From NCBI RefSeq assembly GCF_000974785.1, contig NZ_BBWV01000002.1, positions 682,001 to 746,000 of the forward strand: a stretch of DNA of 64,000 bases, read 5' to 3'. The notes beneath the pieces were generated by a model that saw nothing but the letters and a program-made list of their open reading frames with translations, was not told where the DNA came from and did not search any database. Within the stretch, counting starts at the first letter, position 1. Every line of letters begins with the position of its first letter. Below are positions 1 to 64,000 of the stretch, in pieces. Made by a program: the position numbers and the translations under genes. Source of the DNA: Flavihumibacter petaseus NBRC 106054. GTDB lineage: Bacteria > Bacteroidota > Bacteroidia > Chitinophagales > Chitinophagaceae.

Positions 1-215
1 TGCCTGAGACCTTTGATGTGGGCCGCTACCACTCCTGGGTGGTGAAAGAAGATGGATTTCCCGGAGTACTCGAAGTAACAGCAAGAGATGCCTCGGGTAT
101 GATCATGGGACTTCGCCACCGCGAATATGATGTACAGGGCGTACAGTTCCATCCGGAAAGTGTATTAACGCCCAATGGTGAAAAAATGCTTCGCAACTGG
201 TTACAAATCAACTGA
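1..215 (+). CDS. trpG: Anthranilate synthase glutamine amidotransferase subunit, 3' end only
   Basis: Only the C-terminal 70 or so residues are in the window; the frame is open from base 3 and the gene starts upstream. TrpG releases ammonia from glutamine for TrpE, which makes anthranilate from chorismate. Visible are the GRYHSW segment and the FHPES motif, which carries the catalytic His and Glu of class I amidotransferases. The nucleophilic Cys lies outside the window. The stop is 5 bases before trpD, so the two are certainly cotranscribed. PabA-type amidotransferases share these motifs, but the trp context decides for TrpG. Confidence 0.93.
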   Translation, partial: PETFDVGRYHSWVVKEDGFPGVLEVTARDASGMIMGLRHREYDVQGVQFHPESVLTPNGEKMLRNWLQIN

Positions 216-220
216 ACGAC

Positions 221-1213
221 ATGAAAAAAATTCTTCTGCACCTTTTTGAGCACAAAACGCTGAGCCGTCAAATGGCCCGCGACGTGCTGCTGCAGATCGG
301 TAAGGGTGTATATAATGAACATGAAATCACCGCTTTCATGACGGTATTCCTGATGCGGAGCGTAACGATCGAAGAATTGCAGGGATTCCGCGATGCGCTC
401 CTGGAGCTCTGTGTTCCCGTGAGCTTTAACGGTCACGCCGTAATGGACATTGTCGGAACCGGCGGTGATGGCAAGAATACCTTTAATATCAGCACCCTGG
501 CCTGCTTTATTGTGGCCGGTGCGGGACATAAAGTAGCCAAGCACGGCAACTATGGTGCTTCGTCCGTGAGCGGATCGTCGAACGTGATGGAACAGCTCGG
601 ATACAAATTCAAGAACAGCACGGATGCCCTGAACCGTGAACTCGATGAGGCAAATATCTGTTTCCTGCATGCACCCCTGTTTCACCCTGCCTTAAAAGTA
701 GTAGCGCCCATCCGGCGTAACCTGGGGATGCGCACTTTTTTCAATATGCTGGGGCCATTGGTCAATCCTGCTTCGCCGGCATTCCAGTTGGTAGGCGTGT
801 ACAGCCTCGAAATGGGCAGGATCTACAATTACCTCCTGCAGCAAACAGGAAAGGATTTTACCATCATTCACGGCATAGACGGTTATGATGAGATCTCGCT
901 TACCAACGACACAAAAGTGTTCACGCAGGCGGGGGAAAAGATTTACACACCCGAAACGCTGGGCAAGCGGCTTGTTCAGGCTTCAGATATCTATGGCGGA
1001 CAAACCGTAGAGGAAGCAGCGAAACTGTTCCGACAGATCCTGGATGGAAATGGCAGCTGGGCGCAGAATGCAGTGGTGCTGGCCAATGCCGCCATGGCGC
1101 TGTATGGCACCGGGCAGTTCAATAATTATGACACTGCCTATGCCGAAGCTGTGGAGAGCCTGGAAAGTGGAAAAGCAAAGCGGTCACTGGAAGCACTGGT
1201 GGCGTTACAATAA
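221..1213 (+). CDS. trpD: Anthranilate phosphoribosyltransferase
   Basis: Transfers phosphoribose from PRPP to anthranilate, the second dedicated step of tryptophan synthesis, in the cytoplasm. At 330 residues it has the normal length for a stand-alone TrpD. The PRPP-binding GTGGDG motif is at residues 79-84, followed by the NISTL segment and a KHGNYGASS stretch typical of the family. The ATG lies 5 bases after the trpG stop and trpC starts 20 bases after its end, so it sits inside the trp operon. No sign of damage. Confidence 0.97.
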   Translation: MKKILLHLFEHKTLSRQMARDVLLQIGKGVYNEHEITAFMTVFLMRSVTIEELQGFRDALLELCVPVSFNGHAVMDIVGTGGDGKNTFNISTLACFIVAGAGHKVAKHGNYGASSVSGSSNVMEQLGYKFKNSTDALNRELDEANICFLHAPLFHPALKVVAPIRRNLGMRTFFNMLGPLVNPASPAFQLVGVYSLEMGRIYNYLLQQTGKDFTIIHGIDGYDEISLTNDTKVFTQAGEKIYTPETLGKRLVQASDIYGGQTVEEAAKLFRQILDGNGSWAQNAVVLANAAMALYGTGQFNNYDTAYAEAVESLESGKAKRSLEALVALQ

Positions 1214-1233
1214 AAAATTATTTTGCAGGCAGA

Positions 1234-2025
1234 ATGAATATTTTAGATCAGATCATCGCAAGGAAACGGGAGGAAGTAGCTTACCGGAAAAAACACCAGC
1301 CGGTGGAACGTTTGCGGGACCAGGGGAGTTTTCACCGGTCCGTTTATTCCCTGGGTGTATTTCTGCAGGACAAGGCCTATACCGGTATCATTGCAGAATT
1401 CAAGCGGCGATCCCCATCCAAAGGGGTGATCAATGCTGAAGCGTCAGTAGAAGATGTAACCCGTGCATATGCCGGTAATGGCGCCAGTGCAATTTCAGTG
1501 CTGACTGACAGGGATTTTTTTGGCGGATCCACCGCTGATCTCGAAGCAGCCCGGTTTAACCAGGTTCCCCTGTTGCGCAAGGACTTTATTATCGATCCCT
1601 ATCAGCTGACGGAAGCCAGGGCCATGGGGGCAGATGTCATCCTGCTGATTGCCGCCTGTCTCTCTCCCGTGCAGGTAAAGGACCTGGCAGCTGAAGCGCT
1701 GTCACTCGGACTGGAAGTGCTGCTGGAGTTACATGACGAACAGGAACTGGAACATGTTTGTAAAGAGACGGCCATTATTGGCATCAACAACCGCGACCTG
1801 AAAACTTTTACGGTCGATATCGACAGAAGCCTCCGGATGGCGGCACAGTTACCGGTGGATAAGCTGAAAGTGGCGGAGAGCGGCATCGATAAGGTAGAGA
1901 ATGTGATGAAATTCCGGGAACATGGTTTCCAGGGATTCCTGATCGGCGAACAATTCATGAAGGCGGATGATCCCGCCAGGGCATTTCAGCAGTTTGTGAT
2001 TGCCCTGCGTAAATTATCGGTTTGA
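1234..2025 (+). CDS. trpC: Indole-3-glycerol phosphate synthase
   Basis: Closes the indole ring by decarboxylating CdRP to indole-3-glycerol phosphate. A 263-residue single (beta/alpha)8 barrel, not fused to TrpF. Family marks include AEFKRRSPSKG near residue 50 with the catalytic Lys, LRKDFIID around residue 113, GINNRDL with the conserved Asn, and VAESGI near the C terminus. It lies 20 bases after trpD and 56 bases before trpF. The leader just before the ATG contains TTATTTTG, one base short of a Bacteroidota -7 box, so weak internal initiation is possible but unproven. Confidence 0.97.
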   Translation: MNILDQIIARKREEVAYRKKHQPVERLRDQGSFHRSVYSLGVFLQDKAYTGIIAEFKRRSPSKGVINAEASVEDVTRAYAGNGASAISVLTDRDFFGGSTADLEAARFNQVPLLRKDFIIDPYQLTEARAMGADVILLIAACLSPVQVKDLAAEALSLGLEVLLELHDEQELEHVCKETAIIGINNRDLKTFTVDIDRSLRMAAQLPVDKLKVAESGIDKVENVMKFREHGFQGFLIGEQFMKADDPARAFQQFVIALRKLSV

Positions 2026-2081
2026 CAATACGGCCACTGACATGGCTGTTTTCTGAATAACACTTAAAATCCGGGCACAGT

Positions 2082-2723
2082 ATGAGAGTAAAAGTGTGTG
2101 GCATGACCCAACTGGCACAGGTCGACAGGCTGGAAAGTTTGGGAGCAACATTTGCGGGCTTCATTTTTTATCCGAAAAGTCCGCGGTATGTATTGCGCTA
2201 CATGACCACAACCCAATTAAAAAAAGAGAATAATATCAATAAAGTAGGCGTGTTTGTCAATGCAGGAATAGAGGAAGTATTACAGATGGTGGATGAATGC
2301 CGCCTCCACATGGTACAATTGCATGGCGATGAAACACCCAAGTATTGTGAAAAGATAGCCGATTATGTTTCTGTGGTAAAAGCTTTCCGGCTGAGTGAAA
2401 ACGACAGTATTTCCTGGATGACCCGGCCCTATATGGAGTGCTGTGATATGTTCCTCTTTGATACAATGGGCGTAGGGTATGGCGGCACCGGGAAAAAATT
2501 CGACTGGAAAATCCTGAAGGACGAACATATCGGCAAACCTTTTTTTCTCAGCGGGGGTATCGAGCCGGGTGATGAGGAGTCACTGATCACCTTTTCAAAG
2601 CAGCCCGAGGCGAAAGGACTATTTGCCATTGATATCAACAGCAGGTTTGAAACCAGTCCGGGCGTGAAAGACCTGGAGAAGGTCGGAACATTTATTAAAA
2701 ATCTAAACGTGATACAGCCATGA
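2082..2723 (+). CDS. trpF: Phosphoribosylanthranilate isomerase
   Basis: Amadori isomerisation of phosphoribosylanthranilate to CdRP. 213 residues, the usual length. The N terminus MRVKVCGMT holds the catalytic Cys of TrpF; the barrel continues with GFIFYPKSPRYV, a VQLHGDE segment and a C-terminal LSGGIEPGD phosphate-binding loop with the catalytic Asp on strand 6 (LFDTMGVGYGGTGKKFDW). The stop overlaps the start of the following GNAT gene by 4 bases (ATGA), implying translational coupling. Since a normal HisA is also encoded in this operon, no dual-function PriA enzyme is needed. Confidence 0.96.
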   Translation: MRVKVCGMTQLAQVDRLESLGATFAGFIFYPKSPRYVLRYMTTTQLKKENNINKVGVFVNAGIEEVLQMVDECRLHMVQLHGDETPKYCEKIADYVSVVKAFRLSENDSISWMTRPYMECCDMFLFDTMGVGYGGTGKKFDWKILKDEHIGKPFFLSGGIEPGDEESLITFSKQPEAKGLFAIDINSRFETSPGVKDLEKVGTFIKNLNVIQP

Positions 2724-3208
2724 TCATACGGCAAGCGGTATCAGGCGATCTTCCTGCGATACTGGATATCTACAACGATGCGATCCTGAACACTACTGCC
2801 GTGTATGATTACCAGCCACACACCCTGGCGATGCGGGAAACCTGGTTCAACACGAAAGTTGAACAACGGATGCCTGTACTCGTTGCGGAAGACAGTGGCA
2901 TGATCCAGGGCTTTGCCTCCTACGGCCCCTTCCGGGCATGGGCAGCTTATCAGTATACCGTAGAGAATGCGATATATGTACATCCCGCGCACCGGGGAAA
3001 AGGCATTGCCAAAGCACTGATGCAGCCGCTGATTGAAGCGGCAAGAAAGCAGCAACTCCATACGATGGTAGCTGGCATTGATGCCAGTAATGCAGCGAGT
3101 ATCGCCTTGCACAGGCAATTCGGTTTTGAGGAAGTGGCGTGTTTCAAAGAGGTGGGATACAAATTCAACCGCTGGCTGGATCTCGTGTTCCTTCAATTGA
3201 TGTTGTAA
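2720..3208 (+). CDS. GNAT N-acetyltransferase, phosphinothricin/methionine-sulfoximine acetyltransferase type
   Basis: A 162-residue single GNAT domain. It opens IIRQAVSGDLPAILDIYNDA, has a central ENAIYVHPAHRGKGIAKALM segment with the acetyl-CoA loop (R-G-K-G-I-A), and ends with ALHRQFGFEEVACFKEVGYKF, the pattern of the Pat/Bar/MnaT group that acetylates the amino group of glutamate- or methionine-like compounds. The start overlaps trpF (ATGA) and trpB begins 9 bases after its stop, so it is made together with the tryptophan enzymes. Its true substrate cannot be read from sequence; acetylation of an amino-acid analogue or pathway metabolite is inference. Confidence 0.85.
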   Translation: MIIRQAVSGDLPAILDIYNDAILNTTAVYDYQPHTLAMRETWFNTKVEQRMPVLVAEDSGMIQGFASYGPFRAWAAYQYTVENAIYVHPAHRGKGIAKALMQPLIEAARKQQLHTMVAGIDASNAASIALHRQFGFEEVACFKEVGYKFNRWLDLVFLQLML

Positions 3209-3217
3209 AAAGAAATT

Positions 3218-4429
3218 ATGGAAACAAGTTATCAGCATCCTTCCCCGGAAGGGTATTATGGCCGCTTCGGTGGTGCTTATATTCCGGAAATGCTTTTCCC
3301 CAATGTGGAGGAATTGCAGGCCCGGTACCTCCAGATCATGGAAGAACCGGCTTTCCGGCAGGAGTTCAATGAGCTGCTGCGCGATTATGTGGGCAGGCCA
3401 AGTCCCCTGTATCTCGCCAGGAGGCTTAGCCAGGCTTATGGTGTGCAGCTCTACCTGAAAAGGGAAGACCTCAACCACACGGGTGCGCACAAGATCAACA
3501 ATACCATCGGGCAGATCCTGCTGGCGGAAAGGCTCGGCAAAAAAAGGATCATCGCAGAAACGGGAGCGGGGCAGCATGGGGTTGCTACAGCAACCGTCTG
3601 TGCCCTGAAAGGCCTTGAATGCATTGTGTATATGGGGGAGAAGGACATTGAACGCCAGGCGCCTAATGTTGCGCGGATGCACATGCTTGGCGCTAAAGTG
3701 ATTCCGGCCACCAGTGGCAGCAAAACGCTCAAGGATGCTACCAATGAAGCGATCCGCGACTGGATCAACCACCCGCATGATACCCACTATATTATTGGCA
3801 GTGTGGTTGGTCCCCATCCTTACCCGGATATGGTTGCCCGCTTTCAAAGTATTATCAGTGAAGAAACGCGCTGGCAGCTGAAAGAAAAGACGGGGAGGGA
3901 AACACCGGATCGCGTGATCGCTTGTGTGGGTGGTGGTTCAAATGCTGCAGGTGCCTTTTATCATTTCCTTGATGAGCCGCAGGTGGAGCTTGTCGCAGTG
4001 GAAGCCGCCGGCCTGGGGATTCATAGCGGACTGAGTGCGGCAACTACGGCCCTCGGCCGACCGGGAATTTTACACGGCAGCAAGAGCATTGTGATGCAGA
4101 CCGAAGATGGGCAGGTAGTGGAACCGCACAGTATTTCCGCCGGACTGGATTATCCCGGTATCGGACCCCTGCATGCGCATTTGTTTGACAGTGGCCGGGG
4201 AAAATTTCTCAGCGCAACAGATGAGGAGTCAGTGCGGGCCGCCTTTAAACTGGCACAACTGGAAGGCATTATTCCTGCACTGGAATCAGCGCACGCACTT
4301 GCAGCGCTGGATCAGCTGGACCTGGTAAACGGTGAAACCATCGTGCTTTGCCTCAGCGGTCGCGGCGACAAGGATATGGCCACCTATATGAAGCAATTGC
4401 AAATGACCAACGGAGCGAATTATGAGTAA
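3218..4429 (+). CDS. trpB: Tryptophan synthase beta subunit
   Basis: PLP enzyme that condenses indole with serine to give tryptophan, working as an alpha2beta2 complex with TrpA. 403 residues, TrpB1 type. The PLP lysine is K92 in HTGAHKIN; the [10 protein letters not shown] carboxylate loop with the catalytic Glu and the phosphate-binding CVGGGSNA loop are intact, as is the C-terminal LSGRGDKDM segment. Starts with ATG 9 bases after the GNAT gene and overlaps trpA by 8 bases. Confidence 0.98.
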
Positions 4430-5195
4430 GATCAAATCGGTATTTGTGCCGGGCAAAGCCGGCGGCATTCTAAACGTATATATTACAGCAGGCTATCCTC
4501 AGCTGAACAGCCTCGCGGAAATTCTTCCTGCACTGCAGGATGGTGGTGCAGACCTCGTAGAGATCGGTATACCCTACAGTGATCCGCTGGCTGACGGGCC
4601 TGTTATCCAGCACAGCAGCACCGTTGCGCTGGCAAACGGCATGACGTTGCAGCTGTTGCTTGAACAGCTGTCGGCCCTGAAAGACCGCTTGACCGTTCCT
4701 GTCATACTGATGGGATACATGAACTCCGTGATGCAGTATGGTTTCGAAAAATTCTGTGCTGATGCGGCAGCTGCAGGTGTATCCGGTCTGATCCTTCCCG
4801 ACCTTCCCGAGTTTGAATTCCGCAAGGAATATGGCGCTGTGATCAACCGTAACGGGTTGGATTTTATTTTCCTCGTTACACCGGAGACTGCCGAAGAACG
4901 TGTACGCAGGCTTGACGAATTAAGCAACGGCTTCTTGTATGCAGTATCATCGTCTTCCACTACCGGATCGGACAAGGATATGAGTGCAGTCATCGATTAC
5001 CTGCAACGCCTGAAGAAAATGAAATTGAAAAATCCTGTTCTGGTGGGTTTCGGCATACGCGACCGGCAGAGCTTTGCCGCAGCTACTGCCATTGCCGATG
5101 GCGCCATTATCGGCAGCGCCTTCATTCAATCACTTGAAAACAGCAGCGATCCGGCAGCGGATACCACGCGTTTTCTGCAAAGTATCCGTTCATGA
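4422..5195 (+). CDS. trpA: Tryptophan synthase alpha subunit
   Basis: Cleaves indole-3-glycerol phosphate to indole, which is channelled to TrpB. 257-residue (beta/alpha)8 barrel. The [17 protein letters not shown] segment carries both the catalytic Glu and the conserved Asp; LILPDLP and the C-terminal GFGIRD and GSAFI phosphate loops follow. Starts inside the end of trpB (8-base overlap) and itself overlaps hisH by 4 bases, physically joining the trp and his parts of the operon. Confidence 0.97.
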
Positions 5196-5791
5196 CCACG
5201 GCCATCGTGCAATATAATGCAGGCAATATCCGGAGTGTGTTGTATGCACTGGAGCGTATCGGTACCACGGCTATCGTTACGGATGATCCGGAACAGTTGC
5301 GCAGCGCAGACAAAGTGATCTTTCCCGGTGTTGGCGAGGCCAGCTCGGCCATGGCGTATCTTAAAGAACGCGGCCTTGACCAGGTGATTGCGGGCCTCAC
5401 GCAACCTGTACTGGGCATTTGCCTGGGCATGCAGCTGATGTGCAGCTGGTCAGAAGAAAATGATACCGTTTGTCTCGGAATATTTCCGGAAAAAGTGAAA
5501 CGTTTTCGTCCGGCAGATAAATTGCTGAAAGTACCGCAGATCGGGTGGAATAACATCACCAGGCTCAAGAGTTCCCTCTTCGAAGGCGTAGCAGAAAACA
5601 GTTACTGCTATTTCGTGCATGGCTATCATGCTGCCATAGGCAGTCATACCATTGCCACCACCGATTATGGCGGGGACTATAGTTCAGGGCTGCACCGCGA
5701 AAATTTTTACGGGGTCCAGTTCCATCCTGAAAAATCTGCAGCAGTGGGAGAACAGATCCTGCGCAACTTTTTGTTCAAGATCAATACATGA
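5192..5791 (+). CDS. hisH: Imidazole glycerol phosphate synthase, glutaminase subunit
   Basis: Class I glutamine amidotransferase that feeds ammonia to HisF for imidazole ring formation. 199 residues. The nucleophile is C77 in GICLGMQ, and the His-Glu pair sits in FHPEKS near the C terminus; VFPGVGEA supplies the oxyanion-strand region. ATGA overlap with trpA upstream and with the GNAT-HisA gene downstream. In many genomes hisH follows hisB; here it directly follows trpA. Confidence 0.97.
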   Translation: MTTAIVQYNAGNIRSVLYALERIGTTAIVTDDPEQLRSADKVIFPGVGEASSAMAYLKERGLDQVIAGLTQPVLGICLGMQLMCSWSEENDTVCLGIFPEKVKRFRPADKLLKVPQIGWNNITRLKSSLFEGVAENSYCYFVHGYHAAIGSHTIATTDYGGDYSSGLHRENFYGVQFHPEKSAAVGEQILRNFLFKINT

Positions 5792-6939
5792 ACCGGTTAA
5801 CAATCAAAGCAAATCTTTGCCGGCCCCAACTGGACGGCGTGTGGGCACTGCGCCGGGAAGCCATGTATCCAGAACGGGAGCTCTCTTTTGTACAGCTGCC
5901 CGATGATGCAGCGGGGCATCACCTTGGGATGGAAACAGACGGGCAACTGGTGAGCGTGGTGAGTTTTTTTGTAAAAGGAAAGAGCCTCCAGTTCCGCAAG
6001 CTGGCTACAGCAGAACGGTTCAGGAACCAGGGACTGGCAACGCGGTTATTGCAGGAAGTCTTTTCCTTCGCAGCGCAGCACCGGATGGACGAGATCTGGT
6101 GCAATGCAAGACTCGAAGCCATCAGCCTGTATGAGACGATGAATATGCGGCGCGAAGGGAACACCTGGCAGGCTAACGGGCATAATTATACGATCATGAA
6201 GAAAATACTGAACCGCCGTATGGAGATTATCCCGGCGATTGACCTGATAGATGGTAAATGCGTGCGCCTTACGCAGGGCGATTACAACCAGAAGACCATA
6301 TACAATGAAGATCCGCTGGAGGTAGCGCTGGAATTTGAAGCAGCGGGACTGCGAAGGCTCCATTTGGTGGACCTTGACGGTGCTCGCCTGGGAAAGGTAA
6401 CCAACTGGAAAGTGTTGGAGCGGATTGCTTCCAGGACCGGGCTGGTGATTGATTTCGGCGGCGGGGTGAAAACAGCGGAGGACCTGCGGATTGTGCTGGA
6501 AAGTGGTGCAGCGCTGGTGACCATTGGCAGCCTCGCGGTAAAAGCACCAGATACATTCGCCGCCTGGATGAGCACTTATGGCGCAGACAAATTTCTATTG
6601 GGCGCTGATGTAAAAAATGAAAAGATCGCAGTTGCCGGCTGGCTGGAAACAACTGATGTCTGGATCTATGATTTCCTGCGCGAGTATTTTCAGAAAGGCA
6701 TTCGCCAGGTATTCTGTACGGATGTGAGCAAAGACGGCAAACTCGAAGGTCCGGCCCTGGATCTTTACAGGAATATATTGAAAGAATTGCCGGAACTCGA
6801 TTTAATCGCTTCCGGCGGTGTCAGCAATATGGCTGATGTGGAAGCCCTGGCAGAAATCGGTTGCGCCGGGGTGATCATCGGCAAGGCGATCTATGAGAAC
6901 AGGATCACCCTGAAAGACCTTCAATCCTTTCAAGCTTAA
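5788..6939 (+). CDS. hisA: Fusion protein: N-terminal GNAT acetyltransferase domain joined to HisA (ProFAR isomerase)
   Basis: One uninterrupted 383-residue frame. Residues 1-140 are a GNAT domain: [20 protein letters not shown] is the acetyl-CoA-binding strand and loop, and [16 protein letters not shown] is the usual C-terminal GNAT end. From Met145 (base 6220) a complete 239-residue HisA follows, beginning [17 protein letters not shown] with the first catalytic Asp, then GGGVKT, a [13 protein letters not shown] loop with the second catalytic Asp region, ASGGVSN and GVIIGKAIY. HisA isomerises ProFAR to PRFAR. No stop lies between the domains. The ATG at 6220 could also start HisA alone, though no good ribosome site precedes it. 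Overlaps hisH by 4 bases; hisF follows 9 bases after. Confidence 0.88.
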
Positions 6940-6948
6940 ATCAGCATC

Positions 6949-7707
6949 GTGCTTACAAAACGCATTATACCCTGCCTCGATATCAAAGACGGCAGAACCG
7001 TTAAAGGGACCAATTTCGTTGACCTTCGTGATGCCGGCGATCCGGTTGAACTGGGAAGGCTGTATGCTGAACAAGGTGCCGACGAACTCGTGTTCCTGGA
7101 CATCACGGCTACAGTCGAAAAAAGAAAAACGCTGCGTGAGCTGGTAAACCGGATCAGTCACGGTATCAATATTCCCTTTACCGTGGGTGGCGGTATCAGC
7201 AGTGTGGAAGACGTCAGTGTGTTGCTGCAGCATGGAGCAGATAAGATCTCGGTGAATACTGCGGCATTTAAAAATCCGGCACTGATCACAGACCTTGAAA
7301 AGAGCTTCGGAAGCCAGTGTGTGGTATTGGCCATCGATACCCGGCTGGAAGAAGATGGCAACTGGTATGTATACCTCAACGGCGGAAGAACCCGCACGGA
7401 ACGACTGTGCACGGACTGGGCAAAAGAAGGCGTGGCGCGTGGCGCAGGCGAAATTCTGCTGACCTCAATGAACCACGATGGCACCAAGCAGGGGTTTGCC
7501 CTGGATATCACGGCAGAACTATCACGCAGCCTGCAGGTTCCGGTGATAGCCAGCGGTGGCGGTGGAAATGCCGCGCATTTTGCCGAAGTATTTGAAAAAG
7601 CCGGCGCGGATGCAGCGCTGGCAGCCAGTATCTTCCATTTCAAGGAAGTAGCCATTCCGGACCTGAAAGCCGAACTGGCCGCACGCGGCCTGCCCATCCG
7701 GCGTTAG
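6949..7707 (+). CDS. hisF: Imidazole glycerol phosphate synthase, cyclase subunit
   Basis: Uses ammonia from HisH to turn PRFAR into imidazole glycerol phosphate and AICAR. 252-residue barrel starting at GTG; the protein begins [20 protein letters not shown], which has the N-terminal catalytic Asp and fixes the start. Further marks: VGGGIS phosphate loop, VVLAIDTR with the second catalytic Asp, [10 protein letters not shown] and ASGGGGN. The GTG start is the only non-ATG one in this operon. Confidence 0.97.
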
Positions 7708-7720
7708 TGATAAAACAGCT

Positions 7721-7728
7721 TATTTTTG
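7721..7728 (+). promoter_or_regulatory. Candidate -7 box before hisIE
   Basis: TATTTTTG matches the Bacteroidota TAnnTTTG -7 consensus and ends only 4 bases before the hisIE ATG. No convincing TTTG -33 element is at the right distance. If used, the transcript would be nearly leaderless. Confidence 0.3.
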
Positions 7729-7732
7729 CAAT

Positions 7733-8329
7733 ATGAAAGTGGATTTCGAAAAATATCCCGATCAGCTCGTTCCGGCCATCGTACAGGACCACCAGACCCA
7801 GAAAGTGCTGATGCTGGGATTCATGAACCCCGAAGCGCTGCACCAGACAGAATCAACCGGGAAAGTGACCTTTTACAGCCGCAGTAAAAAGAGGCTGTGG
7901 ACCAAGGGGGAAGAAAGCGGTAATTTCCTGGAACTCAGGTCGATTGCTGCTGATTGTGACCATGATACGCTGTTGATCAAGGCGCATCCCGTAGGACCTG
8001 TCTGCCATACCGGCGCCGATACCTGCTGGAGTGAAAGAAACCACTCGGAGGACTTCCTTCAATACCTGGAAGATATCATCGACCTGCGCCGCCAGGCTTC
8101 TCCGGATACATCCTATGTAGCCAAGCTTTTTTCAAAAGGCATTAACAAAGTGGCGCAAAAGGTTGGGGAAGAGGCTGTTGAACTGGTCATTGAGGCGAAA
8201 GACAACAATGACGCGCTTTTCCTGAACGAAGCGGCCGACCTTCTTTTCCACTATTTGCTTTTGCTTAACGCCAAAGGCTTTAGCTTGCAGGATGTGGTGG
8301 AAATCCTGAAAGACCGTCATTCCAAATAA
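7733..8329 (+). CDS. hisI: Bifunctional phosphoribosyl-AMP cyclohydrolase / phosphoribosyl-ATP pyrophosphatase
   Basis: HisIE fusion performing steps 2 and 3 of histidine synthesis. Residues 1-105 are the cyclohydrolase: FYSRSKKRLWTKGEESGN, then AADCDHDTLL and HTGADTCW, which contribute the Asp and Cys metal ligands. Residues 110-198 are the all-alpha MazG-like pyrophosphatase with KVGEEAVELVIEAK and NEAADLLFH acidic Mg-binding motifs. It lies 25 bases after hisF. A TATTTTTG box ends 4 bases before its ATG, so it may also have its own promoter. hisG, hisD, hisC and hisB are not in the window. Confidence 0.96.
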   Translation: MKVDFEKYPDQLVPAIVQDHQTQKVLMLGFMNPEALHQTESTGKVTFYSRSKKRLWTKGEESGNFLELRSIAADCDHDTLLIKAHPVGPVCHTGADTCWSERNHSEDFLQYLEDIIDLRRQASPDTSYVAKLFSKGINKVAQKVGEEAVELVIEAKDNNDALFLNEAADLLFHYLLLLNAKGFSLQDVVEILKDRHSK

Positions 8330-8346
8330 ATTTGCTACCCGGACAT

Positions 8347-9432
8347 ATGAAAAGACTTTTCCCCTTACTGCCGCTTCTCCTGTTGGCCTTTCTGCAGAAA
8401 TCCATCGCACAGGACATTCAGATTACCGGCAAGGTCACCGGCGTAGCCGATAAAAGCCAGGTTTACCTGACCGATCCTGACAAGCCTGGTGATACACTCG
8501 CCACTGCAACGAGCAAGCAGGAGAATTTTGTGCTGAAAGCACAATTACCGGCGACCAAACTTTACCAGGTAAGCTTCATGCCTGCAGGTAAAAAGGGATT
8601 GCTTTTCCTTGAGCCCGGAAAGATCCAGGTTACCGGAAATCTTGATAAGATCCAGGACCTGGAAGTGAAAGGATCAACTGCACAGGCGGGTTTTAAGGCC
8701 TTTCAGGCAACATTTGATCCCTATTTCAAACGCTACAGCCAGCTGACGCAACTAGCGAACCAGAGTGGCGTGAATGACAGCCTGATGACCCAGTACAAGC
8801 AACTGGTTGCGGAGATCGGTGATGCGGCGGAAAAATTCGCTGGAGAACATGCATCCGAGCCGATAGCGCCCTTTATGTGGGCAACCCTGCTGCAGGTGGT
8901 AGAGGATCCGGTACGCATCGAGAAAAGCTTGAATGCTTTCAGTGCTCCGGTAAAGGAAAGCTTTTATGGAAAGTATCTCAGCGATAAAGTTGCCGAGATG
9001 AAAATTGGCAGGGTAGGAACACCGGCACTCGATTTCACCCAGGCAGACACTTCCGGTAATCAGGTGACCTTGTCATCTTTCCGTGGCCGTTATGTACTGG
9101 TAGATTTCTGGGCCAGCTGGTGCGGTCCATGCCGGCAGGAAAACCCCAACCTGCTTGCCGCATACAAGAAGTTTAAAGAAAAGAATTTTACCGTACTGGG
9201 CGTATCACTCGACAACAACAAGGACCGCTGGCTGAAAGCCATTGCTGATGACCGGCTGCAGTGGACGCAGGTAAGCGATCTGAAATACTGGCAGAATGAA
9301 GTAGCGTTGCAGTACAAGATCCAATCCATTCCCCAGAACCTCCTGATTGATCCCAATGGCGTGATCGTGGCGAAGAATCTTCGCGGTGATGCGCTGGAGC
9401 AGAAGCTTTGTGAATTGCTCGGGTGTAACTGA
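8347..9432 (+). CDS. TlpA/ResA-like thioredoxin-fold protein with N-terminal DUF4369-like domain
   Basis: A 361-residue exported protein. It starts at the ATG before KRLFPLLPLLLLAFLQKS, a signal peptide ending near AQ at residue 22. Residues 25-115 look like the beta-rich DUF4369 domain usual in Bacteroidota TlpA proteins; a helical linker follows; residues 220-361 are a thioredoxin domain with WCGPC (C259, C262) and the cis-Pro region SIPQNLLID. Likely a periplasmic disulfide oxidoreductase. It lies 17 bases after hisIE, so it may be cotranscribed, but has no known role in histidine synthesis. A TTG 15 bases upstream is in frame but would spoil the signal peptide. Confidence 0.88.
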   Translation: MKRLFPLLPLLLLAFLQKSIAQDIQITGKVTGVADKSQVYLTDPDKPGDTLATATSKQENFVLKAQLPATKLYQVSFMPAGKKGLLFLEPGKIQVTGNLDKIQDLEVKGSTAQAGFKAFQATFDPYFKRYSQLTQLANQSGVNDSLMTQYKQLVAEIGDAAEKFAGEHASEPIAPFMWATLLQVVEDPVRIEKSLNAFSAPVKESFYGKYLSDKVAEMKIGRVGTPALDFTQADTSGNQVTLSSFRGRYVLVDFWASWCGPCRQENPNLLAAYKKFKEKNFTVLGVSLDNNKDRWLKAIADDRLQWTQVSDLKYWQNEVALQYKIQSIPQNLLIDPNGVIVAKNLRGDALEQKLCELLGCN

Positions 9433-9739
9433 TTCGCGCCTGGTCCAATTTCACGCTGAGGTTTTTTCCTGCCTACGCTAAAGCTCCGGCAGGCGAGGCA
9501 CGCAAGGTCGCTGGCTACCTATGCTAAAGCTTCGGCAGCCGCTGCGCTCCCCGAGGGGCAAAGGCGCAAAGAAAAGTTTACCAGCCTTCGGCTGGAGGCG
9601 CGCAAAGCGTTAGTTAACTGGTAGTCAATAGTCCCGATTCCGTTCGTTTCAATACAATGCTTTGTATTCGCAGTTCATGACGGATGCCCTTTCCTTTGGT
9701 TTGATGTTGCCGCAACTTTGGTGCATTAAACCTTCGATC
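9433..9739. repeat. Non-coding spacer with short dispersed repeats
   Basis: No gene is apparent. Two near-identical 20-base direct repeats of the form CCTAYGCTAAAGCTYCGGCAG lie at 9472-9491 and 9518-9537. They are followed by GGCAAAGGCGCAAAG at 9557-9571, a CCAGCC-TTC-GGCTGG palindrome at 9581-9595 and a further GCGCAAAGCG. Similar GCAAAGG strings recur at 18.6, 18.9, 43.3 and 43.5 kb, and a TAGCTTYAGCGAAGG string recurs near 32.35 kb. The stretch probably separates the trp-his operon from the next gene and may help end transcription, but no clear T-tailed hairpin is present. Confidence 0.6.
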
Positions 9740-10288
9740 ATGAAAGTAGCAATACTCGGCATGGCACTCCTGATGGTGGTGGCCTGCTCCAAATCTTCAG
9801 ACGATGAAGTGGTTATCCCGGATACTCCCCGGAGTGAAGTTCCCGAAGCGCTTACCGGTAAATGGCTCAATGGCACTTTTTCCATGAGCAACTGGTATAC
9901 CTACGACGGACAATACGCCGGCAATCCTTTTTCGAGCTCCCGTGCTTTCCAGTTTTCCCGTAATGGTGATGCGGAATTTTTCCAGGTGATCGTTTCGAAT
10001 GATGGGGCATGCACCCGGCAGGCTTTTACGGAATTCAAAGGAACGGTACAGTTCGATGCAACGACCCAGTCGTTTACGTTCTATCCCAGGCAGGGACGGT
10101 TCCGCGGCTTTTACAGTTGTAATTCCGGCAGCAACTTTGATCGCTCTGCCACCCGTGATGAACTGAAACCAATCAAACTCTACTGGAATGGATACGAAGA
10201 CGAGTTCGGACAGGCGTGGCTCGTCACCCGCTTCGGACCCAATGACCCGGATACACAGGCGTCTTACTTCAGGCCAACCAGCTGGTGA
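9740..10288 (+). CDS. Small lipoprotein of unknown function
   Basis: 182 residues from the ATG that gives MKVAILGMALLMVVACSKS: a short signal peptide with lipobox VVAC, Cys at residue 16. After an acidic linker (SDDEVVIPDTP) the mature part begins LTGKWLNGTFSMSNWYTYDG, and looks like a lipocalin-like or DUF-type beta domain in which a GKW opening is common. One Cys pair may form a disulfide (DGACTRQ and FYSCNSG). An in-frame upstream start would put 26 extra residues before the signal peptide and is unlikely. Monocistronic, unknown role, probably outer-membrane anchored. Confidence 0.75.
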   Translation: MKVAILGMALLMVVACSKSSDDEVVIPDTPRSEVPEALTGKWLNGTFSMSNWYTYDGQYAGNPFSSSRAFQFSRNGDAEFFQVIVSNDGACTRQAFTEFKGTVQFDATTQSFTFYPRQGRFRGFYSCNSGSNFDRSATRDELKPIKLYWNGYEDEFGQAWLVTRFGPNDPDTQASYFRPTSW

Positions 10289-10446
10289 TAGATGGTAAAT
10301 TCATGCAGTTGTTTGTTCCTCATTCATGCGTTGCAATGTGCTGTATATATGTTTTGTACCGGGACCTGTGCATTGGATAAAGCCAGAAGTATCCAGGGCG
10401 AAAAGAGATGCCGGTTTTTAAGTAGCTTAAAGGGCAAAACTGGCCG

Positions 10447-11160
10447 ATGGAAAAGTTGACTGCAAAAGCCTTTATAACAGCATTGAAAGTGCTTCAATCT
10501 GATGACGAGCTGAAGAAGATCGGCCGGTATTTCAAAACAGGTAAAGGCGGTAATGCAGAAGGCGATAAGTTCATTGGTGTAAAGATGGGAGAGGTGTTTG
10601 CGCTGGCCAGGGCATATACGAAAATGCCACTGGCAGAAGTCGAACGCCTGCTGGAAAGTCCACTGCATGAGGCCCGTGTGGGCGCCGTCAGCATCATGGA
10701 TTTTCAGGCCAGGGACAAAAAGACAAAAGAAGAGCAACGTAAAGCATTGTTTGATCTCTATATCCGGCGTCACGACCGGATCAACAACTGGGACCTGGTT
10801 GACCGGGCTGCTCCCCATGTGGTCGGATTGTACCTGGTTGATAAGCCCCGCAAGATCCTTTACACGCTTGCGAAATCTGCCAGCCCCTGGGAACGGCGCA
10901 CTTCGATAGTAGCCACCTGGATGTTCATCCGCCAAAAGGAAACAGCCGATACTTTCAAACTCGCTGAAATTTTATTGAAAGACAGCGAGGAGACCATTCA
11001 CAAGGCGATCGGCAGCTGGTTGCGCACCGCAGGTACAGTCGACAAGGCGGCATTGCAAACTTTTCTCAACACCCATGGCGCGGAAATGCCCAGGATTGCG
11101 TTGCGTTATGCCATTGAGCATTTTTCTCCAAAGGAGCGGGAGAAGTATCTCAATTTGTGA
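10447..11160 (+). CDS. DNA alkylation repair protein, AlkD-like HEAT-repeat family
   Basis: 237 residues, all-helical. LKKIGRYFKTGKGG near the start, GVKMGEVFALAR, a VGAVSIMDFQAR helix, then INNWDLVDRAAPHVVGLYL and WERRTSIVATWMFIRQ match the AlkC/AlkD family, whose members excise bulky or positively charged alkylated bases with HEAT-like repeats. The NNWDLVD segment holds the conserved Trp-Asp that in AlkD contacts the lesion. Stands alone between two non-coding regions; no operon partner. Function assignment is by family; substrate range is not readable. Confidence 0.85.
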   Translation: MEKLTAKAFITALKVLQSDDELKKIGRYFKTGKGGNAEGDKFIGVKMGEVFALARAYTKMPLAEVERLLESPLHEARVGAVSIMDFQARDKKTKEEQRKALFDLYIRRHDRINNWDLVDRAAPHVVGLYLVDKPRKILYTLAKSASPWERRTSIVATWMFIRQKETADTFKLAEILLKDSEETIHKAIGSWLRTAGTVDKAALQTFLNTHGAEMPRIALRYAIEHFSPKEREKYLNL

Positions 11161-11443
11161 AGCGAATGGTATTGTAACGCCGTTTACACCCTGGTTTAAG
11201 CCGTTTACAGCAGCTTTCTTCGGGTTGCCTTCGGCTCAGGTCCGGCATTTCAGAGGAGTGCTTCGTTAAATTAACGAACGAGACCCGAACGAATCCCTTT
11301 CCAGACCCGCAGGTCGCAAAGCAACCTACCCATAAACCACAAAGAACTTACTTCAGCCGATATACCCCGGTAACGGCGAGAGGTAAACGCCAGCTGAATT
11401 AGAATTCAAAATTAGTACCAGTCTTTTATTTTTCGTCAGGATT

Positions 11444-11690
11444 GGGACGATGTTGCACTTTTCCTGGGACGAGGTAGCACTTTTGCCGGGATGAGGTTGC
11501 TCTTTTCCTGGGACGAGTCGGTGAAACCCTTGATTTGACCTCGGTTCACGGTCTATGTTCCCTATGTAGAACCTCGTGTTGACCTCGGAATCCGAGGTGT
11601 TCGCCTCTGTTTTAGAGGTAAACCCGAGTACCCCGCGTAGTAAATCTGAGGTCCAACTGAGGTTGAACAGAGGTAGCAAAGAGGTCGGGG
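11444..11690. repeat. Periodic minisatellite-like array, 11/22-base period
   Basis: Left block: GGGACGA-type units start at 11444, 11466, 11488 and 11510, exactly 22 bases apart, with GAGGT or a variant at 11449, 11471, 11493 and 11515. Middle: ACCTCG (reverse of the same core) at 11538, 11571 and 11582, spacings 33 and 11. Right block: GAGGT or near variants at 11594, 11615, 11626, 11637, 11648, 11659, 11670 and 11681, again mostly 11 bases apart. The period is not a multiple of three and the units diverge, so it is neither coding nor a CRISPR array. Confidence 0.75.
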
Positions 11691-11755
11691 AATAACTCAG
11701 AATAGTGCTCGGATCTTCCCGTTGGCCCTAAATTTTCCTGGCCTGAAAAAAGCTC

Positions 11756-11846
11756 AAAAATGGCCTTATCCTAGTGTCAACCCGGCCTCCTCCCCGGGTA
11801 AAGGCACCCCTTTACACGGGAATGACACTAGGATAAGGCCATTTTT
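11756..11846. repeat. Perfect 24-base inverted repeat enclosing two smaller hairpins
   Basis: Arms 11756-11779 and 11823-11846 are exact reverse complements (core TGGCCTTATCCTAGTGTCA). The 43-base interior contains ACCCGG/CCGGGT (11780-11785 with 11794-11799) and GTAAAGG/CCTTTAC (11798-11804 with 11809-11815). The single strand would fold into a branched, cloverleaf-like structure. No target-site duplication or transposase is recognisable. Confidence 0.8.
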
Positions 11847-12173
11847 AGACTTATTTGAAGCTGCCTTATGCCTGCCCTGAATAGCTATACAGGTTAAAGA
11901 ATAAATCCTGATTTGGCTTGACACATTGTTTTGGTTCCTCTGCCAATCGGGAAGTTTTTGCGTACTTCCGGCCGCAGGCCGCCAAACTTATCGGGTACTG
12001 GATAACGACTACATTAGCTGAACGAAAACACGCCTGATACCAGGTAAGTTTTAATCTTTGCGGCTTGGCCCCTTTGCGTGCATTGCGCGAAATAAAAGTT
12101 CGCGTGAAAAACCTGCCCGCAAAAACACAACCAGCGTGAAAAACGGACCGGCACTATTAAAATTCGCGTGAAC

Positions 12174-13166
12174 CTATGGCACAAGGATATCCTTCAGCAA
12201 AGCGTAAGACCGCTTCCTTGCTTCCTGGTCATAGAGATTGGTTGTCACCATGATCTCATCGAGTTTTGTCACTTTCAGAAAGTTATCGAACTGCGCTGCG
12301 AGCTTTTCCGGCCCGCCGACGAAGGAGTATGCCGTCATCTGCTTCACGGCTGCAGCCTCATGTGGTTCCCAGACTTCGTCGATATCTTCTACTGGCGGTT
12401 GCAATCCGCGGCGGTTGTTCCGGATAATTCCCAGGAACATCTGGTACACGCTGCTGGCCAGGAATTTTGCTTCTTCATCAGTCGGTGCGGCAACCACATT
12501 CACACAGGCCATTACATAGGGTTTGGCGAGGTGAACAGATGGTTGAAACCGTTGCCGGTAGATCTCGATTGCGGTAAGAAACTGTGCCGGTGCAAAATGT
12601 GAGGCAAAGGCGTAGGGAAGACCCATTTCGGCGGCCAGATACGCACTGTCGGTACTACTGCCCAGGATCCAGAACGGAACAGATAACCCTTCAGCGGGAA
12701 AAGCGCGCACACGGGTATCCGGACTGCTGTTGGTAAAATACCCTTCGAGTTCCTCAATATGCGCTTTAAAATCGTACAGGCCGTTGCCCAGGTGGCGGCG
12801 AAGGGCTGCTGCCGTTAGTTGATCCGTTCCCGGCGCGCGGCCCAGTCCGAGATCGATCCTGCCGGGGTACAGCGTTTCCAGGGTCCCGAACTGTTCAGCG
12901 ATCACCAGCGGCGAGTGATTGGGTAGCATAATGCCGCCGGAACCCACGCGGATGGTGGAGGTAGCGCCTGCCACATGCCCGATCAATACGGCAGTTGCCG
13001 CACTGGCAATATTCGCCATGTTATGATGTTCAGCCAGCCAGAATCTTTCGTAGCCGAGTGTTTCCGTAAACCGGGCCAGGTCAACGGTGCGCTCCAAAGC
13101 AGTGGCGGCTGTTCCTCCCTGCGTGATTACCGCAAGGTCAAGCACTGAAATTTTGATGGGCTTCAT
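12174..13166 (-). CDS. LLM-class flavin-dependent oxidoreductase (luciferase-like monooxygenase)
   Basis: 330 residues from the Met giving [14 protein letters not shown]; this start matches the family, which begins with VLDLAxI or similar. The barrel marks are clear: [63 protein letters not shown] and the C-terminal FVGGPEKLA. This is the group-1 bacterial-luciferase-like subfamily (E. coli YhbW relatives) that uses reduced FMN; substrate unknown. It is divergent from the sulfatase with about 100 bases between. Longer in-frame starts upstream add 28 residues without family support. Confidence 0.9.
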
Positions 13167-13262
13167 GGTTAATGGAGTAACAGCAATTGGTATTTTTTGT
13201 TCGGTGTTACCTGTTCCTGCTGGCGGATTCATGGCTATCTTGGGCAACAAAATATCCGTTGC

Positions 13263-14783
13263 ATGATAAACAGGATTTTACTGATTGCGCTGGTCTTCCT
13301 GGTCAAATGGACAGTTGCCCAGCAGGCAAGGCCCAATATCATTTTCATACTTTCTGATGATCACACCAGCCAGGCCATCAGCGCATATGGCAGCAAACTC
13401 ACCGAGACGCCCAATATTGACCGCATTGCAAAAGAAGGCGCGCTTTTTCGGAATAATTTCATCACTAATTCCATCTGCGGACCGAGCCGCGCCTGTTTTC
13501 TGACTGGCCGTTACAGTCACCTTAACGGATACAAACTCAACGAAAAGACGTTTGATCCCAATCAGCCGGTATTTCCTGAAAAATTACAGGCTGCAGGTTA
13601 CCAGACTGCATGGATTGGAAAAGTGCATTTAAAGCCGATGGCCAATGGCTTCAATTACTGGAAGGTGCTTGACAGCCAGGGCGACTACTATAACCCGGAT
13701 TTTATTACCAAAGATTCCGGGCGCAGCACCGCACATGGTTATGTAACCGATCTGATCACGGAGTTTTCCCTGCAATGGCTCAGCAAGCGCGACAAGCAGG
13801 CGCCGTTTTTTCTTGTTGTGGGGGAGAAAGCTACACACCGGGAATGGTTGCCTTCCCTGGAAGACCTGGGTAGTTTTGACGATAAGACTTTTCCGATCCC
13901 GGAAAATTTTTATGATGATTATTCCGGACGGGAAGCTGCAGCAAAACAGGATATGTCGATTGACAAAACAATGGTGCTGAAAAGTGATCTTAAGATCCAT
14001 GTCGACTATACTACGATGCGTGATTACAAGCGGATGGACAGTGCCCAGCGCAAAATATTTGCCGGTTATTATGAAGGAAAGGTATCCCGTGAATTTGATT
14101 CGCTGAAACTCAGCGGCCGTGCGCTGGTGGAATGGAAATACCAGCGCTACCTGCGCGATTACCTCGCCACCGCAAAATCAATGGACCGGAATATCGGTCG
14201 CATCCTGCAGTGGGTTGATCAGCAGGGCCTGACGAACAATACCATTGTCATCTATGCTTCCGACCAGGGATTTTATCTCGGTGAACACGGCTGGTTCGAC
14301 AAGCGGTTTATGTATGAGGAATCCCTGCGGACGCCTTTTGTGATGCGCTATCCCGGCCATATTCGTCCTGGTACAGTGGTGAATGGCTTTACCCTCGGGA
14401 TCGACTGGGGCCCCACTTTGCTCGAAATGGCGGGACTTGCCCGGGACACCGGAATGCAGGGTCGGTCCTTTTATCCACTTGTAAAACAGGATGCGAAAAA
14501 GTCAACCTGGCGGGAAGCGATCTATTATCACTACTATGAATTTCCGGAGCCCCATCACGTATATCCGCATTTTGGTATCAGGACCTCACGGTATAAACTG
14601 ATGCGGTTCTATGGCGGTATCAATACCTGGGAATTATATGATCTGCAGCAGGACCCGCAGGAAATGAAAAACATCTATAACGATCCCGCACAGTCGAAGA
14701 ATATAATCCGGCTGAAGGAGCAGCTGCGCAGGGAGATTGACCATTACCGCGACACCGAAGCGGCAGCCATCCTGCAGCAATAG
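13263..14783 (+). CDS. Secreted sulfatase (S1 family)
   Basis: 506 residues starting [14 protein letters not shown], a signal peptide cleaved near AQQ at residue 21. [14 protein letters not shown] provides the metal-binding Asp pair; C72 in [13 protein letters not shown] is the Cys that becomes formylglycine (C-x-P-S-R signature); [16 protein letters not shown] and [18 protein letters not shown] complete the alkaline-phosphatase-fold active site. It hydrolyses sulfate esters, probably on a glycan or aryl substrate in the periplasm. No sulfatase-maturing enzyme is in the window. An upstream start adding 22 residues would disrupt the signal peptide. Confidence 0.92.
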
Positions 14784-14816
14784 ACAATTCCTGCGGGAAT
14801 AGACAATTCATGCAGG
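14779..14816. repeat. Two tandem 19-base repeats at the end of the sulfatase gene
   Basis: AATAGACAATTCCTGCGGG (14779-14797) is followed directly by AATAGACAATTCATGCAGG (14798-14816), 17 of 19 identical, with a degenerate third unit after. The first unit contains the sulfatase TAG stop codon. Confidence 0.7.
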
Positions 14817-14866
14817 AAATATAGCAACTCAGTCGGCAGGGGATTTTATCGCAGCGTAAGGCAGGA

Positions 14867-14874
14867 TAGTTTTG
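14867..14874 (+). promoter_or_regulatory. Candidate -7 box for the cytochrome c gene
   Basis: TAGTTTTG fits the Bacteroidota TAnnTTTG consensus and lies 16 bases before the ATG at 14891. A TTTT run about 20 bases further upstream may act as a weak -33 element. Confidence 0.4.
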
Positions 14875-14890
14875 CTGTCAAACCTTAGCT

Positions 14891-15826
14891 ATGATCAAGA
14901 AAATCCTCATCTGGGTAGTTGCCGTAATCGCTGTTCTCATAGGTGGCGTTACTGTGGCAACCGGCTTCCGGCAACACCTTACCTATGAAGCGCCGCTGCC
15001 GGCTATCAGGGCTTCAAAAGATTCAGCTGTTATTCAGCGCGGCCGTCACATCGTGCTGGGTCCCGGGCATTGCGCCGACTGCCACAGCACCACTCCGAAC
15101 AAAGATTCCATCCTGATAGCAGGGGGTGATCCTGTGTTGTCAGGCGGTTATGCTTTTAACCTCCCGTTCGGTAATTTCTATACCCGCAACCTTACACCTG
15201 ATAAGGAAACAGGCCTGGGCAACCGATCTGATGCCGAAGTAGCGCGGATCATCCGATATGGCGTGCATGCCAATGGCGAGATGGTGCTGCCCTTCATGCC
15301 TTTCCAGCAAATGACAGACAGCGACCTGGAAGCAGTGATCAGCTACCTGCGCAGTGTTCCGGCGGTGCACAACAAGGTGCATGATCATGAATACAATTCC
15401 ATCGGAAAAGTATTGCGTGCCTTCGTGCTGAAACCTGTGGGACCGTCAGAAGCGGTTAAACCTTATATCAAACCGGATACCACAGCAGATTATGGCAGGT
15501 ACCTCACCATGAATATTGCCAATTGCAATGAGTGTCATACCAAGCGCGACGGCACCGGCAATTTTGTAGGAGAGCCGCTCGCAGGCGGAAATCCTTTCGA
15601 AGAAGAGGGTCTTCCCCCGTTAACGCCCCCCAACCTTACCCCCGATAGCAGCAGCCGCCTTTTCGGATGGTCGCAGGAAATGTTCATTCAGCGTTTCCGC
15701 ATGGGCAAACTGATCGCACACAGCCATATGCCATGGACAGCTTTTGGCAAAATGACTGATGATGAGTTGAAGGCAATCTATAAATACCTGCGTACGGTGA
15801 AGCCGGCAAAAACCGCGGTCAATTGA
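14891..15826 (+). CDS. Membrane-anchored dihaem cytochrome c
   Basis: 311 residues with an uncleaved N-terminal anchor (ILIWVVAVIAVLIGGVTVA). Two haem c sites: CADCH at residues 61-65 and CNECH at 212-216. Likely axial methionines are in VLPFMPFQQM and AHSHMPWTAFGKM. Each half is a class I cytochrome c domain ending with DLEAVISYLRSV or ELKAIYKYLRTV. Such proteins pass electrons in the periplasm, often to or from a dehydrogenase, none of which is adjacent. The 3' end overlaps the convergent DUF2911 gene by 8 bases. Confidence 0.9.
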   Translation: MIKKILIWVVAVIAVLIGGVTVATGFRQHLTYEAPLPAIRASKDSAVIQRGRHIVLGPGHCADCHSTTPNKDSILIAGGDPVLSGGYAFNLPFGNFYTRNLTPDKETGLGNRSDAEVARIIRYGVHANGEMVLPFMPFQQMTDSDLEAVISYLRSVPAVHNKVHDHEYNSIGKVLRAFVLKPVGPSEAVKPYIKPDTTADYGRYLTMNIANCNECHTKRDGTGNFVGEPLAGGNPFEEEGLPPLTPPNLTPDSSSRLFGWSQEMFIQRFRMGKLIAHSHMPWTAFGKMTDDELKAIYKYLRTVKPAKTAVN

Positions 15827-16937
15827 TCTTTTTGCCTTCCTTCAGCGCTTTGATCACCTGCTCAACGTTGGATTTGTTGGCCGGGTCGGGTGCCTGGGCC
15901 AGTGCTTTCTCTGCATAACTGATGGCTTTTTTGTTGTCGCCCTCAGCAGCAGATGCCCTGACCATACCCATGTTGGTGGTGAAAGTATTGGGATATTTTT
16001 CGTAGTTCTTTTTGAATGCGCTGATCGCTTCCTTATTCTTGTCCTGTGCCAGCAGTTGCCTGGCATAGGCATGCACCTGGTTCATATTGCCCATTGGTAA
16101 TGCCTGGGCCATGAGCTTGGAAGCCTCCTCAGAACGGCCAAGTTTTTCGAGTATGCCGGCCTTGGTACTCAGCGTTGCAAAATTGGGCTGGCCGATAAAA
16201 ACACCGCTGATGGACATGTCCGCCCACTGCAGTGCTTCTTCCAGGTTCACATTGTGCTGCAGGCAGTATGCTGCAGCCTGGTGCCAGGACTGCCAGCCCG
16301 GACTGAAGCTTTTTTCGCTGCGCAGTTCATTGCGGAAGGACGCGAGTTGCAACGGTATCAGATCGACGGAAACGGTGAAGGGTATGCGCCAGTTTTCCCA
16401 TTTCAGTCCCACTTCAGCGCTGCTGTCGGTCTCAGCCGAAAAATCGTATACGAGATATTCTGTAAGCGGCTGGCCGGTCTGTTGTTTTACATCGAGGCGG
16501 AGAACATCTTCTTTCGGATCGTAAAAGAAGGAACCCCAACTGGTGCTGTTCCGCGAAAAGATCAGGGTGCATTTGTCTTCATACACCGCGATGTGAAAAC
16601 CATAAGTGCCTGCGGGAAGCGGATGTCCATTGATGGCGACATCCGTGGAAAAGGTAAATGTGGTGTTTTCATTGGCTCCTGCGCGCCAGGGTGCCTGTTT
16701 GCTGGTGCCGAAGCCCAGGTCCGTAAATCCATAGGGCACCAGTTTGCCCCAGATGGCGCCCTGCCTGCCGCGCACAGCAGGCCGGTCATAATGGATCGTG
16801 ATATCCGTGATGCCGATCGTTTCTCCTACGAGGGCACGTTTATTGCCACCATCAGGGGCAGTTTTCAATTGTGCGAAAGCGGGCTGCAGCAGAACGGCAA
16901 GCAGCAGGGATGCTCCAAAACAACGAAGCAAGTGCAT
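15819..16937 (-). CDS. DUF2911 domain protein with C-terminal TPR repeats
   Basis: 372 residues with signal peptide ending around AFAQ (residue 23). Residues 30-175 form the DUF2911 domain: ITIHYDRPAVRGRQ, IWGKLVPYG, WRAGANENTTFTFSTDV and GTYGFHIAVYEDKCTLIFS are its hallmarks. Residues 220-372 form TPR-like helical repeats. DUF2911 proteins are common secreted proteins of Bacteroidota with no known activity. Convergent with the cytochrome gene. TAGCTTTC, 17 bases upstream of its ATG, resembles a -7 box. Confidence 0.85.
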   Translation of the reverse strand: MHLLRCFGASLLLAVLLQPAFAQLKTAPDGGNKRALVGETIGITDITIHYDRPAVRGRQGAIWGKLVPYGFTDLGFGTSKQAPWRAGANENTTFTFSTDVAINGHPLPAGTYGFHIAVYEDKCTLIFSRNSTSWGSFFYDPKEDVLRLDVKQQTGQPLTEYLVYDFSAETDSSAEVGLKWENWRIPFTVSVDLIPLQLASFRNELRSEKSFSPGWQSWHQAAAYCLQHNVNLEEALQWADMSISGVFIGQPNFATLSTKAGILEKLGRSEEASKLMAQALPMGNMNQVHAYARQLLAQDKNKEAISAFKKNYEKYPNTFTTNMGMVRASAAEGDNKKAISYAEKALAQAPDPANKSNVEQVIKALKEGKKIN

Positions 16938-17047
16938 AGCAGTTGGTTTTGCCAGAAAGCTACAGATTGTAGAGAAATCAGGAAACGGAAAGGGACAGGT
17001 GTATTTCTGTAAGGATAAATGGTAACTTCAACAGACGAGTTCCCGTT

Positions 17048-17791
17048 ATGAAAAGATTACTCATCCTTCATCTGGTACTTAATATGGCCTTTTCTGCCGA
17101 TGCGCAAACTTCACTGGCTGGTGATTATTACCTCCAGGGCGTACACGAAGTTGCTTCTGCTTTCCGGCTGAAGCCTGATTCAACTTTTGAATTTTTTTTC
17201 TCCTATGGCGCGCTCGACCGGACAGGCACGGGGCGATGGTCAGTAGCTGGCGGCCGCATTGTTTTTCAGTCCAGGCCATGGCCCGGCAGCGATTTCCGGT
17301 TGCTGGGTACTGATACTGAAGTGCCGGACGGTAACGGGGGCGGCACTGGTAATGGAAGTGGCTCTGGCAATAGCAAGTCTGCCAGCCAGAAGACTGACAA
17401 CAAAAAAGCACCTCCGGTGATCATTGTCAAAGTGGAGGAAAAGAATACCATGATTCTTCCTTTCATTGACTGTTACCTGAAAAAGGGAAATGAAGCAGTA
17501 GAAGGGAAGATGCGGCAGGATGGGATGGCCGTTTTCCCGGCAGAAAAATATGCGTCCGGGCTTCCCGACAGCCTTATTCTTCAATTCCGGTTTTGCCCGG
17601 AACGCTACAGCCGGTTTGCGATCACCGACCCGAAAATCACCCTTTACCGGTTTTCCATTGAAACGTGGATGCCGGAATATTTTTTCACTGGTTTCAGCCT
17701 GTTGCCGCTAGCCGATGGTTCCGCGCTGGAAGGTGGTCACCCTTTATTGGAAGGGCAGGCGTTTACCTGGGTGCGTGAAAAGGAGCAGTAA
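17048..17791 (+). CDS. Secreted protein of unknown function
   Basis: 247 residues with a signal peptide ending at ADAQ (residue 20). The mature protein starts LAGDYYLQGVHEVASAFRL and an F-x-F-x-YGALDRTGTGRWSV segment follows, then a low-complexity linker of Gly, Ser and Asn (near residues 100-115) and a second beta-rich part. The opening resembles small lipocalin-like stress proteins, but no family is recognised with confidence. It ends 7 bases before the convergent pdxJ gene. Confidence 0.65.
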   Translation: MKRLLILHLVLNMAFSADAQTSLAGDYYLQGVHEVASAFRLKPDSTFEFFFSYGALDRTGTGRWSVAGGRIVFQSRPWPGSDFRLLGTDTEVPDGNGGGTGNGSGSGNSKSASQKTDNKKAPPVIIVKVEEKNTMILPFIDCYLKKGNEAVEGKMRQDGMAVFPAEKYASGLPDSLILQFRFCPERYSRFAITDPKITLYRFSIETWMPEYFFTGFSLLPLADGSALEGGHPLLEGQAFTWVREKEQ

Positions 17792-17798
17792 CAGTCAG

Positions 17799-18515
17799 CT
17801 ATTTCAATTGCCTTAAGTAAAGTTGGATCGTGTTCTCGTATCCATAATACAGCGCATCACAAACCAGTGCATGGCCGATAGAAACTTCTGCCAGGTGCGG
17901 TACGTTCCTGGCGAAGAATTGCAGGTTTTGCAGATCCAGGTCATGACCCGCATTGATGCCGAGACCCAGTTCATGGGCTCTTTTTGCGGCAGCGGTAAAG
18001 GGCGCGACCGCTGCTTCGCGATCCAGGGCAAAATGCACGGCATAAGGTTCGGTATACAGCTCTACGCGGTCAGTTCCTGTTTCCGCAGCGCCATTGATCA
18101 TGTTGATCACGGGATCAACAAAGATGGATGTGCGGATACCAGCGGCTTTAAAGACACCGATGATCTCTCGCAGGTAATCCGCATGCCGGAGCGTATCCCA
18201 GCCGTGATTAGACGTAATCTGTCCGAGCGCATCCGGTACCAGTGTTACCTGGTGCGGTTTCACTTCAAGAACCAGGTCGATGAATTTTTGTTCCTGGCAG
18301 TTACCCTCAATATTAAACTCGGTAGTGATCAACGGCCGTATTGCCCGCACATCGGCATAACGGATATGCCTTTCATCCGGACGGGGATGTACTGTTACAC
18401 CATTGGCGCCGAATGCCTCTGCATCCATGGCTGCTTTAACGACGTCAGGATTGCTTCCACCGCGGCTGTTGCGCAACGTGGCAAATTTGTTGATGTTCAC
18501 GGAGAGCTTGGTCAT
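17799..18515 (-). CDS. pdxJ: Pyridoxine 5'-phosphate synthase
   Basis: 238 residues, full length. Condenses 1-deoxyxylulose 5-phosphate with 3-amino-1-hydroxyacetone phosphate in the DXP-dependent vitamin B6 pathway. MTKLSVNINKFATLRNSRGG is the N-terminal signature; GVTVHPRPDERHI carries the catalytic His and Arg residues; EFNIEGN, TLVPD and INAGHDLDLQNL follow. A TATCTTTG box ends 4 bases before the ATG (minus strand), suggesting a very short leader. No other pdx gene is nearby. Confidence 0.96.
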   Translation of the reverse strand: MTKLSVNINKFATLRNSRGGSNPDVVKAAMDAEAFGANGVTVHPRPDERHIRYADVRAIRPLITTEFNIEGNCQEQKFIDLVLEVKPHQVTLVPDALGQITSNHGWDTLRHADYLREIIGVFKAAGIRTSIFVDPVINMINGAAETGTDRVELYTEPYAVHFALDREAAVAPFTAAAKRAHELGLGINAGHDLDLQNLQFFARNVPHLAEVSIGHALVCDALYYGYENTIQLYLRQLK

Positions 18516-19007
18516 GCTACAAAGATAATATGCTGCGCGTGTTTTTCACGCGAACCTGGGTGTCACGCAAGGTCTCAGTTTTCAGACATGGATGCCCGGT
18601 TTCGCGCAAAGATGCAAAGGTGCAAAGGTGCAAAGGAGAGAAAGATTAGCACCCGACAAAAATTTCAGGCAATGCGTGAGTGAACAAGTGGCCTGTTTTC
18701 CACGAAAAATGGTAACAGTAAAAGATGTCTGTTGAAACACTTTTTTGCTTACATCACCTTCAACTATTACTAATGCTGCATCTATGACTGCAACAATTAA
18801 ATCGGCATTATACAACTACAAACACAACTACAAACCCTACTACTACAACAACAACAACTACTACTACTACTTTGCGCCTTTGCACCTTTGCGCCTTGGCG
18901 TGAAAAAAGTACACCTGCGTGAAAAAGCGCAGCGCCCAAAAACTTCAGCAAAAAAAATCGCGAGAAACGCGCCCACAGCTACAAAGCATTTCACCGCGTC
19001 TTTTCTT
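18516..19007. repeat. Non-coding spacer with inverted GCAAAGG repeats and a triplet-repeat tract
   Basis: Holds GCGCAAAGATGCAAAGG followed by two more TGCAAAGG units at 18604-18636 and an opposite-facing TTTGCGCCTTTGCACC block at 18871-18894; together they form an imperfect inverted repeat about 230 bases apart. Between them, 18811-18870 is a simple tract of ACA and ACT triplets. GCGTGAAAA fragments flank both arms. No gene is apparent. A candidate pdxJ -7 box is at 18520-18527. Confidence 0.7.
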
Positions 19008-21497
19008 CTACCAGCGTGCAACCAGCTTGAGGTTCAGCAACCGTGGCGTGAGCCGGTTGGGGATAGCATAGGTAGTATTGGCAAAATCCTTGATGAGCAG
19101 GTAAGAGATCGTATTGGGGCGGTCGATCACGTTATAGACTTCCAGCGTCGCCCAGATATTGTCGAAATCCCGGAAAGGGCTGTGGCTGCGCCGTTTGCTG
19201 CGATCGCTCGTGAGAAGCAGGGCGCTGAAACCGAGGTCGATCCGAAGGTAAGGGTCGATGATCAGAGCGTTCCTGTATTTCGCTGAATTGGGAATATTAT
19301 AGGGGAGGTTGGAACCATAGATCGTGTTGACGTAGATCTTGAAATTCTTATTGGTACTGAGATAGTCCTGGAAGAAAATGCCGACAGTGATCAGGCGGTC
19401 TGTTGGCCGGCGCAGCCAGCCGTGCTGGGTAAGGGTGCTGTCCACCGGCTGGTTGAGTGAGTCAAGGGTATAGTTATAGAAGTAATCGTCTTTGATGTCT
19501 TCCCGCGTGCGCATGAAACCAAGACTGAAATAACTCTCTGCATCCTTCACGATATCGCCGATGATTCTGGTTTCGATACCTGCAGCATAGGCTTTGGCAT
19601 TGTTTTCACCGTAGTATCGCATGCGTACATTGTCGATGTCATACGGCACTACATCCCAGAGTGATTTGTAGTATGCTTCAGCGGTCCATTTCAACTGGCG
19701 GCCAAAGGCATTGAAGTTGTAATCGAATCCGCCGCTTACCTGCCAGCTCTTCTGGGCTTTCAGGTCATAATTGACTGTTCCGTCATACCGCCGCATTTCG
19801 CGGTAGAAGGGAGGTTGCTGGTAGATGCCGGCGCTTCCGCGAAAGATGATGTCGCGTTTCCAGTTCCTGGGTTTCCAGGAAATGCCTGCGCGGGGAGAAA
19901 TGAGGAATTCGTTGTTGAGGTCATTGTAGTTGAACCGCACACCGGCCTGGAGACTGAATCCGGAGGAGTCACCCAAAGCGAAATTGTCCTGGATAAAGGC
20001 GCTGTAGCGGTTTACGCCGAAATCAGCGGTTGATTTCAGGCGCTTGTACAAAGGCAGTGCGCCAGGCTGATAGGGAAGGGAATAACCTGCTGAATCCTGG
20101 TATTCGAATTCATTGAGATGGTCATCCACGAGTTGCCGGTCATAGGAGAGTCCCCAGTTGACAAAATGGTTGCCCACATCCCAGTATCCCTTATGCGAAA
20201 AATTCCAGACATCGATTTTCAGATCATTCCGGGCATAGTTCTGGAAGACACCGGCGCCGAGCGGATTGACGATCTCCCCGAAGTCATGTTTGCTTTCATC
20301 AAAAGATCTTTCCCCGAAAAGATAAGCACCTGTAATATCGATGTTTTCGTTCTCGCGGTCGCGGTACCAGGAACCCATCCATTTCAACCGGAGATTTTTG
20401 TGCACCTGCTGTTGCAGGGAGATGCCGGCCATCTGGGTGCGGTAACGATCCTCTTCTCTTCCATTGAAATAGATGTCGAGGCCCAGGTTTGCGGAGTAAT
20501 AGGGAGAGAATACTGCCGCGGAGGGCTGGCTGAAAGTGGGTTGCAGCAGGAATTTGTTTCCTGAAAAGTTCGTCAGCAATTCAGCAGTCCACCGCGGACT
20601 GACCTGCCAGGTGAAAAGGCTTTGAAAGTCGACGGCAGAAGGAACATAGTTTCCCTTGGTTTCCTGGCTGCTCAGCAGGTTGCGGTTGTTGCGGTGGCGG
20701 GCGCCTACGAGGTAGCTGAACCTGCTGTTTTTGGTGCTGCCTTCCAGTTCAAGACCCTGTTCGAGTAAGCCGATATAAGCTGATCCCCCGAAGGTTTTTG
20801 GTTTTTTATAGGCAATGTCAAGTACGGAAGAAAGCTTGTCGCCGTATTTCGCCTGGAAGCCACCTTCATAGAAATTGACAGACCGGGTCATTTCCGGGTT
20901 GATGAAACTCAGGCCCTCCTGCTGGCCGTTCCTTACCAGGTAAGGACGATATACTTCAAAATCATTGACGTAAATGAGGTTCTCATCATAACTGCCTCCA
21001 CGAACATTATAGTTGGAGGTGAGCTCATTGTTGGAACCGACAAAAACCTTGATGAGACTTTCGATGCCGCCACCAGGTGTGGGAATGTTGATGGCTTGTT
21101 TGGGATTGATGGTAACGAGCCCGGCTTCCCGGCGGGTGCGTTCGTCCGTTACCGTGACTTCCGGAAGTGCCGTACTGCTGCGGGTCATCCGGAGGGTGAT
21201 GGTTTCTTCTTCCTTGTTGTTGAGGAGAAAATTCCTTTGTTCGGTTTGATACCCGGTATAAGTGAAGACCAGCGCAACTGCTTTTTCTGCAACTACCTGG
21301 ATCCGGAAGCGGCCGGAATCATTGGTGCTGGTACCTGCGGTTTTACCGAGCAGGGTGATGCTTACACCCGGAAGGGGGCGGTCGTCTTCATTGACCACGA
21401 TGCCGGTGATCGTTGCTTTTTTTGCCTGTGCCCATACCATGCAGGGCATAAGAAGGATCCCTGAGACAAGGACAGCGATATAATGGCGTAAGGTCAC
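19008..21497 (-). CDS. TonB-dependent outer-membrane receptor with carboxypeptidase-regulatory-like domain
   Basis: 829 residues, signal peptide ending at VWAQ (residue 24). Residues 28-115 are a CarboxypepD_reg-like beta sandwich (ITGIVVNEDDRPLPGVSITLLG). The plug begins near IETL-like SLIKVFVGSNNELTSNYNVRGGSYDENLIYVNDFEV; the rest is a 22-strand barrel ending LLNLKLVARW with a terminal aromatic. It has no STN signalling domain and no SusD partner, so it is not a SusC. Substrate unknown. The start overlaps rpe by 4 bases (ATGA), and expression is likely tied to rpe and the TPR lipoprotein. Confidence 0.9.
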   Translation of the reverse strand: MTLRHYIAVLVSGILLMPCMVWAQAKKATITGIVVNEDDRPLPGVSITLLGKTAGTSTNDSGRFRIQVVAEKAVALVFTYTGYQTEQRNFLLNNKEEETITLRMTRSSTALPEVTVTDERTRREAGLVTINPKQAINIPTPGGGIESLIKVFVGSNNELTSNYNVRGGSYDENLIYVNDFEVYRPYLVRNGQQEGLSFINPEMTRSVNFYEGGFQAKYGDKLSSVLDIAYKKPKTFGGSAYIGLLEQGLELEGSTKNSRFSYLVGARHRNNRNLLSSQETKGNYVPSAVDFQSLFTWQVSPRWTAELLTNFSGNKFLLQPTFSQPSAAVFSPYYSANLGLDIYFNGREEDRYRTQMAGISLQQQVHKNLRLKWMGSWYRDRENENIDITGAYLFGERSFDESKHDFGEIVNPLGAGVFQNYARNDLKIDVWNFSHKGYWDVGNHFVNWGLSYDRQLVDDHLNEFEYQDSAGYSLPYQPGALPLYKRLKSTADFGVNRYSAFIQDNFALGDSSGFSLQAGVRFNYNDLNNEFLISPRAGISWKPRNWKRDIIFRGSAGIYQQPPFYREMRRYDGTVNYDLKAQKSWQVSGGFDYNFNAFGRQLKWTAEAYYKSLWDVVPYDIDNVRMRYYGENNAKAYAAGIETRIIGDIVKDAESYFSLGFMRTREDIKDDYFYNYTLDSLNQPVDSTLTQHGWLRRPTDRLITVGIFFQDYLSTNKNFKIYVNTIYGSNLPYNIPNSAKYRNALIIDPYLRIDLGFSALLLTSDRSKRRSHSPFRDFDNIWATLEVYNVIDRPNTISYLLIKDFANTTYAIPNRLTPRLLNLKLVARW

Positions 21498-22147
21498 TTT
21501 TGTCCGGTTTGCTTGAAAGCAGCAATGGCTGCAGCGGGATCCTTGGCGCGGAAAACAGAAGTACCGGCCACCAGCACATCTGCACCTGCATCGAGCAACT
21601 GGCGGGCGTTATCAAGATCCACGCCACCATCCACTTCGATCAGGGTGTTGAGTCCTTTTTTGTTGATGCGTTGTTTCAGTACACGGATCTTCTCATAAGT
21701 ATGCGGAATGAATTGCTGCCCGCCGAACCCGGGATTCACGCTCATGATCAGTACGAGGTGAAGATCGGGGAGGATATCGTACAACAGTTCAACCGGTGTA
21801 TGGGGATTGATCGCCACGCCGGCCGTCATACCCAGGTCACGGATCTGCTGTACATTCCTGTGGAGGTGCCGGCAGGCTTCCAGGTGTACGGTAAGGTTGT
21901 TGGCGCCGGCATCACGAAAGGCACTTGCAAATTTTTCGGGTTCTTCGATCATCAAATGCACGTCGAAGATCTTCTGGCTTGCTTTACGCAGCTGGCTGAT
22001 TACCGGAAGGCCGTAACTGATATTGGGTACGAACCGGCCATCCATCACATCCAGGTGAAACCAGTCGGCCGCAGAATTGTTAAGCAGGTCGCAGGCTTTT
22101 TGCAGGTGAAGGAAGTCGGCAGCAAGTAAAGAAGGTGCTAGCAACAT
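21494..22147 (-). CDS. rpe: Ribulose-phosphate 3-epimerase
   Basis: Interconverts ribulose 5-phosphate and xylulose 5-phosphate in the pentose phosphate pathway. 217 residues; LLAPSLLAADFLHL, WFHLDVMDGRFVPNISYG with the metal-binding His and Asp, VHLMIEEPE, MSVNPGFGGQQFI and EVDGGVDLDNA are all intact. Lies 24 bases after the TPR lipoprotein gene and overlaps the receptor gene by 4 bases. A TACTTTTA element sits 5 bases before the ATG. Confidence 0.97.
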   Translation of the reverse strand: MLLAPSLLAADFLHLQKACDLLNNSAADWFHLDVMDGRFVPNISYGLPVISQLRKASQKIFDVHLMIEEPEKFASAFRDAGANNLTVHLEACRHLHRNVQQIRDLGMTAGVAINPHTPVELLYDILPDLHLVLIMSVNPGFGGQQFIPHTYEKIRVLKQRINKKGLNTLIEVDGGVDLDNARQLLDAGADVLVAGTSVFRAKDPAAAIAAFKQTGQK

Positions 22148-22171
22148 AGCTTTAAAAGTACAGTATTTGAA

Positions 22172-23185
22172 TTATTTGCCACCCAGCTTTTCCGCGCGTT
22201 CGCGGGCTTCGGTGAACTCTTTGTCAAGAGCGTACGCGCGAACATAATTGGCAATGGCATCTTCCTTTTTACCCAGCGCTTCATAGCACCGGCCCTGCCA
22301 GAAATAGGCATCCGCAAAAGTGTTGGTCACGGTGGCTGCCAGTTTGAATTGCTGCAAGGCTTCATCCAGGTTTTTCTGACCGAAATAGATGATCCCCTTT
22401 TCAATATAGGCCTCCTGGAATTTCCAGTCCATCCGGATACACTGGTTAAAAGCTTCGAGTGCTTTGGCTGACTGACCGGTATTGGCGTAATAGATCCCCT
22501 TGATATAAACCGGGTCGATCAATTCTCCGGCGGAGTCTCTTCCGATAACTTCATCCGCCAGTGCTACCGCACGCGGATTTTTCTTTTCCGCATACAGATT
22601 TGCAAGGGAAATGGCAGCCAGCTGTGTGGGTTGCAGGGAAAATGACTTTTCGAGGTCGGTGATGGCGGCGGCGGTATCAGCTTTGTTCAGGTGGAGCGTA
22701 GCCCTTTCATAGTAGGCCTCAAAGTCGTTTGGGTCATTCGCAATGATGGTGTCATAAGCAGCAATTGCCTGGTCGTACTGACCATTCAGCAGGAGCGCTT
22801 CACCCATGCGGCGTTTGAGCAGGAGGCTTTCCGGGAACTGCTGTTGCAAAGCCTGAAGTTTTTTCATGGCCTCATCACTTTTGCCCTGCAGGAAAAGATT
22901 GTTGACCAGCTGAACGCCTAGAGCTTCAGTGGGCGATTTGTCCCACACCTTGCTCAGGTCGCGGTAAGCCAGTACATATTGCGCCTGCTGGGTAAGCAGA
23001 TCGGCCCTGCGTAGATATAGGGAGAGATTATCCGGATACCTGCGGATACTGTCAGAAACGCCGGCGAATGGAGGCGCATCCAGTATGGCTTTGTTGTTCG
23101 GAGCAGCTTTACCACCGTTATCGGAATTGCAGCCGGCGACAGCCACCAGTACGGCCATTAATGCAGTTTTAACCCGGATATTCAT
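22172..23185 (-). CDS. TPR-repeat lipoprotein
   Basis: 337 residues. The signal peptide ends in lipobox AVAGC with Cys at residue 19. From about residue 50 the protein is nearly all tetratricopeptide repeats; units such as LLNGQYDQAIAAYDTIIANDP and [19 protein letters not shown] show the A8-G-Y-A20-P27 pattern, giving seven or so repeats. Probably an outer-membrane-anchored scaffold. First gene of a minus-strand operon with rpe and the TonB receptor. A TAGCTTTG box ends 4 bases before its ATG and it is divergent from the PD40 gene. Confidence 0.88.
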   Translation of the reverse strand: MNIRVKTALMAVLVAVAGCNSDNGGKAAPNNKAILDAPPFAGVSDSIRRYPDNLSLYLRRADLLTQQAQYVLAYRDLSKVWDKSPTEALGVQLVNNLFLQGKSDEAMKKLQALQQQFPESLLLKRRMGEALLLNGQYDQAIAAYDTIIANDPNDFEAYYERATLHLNKADTAAAITDLEKSFSLQPTQLAAISLANLYAEKKNPRAVALADEVIGRDSAGELIDPVYIKGIYYANTGQSAKALEAFNQCIRMDWKFQEAYIEKGIIYFGQKNLDEALQQFKLAATVTNTFADAYFWQGRCYEALGKKEDAIANYVRAYALDKEFTEARERAEKLGGK

Positions 23186-23189
23186 TTTC

Positions 23190-23197
23190 CAAAGCTA
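23190..23197 (-). promoter_or_regulatory. Candidate -7 box for the TPR lipoprotein operon
   Basis: On the minus strand TAGCTTTG matches TAnnTTTG and ends 4 bases before the start codon at 23185. Same close spacing as at hisIE and pdxJ. Confidence 0.35.
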
Positions 23198-23226
23198 TGG
23201 ATTTCGGCAGGAACGGGATTATCCAA

Positions 23227-23234
23227 TACATTTG
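23227..23234 (+). promoter_or_regulatory. Candidate -7 box for the PD40 protein gene
   Basis: TACATTTG matches TAnnTTTG and lies 16 bases before the ATG at 23251, the same spacing as for infA and the cytochrome gene. No clear -33 element. Confidence 0.4.
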
Positions 23235-23250
23235 CGCTCGAACGCGAAAC

Positions 23251-24360
23251 ATGAAAAGCAGTTATATTTCCGCATTCCTGGTAACGGTAACACTGGTGAT
23301 CGCCGGTATGCATACCGGGCGGGCACAAACGAAGGCAGAACATGCCCGTCCTGCAGACACCCTTCACTACCCGGAAGAAACCCATTTCAGGAATCTCCGG
23401 CAGCTGACCTTCGGAGGTGATAATGCCGAGGCGTATTTCAGCTATGACGGCCGTTACCTGATCTTCCAGCGCACCAACGCCAAAGAAGGTTTGCCCTGTG
23501 ACCAGATCTTCATTGGTAAAGTGCCTCAGACTGCTGCAGAACCATTTCAGCCCAGGATGGTGAGTACGGGTAAGGGAAGGACCACCTGCCCTTATTTTCT
23601 GCCTGACGGCAAACATATCATCTATGCCTCCACGCACCTGGGCGGCGATAGTTGTCCCCCGGTTCCGGACCGTTCCAAATACGGTAACCGGTATATCTGG
23701 CCACTTTATGACAGCTATGATATCTTCCTGGCGGATACTTCCGGCAGGATTATCAAACAGCTGACCAACGCCAAAGGCTATGATGCTGAAGCTACCCTTT
23801 CTCCCGACGGCAAAACGATGATCTATACGAGCGACAAAGACGGTGATCTTGACCTCTATGCGATGGATCTGGCCACCGGTAAAGAAAAGAAACTGACGAA
23901 TACGCTGGGATATGATGGTGGGGCGTGGTTCAGCCGCGATGGTAAGAAAATCATCTGGAGGGCCAGCCGTCCGCAGACACCGGAAGAGGTTACTGAATAC
24001 AAGGAATTGCTGGCAGCGCACCTGGTGGCGCCTACCAGGATGGAGGTTTTCACGGCCAATGCCGACGGAAGCAATGTGCAGCAGGTGACCAGGCTGGGCA
24101 ATGCCAACTGGGCACCGGTTTTCATGCCAGACAGCAGGCGCATCCTGTTTGCGTCGAACCATGAATACAAACGTGGTTTCCCCTTTAATCTCTATACCAT
24201 TAATCCTGATGGTTCGGGATTACAGAAGATCAGCCGCGACAAAGGCTTTGATGCTTTTGCCATGTTCAGTTACGACGGAAAAAAACTGGTGTTCTGTTCC
24301 AACCGCAATAACGGTGGAACGCGTGATACCAATATCTTTGTTGCTGACTGGACCGAATAA
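23251..24360 (+). CDS. Exported TolB-like PD40 beta-propeller protein
   Basis: 369 residues from the ATG giving MKSSYISAFLVTVTLVIAG, a signal peptide ending near GRAQ. The mature protein consists of WD40-like PD40 blades, for example YFSYDGRYLIFQRT, YFLPDGKHIIYAS, TLSPDGKTMIYTSDKDGDLDLYAMDL, WFSRDGKKIIWRAS and MFSYDGKKLVFCSNR. These resemble the C-terminal propeller of TolB and many stand-alone periplasmic proteins of Bacteroidota. Function unknown; no catalytic domain is attached. A longer start 54 bases upstream is open but has no signal peptide at its N terminus. Confidence 0.85.
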   Translation: MKSSYISAFLVTVTLVIAGMHTGRAQTKAEHARPADTLHYPEETHFRNLRQLTFGGDNAEAYFSYDGRYLIFQRTNAKEGLPCDQIFIGKVPQTAAEPFQPRMVSTGKGRTTCPYFLPDGKHIIYASTHLGGDSCPPVPDRSKYGNRYIWPLYDSYDIFLADTSGRIIKQLTNAKGYDAEATLSPDGKTMIYTSDKDGDLDLYAMDLATGKEKKLTNTLGYDGGAWFSRDGKKIIWRASRPQTPEEVTEYKELLAAHLVAPTRMEVFTANADGSNVQQVTRLGNANWAPVFMPDSRRILFASNHEYKRGFPFNLYTINPDGSGLQKISRDKGFDAFAMFSYDGKKLVFCSNRNNGGTRDTNIFVADWTE

Positions 24361-24382
24361 ACAATACAACAACTTTCCTGCT

Positions 24383-24853
24383 ATGTATACCGGACTCTTA
24401 CATCTCCATAGTTTCCTTCGCTGGGTAATTCTTGTACTGTTGATTATTGCCCTGGTGCGGCATTTCAATGGCATGATGGACAAGAATGCCTATACGAAAA
24501 AAGACCGCAAGACCGACCTGTTCCTGATGATCAGCGCGCATACGACATTCCTCATCGGATTGATCCAGTGGCTGATTGGCGATCTCGGATTGAAAAATAT
24601 CATGAAGCTCGGTTTCGGAGAGGTGATGAAATCTGCACCTTACCGGTTTTTTGCCGTGGAGCATTTTGTGGGCATGCTGATCGCTATTGTGCTGATTACG
24701 ATCGGAAGAGGCAAGGGGAAACCTGCCACTGCAGCCGGACCGCAGCACAAACAGGCTTTCTGGCTGTTCCTGATTGCACTGGTCGTTATTCTTGCCAGCA
24801 TTCCGTGGCCATTCCGGGAAGCCATTGCGCGTCCCTGGTTCCCCGGCATGTAA
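24383..24853 (+). CDS. Small integral membrane protein, cytochrome b-like
   Basis: 156 residues with about four membrane helices: LRWVILVLLIIALV, LFLMISAHTTFLIGLIQWLI, FFAVEHFVGMLIAIVLITIG and AFWLFLIALVVILASI. HxxxR near the start (LHSFLRW), a His in each of the second and third helices and the overall pattern match a family often labelled cytochrome b in Bacteroidota, though haem binding is not shown. Starts 22 bases after the PD40 gene and is likely in the same operon. An open frame continues upstream but overlaps the PD40 gene and is not used. Confidence 0.75.
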   Translation: MYTGLLHLHSFLRWVILVLLIIALVRHFNGMMDKNAYTKKDRKTDLFLMISAHTTFLIGLIQWLIGDLGLKNIMKLGFGEVMKSAPYRFFAVEHFVGMLIAIVLITIGRGKGKPATAAGPQHKQAFWLFLIALVVILASIPWPFREAIARPWFPGM

Positions 24854-24859
24854 GTGGGA

Positions 24860-25396
24860 TTATTCGTCGGTGGTGATATGACCCGGGGCAACGCCCTGGC
24901 CACGTCGTCCCAATTCTACAACTGCGCAATCCCTGATCTGGTCGCCATCGATTACGAACTGAACCAGCGTTCGTACAGTATGCCAGCCCTGGTGACCAGC
25001 AGCACCGGGATTGATGTGCAGGCATTGCAGGGCAGCATCATACTGCACTTTCAGGATATGGGAATGTCCGCTGATAAACAGCCGGGCACCGGAAGCCGCG
25101 ATTTCTTTTTTTACACCCGGGGCATAGCGCCCGGGATAACCTCCGATATGTTTCATCATTACCGGAACAGCTTCGCAGGTAAAATGCAGCACTTCCGGAA
25201 ACACCGAACGAATAGCATAGCCATCGATATTGCCGTAAACTCCTTTGACAGGCTTACCGGTTTTTTCCAATGCTTCTGCTACGGCCTCATTGCCGAAGTC
25301 GCCGGCATGCCAGATCTCGTCGCAGTTGTCCAGCGCTTTGAGGATCTTGTCATCCATCCAGCTGTGTGTATCTGATATCAGTCCGATTTTTGTCAT
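24860..25396 (-). CDS. Metallophosphoesterase, YfcE/MJ0936 phosphodiesterase family
   Basis: 178 residues from MTKIGLISDTHSW. The calcineurin-like metal motifs are complete: SDTHSW, HAGDFGN, GNIDGY, SGHSHI and NPGAAGHQG. Family members hydrolyse phosphodiesters with two metal ions; E. coli YfcE has no settled physiological substrate. Convergent with the membrane-protein gene, 6 bases apart. An in-frame TTG 12 bases upstream is possible but less likely. Confidence 0.9.
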   Translation of the reverse strand: MTKIGLISDTHSWMDDKILKALDNCDEIWHAGDFGNEAVAEALEKTGKPVKGVYGNIDGYAIRSVFPEVLHFTCEAVPVMMKHIGGYPGRYAPGVKKEIAASGARLFISGHSHILKVQYDAALQCLHINPGAAGHQGWHTVRTLVQFVIDGDQIRDCAVVELGRRGQGVAPGHITTDE

Positions 25397-25443
25397 GACG
25401 GAATGCAAAATAGGATTTACTACCTTTAGGTGAATAACCTGCT

Positions 25444-25539
25444 ATGCCATTCCACAGAAACTTCACCTGGTGGATCGACAAGCGTCGCTGGAAATACGTG
25501 TTCCTGTTAACGATGCTGGCGATGAGTGTGAGGAGTTGA
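25444..25539 (+). CDS. Possible 31-residue small protein
   Basis: An ATG-started frame of 31 codons: basic and aromatic N-terminal half (FTWWIDKRRWKYVF) and hydrophobic end (LLTMLAMSVRS). It could be a small membrane peptide. It lies 47 bases from the divergent phosphodiesterase and 39 bases before the homogentisate dioxygenase gene. There is no homology evidence, and such frames arise by chance. Confidence 0.25.
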   Translation: MPFHRNFTWWIDKRRWKYVFLLTMLAMSVRS

Positions 25540-25578
25540 TTTTTCAACCCTGCATTTCATCCTTCTAAATCAATTTAC

Positions 25579-26736
25579 ATGGCACACTATCAGAAAGTGG
25601 GACAGGTTCCCCATAAAAGACATACCCAATACCGTCAGCCCGACGGCACCTTATATTCCGAACAATTATTTTCCACCGAGGGATTCAGTAACGATTACTC
25701 CATCCTGTATCACTGCCATCCGCCCACTGCGATCATCGCAACGGATGCACCCGTGAATGTTATGCCTGTGGCAGCAGAGGCCGCCATGCTGAAACACCGC
25801 AGTTTCGAGGGTTTCCATATCGCGCCTGAAGAGGATTACCTGGATAGCCGCAAGGCCATCCTCATCAATAATGACCTGCATATTTCCCTCGCTGCACCGC
25901 GCTCCGGTAACAGGGATTATTTCTTTAAGAATGCCGACGCCGACGAGCTGATTTTTATTCATGAGGGGAGCGGCACCTTGCGTACGCAGTATGGTGAGTT
26001 GCCATTTGCATATGGCGATTACCTGGTCATTCCGCGCGGAACGATCTACCAGGTCGAATTCGCGACCACGGCGAACCGGCTGTTTGTGGTCGAGTCCTTC
26101 AGTCCCATCCGCTTTCCGAAAAAGTACCTCAGCAAAAACGGGCAGTTGCTGGAGCATTCACCTTTCTGCGAAAGGGATATCCGTGTTCCCGGAAACCTGG
26201 AAACGATTAACGAGGCGGGTGATTTCCTGATCCGGACGAAAAAGAAGGGCATGTTGTATGGCCTGCATTACGGCCATCATCCTTTTGATGTGATCGGATG
26301 GGATGGCTGTTGTTATCCTTATGCCTTCAGCATTCATGATTTTGAACCCATTACCGGCAGGGTGCATCAGCCGCCGCCGGTGCACCAGACCTTCGAGGCC
26401 AACAATTTTGTGGTCTGTTCCTTTGTGCCACGGTTGTATGATTATCATCCGCAGGCTATCCCGGCACCTTATAACCACAGTAATATTGACAGTGATGAAT
26501 TGCTTTATTATGTGGATGGTGATTTTATGAGCCGGAAAAATGTAACCCGGGGGATGATCACCCTGCATCCGGCGGGCATTCCGCATGGGCCGCATCCGGG
26601 GGCAGTGGAGAAGAGCCTGGGAAAGAAGGAGACCGGAGAACTGGCGGTGATGGTGGATACCTTTCATGCGCTGCAGCTTACGGAAGAAGCGTTGCGGATC
26701 GAGAACCAGGGGTATACGATGAGCTGGGCGGAGTGA
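25579..26736 (+). CDS. hmgA: Homogentisate 1,2-dioxygenase
   Basis: 385 residues, the short Bacteroidota form. Opens the aromatic ring of homogentisate to maleylacetoacetate using non-haem iron and O2, in tyrosine and phenylalanine breakdown. Cupin-fold marks: ADADELIFIHEGSGTLRT, GDYLVIPRGTIYQVEF, HSPFCERDI, GRVHQPPPVHQTF, and the iron-site region around H300 (YNHSNIDSDE) with HGPHPG. Other genes of the pathway (hpd, fumarylacetoacetase) are not in the window, which is not unusual in this phylum. Confidence 0.93.
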   Translation: MAHYQKVGQVPHKRHTQYRQPDGTLYSEQLFSTEGFSNDYSILYHCHPPTAIIATDAPVNVMPVAAEAAMLKHRSFEGFHIAPEEDYLDSRKAILINNDLHISLAAPRSGNRDYFFKNADADELIFIHEGSGTLRTQYGELPFAYGDYLVIPRGTIYQVEFATTANRLFVVESFSPIRFPKKYLSKNGQLLEHSPFCERDIRVPGNLETINEAGDFLIRTKKKGMLYGLHYGHHPFDVIGWDGCCYPYAFSIHDFEPITGRVHQPPPVHQTFEANNFVVCSFVPRLYDYHPQAIPAPYNHSNIDSDELLYYVDGDFMSRKNVTRGMITLHPAGIPHGPHPGAVEKSLGKKETGELAVMVDTFHALQLTEEALRIENQGYTMSWAE

Positions 26737-26841
26737 CCGGTCAGGTTTTAAACAGTCATTTAAATTAATATTCTTCTTAATTTGATCATAGGATAGGGTG
26801 TTGAGGTAAAATAATTTTCACTTATATTAGATTAACCATAA

Positions 26842-27252
26842 ATGCATCGCCATATGATCAAATTCAATGAATTGCAACCGGGCGACTACGTTTACGCCCA
26901 ATATGAAGGAGAGCGCTGGGAAGGCATTGTTAATGAGCTGAATAGCGAGGACAAGGAGGTCTGTGTGCAGACGGATGTGCAGGATTTCTGGTTCAAGCCG
27001 GAGGATTTGCTGCCGATTCCTCTGACCGAGGGGGAATTGTTCAAACTGAATTTTGAAAAGGAATTGAATGGTAACGGGTCGGTGAAGTACAAAAAGGGGC
27101 CATTCCGGATCATGCTGGACAAGGAGGACGGGTTTGGGGATTTTGAGATCTGGTATCGTGAGGACCGCCGGCATATTAAGCAACCGATCTCCGTGCACCA
27201 GCTTCAGAACCATTATTACCAGATGACCAAGGTGGAGCTGGGTCGTAATTAA
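26842..27252 (+). CDS. Conserved small cytoplasmic protein of unknown function
   Basis: 136 residues; a start at the second Met (26854, MIKFNELQPGDYV) is equally plausible. The first half (FNELQPGDYVYAQYEGERWEGIVNELN) looks like a small SH3-like beta barrel, and the acidic stretch EDKEVCVQTDVQDFWFKPEDL follows. The second half ends with the YREDRRHIKQPISVHQLQN segment. It resembles a protein conserved in Chitinophagaceae, but no function is known to me. A hairpin terminator follows before infA, so it is not in the ribosomal transcript. Confidence 0.75.
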   Translation: MHRHMIKFNELQPGDYVYAQYEGERWEGIVNELNSEDKEVCVQTDVQDFWFKPEDLLPIPLTEGELFKLNFEKELNGNGSVKYKKGPFRIMLDKEDGFGDFEIWYREDRRHIKQPISVHQLQNHYYQMTKVELGRN

Positions 27253-27279
27253 AGGGAAAATACCGTTATATTTGTCGAC

Positions 27280-27307
27280 AATTGGGGAGAATTCCCCAAT
27301 TTTTTTA
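27280..27307 (+). terminator. Intrinsic terminator between the small conserved gene and infA
   Basis: Stem AATTGGGGA / TCCCCAATT (27280-27288 with 27293-27301), 4-base loop, followed by a T run to 27306. It isolates the ribosomal cluster from the upstream gene. Confidence 0.8.
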
Positions 27308-27327
27308 TTATTTGAAGGATTTATCGT

Positions 27328-27335
27328 TATCTTTG
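27328..27335 (+). promoter_or_regulatory. Candidate promoter -7 box for the infA-rplQ cluster
   Basis: TATCTTTG fits TAnnTTTG and lies 16 bases before the infA ATG, just after the terminator. A TTTG at 27311-27314 is only 13 bases upstream, closer than the usual spacing, so the -33 assignment is uncertain. Confidence 0.5.
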
Positions 27336-27351
27336 CGCTCCCAAAATCTGT

Positions 27352-27570
27352 ATGGCAAAACAAGCACTCATTAAACAGGATGGAATTATTGTGGAAGCCC
27401 TTTCGAATGCTATGTTCAAAGTAAAGCTCCAGAACGACCATGAAATACTGGCGACGATTTCCGGAAAGATGAGGATGCACTATATCAGAATCCTTCCTGG
27501 TGATAAGGTGGGAGTGGAGATGAGTCCATATGATTTGAGCAGGGGCAGGATAATTTTTAGATACAAATAA
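27352..27570 (+). CDS. infA: Translation initiation factor IF-1
   Basis: 72 residues, a single OB-fold S1-type domain that occupies the ribosomal A site during initiation. [60 protein letters not shown] and RGRIIFRYK match bacterial IF-1 along its full length. First gene of the alpha cluster; rpmJ starts 9 bases after its stop. Confidence 0.98.
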
Positions 27571-27579
27571 TAAAGCGTC

Positions 27580-27696
27580 ATGAAAGTTCGTGCATCCATC
27601 AAGAAGCGCAGCGCAGATTGCAAGATCGTGCGCAGGAAAGGGAAGCTCTATGTGATCAACAAGAAGAACCCGCGTTATAAGCAGCGCCAGGGTTAA
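27580..27696 (+). CDS. rpmJ: 50S ribosomal protein L36
   Basis: 38 codons, [20 protein letters not shown] and onwards to YKQRQG, full length for L36. Compared with the zinc-binding form, only Cys14 remains of the four ligands: positions 11, 27 and 33 are Ser, Asn and Tyr. This is therefore a C-minus L36 that cannot bind zinc in the classical way. Located between infA and rpsM as in most bacteria. Confidence 0.97.
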
Positions 27697-27745
27697 TTGC
27701 GTTGCAACAAGCAGTCATTTGTAAAATAGAAAATAGAATCAGATT

Positions 27746-28126
27746 ATGGCTCGTATTGCCGGTGTTGATTTACCAAAAAACAAAAGAGGGGAGATAGGCC
27801 TGACCTATATCTACGGTATCGGTCGTTCTACCGCCCAGTACATTCTGACCAAGTCCAACATCAGTCTGGACAAGAAGGTTCACGAATGGAACGACGATGA
27901 ACTGGCGGCTATCCGTAATACCATCAACGATGAGTTGAAGGTAGAAGGTCAGCTTCGCTCTGAGGTACAGATGAGCATCAAGCGTCTGCTTGATATCGCC
28001 TGCTACCGTGGTTTGCGTCACCGTAAAGGGTTGCCGTTGCGTGGTCAGCGTACCAAGACCAACAGCCGTACCCGGAAAGGTAAGCGCAAAACAGTTGCTG
28101 GTAAAAAGAAAGCTCCTAAGAAGTAA
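27746..28126 (+). CDS. rpsM: 30S ribosomal protein S13
   Basis: 126 residues. [34 protein letters not shown] and the C-terminal [20 protein letters not shown] with a basic tail are diagnostic. S13 lies in the head of the small subunit, contacting P-site tRNA and L5. The 99-base gap before rpsK contains GTGCC and GGCAC arms that could fold in the mRNA. Confidence 0.98.
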
Positions 28127-28225
28127 GACATAGTGCCCTACCGGATCCAGCTTAGGAGGGGGAGGGAAGGCACGGCCGGGGATTAATTTCCGGTAAATAT
28201 TTTTAAAGATTACCTATTACTTGTA

Positions 28226-28639
28226 ATGGCAAAACAACAACAAAGCGCTAAAGCTGGTGGCAAGGCCGCCGCGAAGAAGCGGATCGTGAAAGTGGATGCA
28301 TACGGTGATGCGCATGTTTCCGCTAGTTTTAACAACATCATCATCAGCCTTACCAACAAGAGCGGACAGGTTATTTCCTGGTCTTCTGCCGGTAAAATGG
28401 GCTTCAAAGGTTCCAAGAAAAACACTCCCTACGCTGCACAGATGGCCGCTGCTGACGCTGCAAAGGCTGCTCTGGACGCAGGACTGAAAAGAGTAGATGT
28501 ATATGTGAAAGGACCCGGCTCCGGCCGTGAGGGTGCTATCCGCTCCCTTTCACAAAACGGAATTGAGATCGTGATGATCAAAGACGTCACTCCGCTTCCG
28601 CACAACGGCTGCCGTCCTCCGAAGAAGCGCCGCGTTTAA
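28226..28639 (+). CDS. rpsK: 30S ribosomal protein S11
   Basis: 137 residues. A Lys/Ala-rich N terminus, then [50 protein letters not shown] and [13 protein letters not shown], the invariant S11 end. Part of the platform of the small subunit near the E site. Followed by a long hairpin with a T run before rpsD. Confidence 0.98.
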
Positions 28640-28652
28640 CATACTTGAACTG

Positions 28653-28692
28653 CCGGGACCCAAGGCCAGATGGCTTTGGGTTCCGGATTTTT
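28653..28692 (+). terminator. Terminator-like hairpin between rpsK and rpsD
   Basis: Arms 28653-28668 and 28671-28686 pair over 16 positions with two G-U wobbles (CCGGGACCCAAGG type sequence), then ATTTTT. It looks like an intrinsic terminator or attenuator placed 72 bases before the rpsD start. Confidence 0.6.
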
Positions 28693-28764
28693 CATCACTG
28701 GGTGCAGCATTGATTTTAAGATTTTTAAGGATGCTGCATCGTAACTAAAAAATCAAACCAGAAA

Positions 28765-29370
28765 ATGGCACGTTACACAGGTCCAAAGACCAAAATCTCA
28801 AGAATTTTCGGGGAACCTATCCTCGGTAATGGCAAGTGGCTGAACAAGAACAGCAATCCTCCCGGTCAGCATGGTGCTGCCCGCAAGCGCAAGAGCCTGG
28901 GCGAATATGCCCTTCAGCTGCGTGAAAAACAAAAGGCTAAATACACTTACGGTGTACTGGAGCGTCAGTTCCGCCGCACGTTTGAGGAAGCTGCGCGTCG
29001 CAAAGGCGTTACCGGTGAGAACCTCATCAAACTGCTGGAAGCACGCCTGGACAATGCCGTATACCGTCTTGGTATCGCGCCTTCCCGTCCTGCTGCCCGT
29101 CAGCTCGTTAGCCACAAGCACGTTACCGTTAACGGTGAAGTGGTAAACGTACCTTCTTTCCAACTGAAACCCGGTGATATCATCGGCTTCAAACCAGGCA
29201 GTGACGCGAAAACAGGTCTCACCAGCCAGGTGCGTGGCAAGAACCAGAAATTCAATTGGCTGGATTGGAACGAAACTGAGATGAGAGGAACATTCATTGC
29301 TTATCCTGAGCGCGAAAGTGTTCCGGAGAACATCAAGGAGCAATTGATTGTTGAATTGTATTCTAAGTAA
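28765..29370 (+). CDS. rpsD: 30S ribosomal protein S4
   Basis: 201 residues. ARYTGPKTKISRIFGEPI, PPGQHGAARKRKSLGEY, LREKQKAKYTYGVLERQFRR and the S4 RNA-binding domain LLEARLDNAVYRLGIAPSR with VNGEVVNVPSFQLKPGD are all present. Assembly protein of the small subunit body; in E. coli it also represses its own operon. A hairpin lies upstream, but regulation by S4 here is inference. Confidence 0.98.
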   Translation: MARYTGPKTKISRIFGEPILGNGKWLNKNSNPPGQHGAARKRKSLGEYALQLREKQKAKYTYGVLERQFRRTFEEAARRKGVTGENLIKLLEARLDNAVYRLGIAPSRPAARQLVSHKHVTVNGEVVNVPSFQLKPGDIIGFKPGSDAKTGLTSQVRGKNQKFNWLDWNETEMRGTFIAYPERESVPENIKEQLIVELYSK

Positions 29371-29418
29371 TAGGGGATAGTCCCGACTTCCATCCACAAA
29401 CACAAACAGTACATACAA

Positions 29419-30417
29419 ATGGCCATTTTAAACTTTCAGAAACCCGACAAAATCGTATTGCAGAAAGCAAATGATTTTGAAGCACAATTCGAATTCCGTC
29501 CCCTGGAGCCCGGCTATGGTGTAACCATCGGTAACGCCCTGCGCCGTGTACTGCTCAGCTCCCTGGAAGGTTTCGCGATTGTAGGGATCAAAATTGAAGG
29601 GGCTGAACATGAATTTGCCACTATCAAGGGTGTAACGGAAGATCTTACCGATATCATCCTGAACCTGAAACAGGTTCGTTTCAAGAAAGTGGTGGACACT
29701 GAAGTATCCAATGAACGCATCGTTTTGCACATCAAGGGCAAAAGCGAATTCACTGCCGGTATGATCCAGGACGGTACCCAATCCTTCCAGATCATGAACC
29801 CCGAGCAACTGATCTGCACCATGGATCCTTCCTCCAAACTGGAAATCGAACTGACTATCGGCAAAGGCCGCGGTTATGTTCCCGCTGAAGAAAACAAGGT
29901 GAAAGACGCCCCCCTGGGCTTCATTCCGATCGACTCTATCTATACCCCTATCAAAAACGTTAAGTACAGCGTTGAAAATACCCGGGTAGAACAAAGAACC
30001 GACTTCGAAAAACTGATCATGGATGTTGCTACTGATGGCACGATCCACCCCGAAGAAGCTGTTAAACAGGCTTCCCGGATCCTGATCCAGCACCTGATGA
30101 TCATCACTGACGAGAACATCACTTTCGACAACAAAGAGGAGAAAAAAGAAGACCTGGTAGACGAACAGACACTGCAACTCCGCAAGGTGCTGAAAACGCC
30201 GCTGGAAGATCTCGATCTCAGCGTTCGCGCTTTCAACTGTCTGAAGGCTGCCAAGATCAACTCCCTCAGCGAACTGGTTCAGTACGAGCAGGAAGACCTG
30301 ATGAAGTTCCGCAACTTCGGTCAGAAATCCCTTGCTGAAATCGAGCAGGTGCTCCACGAGCGCGGCCTGAGCTTCGGAATGGATCTGGCGAAACTGGGAA
30401 TTGATAAGGAAGACTAA
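29419..30417 (+). CDS. rpoA: RNA polymerase alpha subunit
   Basis: 332 residues. N-terminal assembly domain FRPLEPGYGVTIGNALRRVLLSSLEG, IKIEGAEHEFATIKGVTEDL and VENTRVEQRTDFEKLIMDV; C-terminal domain from about residue 250 with LKTPLEDLDLSVRAFNCLKA and the helix-hairpin-helix MKFRNFGQKSLAEIEQVL. Complete and typical. Lies 48 bases after rpsD and 107 bases before rplQ. Confidence 0.99.
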   Translation: MAILNFQKPDKIVLQKANDFEAQFEFRPLEPGYGVTIGNALRRVLLSSLEGFAIVGIKIEGAEHEFATIKGVTEDLTDIILNLKQVRFKKVVDTEVSNERIVLHIKGKSEFTAGMIQDGTQSFQIMNPEQLICTMDPSSKLEIELTIGKGRGYVPAEENKVKDAPLGFIPIDSIYTPIKNVKYSVENTRVEQRTDFEKLIMDVATDGTIHPEEAVKQASRILIQHLMIITDENITFDNKEEKKEDLVDEQTLQLRKVLKTPLEDLDLSVRAFNCLKAAKINSLSELVQYEQEDLMKFRNFGQKSLAEIEQVLHERGLSFGMDLAKLGIDKED

Positions 30418-30524
30418 TAGTCTGAAGTCTGAAGATTGGGGTTTGATAGTTTTGAAACCCTGTTGAATAATTAACAAGTAGGCCGCAATTCCTGACACGG
30501 TGCGGCTGATTAAAACAACAAGTC

Positions 30525-31031
30525 ATGCGTCACGGAGACAAAGTCAACAACCTGGGCCGTAAGAAAGCCCACCGCGAAGCCCTGATGGCCAACCTGACCA
30601 TCAGCCTGATCGAACACAAAAGGATCGTTACCACCCTCGCCAAGGCGAAAGCGCTGCGCGTATTCGTGGAACCCCTGATTACCAAGGCGAAATCCAACGA
30701 TACCCATAACCGCCGTGTGGTTTTCAGCTACCTACAGAACAAGGAAGCTGTTACCGAACTGTTCAGCACCATCGCTGAAAAAGTTGCCGGCCGTCCTGGT
30801 GGATATACCCGTATCATCAAACTCGGTGCACGGGTAGGTGATAACGCGGAACAGGCCCTTATCGAACTCGTTGATTTCAACGAAGTTTATGGCAAAGAAA
30901 CAGCTGCCAAAGCTGAACCTGCCAAAAGGACCCGTCGTAGCGGTAGTGCGAAAAAAGCAGCTGCACCTGCAGAAGCTAAAACTGCACCTGCTGAAGGTAC
31001 CCCTGCTGCTGAAGAAAAAGCAGGCGAATAA
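30525..31031 (+). CDS. rplQ: 50S ribosomal protein L17 with alanine/lysine-rich tail
   Basis: 168 residues. [38 protein letters not shown] and [20 protein letters not shown] are L17 signatures, complete by residue 125. The last 42 residues are a low-complexity Ala-Glu-Lys-Pro tail, a frequent extension in Bacteroidota. The gene ends the ribosomal cluster and is followed by a strong terminator. Confidence 0.98.
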
Positions 31032-31055
31032 TGATGGAATGATTGATTTTTTGAT

Positions 31056-31089
31056 AAGGCAGAATGGATTTCCATTCTGCCTTTTTTTT
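31056..31089 (+). terminator. Intrinsic terminator after rplQ
   Basis: Perfect stem AAGGCAGAATGG / CCATTCTGCCTT with a 4-base loop and an eight-T run. It separates the ribosomal cluster from carA, whose ATG follows 31 bases later. Confidence 0.92.
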
Positions 31090-31120
31090 GTGATATTTGC
31101 GAAAATTTTCCGCCTACAAC

Positions 31121-32233
31121 ATGTCGAATACCCCAGCAAAACAAGCCATCCTCCTCTTAGCAGATGGTTCGGTTTACTATGGCAAAGCATTTGGTGCAAA
31201 CGGCACCACTACCGGTGAACTGTGCTTCAACACAGGGATGACGGGATACCAGGAGGTATTTACCGATCCCAGCTACTACGGTCAGGTCGTGATCATGAAC
31301 AACGTTCATGTGGGCAACTATGGTGTTAAAGACGGCGATACGGAGTCCAGCTCCGTGAAGGTGAGGGGCATTATCGCCCGCAACCTGGAGGAGCAGTTCA
31401 GCCGCCGCCTTGCCAATGGCTCGCTGGATGAATACCTGAAGGCCAACAACATCGTAGCGATTGAAGGCGTAGACACCCGCGAACTGGTTACCCGCGTACG
31501 TACTGAAGGCGCGATGAACTGCATCATCTCATCCGAGGTAACCGATGTTGCCGAACTGAAGAAGATGCTGGCTGAAGTGCCCTCCATGGACGGACTGGAA
31601 CTGGCTTCCCTGGTCAGCACGGAAGCTGCCTACGAAATGGGCGACCCCAACAGTGAGATCCGCATTGCGGTAATGGATTACGGCGTTAAACAGAATATTC
31701 TCCAGTGCATGGTTGACCGCGGCGCCTATGTGCGGGTACACCCTGCCAAGACCCCGGTGGAAACCGTGAAAGCGTTCAATGCCGACGGCTACTTCATTTC
31801 TAACGGTCCCGGTGACCCCGCAGCAATGCCCTACGCCATCGATACCGTTAAGCAACTGGTCAACGAAGAGAAGCCGGTATTCGGCATCTGCCTCGGTCAC
31901 CAGCTGCTCGCCCTGGCGCACGATATTCCTACGTTTAAAATGCACCACGGCCATCGCGGACTCAACCACCCGGTAAAGAACCTGGTCACCGGAAAGTGTG
32001 AAATCACTACCCAGAATCATGGGTTTGGGGTAGATCCTGAAGCCGTGAAGAAGGCCAGCCATATTGAGATCACGCACCAGAATCTCAACGACAATTCCAT
32101 CGAAGGCATCCGCATCAAGGGCAAACCTGCCTTTTCCGTGCAATATCACCCGGAAAGCACGCCTGGTCCGCATGACAGCAGGTATTTGTTCGATGACTTT
32201 ATCGGGATGATAAGAGAGAGTAAAAAAGTTTAG
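31121..32233 (+). CDS. carA: Carbamoyl-phosphate synthase small subunit
   Basis: 370 residues. Glutaminase half of carbamoyl-phosphate synthase, supplying ammonia to CarB for arginine and pyrimidine synthesis. The N-terminal CarA domain has ALLLLADGSVYYGKAFG-type strands and FNTGMTGYQE; the amidotransferase half has VMDYGVKQNIL, SNGPGDP, FGICLGHQLL with the nucleophilic Cys and QYHPESTPGPHDS. The start was chosen at MSNTPAKQ; an upstream TTG would extend into the terminator region. carB is not in the window. Its TAG stop lies inside an inverted-repeat arm. Confidence 0.97.
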   Translation: MSNTPAKQAILLLADGSVYYGKAFGANGTTTGELCFNTGMTGYQEVFTDPSYYGQVVIMNNVHVGNYGVKDGDTESSSVKVRGIIARNLEEQFSRRLANGSLDEYLKANNIVAIEGVDTRELVTRVRTEGAMNCIISSEVTDVAELKKMLAEVPSMDGLELASLVSTEAAYEMGDPNSEIRIAVMDYGVKQNILQCMVDRGAYVRVHPAKTPVETVKAFNADGYFISNGPGDPAAMPYAIDTVKQLVNEEKPVFGICLGHQLLALAHDIPTFKMHHGHRGLNHPVKNLVTGKCEITTQNHGFGVDPEAVKKASHIEITHQNLNDNSIEGIRIKGKPAFSVQYHPESTPGPHDSRYLFDDFIGMIRESKKV

Positions 32234-32481
32234 TTGTTTAGGAGTTTGGTTGTTTAGCAGTTGGCGCCCCTTGGGGGAGGTCGTTCTGATAAATTAAAGG
32301 ATATTACGCGTTAAAGCCCCGGCATAGCCGGGGTTTTTCCTTTGCCCACCGTAGCTTCAGCGAAGGTGGGTTTGCCCACCGTCTTTGACTGCTGAAGCGT
32401 TAGCGTAAGCAGTAGCTTTAGCGAAGGCCATCATACAACGGAGCCAACTACTAAACAACTAAACTTCTAAACACCTAAACT
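32227..32481. repeat. 255-base inverted-repeat element between convergent carA and the ABC permease
   Basis: Arms 32227-32264 and 32444-32481 are reverse complements at 34 of 38 positions; both are built from GTTTAG/CTAAAC units. The left arm contains the TAG stop of carA and the right arm contains the TAG stop of the minus-strand permease. Inside lie a strong terminator hairpin and GTAGCTTCAGCGAAGG-type short repeats, with a CCCACC/GGTGGG palindrome at 32345-32370. A related element is at 62114-62271. Confidence 0.75.
32317..32338 (+). terminator. Intrinsic terminator after carA
   Basis: CCCCGGC / GCCGGGG stem with an ATA loop, preceded by AAA and followed by TTTTT. It could work in either direction but has the better T run for carA. 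Confidence 0.88.
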
Positions 32482-33642
32482 CTCCTTTCTTCTTACCCAG
32501 GCAATCCGGGCAACAAGCAGAACAGCATAGAGCATTGCCAATGCAACAAGATGCCACAAAGCGTCGGCCTGCAAGTGAAGCGGACTTCCCATTTGTACGA
32601 TGGCAGTATTGATTTTCAGGAAGGGGGTTGTGGGTAACAAACTGGCGAATGCCTGTAGCGGGCGGGGCAGGTAGGCAAAGGGCCAGGAATAACCGGTTAC
32701 CAGGAAAAACGGATAAGTGCTGAAAGCCATAAACTGCACTGTTGCAACCGTAGAACGGAACAAACTCCCGATAAACATCCCGAACAAAACCAGCACGGTC
32801 AGAAAAAGCAGTGTTGCCATCATCAGTTCAATGCGACTGCCCTTCACCGTTAGTCCCAATACGTGGTAGTTGACAACGGTGAAAAAAATAGCAAAGCAAG
32901 CGAACAGCAACACATAACATAAACCCTTTCCTGCAACTGCCGATCCGGTTCGTCCGCCACCAGCAGCCAGCCATTCACCGTATCGTCCCCGTGTCCATTC
33001 CTTACTGACACTTACACTGATCCCGATCAGGAGGGTCTGTTGTAAGATCAGTGCCAGCAATCCCGGCAATAGAAAAGCACCGTAGCTGCTGCTTTCATTG
33101 AAAAGCGGGCGGTAATCCAGGTTGACGGGCATCACCTGCTGCATTGCCGCTGCATTGGTCAATCCGCCGGATTTAAGGTATTGCAGCCGGACCCCGGCAC
33201 CTGCCGTGAGGGCTATTTTTGTTACTGCTGCCAGAAGATCACTGGATGGCAGGAATCGTGCTGCATTTAAGGCAATCACGATATCAGCAGGCTTAAGTTT
33301 CAGGAGTTGTCCCTGCACGCCCCTGGGTACAAACAGGTAACCCTGTACTTCACCGGAAGCCAGCATCCCGCGGGCATCATCCAGATTGGCAACACTCACG
33401 AGCTGCACCACGGGAAGCGAATTCAGTTGCACGGCCAGGGTGCGGCTCAATTCACTGCCATCAGCATCCACATAGGCAAGAGGCACTGCCTGTTCCTCTT
33501 TATTGATATAAATGCTGCCATAGAAAAAAGCATACAGCAGGGGTGCGATCAGCACCGTGAGCAATAAGCTGTGATCGCTGCCGATGAACCGGATTTCGCG
33601 CAGCCAGACTGCCAGCAATCCCTTTTGATTGGTTTCGCTCAT
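32467..33642 (-). CDS. ABC-2 type exporter permease (second of pair)
   Basis: 391 residues from MSETNQKGLL. One N-terminal membrane helix (LLTVLIAPLLYAFFYGSIY), a periplasmic domain of about 150 residues (VPLAYVDADGSELSRTLAVQLN), then five helices (LLPGLLALILQQTLLIGISV, LLFACFAIFFTVV, LLFLTVLVLFGMFIGSLF, AFSTYPFFLVTGYSWPF, LALMLYAVLL-like end). This is the YhhJ/YbhS/YbhR ABC2_membrane_3 topology. Overlaps the paralogous upstream gene by 4 bases. Its last codons and stop lie in an inverted-repeat arm. No ATPase gene is adjacent. A longer upstream start lacks support. Confidence 0.88.
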   Translation of the reverse strand: MSETNQKGLLAVWLREIRFIGSDHSLLLTVLIAPLLYAFFYGSIYINKEEQAVPLAYVDADGSELSRTLAVQLNSLPVVQLVSVANLDDARGMLASGEVQGYLFVPRGVQGQLLKLKPADIVIALNAARFLPSSDLLAAVTKIALTAGAGVRLQYLKSGGLTNAAAMQQVMPVNLDYRPLFNESSSYGAFLLPGLLALILQQTLLIGISVSVSKEWTRGRYGEWLAAGGGRTGSAVAGKGLCYVLLFACFAIFFTVVNYHVLGLTVKGSRIELMMATLLFLTVLVLFGMFIGSLFRSTVATVQFMAFSTYPFFLVTGYSWPFAYLPRPLQAFASLLPTTPFLKINTAIVQMGSPLHLQADALWHLVALAMLYAVLLVARIAWVRRKESLGV

Positions 33643-34805
33643 GATGCAAAGGCTATGGGTGAACGGTATCTCCGGGCAAGCACCAGTACGGCGACCGATA
33701 AGGGAGCAAAACAAAAGAGCAACAACATCAGCATTTCCATTATTCCGTATCGCAGCGGGCTGTTCATGGTGTAGGTCTTGATGTATGCATCCAGGAAATG
33801 CGTATACGGAAGCAGTTTCGCGTACACCTGGTCATACCAGGGCATTGCCCAGCGCGGGAAGGTAAATCCGCTGAATACAAAGGCCGGTGAGGTATAGAAT
33901 AATGCCGCGTCGAGTGCCAGCATCACGTCGCGGAAAATCACCGACAGGAACAGGCCAAGGCCGGTACAGGCCAGTACCAGCAGGTTATGCAACAAAAAGA
34001 ATTTTACCAGCGCGCCGGGTTGACCGAGGTGATGCAACGGATACAAAATGCCTGCAATCAGGATAAAATGAAACCAGGAAAAAATCACCTGTGCAAGCAA
34101 TTTGCCCATCAGCAGCAGGGAGGGTGAAGCTCCGGCAATGCGCCAGGCTTCGGCAAAACTGCCTTCTTCCTCTTCCTTGTTGATGCCCAGTGCACTGACC
34201 ATGATGAAAAGCATTTGTAAAGCAACGGTGACCAGGCCCGGCACCAGGTAGTACCGGTAGTTGAATGTCGGGTTGTACAGGGTATAGGCTGTTACCTTAA
34301 CCGGTTGTACCAGCGCCATGGCTTTTTCCGTTGCCATTCCCGACCGGAGATATTGCTGGAGCAACACACCGGAACCAGCCGTGATGATCACCCTTGCAGC
34401 ATCTTTATATAGTAGTTTGGCAGGTACCAGCGCCGCCGCATTGGTATAGACTGTTACTGTCACCGGGTGCTTGCTTTTCACGGCTGCTTCCATGCCGCGC
34501 GGAAAATGAATCGCGCCGCTGATTTCGCCTGACATGATCTTGTTTTGCAGTACGGCCTGATCAGTCACACTGGTAGTAATATGGATCGAGGGTGTCTGTT
34601 CGAGGAGAAACTGAATCCTCCGGGAAATATCCGACTGATCTTCATCCCAGATGGCGACAGGAAGATCACGGATCTCCTGCTCCTGGTATATCCAAGCATA
34701 AAAAAAGAAAAGTATTACCGGGATGATCAGCAGCATCCGCCGCAGGTAGGGAAGGAGCAGGTATCGCTTCCATTCCCGCCATATGATATGAAAAAGCCGG
34801 TTCAT
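33639..34805 (-). CDS. ABC-2 type exporter permease (first of pair)
   Basis: 388 residues. N-terminal helix MLLIIPVILFFFYAWIY, large periplasmic domain (LPVAIWDEDQSDISRRIQFLL, GAIHFPRGME), then the six-helix ABC-2 core including VALQMLFIMVSALGINKE and LSVIFRDVMLALDAALF. It is paralogous to the next gene, so the two probably form a heterodimeric permease. Starts 13 bases after the HlyD-type adaptor gene and overlaps the second permease by 4 bases. Confidence 0.9.
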   Translation of the reverse strand: MNRLFHIIWREWKRYLLLPYLRRMLLIIPVILFFFYAWIYQEQEIRDLPVAIWDEDQSDISRRIQFLLEQTPSIHITTSVTDQAVLQNKIMSGEISGAIHFPRGMEAAVKSKHPVTVTVYTNAAALVPAKLLYKDAARVIITAGSGVLLQQYLRSGMATEKAMALVQPVKVTAYTLYNPTFNYRYYLVPGLVTVALQMLFIMVSALGINKEEEEGSFAEAWRIAGASPSLLLMGKLLAQVIFSWFHFILIAGILYPLHHLGQPGALVKFFLLHNLLVLACTGLGLFLSVIFRDVMLALDAALFYTSPAFVFSGFTFPRWAMPWYDQVYAKLLPYTHFLDAYIKTYTMNSPLRYGIMEMLMLLLFCFAPLSVAVLVLARRYRSPIAFAS

Positions 34806-34818
34806 GGTGTTGTTGCCG

Positions 34819-35814
34819 CTATTGCCTTTCCGGTGAAATTTCGAGTGATGCAGTCATGCCCGGCCGCAAACCTTTTACGGATACCACGGGTACGCCCTTT
34901 ATGGTAAAAGTGCGCAGCTCGAATTGTCCCTGTTCCTTAACCGGGACCCAGTTCGCAAATTCAAGGGATGGTGACACCTCGGTTATCTTCAGATTGAAAT
35001 TTTTCGGTTCTGCTCCCGGAACGGAAACAGGCGCAATCGTACCTGCCTGCAGGCTGCCGGCCTTATCCTGCCGCACATTGAATTGAATATACAATCCACC
35101 ATGTTCACGGATGGTCATCATCGGGTAGCCGATCGCGACCACTTCGCCCTGTTTGATCACCACCTGGCTTACCACCCCTGATTCCGGCGCATATACCCGG
35201 GTGTTATCCTTGAGGTTTTTTGTCAGCGCATATCCTTCTTCCGCCTGCCGGAGTATTGCTTTGGCGGACTGGATCAAAGCCGGGTTAGCGCCCTGTTGCA
35301 ACATTTCCAGGTTCAGTTTGGCTGTTTCCATTTCTTTCTGTGCAGCCTGGTAACGAAAATAGACAATATCTTTCTCCTGCCCGCTGACCACTTCATCATT
35401 GTAAAGGCGCTGCATGCGTGCATAGGTCTTATCAAACAGTTCGTACTGGTCCTGCGCGATCCGGTAAATGTTTTCAGCCGATTTGATCAGTTGTGGCCTT
35501 GCGCCCTGCTGCAGCAAGGTCAGCTGCCCGCGCGCGGCATCCACTGCAGCCAGCGCCTGTTGCTGTACGGTACTGATCTCCGACGAATGCAAAACTGCCA
35601 GCAGTTGCCCCTTTTGAATGGTATCTCCTTCACGTACCAGCAGGCTGTCAAGCCTTCCCGGAAAAGAAGCGGCAACATCAACTGATTCAGCTTCCACCAT
35701 ACCGATTACGGTTTCCGGTGCAGGTTTCGACGCAGACCGGGTCCAGACCCAGAGCGCAATAATCAGTACCAGCAGGGGTATCAATAGGGCCCAATAATTC
35801 CTGATCCATTTCAT
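34819..35814 (-). CDS. HlyD/EmrA-type membrane-fusion adaptor
   Basis: 331 residues. One N-terminal membrane anchor (WALLIPLLVLIIALWVW), first lipoyl half FPGRLDSLLVREGDTIQKGQ, a long alpha-hairpin coiled coil (residues 85-200), second lipoyl half VYAPESGVVSQVVIKQGEVV and a C-terminal beta barrel ending GLRPGMTASLEI. Bridges the inner-membrane permeases to the TolC channel. Overlaps the TolC gene by 4 bases. Confidence 0.92.
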   Translation of the reverse strand: MKWIRNYWALLIPLLVLIIALWVWTRSASKPAPETVIGMVEAESVDVAASFPGRLDSLLVREGDTIQKGQLLAVLHSSEISTVQQQALAAVDAARGQLTLLQQGARPQLIKSAENIYRIAQDQYELFDKTYARMQRLYNDEVVSGQEKDIVYFRYQAAQKEMETAKLNLEMLQQGANPALIQSAKAILRQAEEGYALTKNLKDNTRVYAPESGVVSQVVIKQGEVVAIGYPMMTIREHGGLYIQFNVRQDKAGSLQAGTIAPVSVPGAEPKNFNLKITEVSPSLEFANWVPVKEQGQFELRTFTIKGVPVVSVKGLRPGMTASLEISPERQ

Positions 35815-37271
35815 GGCTGGAGGTATGAGGTGATCTGTTCAGGTTTTCCCAACAGGCGGAAATAGTCCGCCAATACGCCGTAATATCCGAGCAGCGCAGT
35901 ATAGTAGGCTTTGGCCAGGGTTTCTTCCAGCAACAACGCTTCGTTCACATCCTTGGGGGAGGACAACAGGTTTTCCATGCGTTCCCGGATCATGCGGGTC
36001 GTCATGGCAGCCTGTTGCCGGCTGCTGTCCAGCACGGCTATTTCTTCCCGGAAACTATTCAGTTTATTGCGCAGCACCGATTGCGACAGGGTGAGATCTG
36101 CGGCTGTGTTGTCATTCAGCTGTTTTGCCGCTGTGTAGGCTTCTTTCGCTGCCTTTATACGCCTTTCCTTCTGAAAGCCGTCAAAGATGTTCCATTGCAG
36201 TTCAACGCCTACCATCCATGGTGGCATGAGCACAGGCAGTGCGCCCTGGTACAACTGCAGGTTACCAATAGCAAACAGGTTGGGCAGGCGGAAACTGCGG
36301 GCCAGTTTTTCATTGGTCGCTGCATAGGCGGTTTTTGTGGAGACAAAACGGTAAAGCGGGTTGTTTTCCTGGTTTCCTGATACCCGGCTGTCCGTTGCCG
36401 TTAGTTCAGTAAAAACAGGCAGGGAATCCGTAACCTGCAGCAGGCTGTCGGGAGAAAGCGATAGTAACCGGTTCAGTTCGAGCAGTGCATTGGTTTTGTC
36501 ACCCGTAAGTGTCTGCTTTCGGGAACGAGCCTGTTGCAGCGCGATTTGCGCCCAGTTTCGCTGGTAGGGGGGAAGAATCTCATTTTTCACCAACGATGTG
36601 GCATAGTCGAGATTTTTTCCCAACGCATCCACAACTTTCTCTTGTGACTGTAACATGCTGTTGATGTAAAGGATCCGCAACCAGGCAAGGATTACCTGGA
36701 AACTGGCTTCATTGCCGGCAAGGGAAAGATTGGCTTCACCCGAGGCTACCTCTTTTTCGGCAAGTTCACGCGTGTTCTTCAGTTTGCCGCCGAGATACAG
36801 GGGTTGCCGGAGAAAAAGTCCTGCCACGAAATACTGCTGGTCCGCCAGCGCGGGATTGTAATTGGGATAAAATGTATTGAGAATGTTCTGGCTGCGGGAG
36901 TAAATACGGTCCTGCGCTTCCTGGCTCAGGGGATTGCCCGTGATTTCCTGGTAAAGATCATTTGCCAGGGCAACATTCTGTTCAGAAGTGCCATTGACTA
37001 CCCCGGTTTTAAGTTGCTGCAGGTTGATCTCCAGTGGTTTGCTCAGGTAGTTGTAACTGGCCAGCAGGTCAAGTTTCGGCAGATACCGCACTTCTTCCGC
37101 TGCAAGTTGCAGGCGCCTGGCAGACACATCATGCTGCAGGGCCCTGATGGTGGGGTTCTGAAGCTGCACCTGGTGCAGCAGATCGGATAACAGTACCTGC
37201 GCGGATGGCATCTGCGGGAGCGCGCAGATCATTGCAAAGGAAATCAGGAACGTCAGCACGATGCGAAGCAT
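35811..37271 (-). CDS. TolC-family outer-membrane efflux protein
   Basis: 486 residues with a signal peptide ending around PSAQ. Two repeats of the outer-membrane-efflux-protein domain: the first begins LLSDLLHQVQLQNPTIRALQ with LAAEEVRYLPKLDLLASYNY, the second includes LPNLFAIGNLQLYQG, GVELQWNIFDGFQKERRI and AYTAAKQLNDNT. Forms the trimeric exit duct for the adaptor and permeases downstream. First gene of the four-gene minus-strand operon; no regulator gene is next to it. Confidence 0.92.
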   Translation of the reverse strand: MLRIVLTFLISFAMICALPQMPSAQVLLSDLLHQVQLQNPTIRALQHDVSARRLQLAAEEVRYLPKLDLLASYNYLSKPLEINLQQLKTGVVNGTSEQNVALANDLYQEITGNPLSQEAQDRIYSRSQNILNTFYPNYNPALADQQYFVAGLFLRQPLYLGGKLKNTRELAEKEVASGEANLSLAGNEASFQVILAWLRILYINSMLQSQEKVVDALGKNLDYATSLVKNEILPPYQRNWAQIALQQARSRKQTLTGDKTNALLELNRLLSLSPDSLLQVTDSLPVFTELTATDSRVSGNQENNPLYRFVSTKTAYAATNEKLARSFRLPNLFAIGNLQLYQGALPVLMPPWMVGVELQWNIFDGFQKERRIKAAKEAYTAAKQLNDNTAADLTLSQSVLRNKLNSFREEIAVLDSSRQQAAMTTRMIRERMENLLSSPKDVNEALLLEETLAKAYYTALLGYYGVLADYFRLLGKPEQITSYLQP

Positions 37272-37340
37272 AAAGGAAATCCTTTATATGAAAATAAGGT
37301 TTATTCCCTGATTGCATCCTGCTTTATTATTTTTACGCGA

Positions 37341-37760
37341 ATGAAAATAGCCATCATCAACGGACCAAATCTCAACCTGCTTGGGCAGCGGGAGCCGGGA
37401 ATCTACGGGGATTCTGCATTTGAGCCTTTTCTTGACCAGCTGCGCATCGATTTTCCGGAAGCTGAGTTTTCCTATTATCAGAGTAATGTAGAAGGTGAAC
37501 TGATCAACTACCTGCATCAGGTAGGCTTCGACGTTAGCGGTATCGTCATGAATCCCGGTGGTTATACCCATACCTCTGTAGCGATCGGCGACGCCATAGC
37601 CGCCATACCGGCGCCGGTGGTGGAAGTGCATATCAGCAATGTTCACGCAAGGGAGGCTTTCCGGCATATTTCCCACGTGTCTGCCAAGGCTGCCGGCACC
37701 ATCTGTGGCCTGGGCCTTGAAGGCTATGCCCTGGCTGTCCGCTACCTGTTAAAACAATAA
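37341..37760 (+). CDS. aroQ: 3-dehydroquinate dehydratase, type II
   Basis: 139 residues, dodecameric type II enzyme of the shikimate pathway. MKIAIINGPNLNLLGQREPG, the catalytic Tyr in IYG, QSNVEGELINYLH, MNPGGYTHTSVAIGDA and VEVHISNVHAREAFRHIS are all intact. TATTTTTA ends 5 bases before the ATG and may be its -7 box, implying a very short leader. Confidence 0.97.
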   Translation: MKIAIINGPNLNLLGQREPGIYGDSAFEPFLDQLRIDFPEAEFSYYQSNVEGELINYLHQVGFDVSGIVMNPGGYTHTSVAIGDAIAAIPAPVVEVHISNVHAREAFRHISHVSAKAAGTICGLGLEGYALAVRYLLKQ

Positions 37761-37819
37761 AAGCTGCCGGTTCCGGCATATTTGTTGGAGCTTTACGTTA
37801 TCGTACCAAACAGCACCAT

Positions 37820-38479
37820 ATGCGTTATTTGTTCATCCTCCTCCTGCTAAGTTCCCTTTCCGGTTACGGGCAGCTGAAATCCTACCTGATCAGCGTGAAG
37901 GGAGATACAATTAACCGGGTGGATGCCAATGGCAAAAAGCAGGGCCCCTGGGTCAACCACATTGATCCGCTGCGGGGAGAACCCGGTTATGAAGAAGAAG
38001 GCGTGTATAAGGACGATCGAAAGGAAGGCACCTGGCGTAATTTCAACCTGACCGGCGACCTGTTTGCGATCGAGAACTACCGGTGGGGCTTTAAAGATGG
38101 CGCCAGCCAGTATTTCAATATCTCCGGCGGACTGACCCGCGAAGAAAGCTGGAGGGCATTTAATCCTGACAAGGAATACGATTCCGTGGATGTAGAAGAT
38201 GTGAACAGTCCCGGCAATTATACCATCGTAGTGGTGAAAAATGAAGGCGCTGCCGTAAAACACGGTACCTGGAAATTCTATGACGGGGATGGTTTTATCA
38301 CAAAAACCGAATTCTGGACCCTGGGCAAGCCTGATAAAAGTCTTCAGCCGCCAACCCTCGCCAGGGATACCATGACGACGGCTAAAAAGTCGGCCAAGCC
38401 CAAGGAAGTGCTCGATTACGAAAAGAAAAATTCAGGCAAGAAAAAGGTCAGGGTACGCGATGGGACCGTCAGTTACTGA
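37820..38479 (+). CDS. Secreted protein with MORN-like repeats
   Basis: 219 residues, signal peptide ending near GYGQ. Short repeats of the MORN variant type: ANGKKQGPWVNH, DDRKEGTWRNFN, WGFKDGASQYFN and VKHGTWKFYDGDG. The C terminus is very basic (KKNSGKKKVRVRDG). Similar secreted repeat proteins are common in Bacteroidota with no assigned function. Convergent with the esterase gene, 12 bases apart. Confidence 0.72.
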   Translation: MRYLFILLLLSSLSGYGQLKSYLISVKGDTINRVDANGKKQGPWVNHIDPLRGEPGYEEEGVYKDDRKEGTWRNFNLTGDLFAIENYRWGFKDGASQYFNISGGLTREESWRAFNPDKEYDSVDVEDVNSPGNYTIVVVKNEGAAVKHGTWKFYDGDGFITKTEFWTLGKPDKSLQPPTLARDTMTTAKKSAKPKEVLDYEKKNSGKKKVRVRDGTVSY

Positions 38480-38491
38480 TCAATACCCTTT

Positions 38492-39337
38492 TCATTTTAC
38501 CGCCCATTCCCGGGCTGCAGTCGGTTGCTCCGGTGAATTATTTTCTGCATTGTCCCAGTAATTTCGGAAGAACAGTAACTGGAACCGGATGGCATTCTGC
38601 CAGTATTCCCATTCATGTTTTCCCGGCCTTTCCGTGTAGTCATGCGGGATTCCCAGGTCCAGTAGTTTCTGATGTGCGGTGCGGTTGGCTGCCAGCAGGT
38701 AATCTTTTGTGCCGCATTCCATGGCGAGTGCCACCTTTTCCGGGGTTGCAAATGCATTCCACCGGATCCGGCAACAGGTGGTATCCTTTCTGCCCAGGGT
38801 GCTGTATTGCGCCAGGGCGTCAACATTCAATGCACCGCTCATACTTCCCGCAGCGCCGAAAAGGTCAGCGTGCCGGCTGGCCAGGTAAAAGGCGCCGAAT
38901 CCGCCCATACTGAGTCCGCTGATCGCCCGGAACTGCCGGTCGCGCCGTACCGGATAATGCGACTCCACCCATGGCATCAGCTCGCGGATAAAATGCGTTT
39001 CGAACTGGTAGGTAGTATCGAAAGGATTGTCAAAATACAAAGTGGTACGGCCGCCATCCGGACAAACAATAATACAGCCATATTTATCGCACAGATCCTG
39101 TAACTGGGGCACTTTATTGATCCAGAGGGCATAATTGCCGCCAAAGCCATGTAGCAGGTATAGAATAGGAAAACCTTCATCAGGGGCTTTCGCCCGTGGC
39201 TGGATCACGACGGCAGGGATGTTCCGGTTCAACGCATGGCTGTACACTCGGACCGTATCCACCGGCGCTGCGGTGGCGAGCAATGACCAGAACACCAGCA
39301 TCAGGGTAATGCCGGAAGAAAAACGGGGTAAACACAT
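38492..39337 (-). CDS. Secreted alpha/beta hydrolase, esterase D / feruloyl-esterase-like
   Basis: 281 residues with signal peptide ending near ATAAP. PILYLLHGFGGNYALW is the oxyanion region, ISGLSMGGFGAFYLA carries the nucleophilic Ser of G-x-S-x-G, AMECGTKDYLL contains the likely acid Asp and GKHEWEYWQ the catalytic His. This is the PF00756 family (CE1 and S-formylglutathione hydrolase relatives); a secreted form points to deacylation of glycans or lipids. TATTTTTA lies 4 bases before its ATG. It is divergent from the SPFH gene. Confidence 0.87.
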   Translation of the reverse strand: MCLPRFSSGITLMLVFWSLLATAAPVDTVRVYSHALNRNIPAVVIQPRAKAPDEGFPILYLLHGFGGNYALWINKVPQLQDLCDKYGCIIVCPDGGRTTLYFDNPFDTTYQFETHFIRELMPWVESHYPVRRDRQFRAISGLSMGGFGAFYLASRHADLFGAAGSMSGALNVDALAQYSTLGRKDTTCCRIRWNAFATPEKVALAMECGTKDYLLAANRTAHQKLLDLGIPHDYTERPGKHEWEYWQNAIRFQLLFFRNYWDNAENNSPEQPTAAREWAVK

Positions 39338-39353
39338 GCATTAAAAATAATTC

Positions 39354-39385
39354 ATTTGAGGCATCCAACCTTTTCCCTAGATTTG
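39354..39385 (+). promoter_or_regulatory. Promoter of the SPFH-RHH operon
   Basis: TTTG at 39354-39357, a 20-base spacer and TAGATTTG at 39378-39385: the best match in the window to the Bacteroidota -33 TTTG / -7 TAnnTTTG promoter. The ATG follows 27 bases later. Confidence 0.65.
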
Positions 39386-39404
39386 ATATCATAATAATAT
39401 CAAA
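39382..39404. promoter_or_regulatory. Palindrome overlapping the SPFH promoter, operator candidate
   Basis: TTTGATAT and ATATCAAA, a perfect 8-base inverted repeat with a 7-base spacer, overlaps the -7 box and the expected transcription start. A bound dimeric repressor would block transcription; the RHH protein encoded in the same operon is the obvious but untested candidate. Confidence 0.5.
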
Positions 39405-39412
39405 ATAAAATT

Positions 39413-40276
39413 ATGGAACGCCTCCTCAAACCTGTCCCGGGATACCTTGCACTGGTAATCTCCCTGCTGCTGCTTTGCCTCTCCATCTATCTTTTCGTCA
39501 ATAACCATAACAATGGCTGGATCATCACCGGCGGCGTGGTGGCCATTATTGGCTGCATGTTCCTGCTTGCCGGACTGATTGTGGTGCCGCCCAACCACAG
39601 CCGTGTACTTACCTTTTTCGGAAAATATGTGGGCACTACCCGCGAGAACGGTCTGCAGTTTGTAAATCCTTTGTATTCCAAACAGAAAATATCCCTGCGT
39701 GCTGCCAACCTGGAAAGTTCAAAACTCAAGGTGAATGACAAAATGGGTAACCCCATTGAAATTGCCGCGGTGATCGTCTGGAGGGTTTCGGATACTTTCC
39801 GTGCTGCCTTTGAAGTGGACAATTACGAAAATTATGTAAAGGTGCAGAGTGAAGCCGCCATCCGCCACCTGGCCACCAGTTTTGCCTACGATCATATGGA
39901 AGATGACCAGACCGGCATAACGCTGCGGAGTGGCGGAGATACGGTCAACGAACTGCTCGAAAAAGAACTGAATGAAAGGCTTTCTCCTGCCGGCATCGAG
40001 ATCAGGGAAGCCAGGATCAGCCACCTTGCCTATGCATCCGAAATCGCCGGTGCCATGCTGCAACGGCAGCAGGCAACTGCAATCGTTTCTGCCCGTTTCA
40101 AGATTGTTGAAGGCGCCGTTGGCATGGTGGAACTTGCCCTGGCGGAATTGTCCAAGAAGGAGATTGTTAACCTTGACGAAGAGCGGAAGGCAGCCATGGT
40201 CAGCAACCTGATGGTGGTGTTGTGCGGCGAGAAAGCTGCAACCCCGATCCTGAATACAGGCACGCTTTATCAATAA
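39413..40276 (+). CDS. SPFH/Band 7 domain membrane protein
   Basis: 287 residues. Two N-terminal membrane helices (LALVISLLLLCLSIYLFV and IITGGVVAIIGCMFLLAGLIVV) followed by an SPFH domain: HSRVLTFFGKYVGTTRENGL, NDKMGNPIEIAAVIVWRV, SEAAIRHLATSFAYD, LSPAGIEIREARISHLAYA and a helical EIAGAMLQRQQATAIV segment. Such stomatin-like proteins organise membrane microdomains. The following RHH gene begins 26 bases after its stop and shares its promoter. Confidence 0.9.
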   Translation: MERLLKPVPGYLALVISLLLLCLSIYLFVNNHNNGWIITGGVVAIIGCMFLLAGLIVVPPNHSRVLTFFGKYVGTTRENGLQFVNPLYSKQKISLRAANLESSKLKVNDKMGNPIEIAAVIVWRVSDTFRAAFEVDNYENYVKVQSEAAIRHLATSFAYDHMEDDQTGITLRSGGDTVNELLEKELNERLSPAGIEIREARISHLAYASEIAGAMLQRQQATAIVSARFKIVEGAVGMVELALAELSKKEIVNLDEERKAAMVSNLMVVLCGEKAATPILNTGTLYQ

Positions 40277-40302
40277 GATCCGATAGCGCCAAAAAAAATG
40301 TT

Positions 40303-40497
40303 TTGAGCGACAAGAAATCATTTGTCCTTCGGCTCGATGCCGATATGTACAAGCTGCTGGAAAAGTGGGCGGCGGATGAATTCCGCAGTGTCAACGGGCA
40401 ACTGGAATGGATCATACGGCAACAACTGATCCAGTCCGGCAGGTGGAAAGAACAGCCGCCAAAAGAGAAACCGCCTAAAAAGAAAGGCCCGGCATAG
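40303..40497 (+). CDS. Arc-like ribbon-helix-helix DNA-binding protein
   Basis: 64 residues starting at TTG: MSDKKSFVLRLDADMYKLLE. KSFVLRLD is the DNA-contacting strand, ADMYKLLEKWAADE helix A and SVNGQLEWIIRQQLI helix B, the Arc/MetJ pattern. The tail is rich in Pro and Lys. TTG is chosen because the sequence after it matches the family start; the upstream ATG is out of frame and meets a stop at once. Paired with the SPFH gene, it may repress its own promoter at the 39382-39404 palindrome (inference). Confidence 0.8.
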   Translation: MSDKKSFVLRLDADMYKLLEKWAADEFRSVNGQLEWIIRQQLIQSGRWKEQPPKEKPPKKKGPA

Positions 40498-40526
40498 CAA
40501 GGATAAGAAATATTATAGTATTCCAA

Positions 40527-40534
40527 TATATTTG
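40527..40534 (+). promoter_or_regulatory. Candidate -7 box for the porin-transporter operon
   Basis: TATATTTG fits TAnnTTTG and lies 19 bases before the porin ATG. It overlaps a loose AAATAT/ATATTT inverted repeat. No clear -33 element. Confidence 0.4.
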
Positions 40535-40553
40535 GCGGACTAACCCACCCATT

Positions 40554-41714
40554 ATGAGAATACTGTTCCTGGTCTTACTCACAGGATGTGCTGTGTTATG
40601 TGGTTATGCCCAGCAAAAGGACATCAGCGGACTTGAAAATGGCAGAGACACCATTACCAACTTTTCGGAGTACAAGCGCGGCGTCACCTTTGGCGGCCTC
40701 CTGCAAACGCGGTTTGTCGCTTCCCTTACCCGGAATGTTGATGTGAGCGGCAAGAATTTTCCGGATACCGTAAAGGGGGTTACCAATACTTTCAACCTGA
40801 AAAGGGTACGGGTGCAGGTAAAGGCAAATGTCAATGATCATTTCAGCGCAGGGATCCTGTTTAACCTGGCAGAATTTTCCAGTGATCCCATCAACAAAGT
40901 GCTGGAGAATGCCTATATCCGCTATTCCCTGAATAAATATTTCAACCTGCAGGCGGGACAGTTCCGCCCCTTTTTCGGGATAGAAGATGCGTTGCCGGTT
41001 GACATTATCCGTACACTGGACTACAGCAACCAGTATTATGCTTTCGGGGCCAACGGCTGGCAGAGTTTCCAGGTGGGATTATCTGTTTTCGGAGAGATCC
41101 TTTCCCGCAATGACTTTACCCTGAAATATTATGCCGGCGCCTATAACGGTAATAACCGCAACCAGCCGGCTGACAACAACAATACGAAAAACTTTTACGG
41201 CCGGCTCGAGTTGCTTCCCGGGAAGAACCTCACCGTCGGGGTCAATGCAGCGAGCGGGAGCCTCGGTGGCAACGCCGGTACCGGAAGTGCGTGGGGAGCA
41301 GATTTCCTGGGACAAATAGATCTCAGTGAAAAGTGGGCAATCCTGTTCAGCGCTGAATTCAAGAACGGCACCAGTTTCACCAACTTCAACAGTTCCTCCG
41401 CTGTTCCCAAACCGCCGTTGAGCGACTTCCGCATGAAAGGCTTTTACCTGTTTCCCATTCTTCGCTTCGAATACAAGCGGCCAAGAGTGAGGGCGATGGA
41501 ACTCAGCGCCAGGTATGAATACCTGGAAGACAACTATAAGCTGACAGATAATCCCCGGCAAACCATTACGCCGAACCTGTCGCTCATCTTTGCAGACAAT
41601 TTCTTCGCCACCATTCAGACCGGCGTCAACATAGACCTGTTCAGGAACGACATACCCCTTACAACAACCTATTCCCACAGCCTTGCTTATGTACAGCTGC
41701 AGATACGATATTAA
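40554..41714 (+). CDS. OprO/OprP-type outer-membrane porin
   Basis: 386 residues with signal peptide ending near YAQQ. The mature protein is a beta barrel: FGGLLQTRFVASL, NTFNLKRVRVQVKANVND, FNLQAGQFRPFFGIEDA, FTLKYYAGAYNG, MKGFYLFPILRFEYKR and a C-terminal YVQLQIRY ending in an aromatic residue. It resembles the phosphate-selective porin O/P family, used in Bacteroidota for various anions. The neighbouring DASS carboxylate transporter, 39 bases downstream, suggests entry of a di- or tricarboxylate (inference). Confidence 0.82.
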   Translation: MRILFLVLLTGCAVLCGYAQQKDISGLENGRDTITNFSEYKRGVTFGGLLQTRFVASLTRNVDVSGKNFPDTVKGVTNTFNLKRVRVQVKANVNDHFSAGILFNLAEFSSDPINKVLENAYIRYSLNKYFNLQAGQFRPFFGIEDALPVDIIRTLDYSNQYYAFGANGWQSFQVGLSVFGEILSRNDFTLKYYAGAYNGNNRNQPADNNNTKNFYGRLELLPGKNLTVGVNAASGSLGGNAGTGSAWGADFLGQIDLSEKWAILFSAEFKNGTSFTNFNSSSAVPKPPLSDFRMKGFYLFPILRFEYKRPRVRAMELSARYEYLEDNYKLTDNPRQTITPNLSLIFADNFFATIQTGVNIDLFRNDIPLTTTYSHSLAYVQLQIRY

Positions 41715-41753
41715 CACAACTGCTAACCAGAACCATTAACCGAAATCATCTTT

Positions 41754-43184
41754 ATGAAAGAGATACGCCCTAAAATGCTAGCCATCACGGTGGCCATTGC
41801 GCTGATCATCTGGTTCCTCCCTGCGCCGGAAGGCGTGGCGCCGAATGCCTGGCATCTGCTGGCAATTTTTCTTGCTACCATTATCGGCATCATCCTGAAA
41901 ACTGCATCGATGGGTACGATGGCCATGCTGGGCATAACGGCCTGCGCGGCCACGCAGGTACTGGCACCGGGTGATCCGGTAAAGGCCGTTGCCAATGCAT
42001 TGAGTGGATTTGGCAACGCAACGATCTGGCTGATCGGTCTTGCTTTTTTTATTGCAAGAGGATTTATCAAGACCGGCCTGGGCACCAGGCTCGCCTACTA
42101 TTTCATCCGGATCTTCGGGAAGAGTTCACTGGGACTATCCTACGGACTGAACACCGCTGACCTGATACTTGCCCCGGCCATCCCGAGCAATACCGCCAGG
42201 GCGGGAGGGGTGATCTTTCCCATCATGAAATCGATCGCCGTGAACATGGGCTCCACGCCGGAAGACGCTGCATCGCACCGGAAAATCGGTGCCTTTCTTA
42301 CCCTCAGCAGCTATAATGCGAATATGGTCACTTCTGTGATGTTCCTGACGGCAACGGCCAGCAATCCCATGGCCCAGAAATTTGCCAAAGACCTGGGTAT
42401 TACCATCACCTGGGGATCCTGGGCAATCGCTGCCCTCGTGCCGGGATTGGCCTGTTTTCTCGCCCTGCCCTGGTTCCTGTATAAATTCTATCCGCCACAG
42501 CTTAAAAAGACTACCGATGCACCGGCAATGGCTGCGGCCAAATTAAAAGAGATGGGTCCGATCTCGGTACAGGAATGGCTGATGGTGGCCACTTTCATTG
42601 TGCTGCTGGTGTTGTGGATCTTTGGAAATCTGTTTCACATCGATGCCACTACCGGCGCCCTGATCGGATTGTGCATTTTGCTGTTAAGCGGTGTGCTGAC
42701 GTGGGAAGATGTGAAGGCGGAAAAAGGTGCCTGGGATACTATTGTCTGGTTCTCTTCGCTGGTGATGATGGGATCCTATCTCAACAGTCTTGGTTTCATC
42801 GGATGGTTCGGCGGCAAGGTAAGCAACCAGATGGCTCATCTCAGCTGGCAGACTGCATTTCCGATCATCGTGCTGGTGTATTCCTATTGTCACTACATGT
42901 TTGCCTCCGCCACCGCGCAGGCCGCAGCCATGTATGCTGTTTTCCTGTCTGTCGGTATCCAGGTGGGTGTACCTGGCGAGATGCTGGCGGTGTTTCTCGG
43001 TGCCAGTGCAACCCTGATGGGATGCCTCACACATTACGGCCATGGTCCCGCGCCGATATTTTTTGGCAGCACCTATGTTGATATGCACGACTGGTGGAAA
43101 CACGGCTTCTATATCTCGGTGCTGTTTCTCGCGATCTGGTTCGGTATCGGTGGGCTCTGGTGGAAGGTGCTGGGTCTCTGGTGA
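41754..43184 (+). CDS. DASS-family anion:sodium symporter / dicarboxylate transporter
   Basis: 476 residues and about 12 membrane helices. Substrate motifs of the divalent-anion symporters are clear: APAIPSNTARAGGVIFPI (first S-N-T motif), LSSYNANMVTSVMFLT, and ASATAQAAAMYAVFLSVG with the second clamshell S-x-T. It is closest in pattern to the plant/bacterial 2-oxoglutarate/malate translocator and CitT branch. Inner-membrane partner of the porin upstream. The gene is followed by a long inverted repeat. Confidence 0.9.
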   Translation: MKEIRPKMLAITVAIALIIWFLPAPEGVAPNAWHLLAIFLATIIGIILKTASMGTMAMLGITACAATQVLAPGDPVKAVANALSGFGNATIWLIGLAFFIARGFIKTGLGTRLAYYFIRIFGKSSLGLSYGLNTADLILAPAIPSNTARAGGVIFPIMKSIAVNMGSTPEDAASHRKIGAFLTLSSYNANMVTSVMFLTATASNPMAQKFAKDLGITITWGSWAIAALVPGLACFLALPWFLYKFYPPQLKKTTDAPAMAAAKLKEMGPISVQEWLMVATFIVLLVLWIFGNLFHIDATTGALIGLCILLLSGVLTWEDVKAEKGAWDTIVWFSSLVMMGSYLNSLGFIGWFGGKVSNQMAHLSWQTAFPIIVLVYSYCHYMFASATAQAAAMYAVFLSVGIQVGVPGEMLAVFLGASATLMGCLTHYGHGPAPIFFGSTYVDMHDWWKHGFYISVLFLAIWFGIGGLWWKVLGLW

Positions 43185-43203
43185 GGAAAAGCGCGCAATT
43201 GCT

Positions 43204-43587
43204 TTTTCACGCAAGTTAGGTTGTGCTTATTTGATTTGGTCGCTTCGCTCCGGCTTACCTGATTGCTGTTTTTTTTCACGCAAAGCACGCTAAGGTGCAA
43301 AGGCGCAAAGGTTTGCTTCTGGTAAAGTGTTGTTGTGATGGTAACAGATTCAAGGTTGACATGAATAAAGATGCCTTGCGTGCAACCATAAAGCGTGTCA
43401 TATTCCTGGCGCCCGAAAAGTTACTTTCTTTTATTTCTGCTTCACCAGGACGTAACCATCGACTGACGGTATACTTATAGGCGTCCCCACCATTGCTGTC
43501 ACCAACTCATTTTTGCTGCCTTAATTAAAAATTCTTCTTTGCGCCTTTGCACCTTAGCGTGCTTTGCGTGAAAAGCTTGCGTGAAAA
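43204..43587. repeat. Perfect 38-base inverted repeat element between convergent genes
   Basis: Arms 43273-43310 and 43537-43574 are exact reverse complements over 38 bases and contain CACGCAAAGCACGCTAAGG and GTGCAAAGGCGCAAAG. A second nested 12-base pair, TTTTCACGCAAG / CTTGCGTGAAAA, lies at 43204-43215 and 43576-43587. The 226-base interior has a 39-codon frame at 43361-43480 (MNKDALRATIKRVIFLAP start) without recognisable homology. Looks like a non-autonomous or REP-type element between convergent genes. Confidence 0.8.
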
Positions 43588-43613
43588 AAAACTGCGTGAA
43601 ACCGGAGTTGACG

Positions 43614-44711
43614 CTACAGGGCTTGTTCGTCTTCGCACCACTTTTGGTCGTCCTGCAGCTGCTTCGCAAAGGTGTCGAGATTGAGCATCGACTGGTCGAA
43701 CCTGGCTTCCAGGAAGGCCCGTTGTTTGCGGCTGCTGTAGCGTGCCCACCAGCCGCGGGGAATATAATAATCAATTCTTAAACGGGTATGGTTTTCCGAG
43801 ATCTTCTGGATGGTATAGTAAATGAGGTTGCCGGTTGATGATTCCGATTCAGTAAACTCGATCAGCTTGTCTTCAAAATGATAGCTGCTGCTGGTGTATT
43901 CCACTTCCTCACCATTATCAAAAACGCAGCGGCAGCGCATACCGATCCGCGGAAGAAAATGGTTGAGTTCTTCCACCCTGGTTACATTTTCCATCCAGCT
44001 GCTGCGCAGGTTGAAATCGCCGGTTGCATGAAAGAGGGGGATGAGTGCAACGGAATAATCGCGGGTAAGGGAAAATGCCAGCTGTTTTTTGCTGAGGTCC
44101 GGCGGTGGGGGTTCATCCGGGTGCAGGTTATCTTTCAGGCTGGTCAGCCGCGTATAGTGGTAACGGACATCACCTGCATCACTGTTTTGCCTGTCTTCAT
44201 TCCAGGTCATCCAGTTCGCCAGGTGCGCTGGTTCACCGGTCGGGGATAAGGCATCCGTGACCAGCCAGTATTCATGATCGGGAATATCGTTTTTCAGGAG
44301 CCGGTGCGCAACGATGATGTCTTTCCCGATAAGCTTATAAAAGTGCTGCACATTGTAGCCGGTAAATTCGCCGTAATGGGTGATCACCTTGAGCGTCAGC
44401 TTGCCGGCAGATTTACAGGCAGTGCACTGACAATAGCGGCGGTTGTCGTAGGCAATAAGATTCTGGTGGAAGGCGCGGAACATTTTCTCTACCTGGCGGT
44501 AGACTTCGTTCAGTGTCGGTGGCGCACCAAACCGGTAAAACAGGATGGCATCGCCTTCGATCTCGGAAATCTGCAGGCCGCCTTCATTGGCGTTGATCAG
44601 CACTTCCAGAAGTTCCTGGATGATCAGGCGGCTGTGGTCCAGTTCCGTAGCATTGACGAACTGGGTAAAGCCGCTGATATCCGGCAGAAATATCAGTCCC
44701 TGATTGCTCAT
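43614..44711 (-). CDS. DUF2652 protein: class III cyclase-like domain plus SRPBCC-like domain
   Basis: 365 residues from MSNQGLIFLPDISGFTQF. Residues 1-150 keep the nucleotidyl-cyclase fold pattern: LPDISGFTQF and SEIEGDAILFY supply the two metal-binding Asp residues. A CQCTAC-x-SAGKLTLKVITHYG segment forms the second half with a Cys cluster. Residues 210-365 resemble a START/SRPBCC lipid-binding domain (LRSSWMENVTRVEELNHFLPRIGMRCRC). Residues needed for purine recognition and catalysis were not identified, so activity is open. Convergent with the transporter and divergent from the sigma factor gene. Confidence 0.8.
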   Translation of the reverse strand: MSNQGLIFLPDISGFTQFVNATELDHSRLIIQELLEVLINANEGGLQISEIEGDAILFYRFGAPPTLNEVYRQVEKMFRAFHQNLIAYDNRRYCQCTACKSAGKLTLKVITHYGEFTGYNVQHFYKLIGKDIIVAHRLLKNDIPDHEYWLVTDALSPTGEPAHLANWMTWNEDRQNSDAGDVRYHYTRLTSLKDNLHPDEPPPPDLSKKQLAFSLTRDYSVALIPLFHATGDFNLRSSWMENVTRVEELNHFLPRIGMRCRCVFDNGEEVEYTSSSYHFEDKLIEFTESESSTGNLIYYTIQKISENHTRLRIDYYIPRGWWARYSSRKQRAFLEARFDQSMLNLDTFAKQLQDDQKWCEDEQAL

Positions 44712-44857
44712 CCTGATGCGAAGGTAGCCGAATTTAACGCTCGCGATCAGGGTAATTAATTCCAATATTCTGATAAAACTTAATAACCCGTCGTTGTTGA
44801 AATAACTGTACTTTCATTATGGTGATTGCTGATTTGCTGACTGCTTAATACGATTGC

Positions 44858-45445
44858 ATGCGTACGAACGATAATTGGCGGGATAATCTTTTTGAACGCA
44901 TTTCAAAAGGTGACACCAGTGCTTTCAGGGAGTTTTATGAGAGTACTGTCTCCCGGGTTTATGCCTATCATCATTTCCTTACCAGGTCTGCGTTTCATGC
45001 AGAAGAACTGACGCAGGAACTCTTTATAAAAATCTGGTCCAAACGCGAACAACTGGCTGATATTCAGGAGCCCGATGCGTGGCTGAAAGTGGTGATGCGC
45101 AACCAGGCGTATAATTACCTGAAAAAACTGGCGTTGGAGAAAAAGAACGGCCTGAGTCTGGTCAATGTCCTGCCGGAAACTGGCACCGAAACCAATAATC
45201 TTTTACTGGATAAAGAATACCATCACCTTTTTGAACAGGCGGTGAGCCGGTTACCACCACAACAGAAAAATGTTTTCCTGCTCAGCCGCAACAGTGGTAT
45301 GAAGCATGTGGAAATTGCCGCATCGTTGGGCATCAGCATCCATTCAGTCAAGAATCACATGAAAGCTGCATTGCAGTCGATCCGCATATTCTTAAAAGGC
45401 CAGATTTTCCTGCTGGTCATCCTGCTCCAAAAATTATTTTTTTAA
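44858..45445 (+). CDS. ECF sigma factor, FecI-like
   Basis: 195 residues. Region 2 (residues 20-90): DTSAFREFYESTVSRVYAY, AEELTQELFIKIWSKREQL. Region 4 (residues 120-178): AVSRLPPQQKNVFLLSRNSG and HVEIAASLGISIHSVKNHMK, a helix-turn-helix. The C terminus ends in a hydrophobic stretch (IFLLVILLQKLFF), a common feature of FecI-type sigma factors in Bacteroidota. Expected to drive the susC promoter when released by the FecR protein 47 bases downstream. Confidence 0.93.
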   Translation: MRTNDNWRDNLFERISKGDTSAFREFYESTVSRVYAYHHFLTRSAFHAEELTQELFIKIWSKREQLADIQEPDAWLKVVMRNQAYNYLKKLALEKKNGLSLVNVLPETGTETNNLLLDKEYHHLFEQAVSRLPPQQKNVFLLSRNSGMKHVEIAASLGISIHSVKNHMKAALQSIRIFLKGQIFLLVILLQKLFF

Positions 45446-45492
45446 AGCGACTAGCCCTTCCACAGGGCTGACTTGTCTATTTATCAGCGCCT

Positions 45493-46689
45493 ATGTCAGA
45501 AAAGGAGATTTTCGACCTGTTGCACCGCTATGCCTCGGGCAATTATGCACCGGAGGATGCCGTGAAGATCCGCCAGTTAATGGCTGATTCCCGCTATCAT
45601 GCTGTCATCCTGGATTTTATGGATGCATTTTGGGAAAAACTGGAAGACCGTGCAGAGAATTCGCCGCCTGTTTCCCGGGATCAGAAGGACCTGATATTTC
45701 AGCGGATTGCCGGTAAGATGGAGCCTACGATCGCACCTGTTCCGAAAAGCCGCAACATAGTCAGGATATGGACACTGGCGGGAGCCGCGGCAGCACTGGT
45801 ATTATTTATATCAGTATTGCTGTCCAGGAAAGCTGCCGATAGTCCGGTAGTGCAACGGGATGTGCCTATTGCTGCTGTTACGGATATTGCTGCCCCCGCA
45901 GCGACTTACGCTTATCTGCAAACGGACAATGGATTGAAACTGGGTTTGAAGGAGCTTGGAACATTGCCGGGATCACCGGCACTGATTACTGAAAATGGCA
46001 GTGTGATGGTTCGTTATATCAGCCAACAGAATAATGTGCCCAGGCAGTCACAGTGGCACGAACTGGTAAATCCGCGCGGCAGTAAGAAAATCAACCTTAC
46101 CCTGTCAGATGGTACGCTGGTGAGTCTCAACGCCGGCAGTACGATCCGGTATCCGGCCGGTTTCACCGGTGCCATAAGAGTAGTAGAGTTGAAGGGCGAG
46201 GCCTATTTCGAAGTGGCCAAAGACAAAAAACATCCCTTTACGGTGCATACCGGTTCCGGGGATGTTGAGGTACTGGGTACCCACTTCAATGTCAATACTT
46301 CACGGTTCGACAGTGTCATGCAGGTGACGCTGCTGGAAGGTTCAGTAAAAGTTAGTCACAATGGAAGATCGGATGTGTTGCATCCGGGTGAACAGGCCGT
46401 TGTGGGAGATGTTATAGACGTTTCCCGAGCTGTCGAGTCGAAACAGGTACTGGCATGGACAAACGAAGAATTCAATTTTACCGGGATGGATCTGCGTGAA
46501 ATCCTGAAGGAAATAGAACGGTGGTATGATGTGGACATTACCATTGCTCAGAATGTTCCTGAAATGCGGCTCTCGGGAATTCTCAGCAGAAATCTTTCCG
46601 TCAGGCAGGTGCTTGACATTGTTTCACTCAGCAGCGGCATTCAATTTACCATCAACAATAAAATTATTATGGTGACAGCCGGGGAATAA
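45493..46689 (+). CDS. FecR-type anti-sigma factor
   Basis: 398 residues. Cytoplasmic N-terminal helices (EIFDLLHRYASGNYAPEDA) bind the sigma factor; one membrane helix at about 93-111 (IWTLAGAAAALVLFISVLL); a periplasmic FecR domain with LVNPRGSKKINLTLSDGT, LNAGSTIRYPAGF, GEAYFEVAKDKKHPFTVHTG and GTHFNVN; and a C-terminal DUF4974 domain (NFTGMDLREILKEIERWYDV), which contacts the STN domain of SusC. Complete signalling protein of the FecI-FecR-SusC relay. Confidence 0.94.
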   Translation: MSEKEIFDLLHRYASGNYAPEDAVKIRQLMADSRYHAVILDFMDAFWEKLEDRAENSPPVSRDQKDLIFQRIAGKMEPTIAPVPKSRNIVRIWTLAGAAAALVLFISVLLSRKAADSPVVQRDVPIAAVTDIAAPAATYAYLQTDNGLKLGLKELGTLPGSPALITENGSVMVRYISQQNNVPRQSQWHELVNPRGSKKINLTLSDGTLVSLNAGSTIRYPAGFTGAIRVVELKGEAYFEVAKDKKHPFTVHTGSGDVEVLGTHFNVNTSRFDSVMQVTLLEGSVKVSHNGRSDVLHPGEQAVVGDVIDVSRAVESKQVLAWTNEEFNFTGMDLREILKEIERWYDVDITIAQNVPEMRLSGILSRNLSVRQVLDIVSLSSGIQFTINNKIIMVTAGE

Positions 46690-46693
46690 AAAA

Positions 46694-46722
46694 GGCAGGA
46701 TGTGCTCGAACCACAGCCTGCC
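46694..46722 (+). promoter_or_regulatory. Hairpin in the leader between the anti-sigma gene and susC
   Basis: GGCAGGATGTG / CACAGCCTGCC, 11-base arms with one mismatch and a 7-base loop. Preceded by an A run but not followed by T residues, so it may be a bidirectional or partial terminator, or a leader structure for susC. Confidence 0.5.
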
Positions 46723-46786
46723 GGTAATGCCTGGCTAAAAACAAGTCTTTCGGAGAATTATTTATTAACCAAAACAAAGCAAATGT

Positions 46787-49700
46787 ATGGATTTTAGGCC
46801 TACGGGGTCCTATTTCCGGTCAGGACCGGAAATGCCAAAAAAACTGCTATTTTATATGAGGTTGACTGCCATTTTGTTCCTGGCCGCCGTATTGCAGGTT
46901 TCTGCCAGGGGATTCGGTCAGGAAGTTTCCGTATCGAAGAAGAAAATCGGGCTGGAAAGGTTTTTTCGGGAAGTCAACAAGCAGACAGGGTACAATTTTA
47001 TCTATAACGAAGAACTGGTGAGCCGCACCAGGTCGTTTTCCCTCAACATCACCAAAATGCCGCTTCGCCAGGCGCTGGACCTGGTATTGCGGGATAAGCC
47101 GATCAGTTACCGGATCGTGGATAAAACCATCATTCTACGTCCGGGTGTACAGGTTACGGATGAAGCGAAATTCAGAATAGTTACCATTCCGGTAAAAGGA
47201 AGGGTACTGGATGCTTCCGGAAACCCGCTGTCCGGGGTCAGTATTGTTCAGAAGGGGAAACCCACCGGTACATCAACAGATGAGAGTGGTTATTTTTCGC
47301 TGGAAGTGGAAGAGAATTCGACCATCGAAATTTCGATCGTCGGGTATATGACCAAAGCTATCCGGGTCGGAAAAGATACTGAACTGAATAATATTACCCT
47401 CGACAAACTTGCCAATGACCTTGGGGAGGTAATCGTAATCGGTTACGGTACTACCACCAAGGGAAAAAATATTACGGCTGTATCAACCCTTAAGGCGGAA
47501 AAAATCCAAAACCTGGGAGCGACATCAGTTGGTGAAGCGCTGGCCGGGCGCGTGCCGGGTGTGCTGGTGAATTCAAGCGGCGGTGGCCCTGGCAAAAAAC
47601 CCCAGATTTCCATCCGGGGCGGAGGCACGCCGCTCTATGTTATCGACGACATCATTTCTACAGAGTTTCAGTTCCAGACCCTGAACATCAATGATATCGA
47701 CAACATATCCTTTCTGAAGGATGGTCCCGCCACGGCCATTTATGGTGTGGCCGCCGGTAATGGTATCGTTTTGGTTACCACCAAGAGAGGTGGCAAAGGC
47801 AAGGTTTCGGTAAACTACAATTACGGGCATGACTGGGTACAGCCAACCATTCTGCCAAATAAAATCAGCTCTTACGAAATTGCCACGTTAACCAATAGTG
47901 TTGATGAAATGGAAGGTAATCCGGGCCGTTATGCCCCGGAAGATGTGCAGAAATATAAGGACCAGTCCGACCCGCTGAATTTTCCCAATACCGACTGGCA
48001 ATCCACTGTGCTGAAAAAATTTGCGCCACAGAACCGGCATAACCTGTCTGTAGCAGGCGGCGGAAAACAATCACAGTATTATGCATCATTGGGATACCTG
48101 GACCAGGGCACGCTTTACCGGGAGAACACCAACTGGCTCAAGCGGTATAACTACCGGGTAAGTGTCAGCAGCGATTTTGAAAAGATCGGACTGAAGACAA
48201 CGATTGCTTTGTATGGTACAACAGAATCTCAACGCAATCCCAACAGTTCCTATGGCAGCGGCTATTATTATGTATGGGGACATATCCAGAATTCAAGTCC
48301 CATGGAGAAAGCTTTTGCGGATCTCGAACATACCCGCTATTCCAACAAGGGAGATCATCCATTGGTAGAAATTTCTCCTGAAAGTGGCTATGCCAGGAAT
48401 GAAGACCGCGACATCAATGGCAATGTGGTGCTGCAGTGGAGTGTGCCTGGTGTAAAAGGACTCAGCCTTAAAGGCAATGCCAATTACCGCCAGTTCAATT
48501 CCAGTGGCAGAAGCTGGAATGCAACAGCACCGCAATACAGTATCGGCAGTGATGTGCCGGTGGCAACCAACAAACCCAATCTTTCGCTGGTGAACACCAA
48601 CGGGTACAACTATGTGCTCCAGGGATTTGGTACGTACGACAGAGCCTTTGGAGATCACAGTATCTCGGCGATGTTCGGTTACGAACAAGCCTATGTTTAT
48701 GGTGAGACCAGTACTACCGGAAGAAATTCATTTGACTTCAATTTCGACCAGATCAATTACGGTCCCCAGGCCAATGTATTTAACAATGGGAGCATGTCGG
48801 AGAGCGTCCGGAATGCGTTCCTGGGTCGCTTAAGCTACAATTTCCGCAATACCTATTTCCTGGAAGCCAGCTTCCGGGATGACGGCAGTGACCTTTTCCC
48901 GGAAGGCAACCGCCGCGGTTTCTTTCCCGGTGTGGCGCTTGGCTGGGTGATATCAAATGAAAAATTCATGCTGGGGCTTAACCAGAAAAATATCCTGAAT
49001 TATCTCAAGTACCGGATTTCCTATGGTGAAGTGGGACAAAACACGGTGGATGGCCTGACGCCGTTTGCCTATGTACCTGGATACACACTTGGGTCGGGAT
49101 ACGTGGTGAATGGTGTATTACAGCCTTCCCTCAACATGCCGGCCATCCCCAGCCCGGATATCACCTGGTATAAGATGAATACCTTCAATACCGGTTTTGA
49201 ATTTGCAACACTATCCAATCACCTGAGTGGATCACTTGACTATTTCTACCTGCGTACCACCAACTACCTGGCTTCTGCTTCCGGACAACGATATACGGAT
49301 CCCCTGGGTACGCCTTTGCCCTTCCGCCTGTCAAATGGTGCCAAACGCCGGGCAGGATGGGACGGTTCATTGAAATACAGCAATGTTGCCGGTAAACTAT
49401 CATATTCCGTAGGAGCGAACTACACTTACTTCAATGAGTTGTGGGAAGTAAATCCGAATGAGGATAGTGCCACGCTTAAGAACCCCTACACGACCTCCTA
49501 CAACCAGACTGCTTACCTGCAGACAGCGCTGCTTAACAGTGGCCTTTATCAGAACGCCGCTGATATTATCAATAATCCGCGTCGGTTGTCTTCCGTACTG
49601 GCACCTGGTGATATCATGTATGTGGATGCCAATGGTGATGGAAAGATAGACAACGCAGACCTGCGCCGGGCTGGAAGTGCTACATTCCCAAGGTCCATTT

Positions 49701-50176
49701 TCGGCCTCACGGCTGACTTGCGTTATGGCAGCTGGTATTTCAGCATGCTCTGGCAGGGCAGTGGCAAGCGGAGCATGTACCTGGGCGATGTATTCCGCAG
49801 CAACTATGTCGGAAATATCCGGTACGATTTCCAGACGGAGGATCACTGGACTCCCGGAGCCGGCAACACGCAGTTTCCGAGACTGGTATCCGGCAGTGGT
49901 GTGAATGGCGGCAACAATGAACAGACTTCGGATTTCTGGATTATCGATGCCGGGTATGTTCGTCTCAAAGCTCTCCAGGTGGGATATGATTTCAAACCAC
50001 TGGTGGGCAACAAGCTGAACTTCCTCACCGACCTGCGGGTTACCCTGAGCGGCACCAACCTCCTGACTTTTTCTCAACTGAAGAAATATGGTCTGGATGC
50101 AGAAACCGGCAGTACCAACAACTATGACTATCCCACGTCGCGGGTGTATTCCATTAACGTGAACATCGGGTTCTGA
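46787..50176 (+). CDS. SusC/RagA-type TonB-dependent transporter with STN signalling domain
   Basis: 1129 residues. A short N-terminal extension precedes the signal peptide (LLFYMRLTAILFLAAVLQVSA). Residues 53-115 form an STN domain (GLERFFREVNKQTGYNFIYN, MPLRQALDLVL), showing FecR-mediated self-regulation. Residues 135-215 are a CarboxypepD_reg-like domain (VKGRVLDASGNPLSGVSIV). The SusC signature VVIGYGTTTKGKNITA and plug (GEALAGRVPGVLVNSSGGGP, IRGGGTPLYVIDDI) follow, then the 22-strand barrel ending VYSINVNIGF. Imports the bound glycan or oligomer with the SusD partner. Confidence 0.95.
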   Translation: MDFRPTGSYFRSGPEMPKKLLFYMRLTAILFLAAVLQVSARGFGQEVSVSKKKIGLERFFREVNKQTGYNFIYNEELVSRTRSFSLNITKMPLRQALDLVLRDKPISYRIVDKTIILRPGVQVTDEAKFRIVTIPVKGRVLDASGNPLSGVSIVQKGKPTGTSTDESGYFSLEVEENSTIEISIVGYMTKAIRVGKDTELNNITLDKLANDLGEVIVIGYGTTTKGKNITAVSTLKAEKIQNLGATSVGEALAGRVPGVLVNSSGGGPGKKPQISIRGGGTPLYVIDDIISTEFQFQTLNINDIDNISFLKDGPATAIYGVAAGNGIVLVTTKRGGKGKVSVNYNYGHDWVQPTILPNKISSYEIATLTNSVDEMEGNPGRYAPEDVQKYKDQSDPLNFPNTDWQSTVLKKFAPQNRHNLSVAGGGKQSQYYASLGYLDQGTLYRENTNWLKRYNYRVSVSSDFEKIGLKTTIALYGTTESQRNPNSSYGSGYYYVWGHIQNSSPMEKAFADLEHTRYSNKGDHPLVEISPESGYARNEDRDINGNVVLQWSVPGVKGLSLKGNANYRQFNSSGRSWNATAPQYSIGSDVPVATNKPNLSLVNTNGYNYVLQGFGTYDRAFGDHSISAMFGYEQAYVYGETSTTGRNSFDFNFDQINYGPQANVFNNGSMSESVRNAFLGRLSYNFRNTYFLEASFRDDGSDLFPEGNRRGFFPGVALGWVISNEKFMLGLNQKNILNYLKYRISYGEVGQNTVDGLTPFAYVPGYTLGSGYVVNGVLQPSLNMPAIPSPDITWYKMNTFNTGFEFATLSNHLSGSLDYFYLRTTNYLASASGQRYTDPLGTPLPFRLSNGAKRRAGWDGSLKYSNVAGKLSYSVGANYTYFNELWEVNPNEDSATLKNPYTTSYNQTAYLQTALLNSGLYQNAADIINNPRRLSSVLAPGDIMYVDANGDGKIDNADLRRAGSATFPRSIFGLTADLRYGSWYFSMLWQGSGKRSMYLGDVFRSNYVGNIRYDFQTEDHWTPGAGNTQFPRLVSGSGVNGGNNEQTSDFWIIDAGYVRLKALQVGYDFKPLVGNKLNFLTDLRVTLSGTNLLTFSQLKKYGLDAETGSTNNYDYPTSRVYSINVNIGF

Positions 50177-50196
50177 TTCCCGCAAAACGCTTCATT

Positions 50197-51981
50197 ATGA
50201 AAAAGAAATTCATCAATATATTTCTGATAGCCGTCAGTCTCATGCTGACCGGTATCTCCTGCAAAAAGCTGGATGAAACCCAGCCATACGATAAAATCAC
50301 CGAAGATGAAGTATGGTCATCCAAAGACAATGCCATGAAGTTTGTGTACAATGCGTACAGCAATGTAGTCGGACTTTATACAAACATGGTGGGTGATGAG
50401 GTATGGACCAACAACATCATCGCCAGTGATGGCAATGCATTTACCCGCGACCAGATTTCCCGCGACGAAGACTATGGTTTCAATAAGTTCGCCCAGGTGC
50501 GGATGTGTAACCTGATTATAGAAAAGGCCAATAGCTCACTGCTGGCGGACGTTGATAAGGCTGAACTGGTAGCGCATGGCAAATTCCTTCGTGCGATGAC
50601 CTACTATTGGCTGGCCCGCCGGTTCGGCAGGGTTATCTATGTAGACAGGGTGCTTACCGAAGATGAGGAAACCTACTCGCTCCCGCAAACAGCCAGTGTT
50701 GCGGAAACCTATTCGCTGATCATGAAAGACATCAACGAAGCCATTCCCGGCCTCCCCGATGTTGCCGCAACTTCTCTTGCCGGAAAAACAGCGGGTTACG
50801 CCCTCAAATCGGAAGTTGCCCTGCAGGCAGCAGCCTACACCGGGGACGATACCTATTACCAGCAATCCGTTGACGCAGCGGATGCGGTAATTCAATCCGG
50901 CAGGCATGCCCTCGAACCTGATTATGAAGGCATGTTCAATGCACGCAAGAGCAGTACCACGGAAATCATCCTCGCGTTTTACCGCGACAAATCCAATACC
51001 GTGGTGTCCAATATTACCGACATGCAATTGTCCATTCCCAACGTCAACAATGATGACGTTACCAGGGAGGGTGCCACACCGCATTTTAAGCAGGACAAGG
51101 TGTTTGAGGACTGGGGCAAATATTCGCCCACCCAGAACCTGATCGATGACTACCTCGTAATTGATGACAATGATCCCACCAAAGCTGTTCGCTGGGACCA
51201 GTCTTCCCAATTCATGGCTAACCTGTCACACCGCAATTCATCTTTTGCTGACAGTGCCGTAGTAACCGGTGCAGGCAGTGTGAACTCCGTGATCTACCGC
51301 AACAGGGATCTGCGTTTCGCAGCTTCAGTAGTATATGATTCAACACAGTGGTATGGTGAAACGGTGACTACTAACCGGAACGGTAACCTCAACCGCATGA
51401 TCAAAGGTTCACTGGGATCGGGATGCTGTACGCCCATCACCAATACCTTTCACCGCAAAGGCATTTATGATGACCTCGTTCCCCGCGCTTTTTACAATAC
51501 CCCCACCAACTATCACTGGGTGGTGTTCCGCCTCGGAAGGGTAATACTCAACAAGGCAGAAGCGCTCCTTCGCCAGGGCAAGGTAGCCGAAGCAGTGGCC
51601 ACGTTCAACCAGACAAGAACCTTTCATGGTGGATTGCCGCCTTCCACCGCGGCTGGCGCTGCGGATGCGTGGACGGATTACAAACGGGAAAGAAGGGTAG
51701 AACTGTTCAAGGAACTGGATTATTACTGGACCCTTTTGCGCTGGGGAAAATATGGCGGCGATGCCAACCACAACCTGGCGCCCGGTGGCACCATTCCGGA
51801 ACTGGAAACACCGCCTACTTTTATGGAGATCAATATTCCCAGGGACGGATACCGGGTGGAAGTACTGAAGTGGAACCAGAATGAAGTGCGTGTATTCGAT
51901 GAATCACGTCGTTACCTGCTGCCCATCCAGCAATCCCAGGTAGACCGGCATGGCAGTCTTCAACAAAACCCCAACTGGTAA
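50197..51981 (+). CDS. SusD/RagB-type surface glycan-binding lipoprotein
   Basis: 594 residues. Lipobox GISC with Cys at residue 22. TPR-rich SusD fold: MKFVYNAYSNVVGLY, GFNKFAQVRMCNLIIEKANS, GKFLRAMTYYWLARRFG, VALQAAAYTGDDTYYQQ, and the C-terminal LGRVILNKAEALLRQGKV with ERRVELFKELDYYWTLLRWG and YLLPIQQSQVDRHGSLQQNPNW, the usual SusD end. Forms the lid on the SusC barrel. Located 20 bases after susC. Confidence 0.95.
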   Translation: MKKKFINIFLIAVSLMLTGISCKKLDETQPYDKITEDEVWSSKDNAMKFVYNAYSNVVGLYTNMVGDEVWTNNIIASDGNAFTRDQISRDEDYGFNKFAQVRMCNLIIEKANSSLLADVDKAELVAHGKFLRAMTYYWLARRFGRVIYVDRVLTEDEETYSLPQTASVAETYSLIMKDINEAIPGLPDVAATSLAGKTAGYALKSEVALQAAAYTGDDTYYQQSVDAADAVIQSGRHALEPDYEGMFNARKSSTTEIILAFYRDKSNTVVSNITDMQLSIPNVNNDDVTREGATPHFKQDKVFEDWGKYSPTQNLIDDYLVIDDNDPTKAVRWDQSSQFMANLSHRNSSFADSAVVTGAGSVNSVIYRNRDLRFAASVVYDSTQWYGETVTTNRNGNLNRMIKGSLGSGCCTPITNTFHRKGIYDDLVPRAFYNTPTNYHWVVFRLGRVILNKAEALLRQGKVAEAVATFNQTRTFHGGLPPSTAAGAADAWTDYKRERRVELFKELDYYWTLLRWGKYGGDANHNLAPGGTIPELETPPTFMEINIPRDGYRVEVLKWNQNEVRVFDESRRYLLPIQQSQVDRHGSLQQNPNW

Positions 51982-51997
51982 CGCAAAAACTAATTTT

Positions 51998-52489
51998 ATG
52001 AAACGCTACATACCATTATTCGGATTTCTCCTGCTGGCCTTCTCTTCCTGCCTGAAATCAGGACTGGATGAAAACCTGCCAAAATTCAAGGATGCGCAGA
52101 TTACCGATGTTTTTATGGAATACCGTTTTGAAGATCCGAACAGTACTTCCGGTGGAAGCCCCGTCGTTCGGGTGGTTACGCTTAATCTGACCAATAAGCA
52201 GTTTCTCAAAATTGAAGACCATCCCGGTGCGTCAACGGATTCCGTGGTATTCGATGTGACGGTACCGCCGGCCAGTGGTTCCTTCACCGAAGCAGAACGA
52301 GCCAAAGTGAGTACCACCAACCTGGTCTTTATGAGCAATATCTCTACGGCAGCAACTATGTCTGCAGTCGGCAGTGCGCCACGACCAGGGGCCCCGGGAG
52401 ACTTTACGCAACCGCAACAATATCTCGTCACTGCTGCTGATGGCAGTACACGAACCTGGACTATCCGAATCGCCAATTTCATCAAGTAG
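51998..52489 (+). CDS. Small surface lipoprotein, DUF5018-like
   Basis: 163 residues from MKRYIPLFGFLLLAFSSC, with Cys at residue 18 as the lipid anchor. The mature part is all beta and ends YLVTAADGSTRTWTIRIANF, the pattern of DUF5018-type and related immunoglobulin-like domains that follow SusD in many such loci. Perhaps a third glycan-binding surface protein (inference). Starts 16 bases after susD and is followed by a strong terminator. Confidence 0.7.
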   Translation: MKRYIPLFGFLLLAFSSCLKSGLDENLPKFKDAQITDVFMEYRFEDPNSTSGGSPVVRVVTLNLTNKQFLKIEDHPGASTDSVVFDVTVPPASGSFTEAERAKVSTTNLVFMSNISTAATMSAVGSAPRPGAPGDFTQPQQYLVTAADGSTRTWTIRIANFIK

Positions 52490-52525
52490 TCTTAGCTGCA
52501 GCATTAGCAGTTAGGTTTGGTTAGA

Positions 52526-52557
52526 AACCGGCTGTTTTTACAGCCGGTTATTTTTTT
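52526..52557 (+). terminator. Intrinsic terminator after the SusC-SusD-lipoprotein unit
   Basis: Perfect 10-base stem AACCGGCTGT / ACAGCCGGTT with a TTTT loop, then A and seven T residues. It ends just before the VCBS gene and could lower expression of the enzyme genes relative to susCD. Confidence 0.9.
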
Positions 52558-52574
52558 ACCTAAACGGACCATGG

Positions 52575-55500
52575 ATGCGTCAGGTGCTTTTTCCTGCCTT
52601 GCTCTTTCTGTTACTGGCCTGTGGCCAGGTAAAACATCAGCAGGTATTTTCCGTGCTCGATACCAAAGTAAGCAAGGTGCTGTTTGAAAACAGGATTGAT
52701 CCGTTTGCGAAGGTCAATATTTTCGACTACCTGTATTATTATAACGGTGGCGGCGTTGCCGCAGGTGACATTAACAATGATGGCCTGGACGACCTCTTCT
52801 TTGTATCCAACCAGGGGGAGAACAAACTGTATCTCAATAAAGGTGGGCTGCTATTTGATGATATCAGTGTTACGGCAGGTATACAGGGCAAGGCCAACTG
52901 GAAAACAGGTGTTACGCTTGCTGATGTAAACCAGGATGGCTGGTTGGATATTTATGTCAGCGCTGTAGGAAGTTATGCCGGTTTCGCAGGGAAGAACGAA
53001 TTGTTCATCAACCAGGGCAACCTGCATTTTGAAGAGGCCTCCAGCACCTATGGCCTCGATATAGAAGGCTTCAATACCCAGTCCACATTTTTTGATTATG
53101 ACCACGACGGAGACCTGGACATGTTCCTGGTTAATCATTCCGTTCATTCCAATGCTACCCTGCAGGATTCTTCTTTTCGTCATAGAACGGATGCCCGTTC
53201 GGGTGACAAACTCTTTCGTTGCGATAAAACAGGAAACGGTATTTACTATACCGATGTTACCGCGGGTGCAGGTATTTTCAGCAGTGCCCTGGGATATGGA
53301 TTAAATGCCATGGTCGCTGATCTCAACAACGACGGCTGGGAAGATATCTATGTGAGCAATGACTTTCACGAGGAAGATTATTATTACCTCAATCAGCAGA
53401 ACGGACAGTTTAAAGAGATCAATAAATCGGCTTTTGCCCACGAAAGCAGGTTTTCGATGGGCAGCGATATCGCCGATCTCAATAATGATGGCTGGTTGGA
53501 TATTGTGACGGCGGATATGCTTCCGGATGAGGAGAAAGTATTGAAGTCTTCCATGAGTGACGAGCCGTTGTCCACCTACGCTATCAAACAGCAACGCTGG
53601 GGTTACCACCCGCAGTTTTCCCGGAATTGTCTTCAGCTGAACACGGGCGGCGGCATGTTGTTCAGCGATATCGGGCTGATTGCCGGAGTTGCGGCAAGCG
53701 ACTGGAGCTGGTCGCCGCTGATCGCAGATTTCAATAACGATGGCATTAAGGATCTTTTCATTTCCAATGGGATTCTGAAAAGACCCAATGACCTCGACTT
53801 CCTCAAATTTGCTTCCGCGCAGGCAAGGGCTGCTTCCGCAGCTACACTGCGCGATACTGACCGTGAAAAGCTGGAGAAGATGCCGGACGGTGCCGCCATC
53901 AACAGGATGTTTGCTGGCAGCGGAGGGAACAGTTTTACGGATGTGTCTGCAGACTGGGGCTTTCAGGAGCCCGGGTTTTCCAACGGGGCTGCGTATGCCG
54001 ATCTTGACAACGACGGCGACCTCGAGATCATTGTCAATAACATCAATGCTCCGGCAACCATCTATCAGAATCATTCCAGCGACCACAAATCGTCAAATTC
54101 TTTTTCACTTCGGCTGAAAGGTGATATGGCCAATGCATTTGGCTATGGTGCAGCCATAAAGATTACAACAGCCGGTGGTGATCAGTACGCACAGGTGACT
54201 GCCACCCGCGGATTTGAAAGTGCATCAACTGTTCAGCTTCATTTTGGTACAGGTGCTGATACTGTTGTTCGTCAGTTGGTCATTCAATGGCCCGGGGGCG
54301 GAACACAGGTGCTGCAGAATCTGGCCTGCAACAGCATTCATGTGGTAACGCGTCCTGGGAAATTGCTCATGCAGGTGGATCATTCCTGGCCGGTCAGCCG
54401 GGGCAATGATCCCTGGTTGCTTGATGTGACGAAAAGCAGCCGGGTTGATTTTGTACACCGGGAAAATTCATTTAACGATTTTGACCTGCAGGAACTGATG
54501 CCGCAGCAGCTATCTATTGAGGGACCCCGGCTGGCAGTCGCTGATGTTGACGGAGACGGCCTGGAAGATCTGTTTGCCGGTGGTGCAAAAGGGCAACCCG
54601 CTGCATTGTTCCGGCAAACCGTTTCGGGCACTTTCATGAAGATGCCGGTGGAAGCTTTTGAACAGGATAACCTGCAGGAAGCAACAGGTGCCTGCTTCTT
54701 TGACGCGGATGGTGATGGAGACCAGGATCTTTATGTAGTAAGTGGCGGTGGTGAATATTTCGAAGGCGCAAAGCCCTTGCTCGACCGGCTATACCTGAAT
54801 AATGGCAAGGGGAAATTCTCCAGGTCGCAGGGACTACCGCAGATCGCGACGAATAAGTCTGCAGTAGCCGCTGCTGATTTCGATAAGGATGGCGACATAG
54901 ATTTGTTCGTGGGCGGCAGGTCGGTAGCCGGACAATATGGTACTCCAGCGCCATCTTATCTTTTGTTGAACAACAGTAAGGGATCATTCACGGAAGCGCC
55001 ACCGGAAACACTGCCGCAGCTGCGTTTGATGGGAATGGTGACCAGTGCAGCCTGGCTCGACTACAACTCAGATGGCTGGCCCGACCTGGTAGTTGCCGGC
55101 GACTGGATGCGCATTCGCTTCTTCCGGAACCAGCAGGGGAAGTTTACTGAAACTACCGACAGCCTTATTGCACAGCCATTATCAGGATTCTGGAAAACAT
55201 TGCAGGTGGCAGATGTTAATGGTGACGGTCATTCCGATCTGCTGGCCGGCAACCTCGGCTGCAATTCCAAATTGAAAGCGTCTCGGGAATTTCCATTGCG
55301 ATTGTATTGCGGCGATATTGCCGGTATGGGCAGCTTTGACCAGGTGCTTGCCTTATCGACAACGGGAAAATATTATCCTTTTCTGAACAAGGAAGAAATG
55401 GAGAAGAGAATGCCGCTGATCATGCGCAAACAATTTGCTGACTACAGCAGCATGGCGGGGCTCGGTATCGATGAGATTTTCGGCGACAGGCTGCGCGGGG

Positions 55501-55901
55501 CGAAACAACTGGAGATAAACACACTTGCTTCTGTTGTACTGATGGGCGATGGAAAGCATGGCTTCACCGTTCATCCGTTACCTGCCGAAGCACAATGGTC
55601 GGCGCTTTATGCGTTCGCCTGTGCCGATTTTACAGGTGACCGGATAATTGATATCCTTTGCGGTGGCAATTTCTATGGCGTGACACCTTATGAAGGATTT
55701 TATGATGCCAGTGTTGGATTAATACTTGAAGGCGAGGGGAAGAACAACTGGTTGCCGCGCCTGCCCTGGCAAACAGGGTTGGCCATAAGTGGCCAGGTCA
55801 GGGACCTTAAAATAATCCGTGGAAGCGGAGGGCGTGCCATGATCGCCGTGGCCAGGAACAATGCCTCCCTCATCCTGCTTCAACAAACACTAAAAAAATA
55901 A
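52575..55901 (+). CDS. VCBS/FG-GAP-repeat lipoprotein with ASPIC/UnbV domain (CRTAC1-like)
   Basis: 1108 residues; lipobox LLAC with Cys at residue 16. Many calcium-binding FG-GAP/VCBS units such as AAGDINNDGLDDLFFVSN, LADVNQDGWLDIYVSA, VADLNNDGWEDIYVSNDF and VADVDGDGLEDLFAGG form two seven-bladed propellers. Between them, at about residues 510-590, lies an ASPIC/UnbV domain (AFGYGAAIKITTAGGDQYAQV to VIQWPGGGTQ, shown in part). Proteins of this kind often accompany SusCD pairs in Bacteroidota; probably a large surface-exposed binding protein. Function unproven. Confidence 0.88.
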   Translation: MRQVLFPALLFLLLACGQVKHQQVFSVLDTKVSKVLFENRIDPFAKVNIFDYLYYYNGGGVAAGDINNDGLDDLFFVSNQGENKLYLNKGGLLFDDISVTAGIQGKANWKTGVTLADVNQDGWLDIYVSAVGSYAGFAGKNELFINQGNLHFEEASSTYGLDIEGFNTQSTFFDYDHDGDLDMFLVNHSVHSNATLQDSSFRHRTDARSGDKLFRCDKTGNGIYYTDVTAGAGIFSSALGYGLNAMVADLNNDGWEDIYVSNDFHEEDYYYLNQQNGQFKEINKSAFAHESRFSMGSDIADLNNDGWLDIVTADMLPDEEKVLKSSMSDEPLSTYAIKQQRWGYHPQFSRNCLQLNTGGGMLFSDIGLIAGVAASDWSWSPLIADFNNDGIKDLFISNGILKRPNDLDFLKFASAQARAASAATLRDTDREKLEKMPDGAAINRMFAGSGGNSFTDVSADWGFQEPGFSNGAAYADLDNDGDLEIIVNNINAPATIYQNHSSDHKSSNSFSLRLKGDMANAFGYGAAIKITTAGGDQYAQVTATRGFESASTVQLHFGTGADTVVRQLVIQWPGGGTQVLQNLACNSIHVVTRPGKLLMQVDHSWPVSRGNDPWLLDVTKSSRVDFVHRENSFNDFDLQELMPQQLSIEGPRLAVADVDGDGLEDLFAGGAKGQPAALFRQTVSGTFMKMPVEAFEQDNLQEATGACFFDADGDGDQDLYVVSGGGEYFEGAKPLLDRLYLNNGKGKFSRSQGLPQIATNKSAVAAADFDKDGDIDLFVGGRSVAGQYGTPAPSYLLLNNSKGSFTEAPPETLPQLRLMGMVTSAAWLDYNSDGWPDLVVAGDWMRIRFFRNQQGKFTETTDSLIAQPLSGFWKTLQVADVNGDGHSDLLAGNLGCNSKLKASREFPLRLYCGDIAGMGSFDQVLALSTTGKYYPFLNKEEMEKRMPLIMRKQFADYSSMAGLGIDEIFGDRLRGAKQLEINTLASVVLMGDGKHGFTVHPLPAEAQWSALYAFACADFTGDRIIDILCGGNFYGVTPYEGFYDASVGLILEGEGKNNWLPRLPWQTGLAISGQVRDLKIIRGSGGRAMIAVARNNASLILLQQTLKK

Positions 55902-55910
55902 TTTTCTCCT

Positions 55911-58697
55911 ATGCAGTTGCGTTGGATACTTTTTGTATTGGTGGTCGTACACACTTCCGCCAGCGGTCAGCAGACACGCTGGAACCATCGTTATGATCAG
56001 ACCCTGGTCATGAAAATCGCCTGTGCCATCCCTGACAACAAAAAAGGGTCCGTTGTGCTGGCTACTTTTAAAGAAGTGCTGGACCTTGTTCGCAGAACGG
56101 ATCAGATTACGCTGGAAGCGCCCAAAATCCTGTACCTGGTCGGTTGGCAATACAATGGCCATGACGATAAGTACCCGGCTTTCTTTGCAGTCAATGAACA
56201 CCTGAAGCGGCCGGAGGATGCCAATGCCAGGGAAAGCCTGCTCTGGCTGATGCGTGAGGCAAAAAAATTCCACACTACCATCAGCCTGCACATCAATATG
56301 ACCGATGCCTACGATGACAGCCCTTTATGGGATACCTATGTTAAGGAAGATATGCTATCGAAAAATGAAGATGGCACCCTGATGGTTGTAGGCGAGTACA
56401 ATGGAAAAAAGGCCTACCAGGTCAACTACCAGCGGGAATGGGAAAAAGGCTATGCGCAAAAACGCATCGACAGTCTCCTCCACCTGTTGCCAGCTTTAAA
56501 GGAAGCAGGAACTATTCACCTGGATGCCTGGATTGCACGAGACAGCAAGGGGCACCGGGAATCTGCCATCCAGGAAGCAGCCTATCAGCAGAAAGTCGGT
56601 CGCTACTGGTTAAGCAGGGGAATAGAACCAACGTCTGAATGGGTAATGGACTATATGGAAGGAATCATTCCCTTTTACTGGCATTTTAATGCGCGCACCA
56701 CAGATCAGTATCTCCGGCAACCGGCATCCGTGGTTACCGGGGGGCATTTTAATCCCGATCTGAAGCGATCCGACTTCGGACTTGAATTTCTGTTCGGTAC
56801 CAGTATGTACGGGGAGAACCATTTTCCCGGATGGCAGCGCTACCGGAACAAACAATTTGATGGCAATTGGGAAACCGGGTTTATGAAAGATTTCTTCCTG
56901 CAGTTTCCGCAATATGCTTTTCTGAACCGGCTGCAACGACTTTCGGTAACCGGAAAGGGTGAAAACAGGATGGCTGCTTTTTCTGATAGTGTAGTGGTTT
57001 CGCTGAAGGACAGCATTATCAAACGCGGCAACTTTGTTTTCAGAAATCACAACCAGGTCCTGTTTCCGCTGACCTGGCGTTATGATGCCAGTTATATCGC
57101 CTATAGTACGCAGGCTACTATGATCGACAGGCCTGTGCCGCAGCAATGGAAGGGTAAAACAACCCTGGGACTGTTCGTGCTGAACAAATCGGGTTGGCAA
57201 AAGGAAAAGGAGATCCCGCTGCGCAATGGACGGATGCAATTTACCCTGGAAGCAGAAAAACCCGTTTTGCTCGTACCGGCGGGTGCAGCTGCTGTACGGG
57301 CAACGGCGCGGGCCGGGGATACGACCTTTATTCATCACGAAGTTGTTACCAAAATTCCGCAGCGGTTTGCCTATCACCAGACCCTTACGTACAAACTGAT
57401 GCTGGCGGAAGCTGGTTTCGATGGAAAATTCAGGCGGCGGGACAATGGTGTCAATAAAAATTACCTCAATGCAGAACAGGCGCTGGCCGTTATCGGGAGA
57501 CTCGATAAAATAACCCTGGGCATGCCTAAAATTGTTTACCTGGTGGGTTGGCAATACAATGGGCACGATTCTAAGTATCCTGCACTGTTTGAAGGCAATC
57601 CGGCCATAAAAAGGTCACAGGATAAAGATGCGCTGGAAAGCATCCGCTGGCTCATGAAAGAAGCCAGGAAGTACAACACGGTGGTCAGCCTGCACATCAA
57701 CCTGTTTGATGCCTATGAAGACAGTCCGCTCTGGGATACTTATGTCAACAACAATATTATTGCCCGGCGACAAGACGGCAGCCTGATGGGCGGTGAATGC
57801 GGCTATCCCATCAGTTATGCGCAGGAGTGGAAGACAGGCTTCCTGCAGAAGCGTATCGACAGTTTATGTTCGTTGTTGCCGCTTGGTGAAGCGGGTACGA
57901 TACATGTGGATGCCTTTCATACCTGGCCACCGAAACCAATTCAACAGGCTGACGGCAGCTGGAGAATCAGTCTTGACAAATCAATCACCAGTCCGTTCCT
58001 GGGGTTCACCCCCGAAGACGAAACAAAAACACAGGAGAAGATCTATGAATACTTCGGGTCGAAGGGGATCGATGTCACTTCTGAAGGAGTGGATTTTCTT
58101 CGCGAACAATCCTTTGTCCAATGGCAATCCATGGCCTGGTGGTACAATAACAGGGAGCAATACCTGAAATGGCCGGCATCCGTGTATTGCGGCGGAGAAG
58201 ACCGCTCCGACTGGGGGAAACTTTTTGGTACGAGCATGCATGTGGAAGAAGAAGCCAGGATTGATCCGGTTGGATTGCCCGGTGTGAAAGCGGCTTTTTG
58301 CCAGAAGACTTTGATCTGGTATTACCTGAACCGGTTAGATCGTCTGTTCCTGGTCGACCGGGATGGCTATCGCATGGTGCAGTTTTCCGGAGGGGTAAAA
58401 ACGGAGATAGGGCAGGGGGTGTTCCGGTTATATGAAGGGAATGCCCTGCTGGCCGAAGGCAGCGATGTTTGTATGCCGGCCTCCTGGATCGACAGCAAAA
58501 GCATGATTGCGTATAGTCGTGATGGTTATGAGAAGCGGACCTGGCGGCTTCCGGCTGCATTCCGGAAGGCAACGCAGGCGGAAATTTTCGTGGTAACTGC
58601 CAACGGGACAGAAAAGAAAGGCAGTACAAAAATTTCAAAGGGACAACTGAGGCTTCAATTGTCGCCGGATGAGATGGTGTGGATCAAAATCAAATAA
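55911..58697 (+). CDS. Secreted protein with two tandem GH101-like (endo-alpha-N-acetylgalactosaminidase family) domains
   Basis: 928 residues, signal peptide ending near SGQ. Two homologous halves: residues about 26-485 and 489-928. Each has KI-L/V-YLVGWQYNGHD with KYPA (74-90 and 541-560), SLHIN followed by DAY-D/E-DSPLWDTYV, a QKRIDSL helix, AGTIH-L/V-DA (candidate nucleophiles D205 and D667) and TSE (candidate acid/base E243 and E725). The pattern recalls the GH101 catalytic barrel, which in other bacteria releases the core-1 disaccharide from mucin O-glycans. Family assignment is from memory of conserved segments. The gene follows the VCBS gene by 9 bases. Confidence 0.72.
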   Translation: MQLRWILFVLVVVHTSASGQQTRWNHRYDQTLVMKIACAIPDNKKGSVVLATFKEVLDLVRRTDQITLEAPKILYLVGWQYNGHDDKYPAFFAVNEHLKRPEDANARESLLWLMREAKKFHTTISLHINMTDAYDDSPLWDTYVKEDMLSKNEDGTLMVVGEYNGKKAYQVNYQREWEKGYAQKRIDSLLHLLPALKEAGTIHLDAWIARDSKGHRESAIQEAAYQQKVGRYWLSRGIEPTSEWVMDYMEGIIPFYWHFNARTTDQYLRQPASVVTGGHFNPDLKRSDFGLEFLFGTSMYGENHFPGWQRYRNKQFDGNWETGFMKDFFLQFPQYAFLNRLQRLSVTGKGENRMAAFSDSVVVSLKDSIIKRGNFVFRNHNQVLFPLTWRYDASYIAYSTQATMIDRPVPQQWKGKTTLGLFVLNKSGWQKEKEIPLRNGRMQFTLEAEKPVLLVPAGAAAVRATARAGDTTFIHHEVVTKIPQRFAYHQTLTYKLMLAEAGFDGKFRRRDNGVNKNYLNAEQALAVIGRLDKITLGMPKIVYLVGWQYNGHDSKYPALFEGNPAIKRSQDKDALESIRWLMKEARKYNTVVSLHINLFDAYEDSPLWDTYVNNNIIARRQDGSLMGGECGYPISYAQEWKTGFLQKRIDSLCSLLPLGEAGTIHVDAFHTWPPKPIQQADGSWRISLDKSITSPFLGFTPEDETKTQEKIYEYFGSKGIDVTSEGVDFLREQSFVQWQSMAWWYNNREQYLKWPASVYCGGEDRSDWGKLFGTSMHVEEEARIDPVGLPGVKAAFCQKTLIWYYLNRLDRLFLVDRDGYRMVQFSGGVKTEIGQGVFRLYEGNALLAEGSDVCMPASWIDSKSMIAYSRDGYEKRTWRLPAAFRKATQAEIFVVTANGTEKKGSTKISKGQLRLQLSPDEMVWIKIK

Positions 58698-58699
58698 TA

Positions 58700-61651
58700 A
58701 TGATGAATCGTTTAGTCATTTTAGTCATTGCCCTGTTACTGCTTACCAGCAATGTTTTTTCCCGGCAGCACAAGCAACAAAAAGCTGAAAACCCGGACTA
58801 TCCCTATACTGTTGCAGCGTCTCCCTGGCAGGAGGAGTTGGGCAATCACCGGGTGGAATTTAAAGTGCGCCAGGTTGCCGCTCATATAAGCGTCAAAGTT
58901 CAATGGCGCCGGCGGGATGTTGACGCTGCTGCAAAAGGTATCATCGTCCAGGATGCAGCAGGAAACACAGTCGCCAATGTTTATAGAATAAGTTTTGATC
59001 GTGAGAAAGCAGAATTGGCCATCGGCCCGGTTACGCATCCCGGTACCTATTACCTCTACTACCTGCCGGTAACGGGCAAAAAGAATATTGGCTGGTGGGA
59101 AGGCCGGTATAATAGTCCCGAAGCATCTCCTTCGGCAGCATGGCTGCAACAATGGAAAACAGACAGCCTTGCCGGGAAAAAATCCCTGGTTGCCGAAGTA
59201 GTTGGCATGCAAAGCCGCACCGCTTTCGACAGCTTTTTCCCCATGGAAGTTTGTGCATCGGCAGCTGAAGCAAATCAATTGCGGCAACGGTTTCCGCAAC
59301 CTTTCCTGGTATTCCCGGAGAGTCGTGAATTTGCGGTGCGCATGAAAGATGATCTGCCGTTGCGCTGGATCCGGAACGGTCCATCCGGCCGCTTCAGGGG
59401 ACGGGCGCTGCGAAATGAATATTATGTCTTCCAGCTTGCAGTTTATGCAGCCCGGGATTCGATTGCCGATCTGCAGGTTGCACCCGGAAGTCACCTGGTC
59501 ACCAGTTTTAATTCGGGTGGTATCAATGCCCGGGGACAATCCTTCAAAAATAAAATTTCCATACCCCGCCGGCAGGTACAGGCATTGTGGTTTGGGGTGG
59601 ATGTACCCAGGGACACCAATGTGCGCCAGTTGAAATTTCCGGTTATACTGACCGCCAATGGCGTGGATAAGAAAATTGAAGTGGTATTGGATTTGTCTGA
59701 TTCCGTTTTGCAGGATCGTGGTGATGGAGAACCATGGAGACTATCCAGGCTGCGCTGGCTGAACTCCACCCTGGGCATCGACGATCTGCCGGTTGCTCCC
59801 TATGCTGCTTTGGCAAGGCAGGATCGGGTCATTAAAAGCACTTCTGCTACCCTGGAAGTAGCAGGCAACGGCCTGCCGGGCTCGCTGCTTGCAGGAAACC
59901 GGTCACTATTGGCAGCACCTATGGAGCTGGAGGTTGAGGACGCTGATGGGCTGCTGAAATTTACCGGCAACAGACCTTTGTTTGAATTTGAAGCGCCGGG
60001 AAAAATCAGCTGGGTCGCAATAACTCAAGCGTCAACGCTACAGATGACCAGCAGGGGGAGGATGGAGTTTGATGGCACCATCCAGTACCGGGTTGTGCTG
60101 AAGGCACTACGTGATGTCAACCTGAAAGATATTCGCCTGGATATACCGGTGCAGCGTTCTACCGCGCAATATTTTATGGGGATGGGGAGACCGGGGGGAT
60201 TTTGTCCGGAGCTATATGAATGGAAATGGAAAGGGCCGCAGGATGCCTGGTGGATCGGAGCTCCCCATGCCGGATTGCATGTGGAACTGCAGGGTGCCAG
60301 CTATACCGGCCCTTTGCTGAACCTGTACAAGCCTTCGCCCCCGCCATCCTGGTACAACAACGACAAGGGAGGATTTTCGGTCAGGCATCTGGGTGATACC
60401 GTCCATTGTGTAAGTTACTCCGGCGCAAGAACTTTAGCTGTTGGGGATAGTGTCTGCTTTGACTTTAAACTCCTCGTGACGCCGGTGAAACAACTGAATA
60501 CCCATGATCAGTTTGCCGATCGTTATTTTCATAACGGAAATTTTCCCAATCCATCGATGGAAGATCTTCGCACGGGCATTAAGATCGTCAACCTGCATCA
60601 TGCCAATCCTTATAACCCTTACATCAATTATCCATTTCTGACCCTTGATTCCCTCCGCTACTTCATCCGTAAATGGCATGCGCAACAGCTCAAAGTAAAA
60701 TTGTATTACACGATCCGTGAAATTACCAACCAGCTGCCGGAAATCTGGGCCTTGCGAAGCCTTGGTGATGAAATACTCGCAGACGGTAAGGGAGGCGGGT
60801 TTCCCTGGCTCCGCGAACATCTTGGTAGCCACTACGATGTGCAATGGTTTACGCCCATCAACGGCTACCAGGAAAGCGATGCCGCCATCAGGACCAGCGG
60901 TGAGTCGCGCTGGTACAACTACTATACGGAGGGCTTACGATGGCTCGTTGCCAACACCGATATTGATGGCCTCTACCTGGATGATGTGGCATTTGACCGG
61001 TTCCTCCTGCAAAGGATGCGCAAGGTAATGGATGCCACAAAGCCAGGATGCCTGCTGGACCTGCATTCCAATACCGGGTTCTCCAAAGGACCGGCTACGC
61101 AGTATACCGAGTTTTTCCCCTATATCAATAAGCTCTGGTTCGGGGAGAGTTTTCAGTATGATAAAATGCCGGCAGACAACTGGCTGGTGGAAGTGAGCGG
61201 CATTCCTTTCGGGCTGATGGGTGATATGCTGCAGGGCGGTGGTAATCCCTGGAGAGGAATGGTTTACGGGATGACCGTCCGGTATCCCTGGTCTACTGAA
61301 GGCGTTTATTGCGATCCGCGGGATATCTGGAAGATCTGGGACAGCTTCAATATTGCCGCCGCAAAAATGATCGGGTATTGGGAAAAGGATTGTCCGGTCA
61401 CCACCAGTGACAGTTCTATCCTGGCCACTGTTTATGTGCAAAAAAATGCTCTCCTGGTAGCAATCGGTTCATGGGCGGAAAAGGAGAAGTCAATTACCCT
61501 CAATATCAACTGGAAGGCTTTGAGTATGGATAGTACAGGCAGAAAACTGGTACAATCCGCGATACCCAATTTTCAGGAACAGGGACAATATCGTCCGGGT
61601 GAGGCGATAATTGTGAAGCCGGGAAAGGGGTTGCTGCTGGAAATCAGGTAA
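58700..61651 (+). CDS. Secreted DUF6067 / GH123-like glycoside hydrolase domain protein
   Basis: 983 residues starting MMNRLVILVIALLLLTSNVF, a signal peptide. An N-terminal beta region (residues 30-330) is followed by a long DUF6067-type section: KISWVAITQASTLQM, YFMGMGRPGGFCPELYEWKW, DAWWIGAPHAGLHVELQGA and SWYNNDKGGFSV. The last third is a TIM-barrel-like domain with VKLYYTIREITNQLPEIWAL and TDIDGLYLDDVAFDRFLL, whose Asp pair is a catalytic candidate. GH123 enzymes are beta-N-acetylgalactosaminidases; activity here is inferred. ATGATG gives two possible starts one codon apart. Begins 2 bases after the GH101-like gene. Confidence 0.68.
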   Translation: MMNRLVILVIALLLLTSNVFSRQHKQQKAENPDYPYTVAASPWQEELGNHRVEFKVRQVAAHISVKVQWRRRDVDAAAKGIIVQDAAGNTVANVYRISFDREKAELAIGPVTHPGTYYLYYLPVTGKKNIGWWEGRYNSPEASPSAAWLQQWKTDSLAGKKSLVAEVVGMQSRTAFDSFFPMEVCASAAEANQLRQRFPQPFLVFPESREFAVRMKDDLPLRWIRNGPSGRFRGRALRNEYYVFQLAVYAARDSIADLQVAPGSHLVTSFNSGGINARGQSFKNKISIPRRQVQALWFGVDVPRDTNVRQLKFPVILTANGVDKKIEVVLDLSDSVLQDRGDGEPWRLSRLRWLNSTLGIDDLPVAPYAALARQDRVIKSTSATLEVAGNGLPGSLLAGNRSLLAAPMELEVEDADGLLKFTGNRPLFEFEAPGKISWVAITQASTLQMTSRGRMEFDGTIQYRVVLKALRDVNLKDIRLDIPVQRSTAQYFMGMGRPGGFCPELYEWKWKGPQDAWWIGAPHAGLHVELQGASYTGPLLNLYKPSPPPSWYNNDKGGFSVRHLGDTVHCVSYSGARTLAVGDSVCFDFKLLVTPVKQLNTHDQFADRYFHNGNFPNPSMEDLRTGIKIVNLHHANPYNPYINYPFLTLDSLRYFIRKWHAQQLKVKLYYTIREITNQLPEIWALRSLGDEILADGKGGGFPWLREHLGSHYDVQWFTPINGYQESDAAIRTSGESRWYNYYTEGLRWLVANTDIDGLYLDDVAFDRFLLQRMRKVMDATKPGCLLDLHSNTGFSKGPATQYTEFFPYINKLWFGESFQYDKMPADNWLVEVSGIPFGLMGDMLQGGGNPWRGMVYGMTVRYPWSTEGVYCDPRDIWKIWDSFNIAAAKMIGYWEKDCPVTTSDSSILATVYVQKNALLVAIGSWAEKEKSITLNINWKALSMDSTGRKLVQSAIPNFQEQGQYRPGEAIIVKPGKGLLLEIR

Positions 61652-61701
61652 CCTGATATCGTATCCGGCGGGAAATTGGTAAATTTCATTAAACGACTGC
61701 C

Positions 61702-62121
61702 ATGATTGACCGGACCTTCCTGCTGCGTTTTCCTGTCATCATCATCCTGCTGGTACACAGCGTACCGGGGATGTTCGATAACGGGATCAATGATTTCGGA
61801 AACCTTTACCTGAACGAGATCGGCTTTGCCCCTTTCGGCGTTACGATCGCCTGGCTGATCAAATTGTCGCATGTGGCCGCGGCACTCTGCCTGCTGTTCA
61901 ACCGCTATATCAAAATCGCCGGCTTTGTTACCATTTTTGTACTGGTGATGGGGATCATTATGGTGCACTACAAGGAGGGCTGGTTTGTGGTAGGCGGCGG
62001 AAGGAATGGCGTGGAGTTTAATTTCCTGCTGATATTTGTACTGTTCTATATTATGTATCCGGATCTTTTTAGTAATACGGGGAAAGTAGACGTCAACACA
62101 AAGCACGACGCTTCTGTTTAG
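61702..62121 (+). CDS. DoxX-family small membrane protein
   Basis: 139 residues with four membrane helices: LLRFPVIIILLVHSVPGMF, TIAWLIKLSHVAAALCLLF, IAGFVTIFVLVMGIIMVH and FNFLLIFVLFYIMYPDLF. Matches the DoxX/TQO-subunit-like family often of unknown role in Bacteroidota. Separated from the glycan locus by 50 bases, without a clear terminator, so it may be read through. Its TAG stop lies in the left arm of an inverted repeat. Confidence 0.8.
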   Translation: MIDRTFLLRFPVIIILLVHSVPGMFDNGINDFGNLYLNEIGFAPFGVTIAWLIKLSHVAAALCLLFNRYIKIAGFVTIFVLVMGIIMVHYKEGWFVVGGGRNGVEFNFLLIFVLFYIMYPDLFSNTGKVDVNTKHDASV

Positions 62122-62271
62122 GGGTTTATTTGTTTATCAGTTTAAAAGTTCCTCTACTGATTGCTATAGGACTTGCCTGGTCAAAATACTTTCGCATGAC
62201 GACGAATCATCCGGGTGCTACACATTGAGGTTCCAACTACTAAACATCTAAACTAATAAACTACTAAACAG
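62114..62271. repeat. Second GTTTAG-type inverted-repeat element between convergent genes
   Basis: Arms 62114-62152 and 62233-62271 are reverse complementary at 29 of 39 positions and share GTTTAG/CTAAAC units with 32227-32481. The left arm contains the DoxX gene stop and the right arm ends exactly at the stop codon of the minus-strand coiled-coil gene. Interior of 80 bases without a gene. Confidence 0.65.
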
Positions 62272-62730
62272 TTACTTTATCTTCTTCAACCTCTTCTCAT
62301 CCTTGCCGATCCGCTTCTTCACCTTCTTCATCTTCTTCTCAATATCATCCGCCTCACCCTGGCTCTTCCTCACCTTCTTTGCATCGTCTTTGGCCTGTTG
62401 GGCTGCACTATGCGCACGCTTTGACCGCTTCTTGCTGGTGGCGTCATCTTTTAGTTTTGTGGCGGCGCTGTGATAATCGCTGGCGGATTTGTCCGCCTGC
62501 TGCTGAAGCTTTTTTGTCTCGGTATTTTTGGTATCGAGCGACTGCTGCAACTCGGCCAGCTGCTTCCGGTCTGTATCCAGTTTTTCTTCCAGCTTTTTCT
62601 TCTCTTCCTGCTTTTTGAACAGGGCAACGGAATCTTTATGATGCAATTCCTGTGATTGGGCCAGGGTGGGAAGGGCGGTCATTAAATACAAGAGACAAAG
62701 TAAACAGGAGAGGTGATGCAGCTGCTTCAT
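62272..62730 (-). CDS. Exported coiled-coil protein
   Basis: 152 residues. Signal peptide (LSCLLCLLYLMTALPTLAQ), then an almost entirely charged helix from residue 30 to the end: KKQEEKKKLEEKLDTDRKQL, AELQQSLDTKNTETKKLQQQ and a Lys-rich C terminus (KKMKKVKKRIGKDEKRLKK). Heptad-like spacing suggests a periplasmic coiled coil with strong positive charge. No family or partner is recognised. Confidence 0.7.
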   Translation of the reverse strand: MKQLHHLSCLLCLLYLMTALPTLAQSQELHHKDSVALFKKQEEKKKLEEKLDTDRKQLAELQQSLDTKNTETKKLQQQADKSASDYHSAATKLKDDATSKKRSKRAHSAAQQAKDDAKKVRKSQGEADDIEKKMKKVKKRIGKDEKRLKKIK

Positions 62731-62808
62731 ACTTCGGATCAGTTTGGATAAAGGTAGGGAATCCGATGAACTGCATAATCAATACCTTTAATGCATAATA
62801 CTTTAGCT

Positions 62809-63183
62809 ATGAGCCAGGATCATCCCACTTTTGGCAATGGTAAAATCTGTTACCTGGAAATCCCGTCCAGGGATGCGTTGGAGTCGGCGGACTTTTATGA
62901 AAAAGTTTTAGGCTGGCATATCCGGAAAAGAGGTGACGGCGAAATCTCTTTTGACGACAGCGTAATGGAAGTGAGCGGTACCTGGCGAACGGATCGGAAA
63001 CCAGTTTCTGGTTTGGGCTTGTTGGTTCATTTTATGGTAGTTGATATCGGCGCGACGATGGCGTTGGTGGAAGTGAATGGCGGAAAGATCGTGCAGCCAG
63101 TCGACGTCGAAGCACCAGAAATTACCGCAAGGTTTACCGATCCTTCCGGCAACCTGTTCGGCCTTTACCAGCACGGCGGGTAA
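62809..63183 (+). CDS. VOC-family (glyoxalase/bleomycin-resistance fold) protein
   Basis: 124 residues from MSQDHPTFGNGKICYLEIPS. Paired beta-alpha-beta-beta-beta units: RDALESADFYEKVLGWHIRK, VHFMVVDIGATMALVEVNGG and ARFTDPSGNLFGLYQ, the usual VOC end. Likely metal-binding, with unknown reaction. An ATG 18 bases upstream is in frame and possible. Confidence 0.85.
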   Translation: MSQDHPTFGNGKICYLEIPSRDALESADFYEKVLGWHIRKRGDGEISFDDSVMEVSGTWRTDRKPVSGLGLLVHFMVVDIGATMALVEVNGGKIVQPVDVEAPEITARFTDPSGNLFGLYQHGG

Positions 63184-63370
63184 CGGGAAAAATCAGCCCC
63201 TTTTCTTGCAGCAAACGGGGCAACAATACCGCAAGGCAAAACTGGTCTCGCTTGCAGGCTTAGATGTTCCGTGGTTGTGTGGCTGGCACTCGTTTTGAAT
63301 ATCATGTAGTACAGAGATTCTCCCGATTACCCAATACAATTTCTTGTTGCAGGTAAAAAGGAAATCACCA

Positions 63371-63396
63371 GAAACCCCCGCCCACGCGGGGGTTTC
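63371..63396 (+). terminator. Hairpin after the VOC gene
   Basis: Perfect 11-base stem GAAACCCCCGC / GCGGGGGTTTC with loop CCAC, followed by AATTTT. The T run is short and interrupted, so it is a probable rather than certain terminator. It ends 46 bases before the next ATG. Confidence 0.6.
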
Positions 63397-63442
63397 AATT
63401 TTAAGAAATGCCAGACCATCATCAACAATTCAATTATTGTTT

Positions 63443-63760
63443 ATGGGATTTGACCAGTACCACGAACCACCTGGGGAACTGCCACAGGAAATACGGACCT
63501 TTGCAAGGATGATCAAATCACTGATCGAGGAAGCAGAAGCGATCGACTGGTATGAACAGCGCCTGGCAGTGGAAAAGGATGAGGAAGCGAAAAAGATCAT
63601 GGAACACACCCAGCAGGAAGAATTCATTCATTTCGGAATGGACCTCGAATTCCTGCTGCGGCGAAAACCAGTCTGGAAACTGATCCTCCAAAACATCCTT
63701 TTTAAAAAAGGCGACATCATCGAGAATGCTGAAAAAGCCGAAGAGGCAGCGGAGGACTGA
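63443..63760 (+). CDS. Encapsulated-ferritin-like (EncFtn family) protein
   Basis: 105 residues from MGFDQYHEPPGELPQEIRTF. Two helices with the EncFtn pattern: IEEAEAIDWYEQRL, holding the metal-site Glu and the conserved Trp-Tyr, and MEHTQQEEFIHFGMDLEFLLRR, holding Glu and His of the ferroxidase site. EncFtn proteins form ring decamers that oxidise iron inside encapsulin shells. The C terminus ends in an acidic AEKAEEAAED stretch with no recognisable encapsulin cargo peptide, and no shell gene follows in the window. An upstream in-frame extension lacks family support and crosses the hairpin. Confidence 0.78.
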   Translation: MGFDQYHEPPGELPQEIRTFARMIKSLIEEAEAIDWYEQRLAVEKDEEAKKIMEHTQQEEFIHFGMDLEFLLRRKPVWKLILQNILFKKGDIIENAEKAEEAAED

Positions 63761-63762
63761 TC

Positions 63763-63972
63763 ATGAAAACGCTCATATTGATGGAGCCCTGGCCCGATAC
63801 CAGGGAAAAATTGAAAGAGATCGAAAATCACCTGACAGATGAAGATCTCGACTATGAACCTGGTCATGAAGACGACCTGCTGAAGCGACTCGCCGCAATC
63901 CTGAATAAAGACATGGAGGCAGTCAAAGTGTGGATAGAGAGTGTGAGTGCGAATAAGGCGAAGGCGTCTTAA
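63763..63972 (+). CDS. Small CsbD-like protein
   Basis: 69 residues. W-x-x-x-REKLKEIENHLTDEDLDYEPG and EDDLLKRLAAILNKDMEAV follow the W...K.K...LTD.D....G....L...L pattern of CsbD stress proteins, which are small helical proteins of unclear function. It starts 2 bases after the ferritin-like gene, so the two are cotranslated. The assignment is by pattern only. Confidence 0.55.
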   Translation: MKTLILMEPWPDTREKLKEIENHLTDEDLDYEPGHEDDLLKRLAAILNKDMEAVKVWIESVSANKAKAS

Positions 63973-64000
63973 GTTGTTAGGGGGTTTGACGACCTAATTT
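63970..64000. repeat. Possible start of a third GTTTAG-type repeat at the window edge
   Basis: The stop codon of the CsbD-like gene is followed directly by AGTTGTTAGGGGGTTTGAC, which resembles the left arms at 32227 and 62114. The opposite arm, if any, lies outside the window. Confidence 0.3.

Follow-up and report, generated by a model that had tools for sequence, protein, structure and literature searches.

How does a single polypeptide come to carry two glycoside hydrolase barrels of the same kind, and what would two such sites do together? The question is raised by one gene in the window, by which we mean the whole stretch of 64,000 nucleotides of Flavihumibacter petaseus NBRC 106054 DNA analysed here. 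The gene is present as a single copy in its own genome, and its product is laid out as follows.

55911..58697, + strand: fused two-barrel GH101-like gene, ATG start, 928 aa and a stop
55911..55967, + strand: residues 1-19, hydrophobic, putative signal peptide (by eye from the translation)
55968..57275, + strand: N-type unit, residues 20 to about 455, barrel then C-terminal beta-sandwich
56163..56165, + strand: D85, N half, GHD aspartate of the triad (hhalign against full-length GH101s; invariant in 30/30)
56523..56525, + strand: D205, N half, predicted nucleophile (hhalign and invariance; ends model strand 182-186)
56637..56639, + strand: E243, N half, predicted acid/base (hhalign and invariance; within model strand 220-225)
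57276..57374, + strand: junction, residues 456-488 approximately, with a DTTxI-like stretch (alignment with the N-termini of C-type proteins)
57375..58694, + strand: C-type unit, residues 489 (approximately) to 928, barrel then C-terminal beta-sandwich
57567..57569, + strand: D553, C half, GHD aspartate of the triad (hhalign; invariant in 31/31)
57909..57911, + strand: D667, C half, predicted nucleophile (hhalign and invariance; adjoins model strand 195-198)
57912..58082, + strand: longer inter-acid loop of the C half (spacing in C-type against N-type rows)
58083..58085, + strand: E725, C half, predicted acid/base (hhalign and invariance; within model strand 253-258)

A preliminary description of this DNA had proposed that the two halves repeat the same motifs in the same order, and the translation bears this out: GWQYNGHD begins at residues 78 and 546, SLHIN at 125 and 593, AGTIH at 199 and 661, TSE at 241 and 723, and DSPLWDTYV is present in both the N and the C half. 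The residues it had singled out as candidate acids, 205, 243, 667 and 725, are indeed D, E, D and E, separated by 38 residues in the N half and 58 in the C half. The halves are homologous (BLASTP 235 bits, E 9e-77, 37% identity over 427 columns). At the DNA level, five of six direct-repeat families in the ORF lie in register, with a spacing of 1365-1452 nt.

Both halves score above the cut-off of 25 bits for the Pfam family Glyco_hydro_101, with 43.6 and 34.3 bits. A single-sequence phmmer search of the PDB with the whole protein gave no match at E <= 1. With profiles built for the two subfamilies to which the halves belong, here called N-type and C-type, GH101 entries made up 14 of 15 and 13 of 17 matched PDB sequences, the remaining matches being weak and to unrelated proteins. 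Fold matching of models places both halves on the catalytic fold of solved GH101 enzymes.

As a reference we used 30 full-length GH101 proteins from the genomes of a single order (L110-L139), with open frames between 1166 and 2196 aa. Aligned to these with hhalign, the N-type profile gives a probability of 99.8 (E 4e-28, 404 columns) and the C-type profile 99.5 (E 4e-21, 375 columns). The GHD aspartate, the second aspartate and the glutamate of each half fall exactly on acids conserved in 30/30 of the reference proteins. All three are invariant in 30/30 N-type and 31/31 C-type rows, which include the four fused proteins found in this study.

In both models the Asp and Glu stand at or beside the ends of consecutive barrel strands. 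Two complete GH101-type barrels per chain are borne out, as had been supposed, with the catalytic pair on neighbouring strands; judged by secondary structure and fold matching, neither half appears to lack a barrel or to have its acids misplaced. PDB titles record the SpGH101 mutants D764N and E796Q, a spacing of 32; we take D764 to be the nucleophile and E796 the acid/base.

The distance between the two acids separates the groups. It is 26 residues in 25 of the 30 full-length GH101s, 27 in four and 32 in one; it is 38 in all 30 N-type rows and 47-58 across the 31 C-type rows, 17 of which have 58. Since this contrast runs through the C-type and N-type rows, the longer loop is a lasting trait of the C-type subfamily. 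The difference in loop first noted between the two halves therefore holds, each half having the form typical of its own subfamily.

Fold, triad and Pfam point to GH101. In one account (PMC11861894), the VDWQD, RFLxN and first tryptophan-lid motifs are described as common to or distinctive of GH101 enzymes. Loosened patterns for the three occur in 20, 27 and 24 of the 30 full-length GH101s, and match 0/30 N-type and 0/31 C-type rows; a second lid pattern matches only 3/30 of the full-length controls and is hence uninformative. GHD is present in 61/61 N- and C-type rows, and an H-x-N motif in 57/61. Against the whole protein, the NCBIfam model NF040533 (SpGH101-type) scores 37.3 bits, far below its cut-off of 2900. 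Because the three signature motifs are missing, 'GH101-like' is a safer label than 'endo-alpha-GalNAcase'.

Characterised GH101 endo-alpha-N-acetylgalactosaminidases (SpGH101, PDB 5a55-5a59; EngBF, PDB 2zxq) are far larger and have one catalytic barrel, whereas the window protein has two per chain and lacks the three motifs. In structure comparison, the only comparison made with GH129, the alpha-N-acetylgalactosaminidase NagBb and the Zobellia 3,6-anhydro-D-galactosidase give lower Z than GH101, and the match stops short of the C-terminal sandwich of the window units.

Glycosidases with two domains of the same family are already known. The two GH18 domains of Flavobacterium johnsoniae ChiA, one exo-like and one endo-like, are reported to act in strong synergy (PMC5127042). 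Like the window protein, ChiA belongs to a Bacteroidota uptake locus and combines in one chain two catalytic domains that share a family but differ in character; it differs in being a secreted GH18 chitinase whose large middle region takes in chitin binding. In the window protein one unit comes directly after the other, and both are GH101-like. A literature search, with most subscription papers outside its reach, found no account of a tandem or double GH101 or of the Flavihumibacter fusion.

The gene stands near the end of a run of genes on the same strand, all assigned with Pfam.

44858-45445, + strand: sigma-70-type factor
45493-46689, + strand: FecR-type anti-sigma protein
46787..50176, + strand: SusC-type TonB-dependent transporter with STN and plug domains
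50197..51981, + strand: SusD-type glycan-binding protein
51950..52489, + strand: DUF5018-related protein
52575..55901, + strand: FG-GAP repeat / ASPIC-UnbV protein
58679..61651, + strand: GH123_N (PF19543) protein, directly 3' of the fusion gene (1175 bits)

With a SusC/SusD pair beside glycoside hydrolase genes on one strand, the window contains a SusC/SusD polysaccharide utilisation locus. The listed frame of the GH123_N gene shares 19 nt with the end of the fusion gene; its product has no PDB sequence match at E <= 0.01 and falls in no NCBIfam family. A signal scan found promoter- and terminator-like patterns in about the number expected by chance. Elsewhere in the window, Pfam identifies an EncFtn-like (encapsulated ferritin-like) protein at 63344-63760 and, at 40554-43184, a phosphate-selective porin adjoining a sodium:sulfate symporter-type transporter.

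Related loci were compared in a tally of 81, with limited flanks, so that pair counts may miss some. The tally leaves out L003-L014, of which nine are copies of kept loci and the other three are two views of one ORF in genome G072 and one N-type ORF in G012. Paired arrangements comprise four fused genes, four loci with N then C as separate genes (L018, L028, L029 and L051, the last with 5 nt between the N stop and the C start) and two with N-C-N (L033 and L037). The rest are two loci with N and an unassigned copy (L044, L047), one with two C-type genes (L081:5461-10189), 50 with a single C, 17 with a single N and one unassigned. In Niabella drilacis (L033) the order is FecR, SusC, SusD, DUF5018-related, N, C and GH123_N, like that of the window with the genes apart. 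Stand-alone C-type proteins begin with a leader, followed in many rows by a DT-containing segment that resembles the window junction.

The neighbours of these genes bear on the substrate. Of the 81 loci, 14 have a DUF5018-related ORF and 12 a GH123_N-like one; no GH123_N-like ORF was found in the examined flanks of the other 69. Among 18 neighbour ORFs tested, from 10 loci, five are GLAA-B-type beta-helix proteins (in 5/10 loci), GLAA-B being a name for GH110 alpha-1,3-galactosidases, and GH97, GH109 and GH35 are each found once. These enzymes point to Gal/GalNAc glycans. The other ten (GH43, GH65, MGH1-like, DUF5107/TPR, four other beta-helix proteins, a below-cut-off melibiase and one without a match) do not favour Gal/GalNAc in particular.

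Two fused relatives, L015 and L022, have a GLAA-B-type gene positioned between the fusion gene and GH123_N. It is missing from the window, and a 51% identical copy is found on another contig of the same genome beside GH2 and GH35 genes. That second cluster (L143:1960-10377, contig C20) comprises GH2, GH35 plus beta-helix, and GLAA-B-type genes. A Gal/GalNAc-rich glycan is our best guess for the substrate, and not more.

The fused form is narrowly distributed. Matches were found in 8 of 149 related genomes, 4 of 396 in a sample of the order and 1 of 395 in a sample of the phylum, the own genome counted each time; neither sample yielded a further two-barrel ORF. Within the genus, 4 of the 15 members listed, F. 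petaseus and three congeners, have the full two-barrel ORF, and 10 of the 15 genomes have no match. A fifth member, F. profundi, has the C barrel and both ends of a deleted N barrel: residues 1-56 of its 536-aa ORF resemble the start of the fused N half (54%), and residues 55-534 the end of the N half followed by all of the C half (76%). A fused ancestor lost its N barrel there in frame, so that the N unit is dispensable in F. profundi. This ORF (L016:8941-10551) lies outside any SusC/SusD locus, with neighbouring frames that read as adenylate-cyclase-like and dehydrogenase-like proteins.

Two 793-aa proteins (L055:1362-3740 and L057:4326-6704) carry a C-type GH101-like unit behind another part. 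In L055, the one of the two scanned with Pfam, the front part matches inosine-uridine nucleoside hydrolase, a different fusion.

The window protein likely functions as a pair of retaining alpha-Gal(NAc) hydrolase sites that leave the cytoplasm as one chain, a reading in which we infer the substrate. Could one half alone be catalytic, the other serving as a binding or scaffold module? The history of F. profundi, in which the C barrel outlasted the N barrel, speaks for it, as do the ten same-genus genomes that match neither half. We nevertheless consider it unlikely: the three acids are invariant in both subfamilies, the four fused proteins included. It appears equally unlikely that both halves cut the same linkage and that the fusion merely raises dose or avidity. 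This would agree with their shared fold and triad, but the subfamily-specific loops suggest a division of labour, and so do loci in which N and C are found together as separate genes.

The origin of the two-barrel chain was addressed with trees. Of 111 relatives in a genome scan, 80 were retained, representing 79 loci; with further loci from genome searches these gave 110 domain copies, 98 of them distinct. A quick tree was built from 96 of these, two fragments of <300 aa being dropped. There, a clade of 27 rows (support 100) unites the N halves of the four fused proteins with 23 proteins that have one barrel each; the corresponding four C halves sit among 50 such proteins on a side of 54 rows (support 99). 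Other families and phyla also have N-type and C-type proteins that stand alone. Four rows with C-type scores (L051_1624, L048, L055 and L057) fall on the N side of the midpoint in this unrooted tree. L051_1624, the only one of them in the careful tree described below, is placed there on the C side (97/91, likewise unrooted).

The careful tree and the AU tests used 33 rows hand-picked to span both groups, leaving out 65 of the 98. When the nine rows of the fused lineage, the F. profundi relative included, were forced together, the tree was rejected (log-likelihood lower by 343.7, p-AU 8e-106); so was the tree that joined the two window halves alone (lower by 274.6, p-AU 6e-38). Because the halves nest among single-barrel proteins and the trees joining them are rejected, the protein is read as a fusion of paralogs that had parted long before.

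Free trees do not unite the four fused N halves in one clade. The N half of the window protein groups instead with two Sphingobacteriaceae single-barrel proteins (90/89; in the careful tree, with the one included). Forcing the four fused N halves into one clade is not rejected (p-AU 0.30). As the free trees do not recover that clade, a single fusion event is only a candidate.

An old fused ancestor that was later split, the single genes elsewhere arising by repeated fission, is very unlikely. Fission would also yield the adjacent separate N and C genes seen in several genomes, and F. profundi shows that a fused gene can lose one of its units. Two-barrel ORFs were nonetheless seen in only 4 of the 81 loci, all in one genus, and many recurrent fissions would be needed, each supplying the downstream gene with its own leader. 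The least credible origin is the internal duplication proposed in the preliminary description, in which the barrel was copied inside the gene within the Flavihumibacter lineage, with later divergence of the copies: the halves are homologous, with the same motif order and 37% identity, but each is 54-61% identical to most of the stand-alone proteins of its own kind near the top of its alignment, such proteins exist in other families and phyla, and trees uniting the halves are rejected.

As recent history, that duplication is rejected outright, the halves lying in different single-barrel groups and not being each other's nearest relatives in the trees. A recent copy within the genome was likewise rejected, the protein being single-copy there.

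We consider it probable that the window protein is the fusion product of two GH101-like paralogs that separated in ancient times, each a retaining alpha-glycosidase, acting on two different or successive alpha-Gal/GalNAc linkages. They were most likely joined by fusion of neighbouring genes and not by a recent doubling of one gene. N-type and C-type proteins are separate secreted enzymes in other bacteria, sometimes of the same SusC/SusD sugar-uptake locus. On fusion, the upstream gene would have lost its stop and the downstream gene its leader, leaving a single export signal to carry both barrels.

In each barrel, most likely a retaining alpha-glycosidase, Asp205 or Asp667 would attack, Glu243 or Glu725 would act as acid/base, and the GHD aspartate (85 or 553) would help to hold the sugar. 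With their different loops, the two sites probably take two different, or successive, alpha-Gal/GalNAc linkages of one glycan, which the neighbouring SusC/SusD pair would import. Beyond the observed barrels, conserved triads, fusion history and locus context, we infer the activity of either half, which sugar is cut and in what order, and the cell compartment.

A more far-reaching proposal is possible, and we hold it tentatively: N-type and C-type may be two undescribed subfamilies intermediate between GH101 and GH129 that work as a pair, differing in specificity, on one environmental alpha-Gal/GalNAc glycan, and the Flavihumibacter fusion may be a natural bifunctional enzyme that passes its product from barrel to barrel.

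If the pair works as proposed, it would offer compact GH101-like catalytic units of about 450 aa, with two natural specificities, that lack the large accessory domains found in known GH101s. Related genomes show all three states (genes apart, genes fused, and one barrel secondarily lost), a ready test of why the two were fused. If true, GH101-like activity would extend beyond mucin users to soil and aquatic bacteria too.
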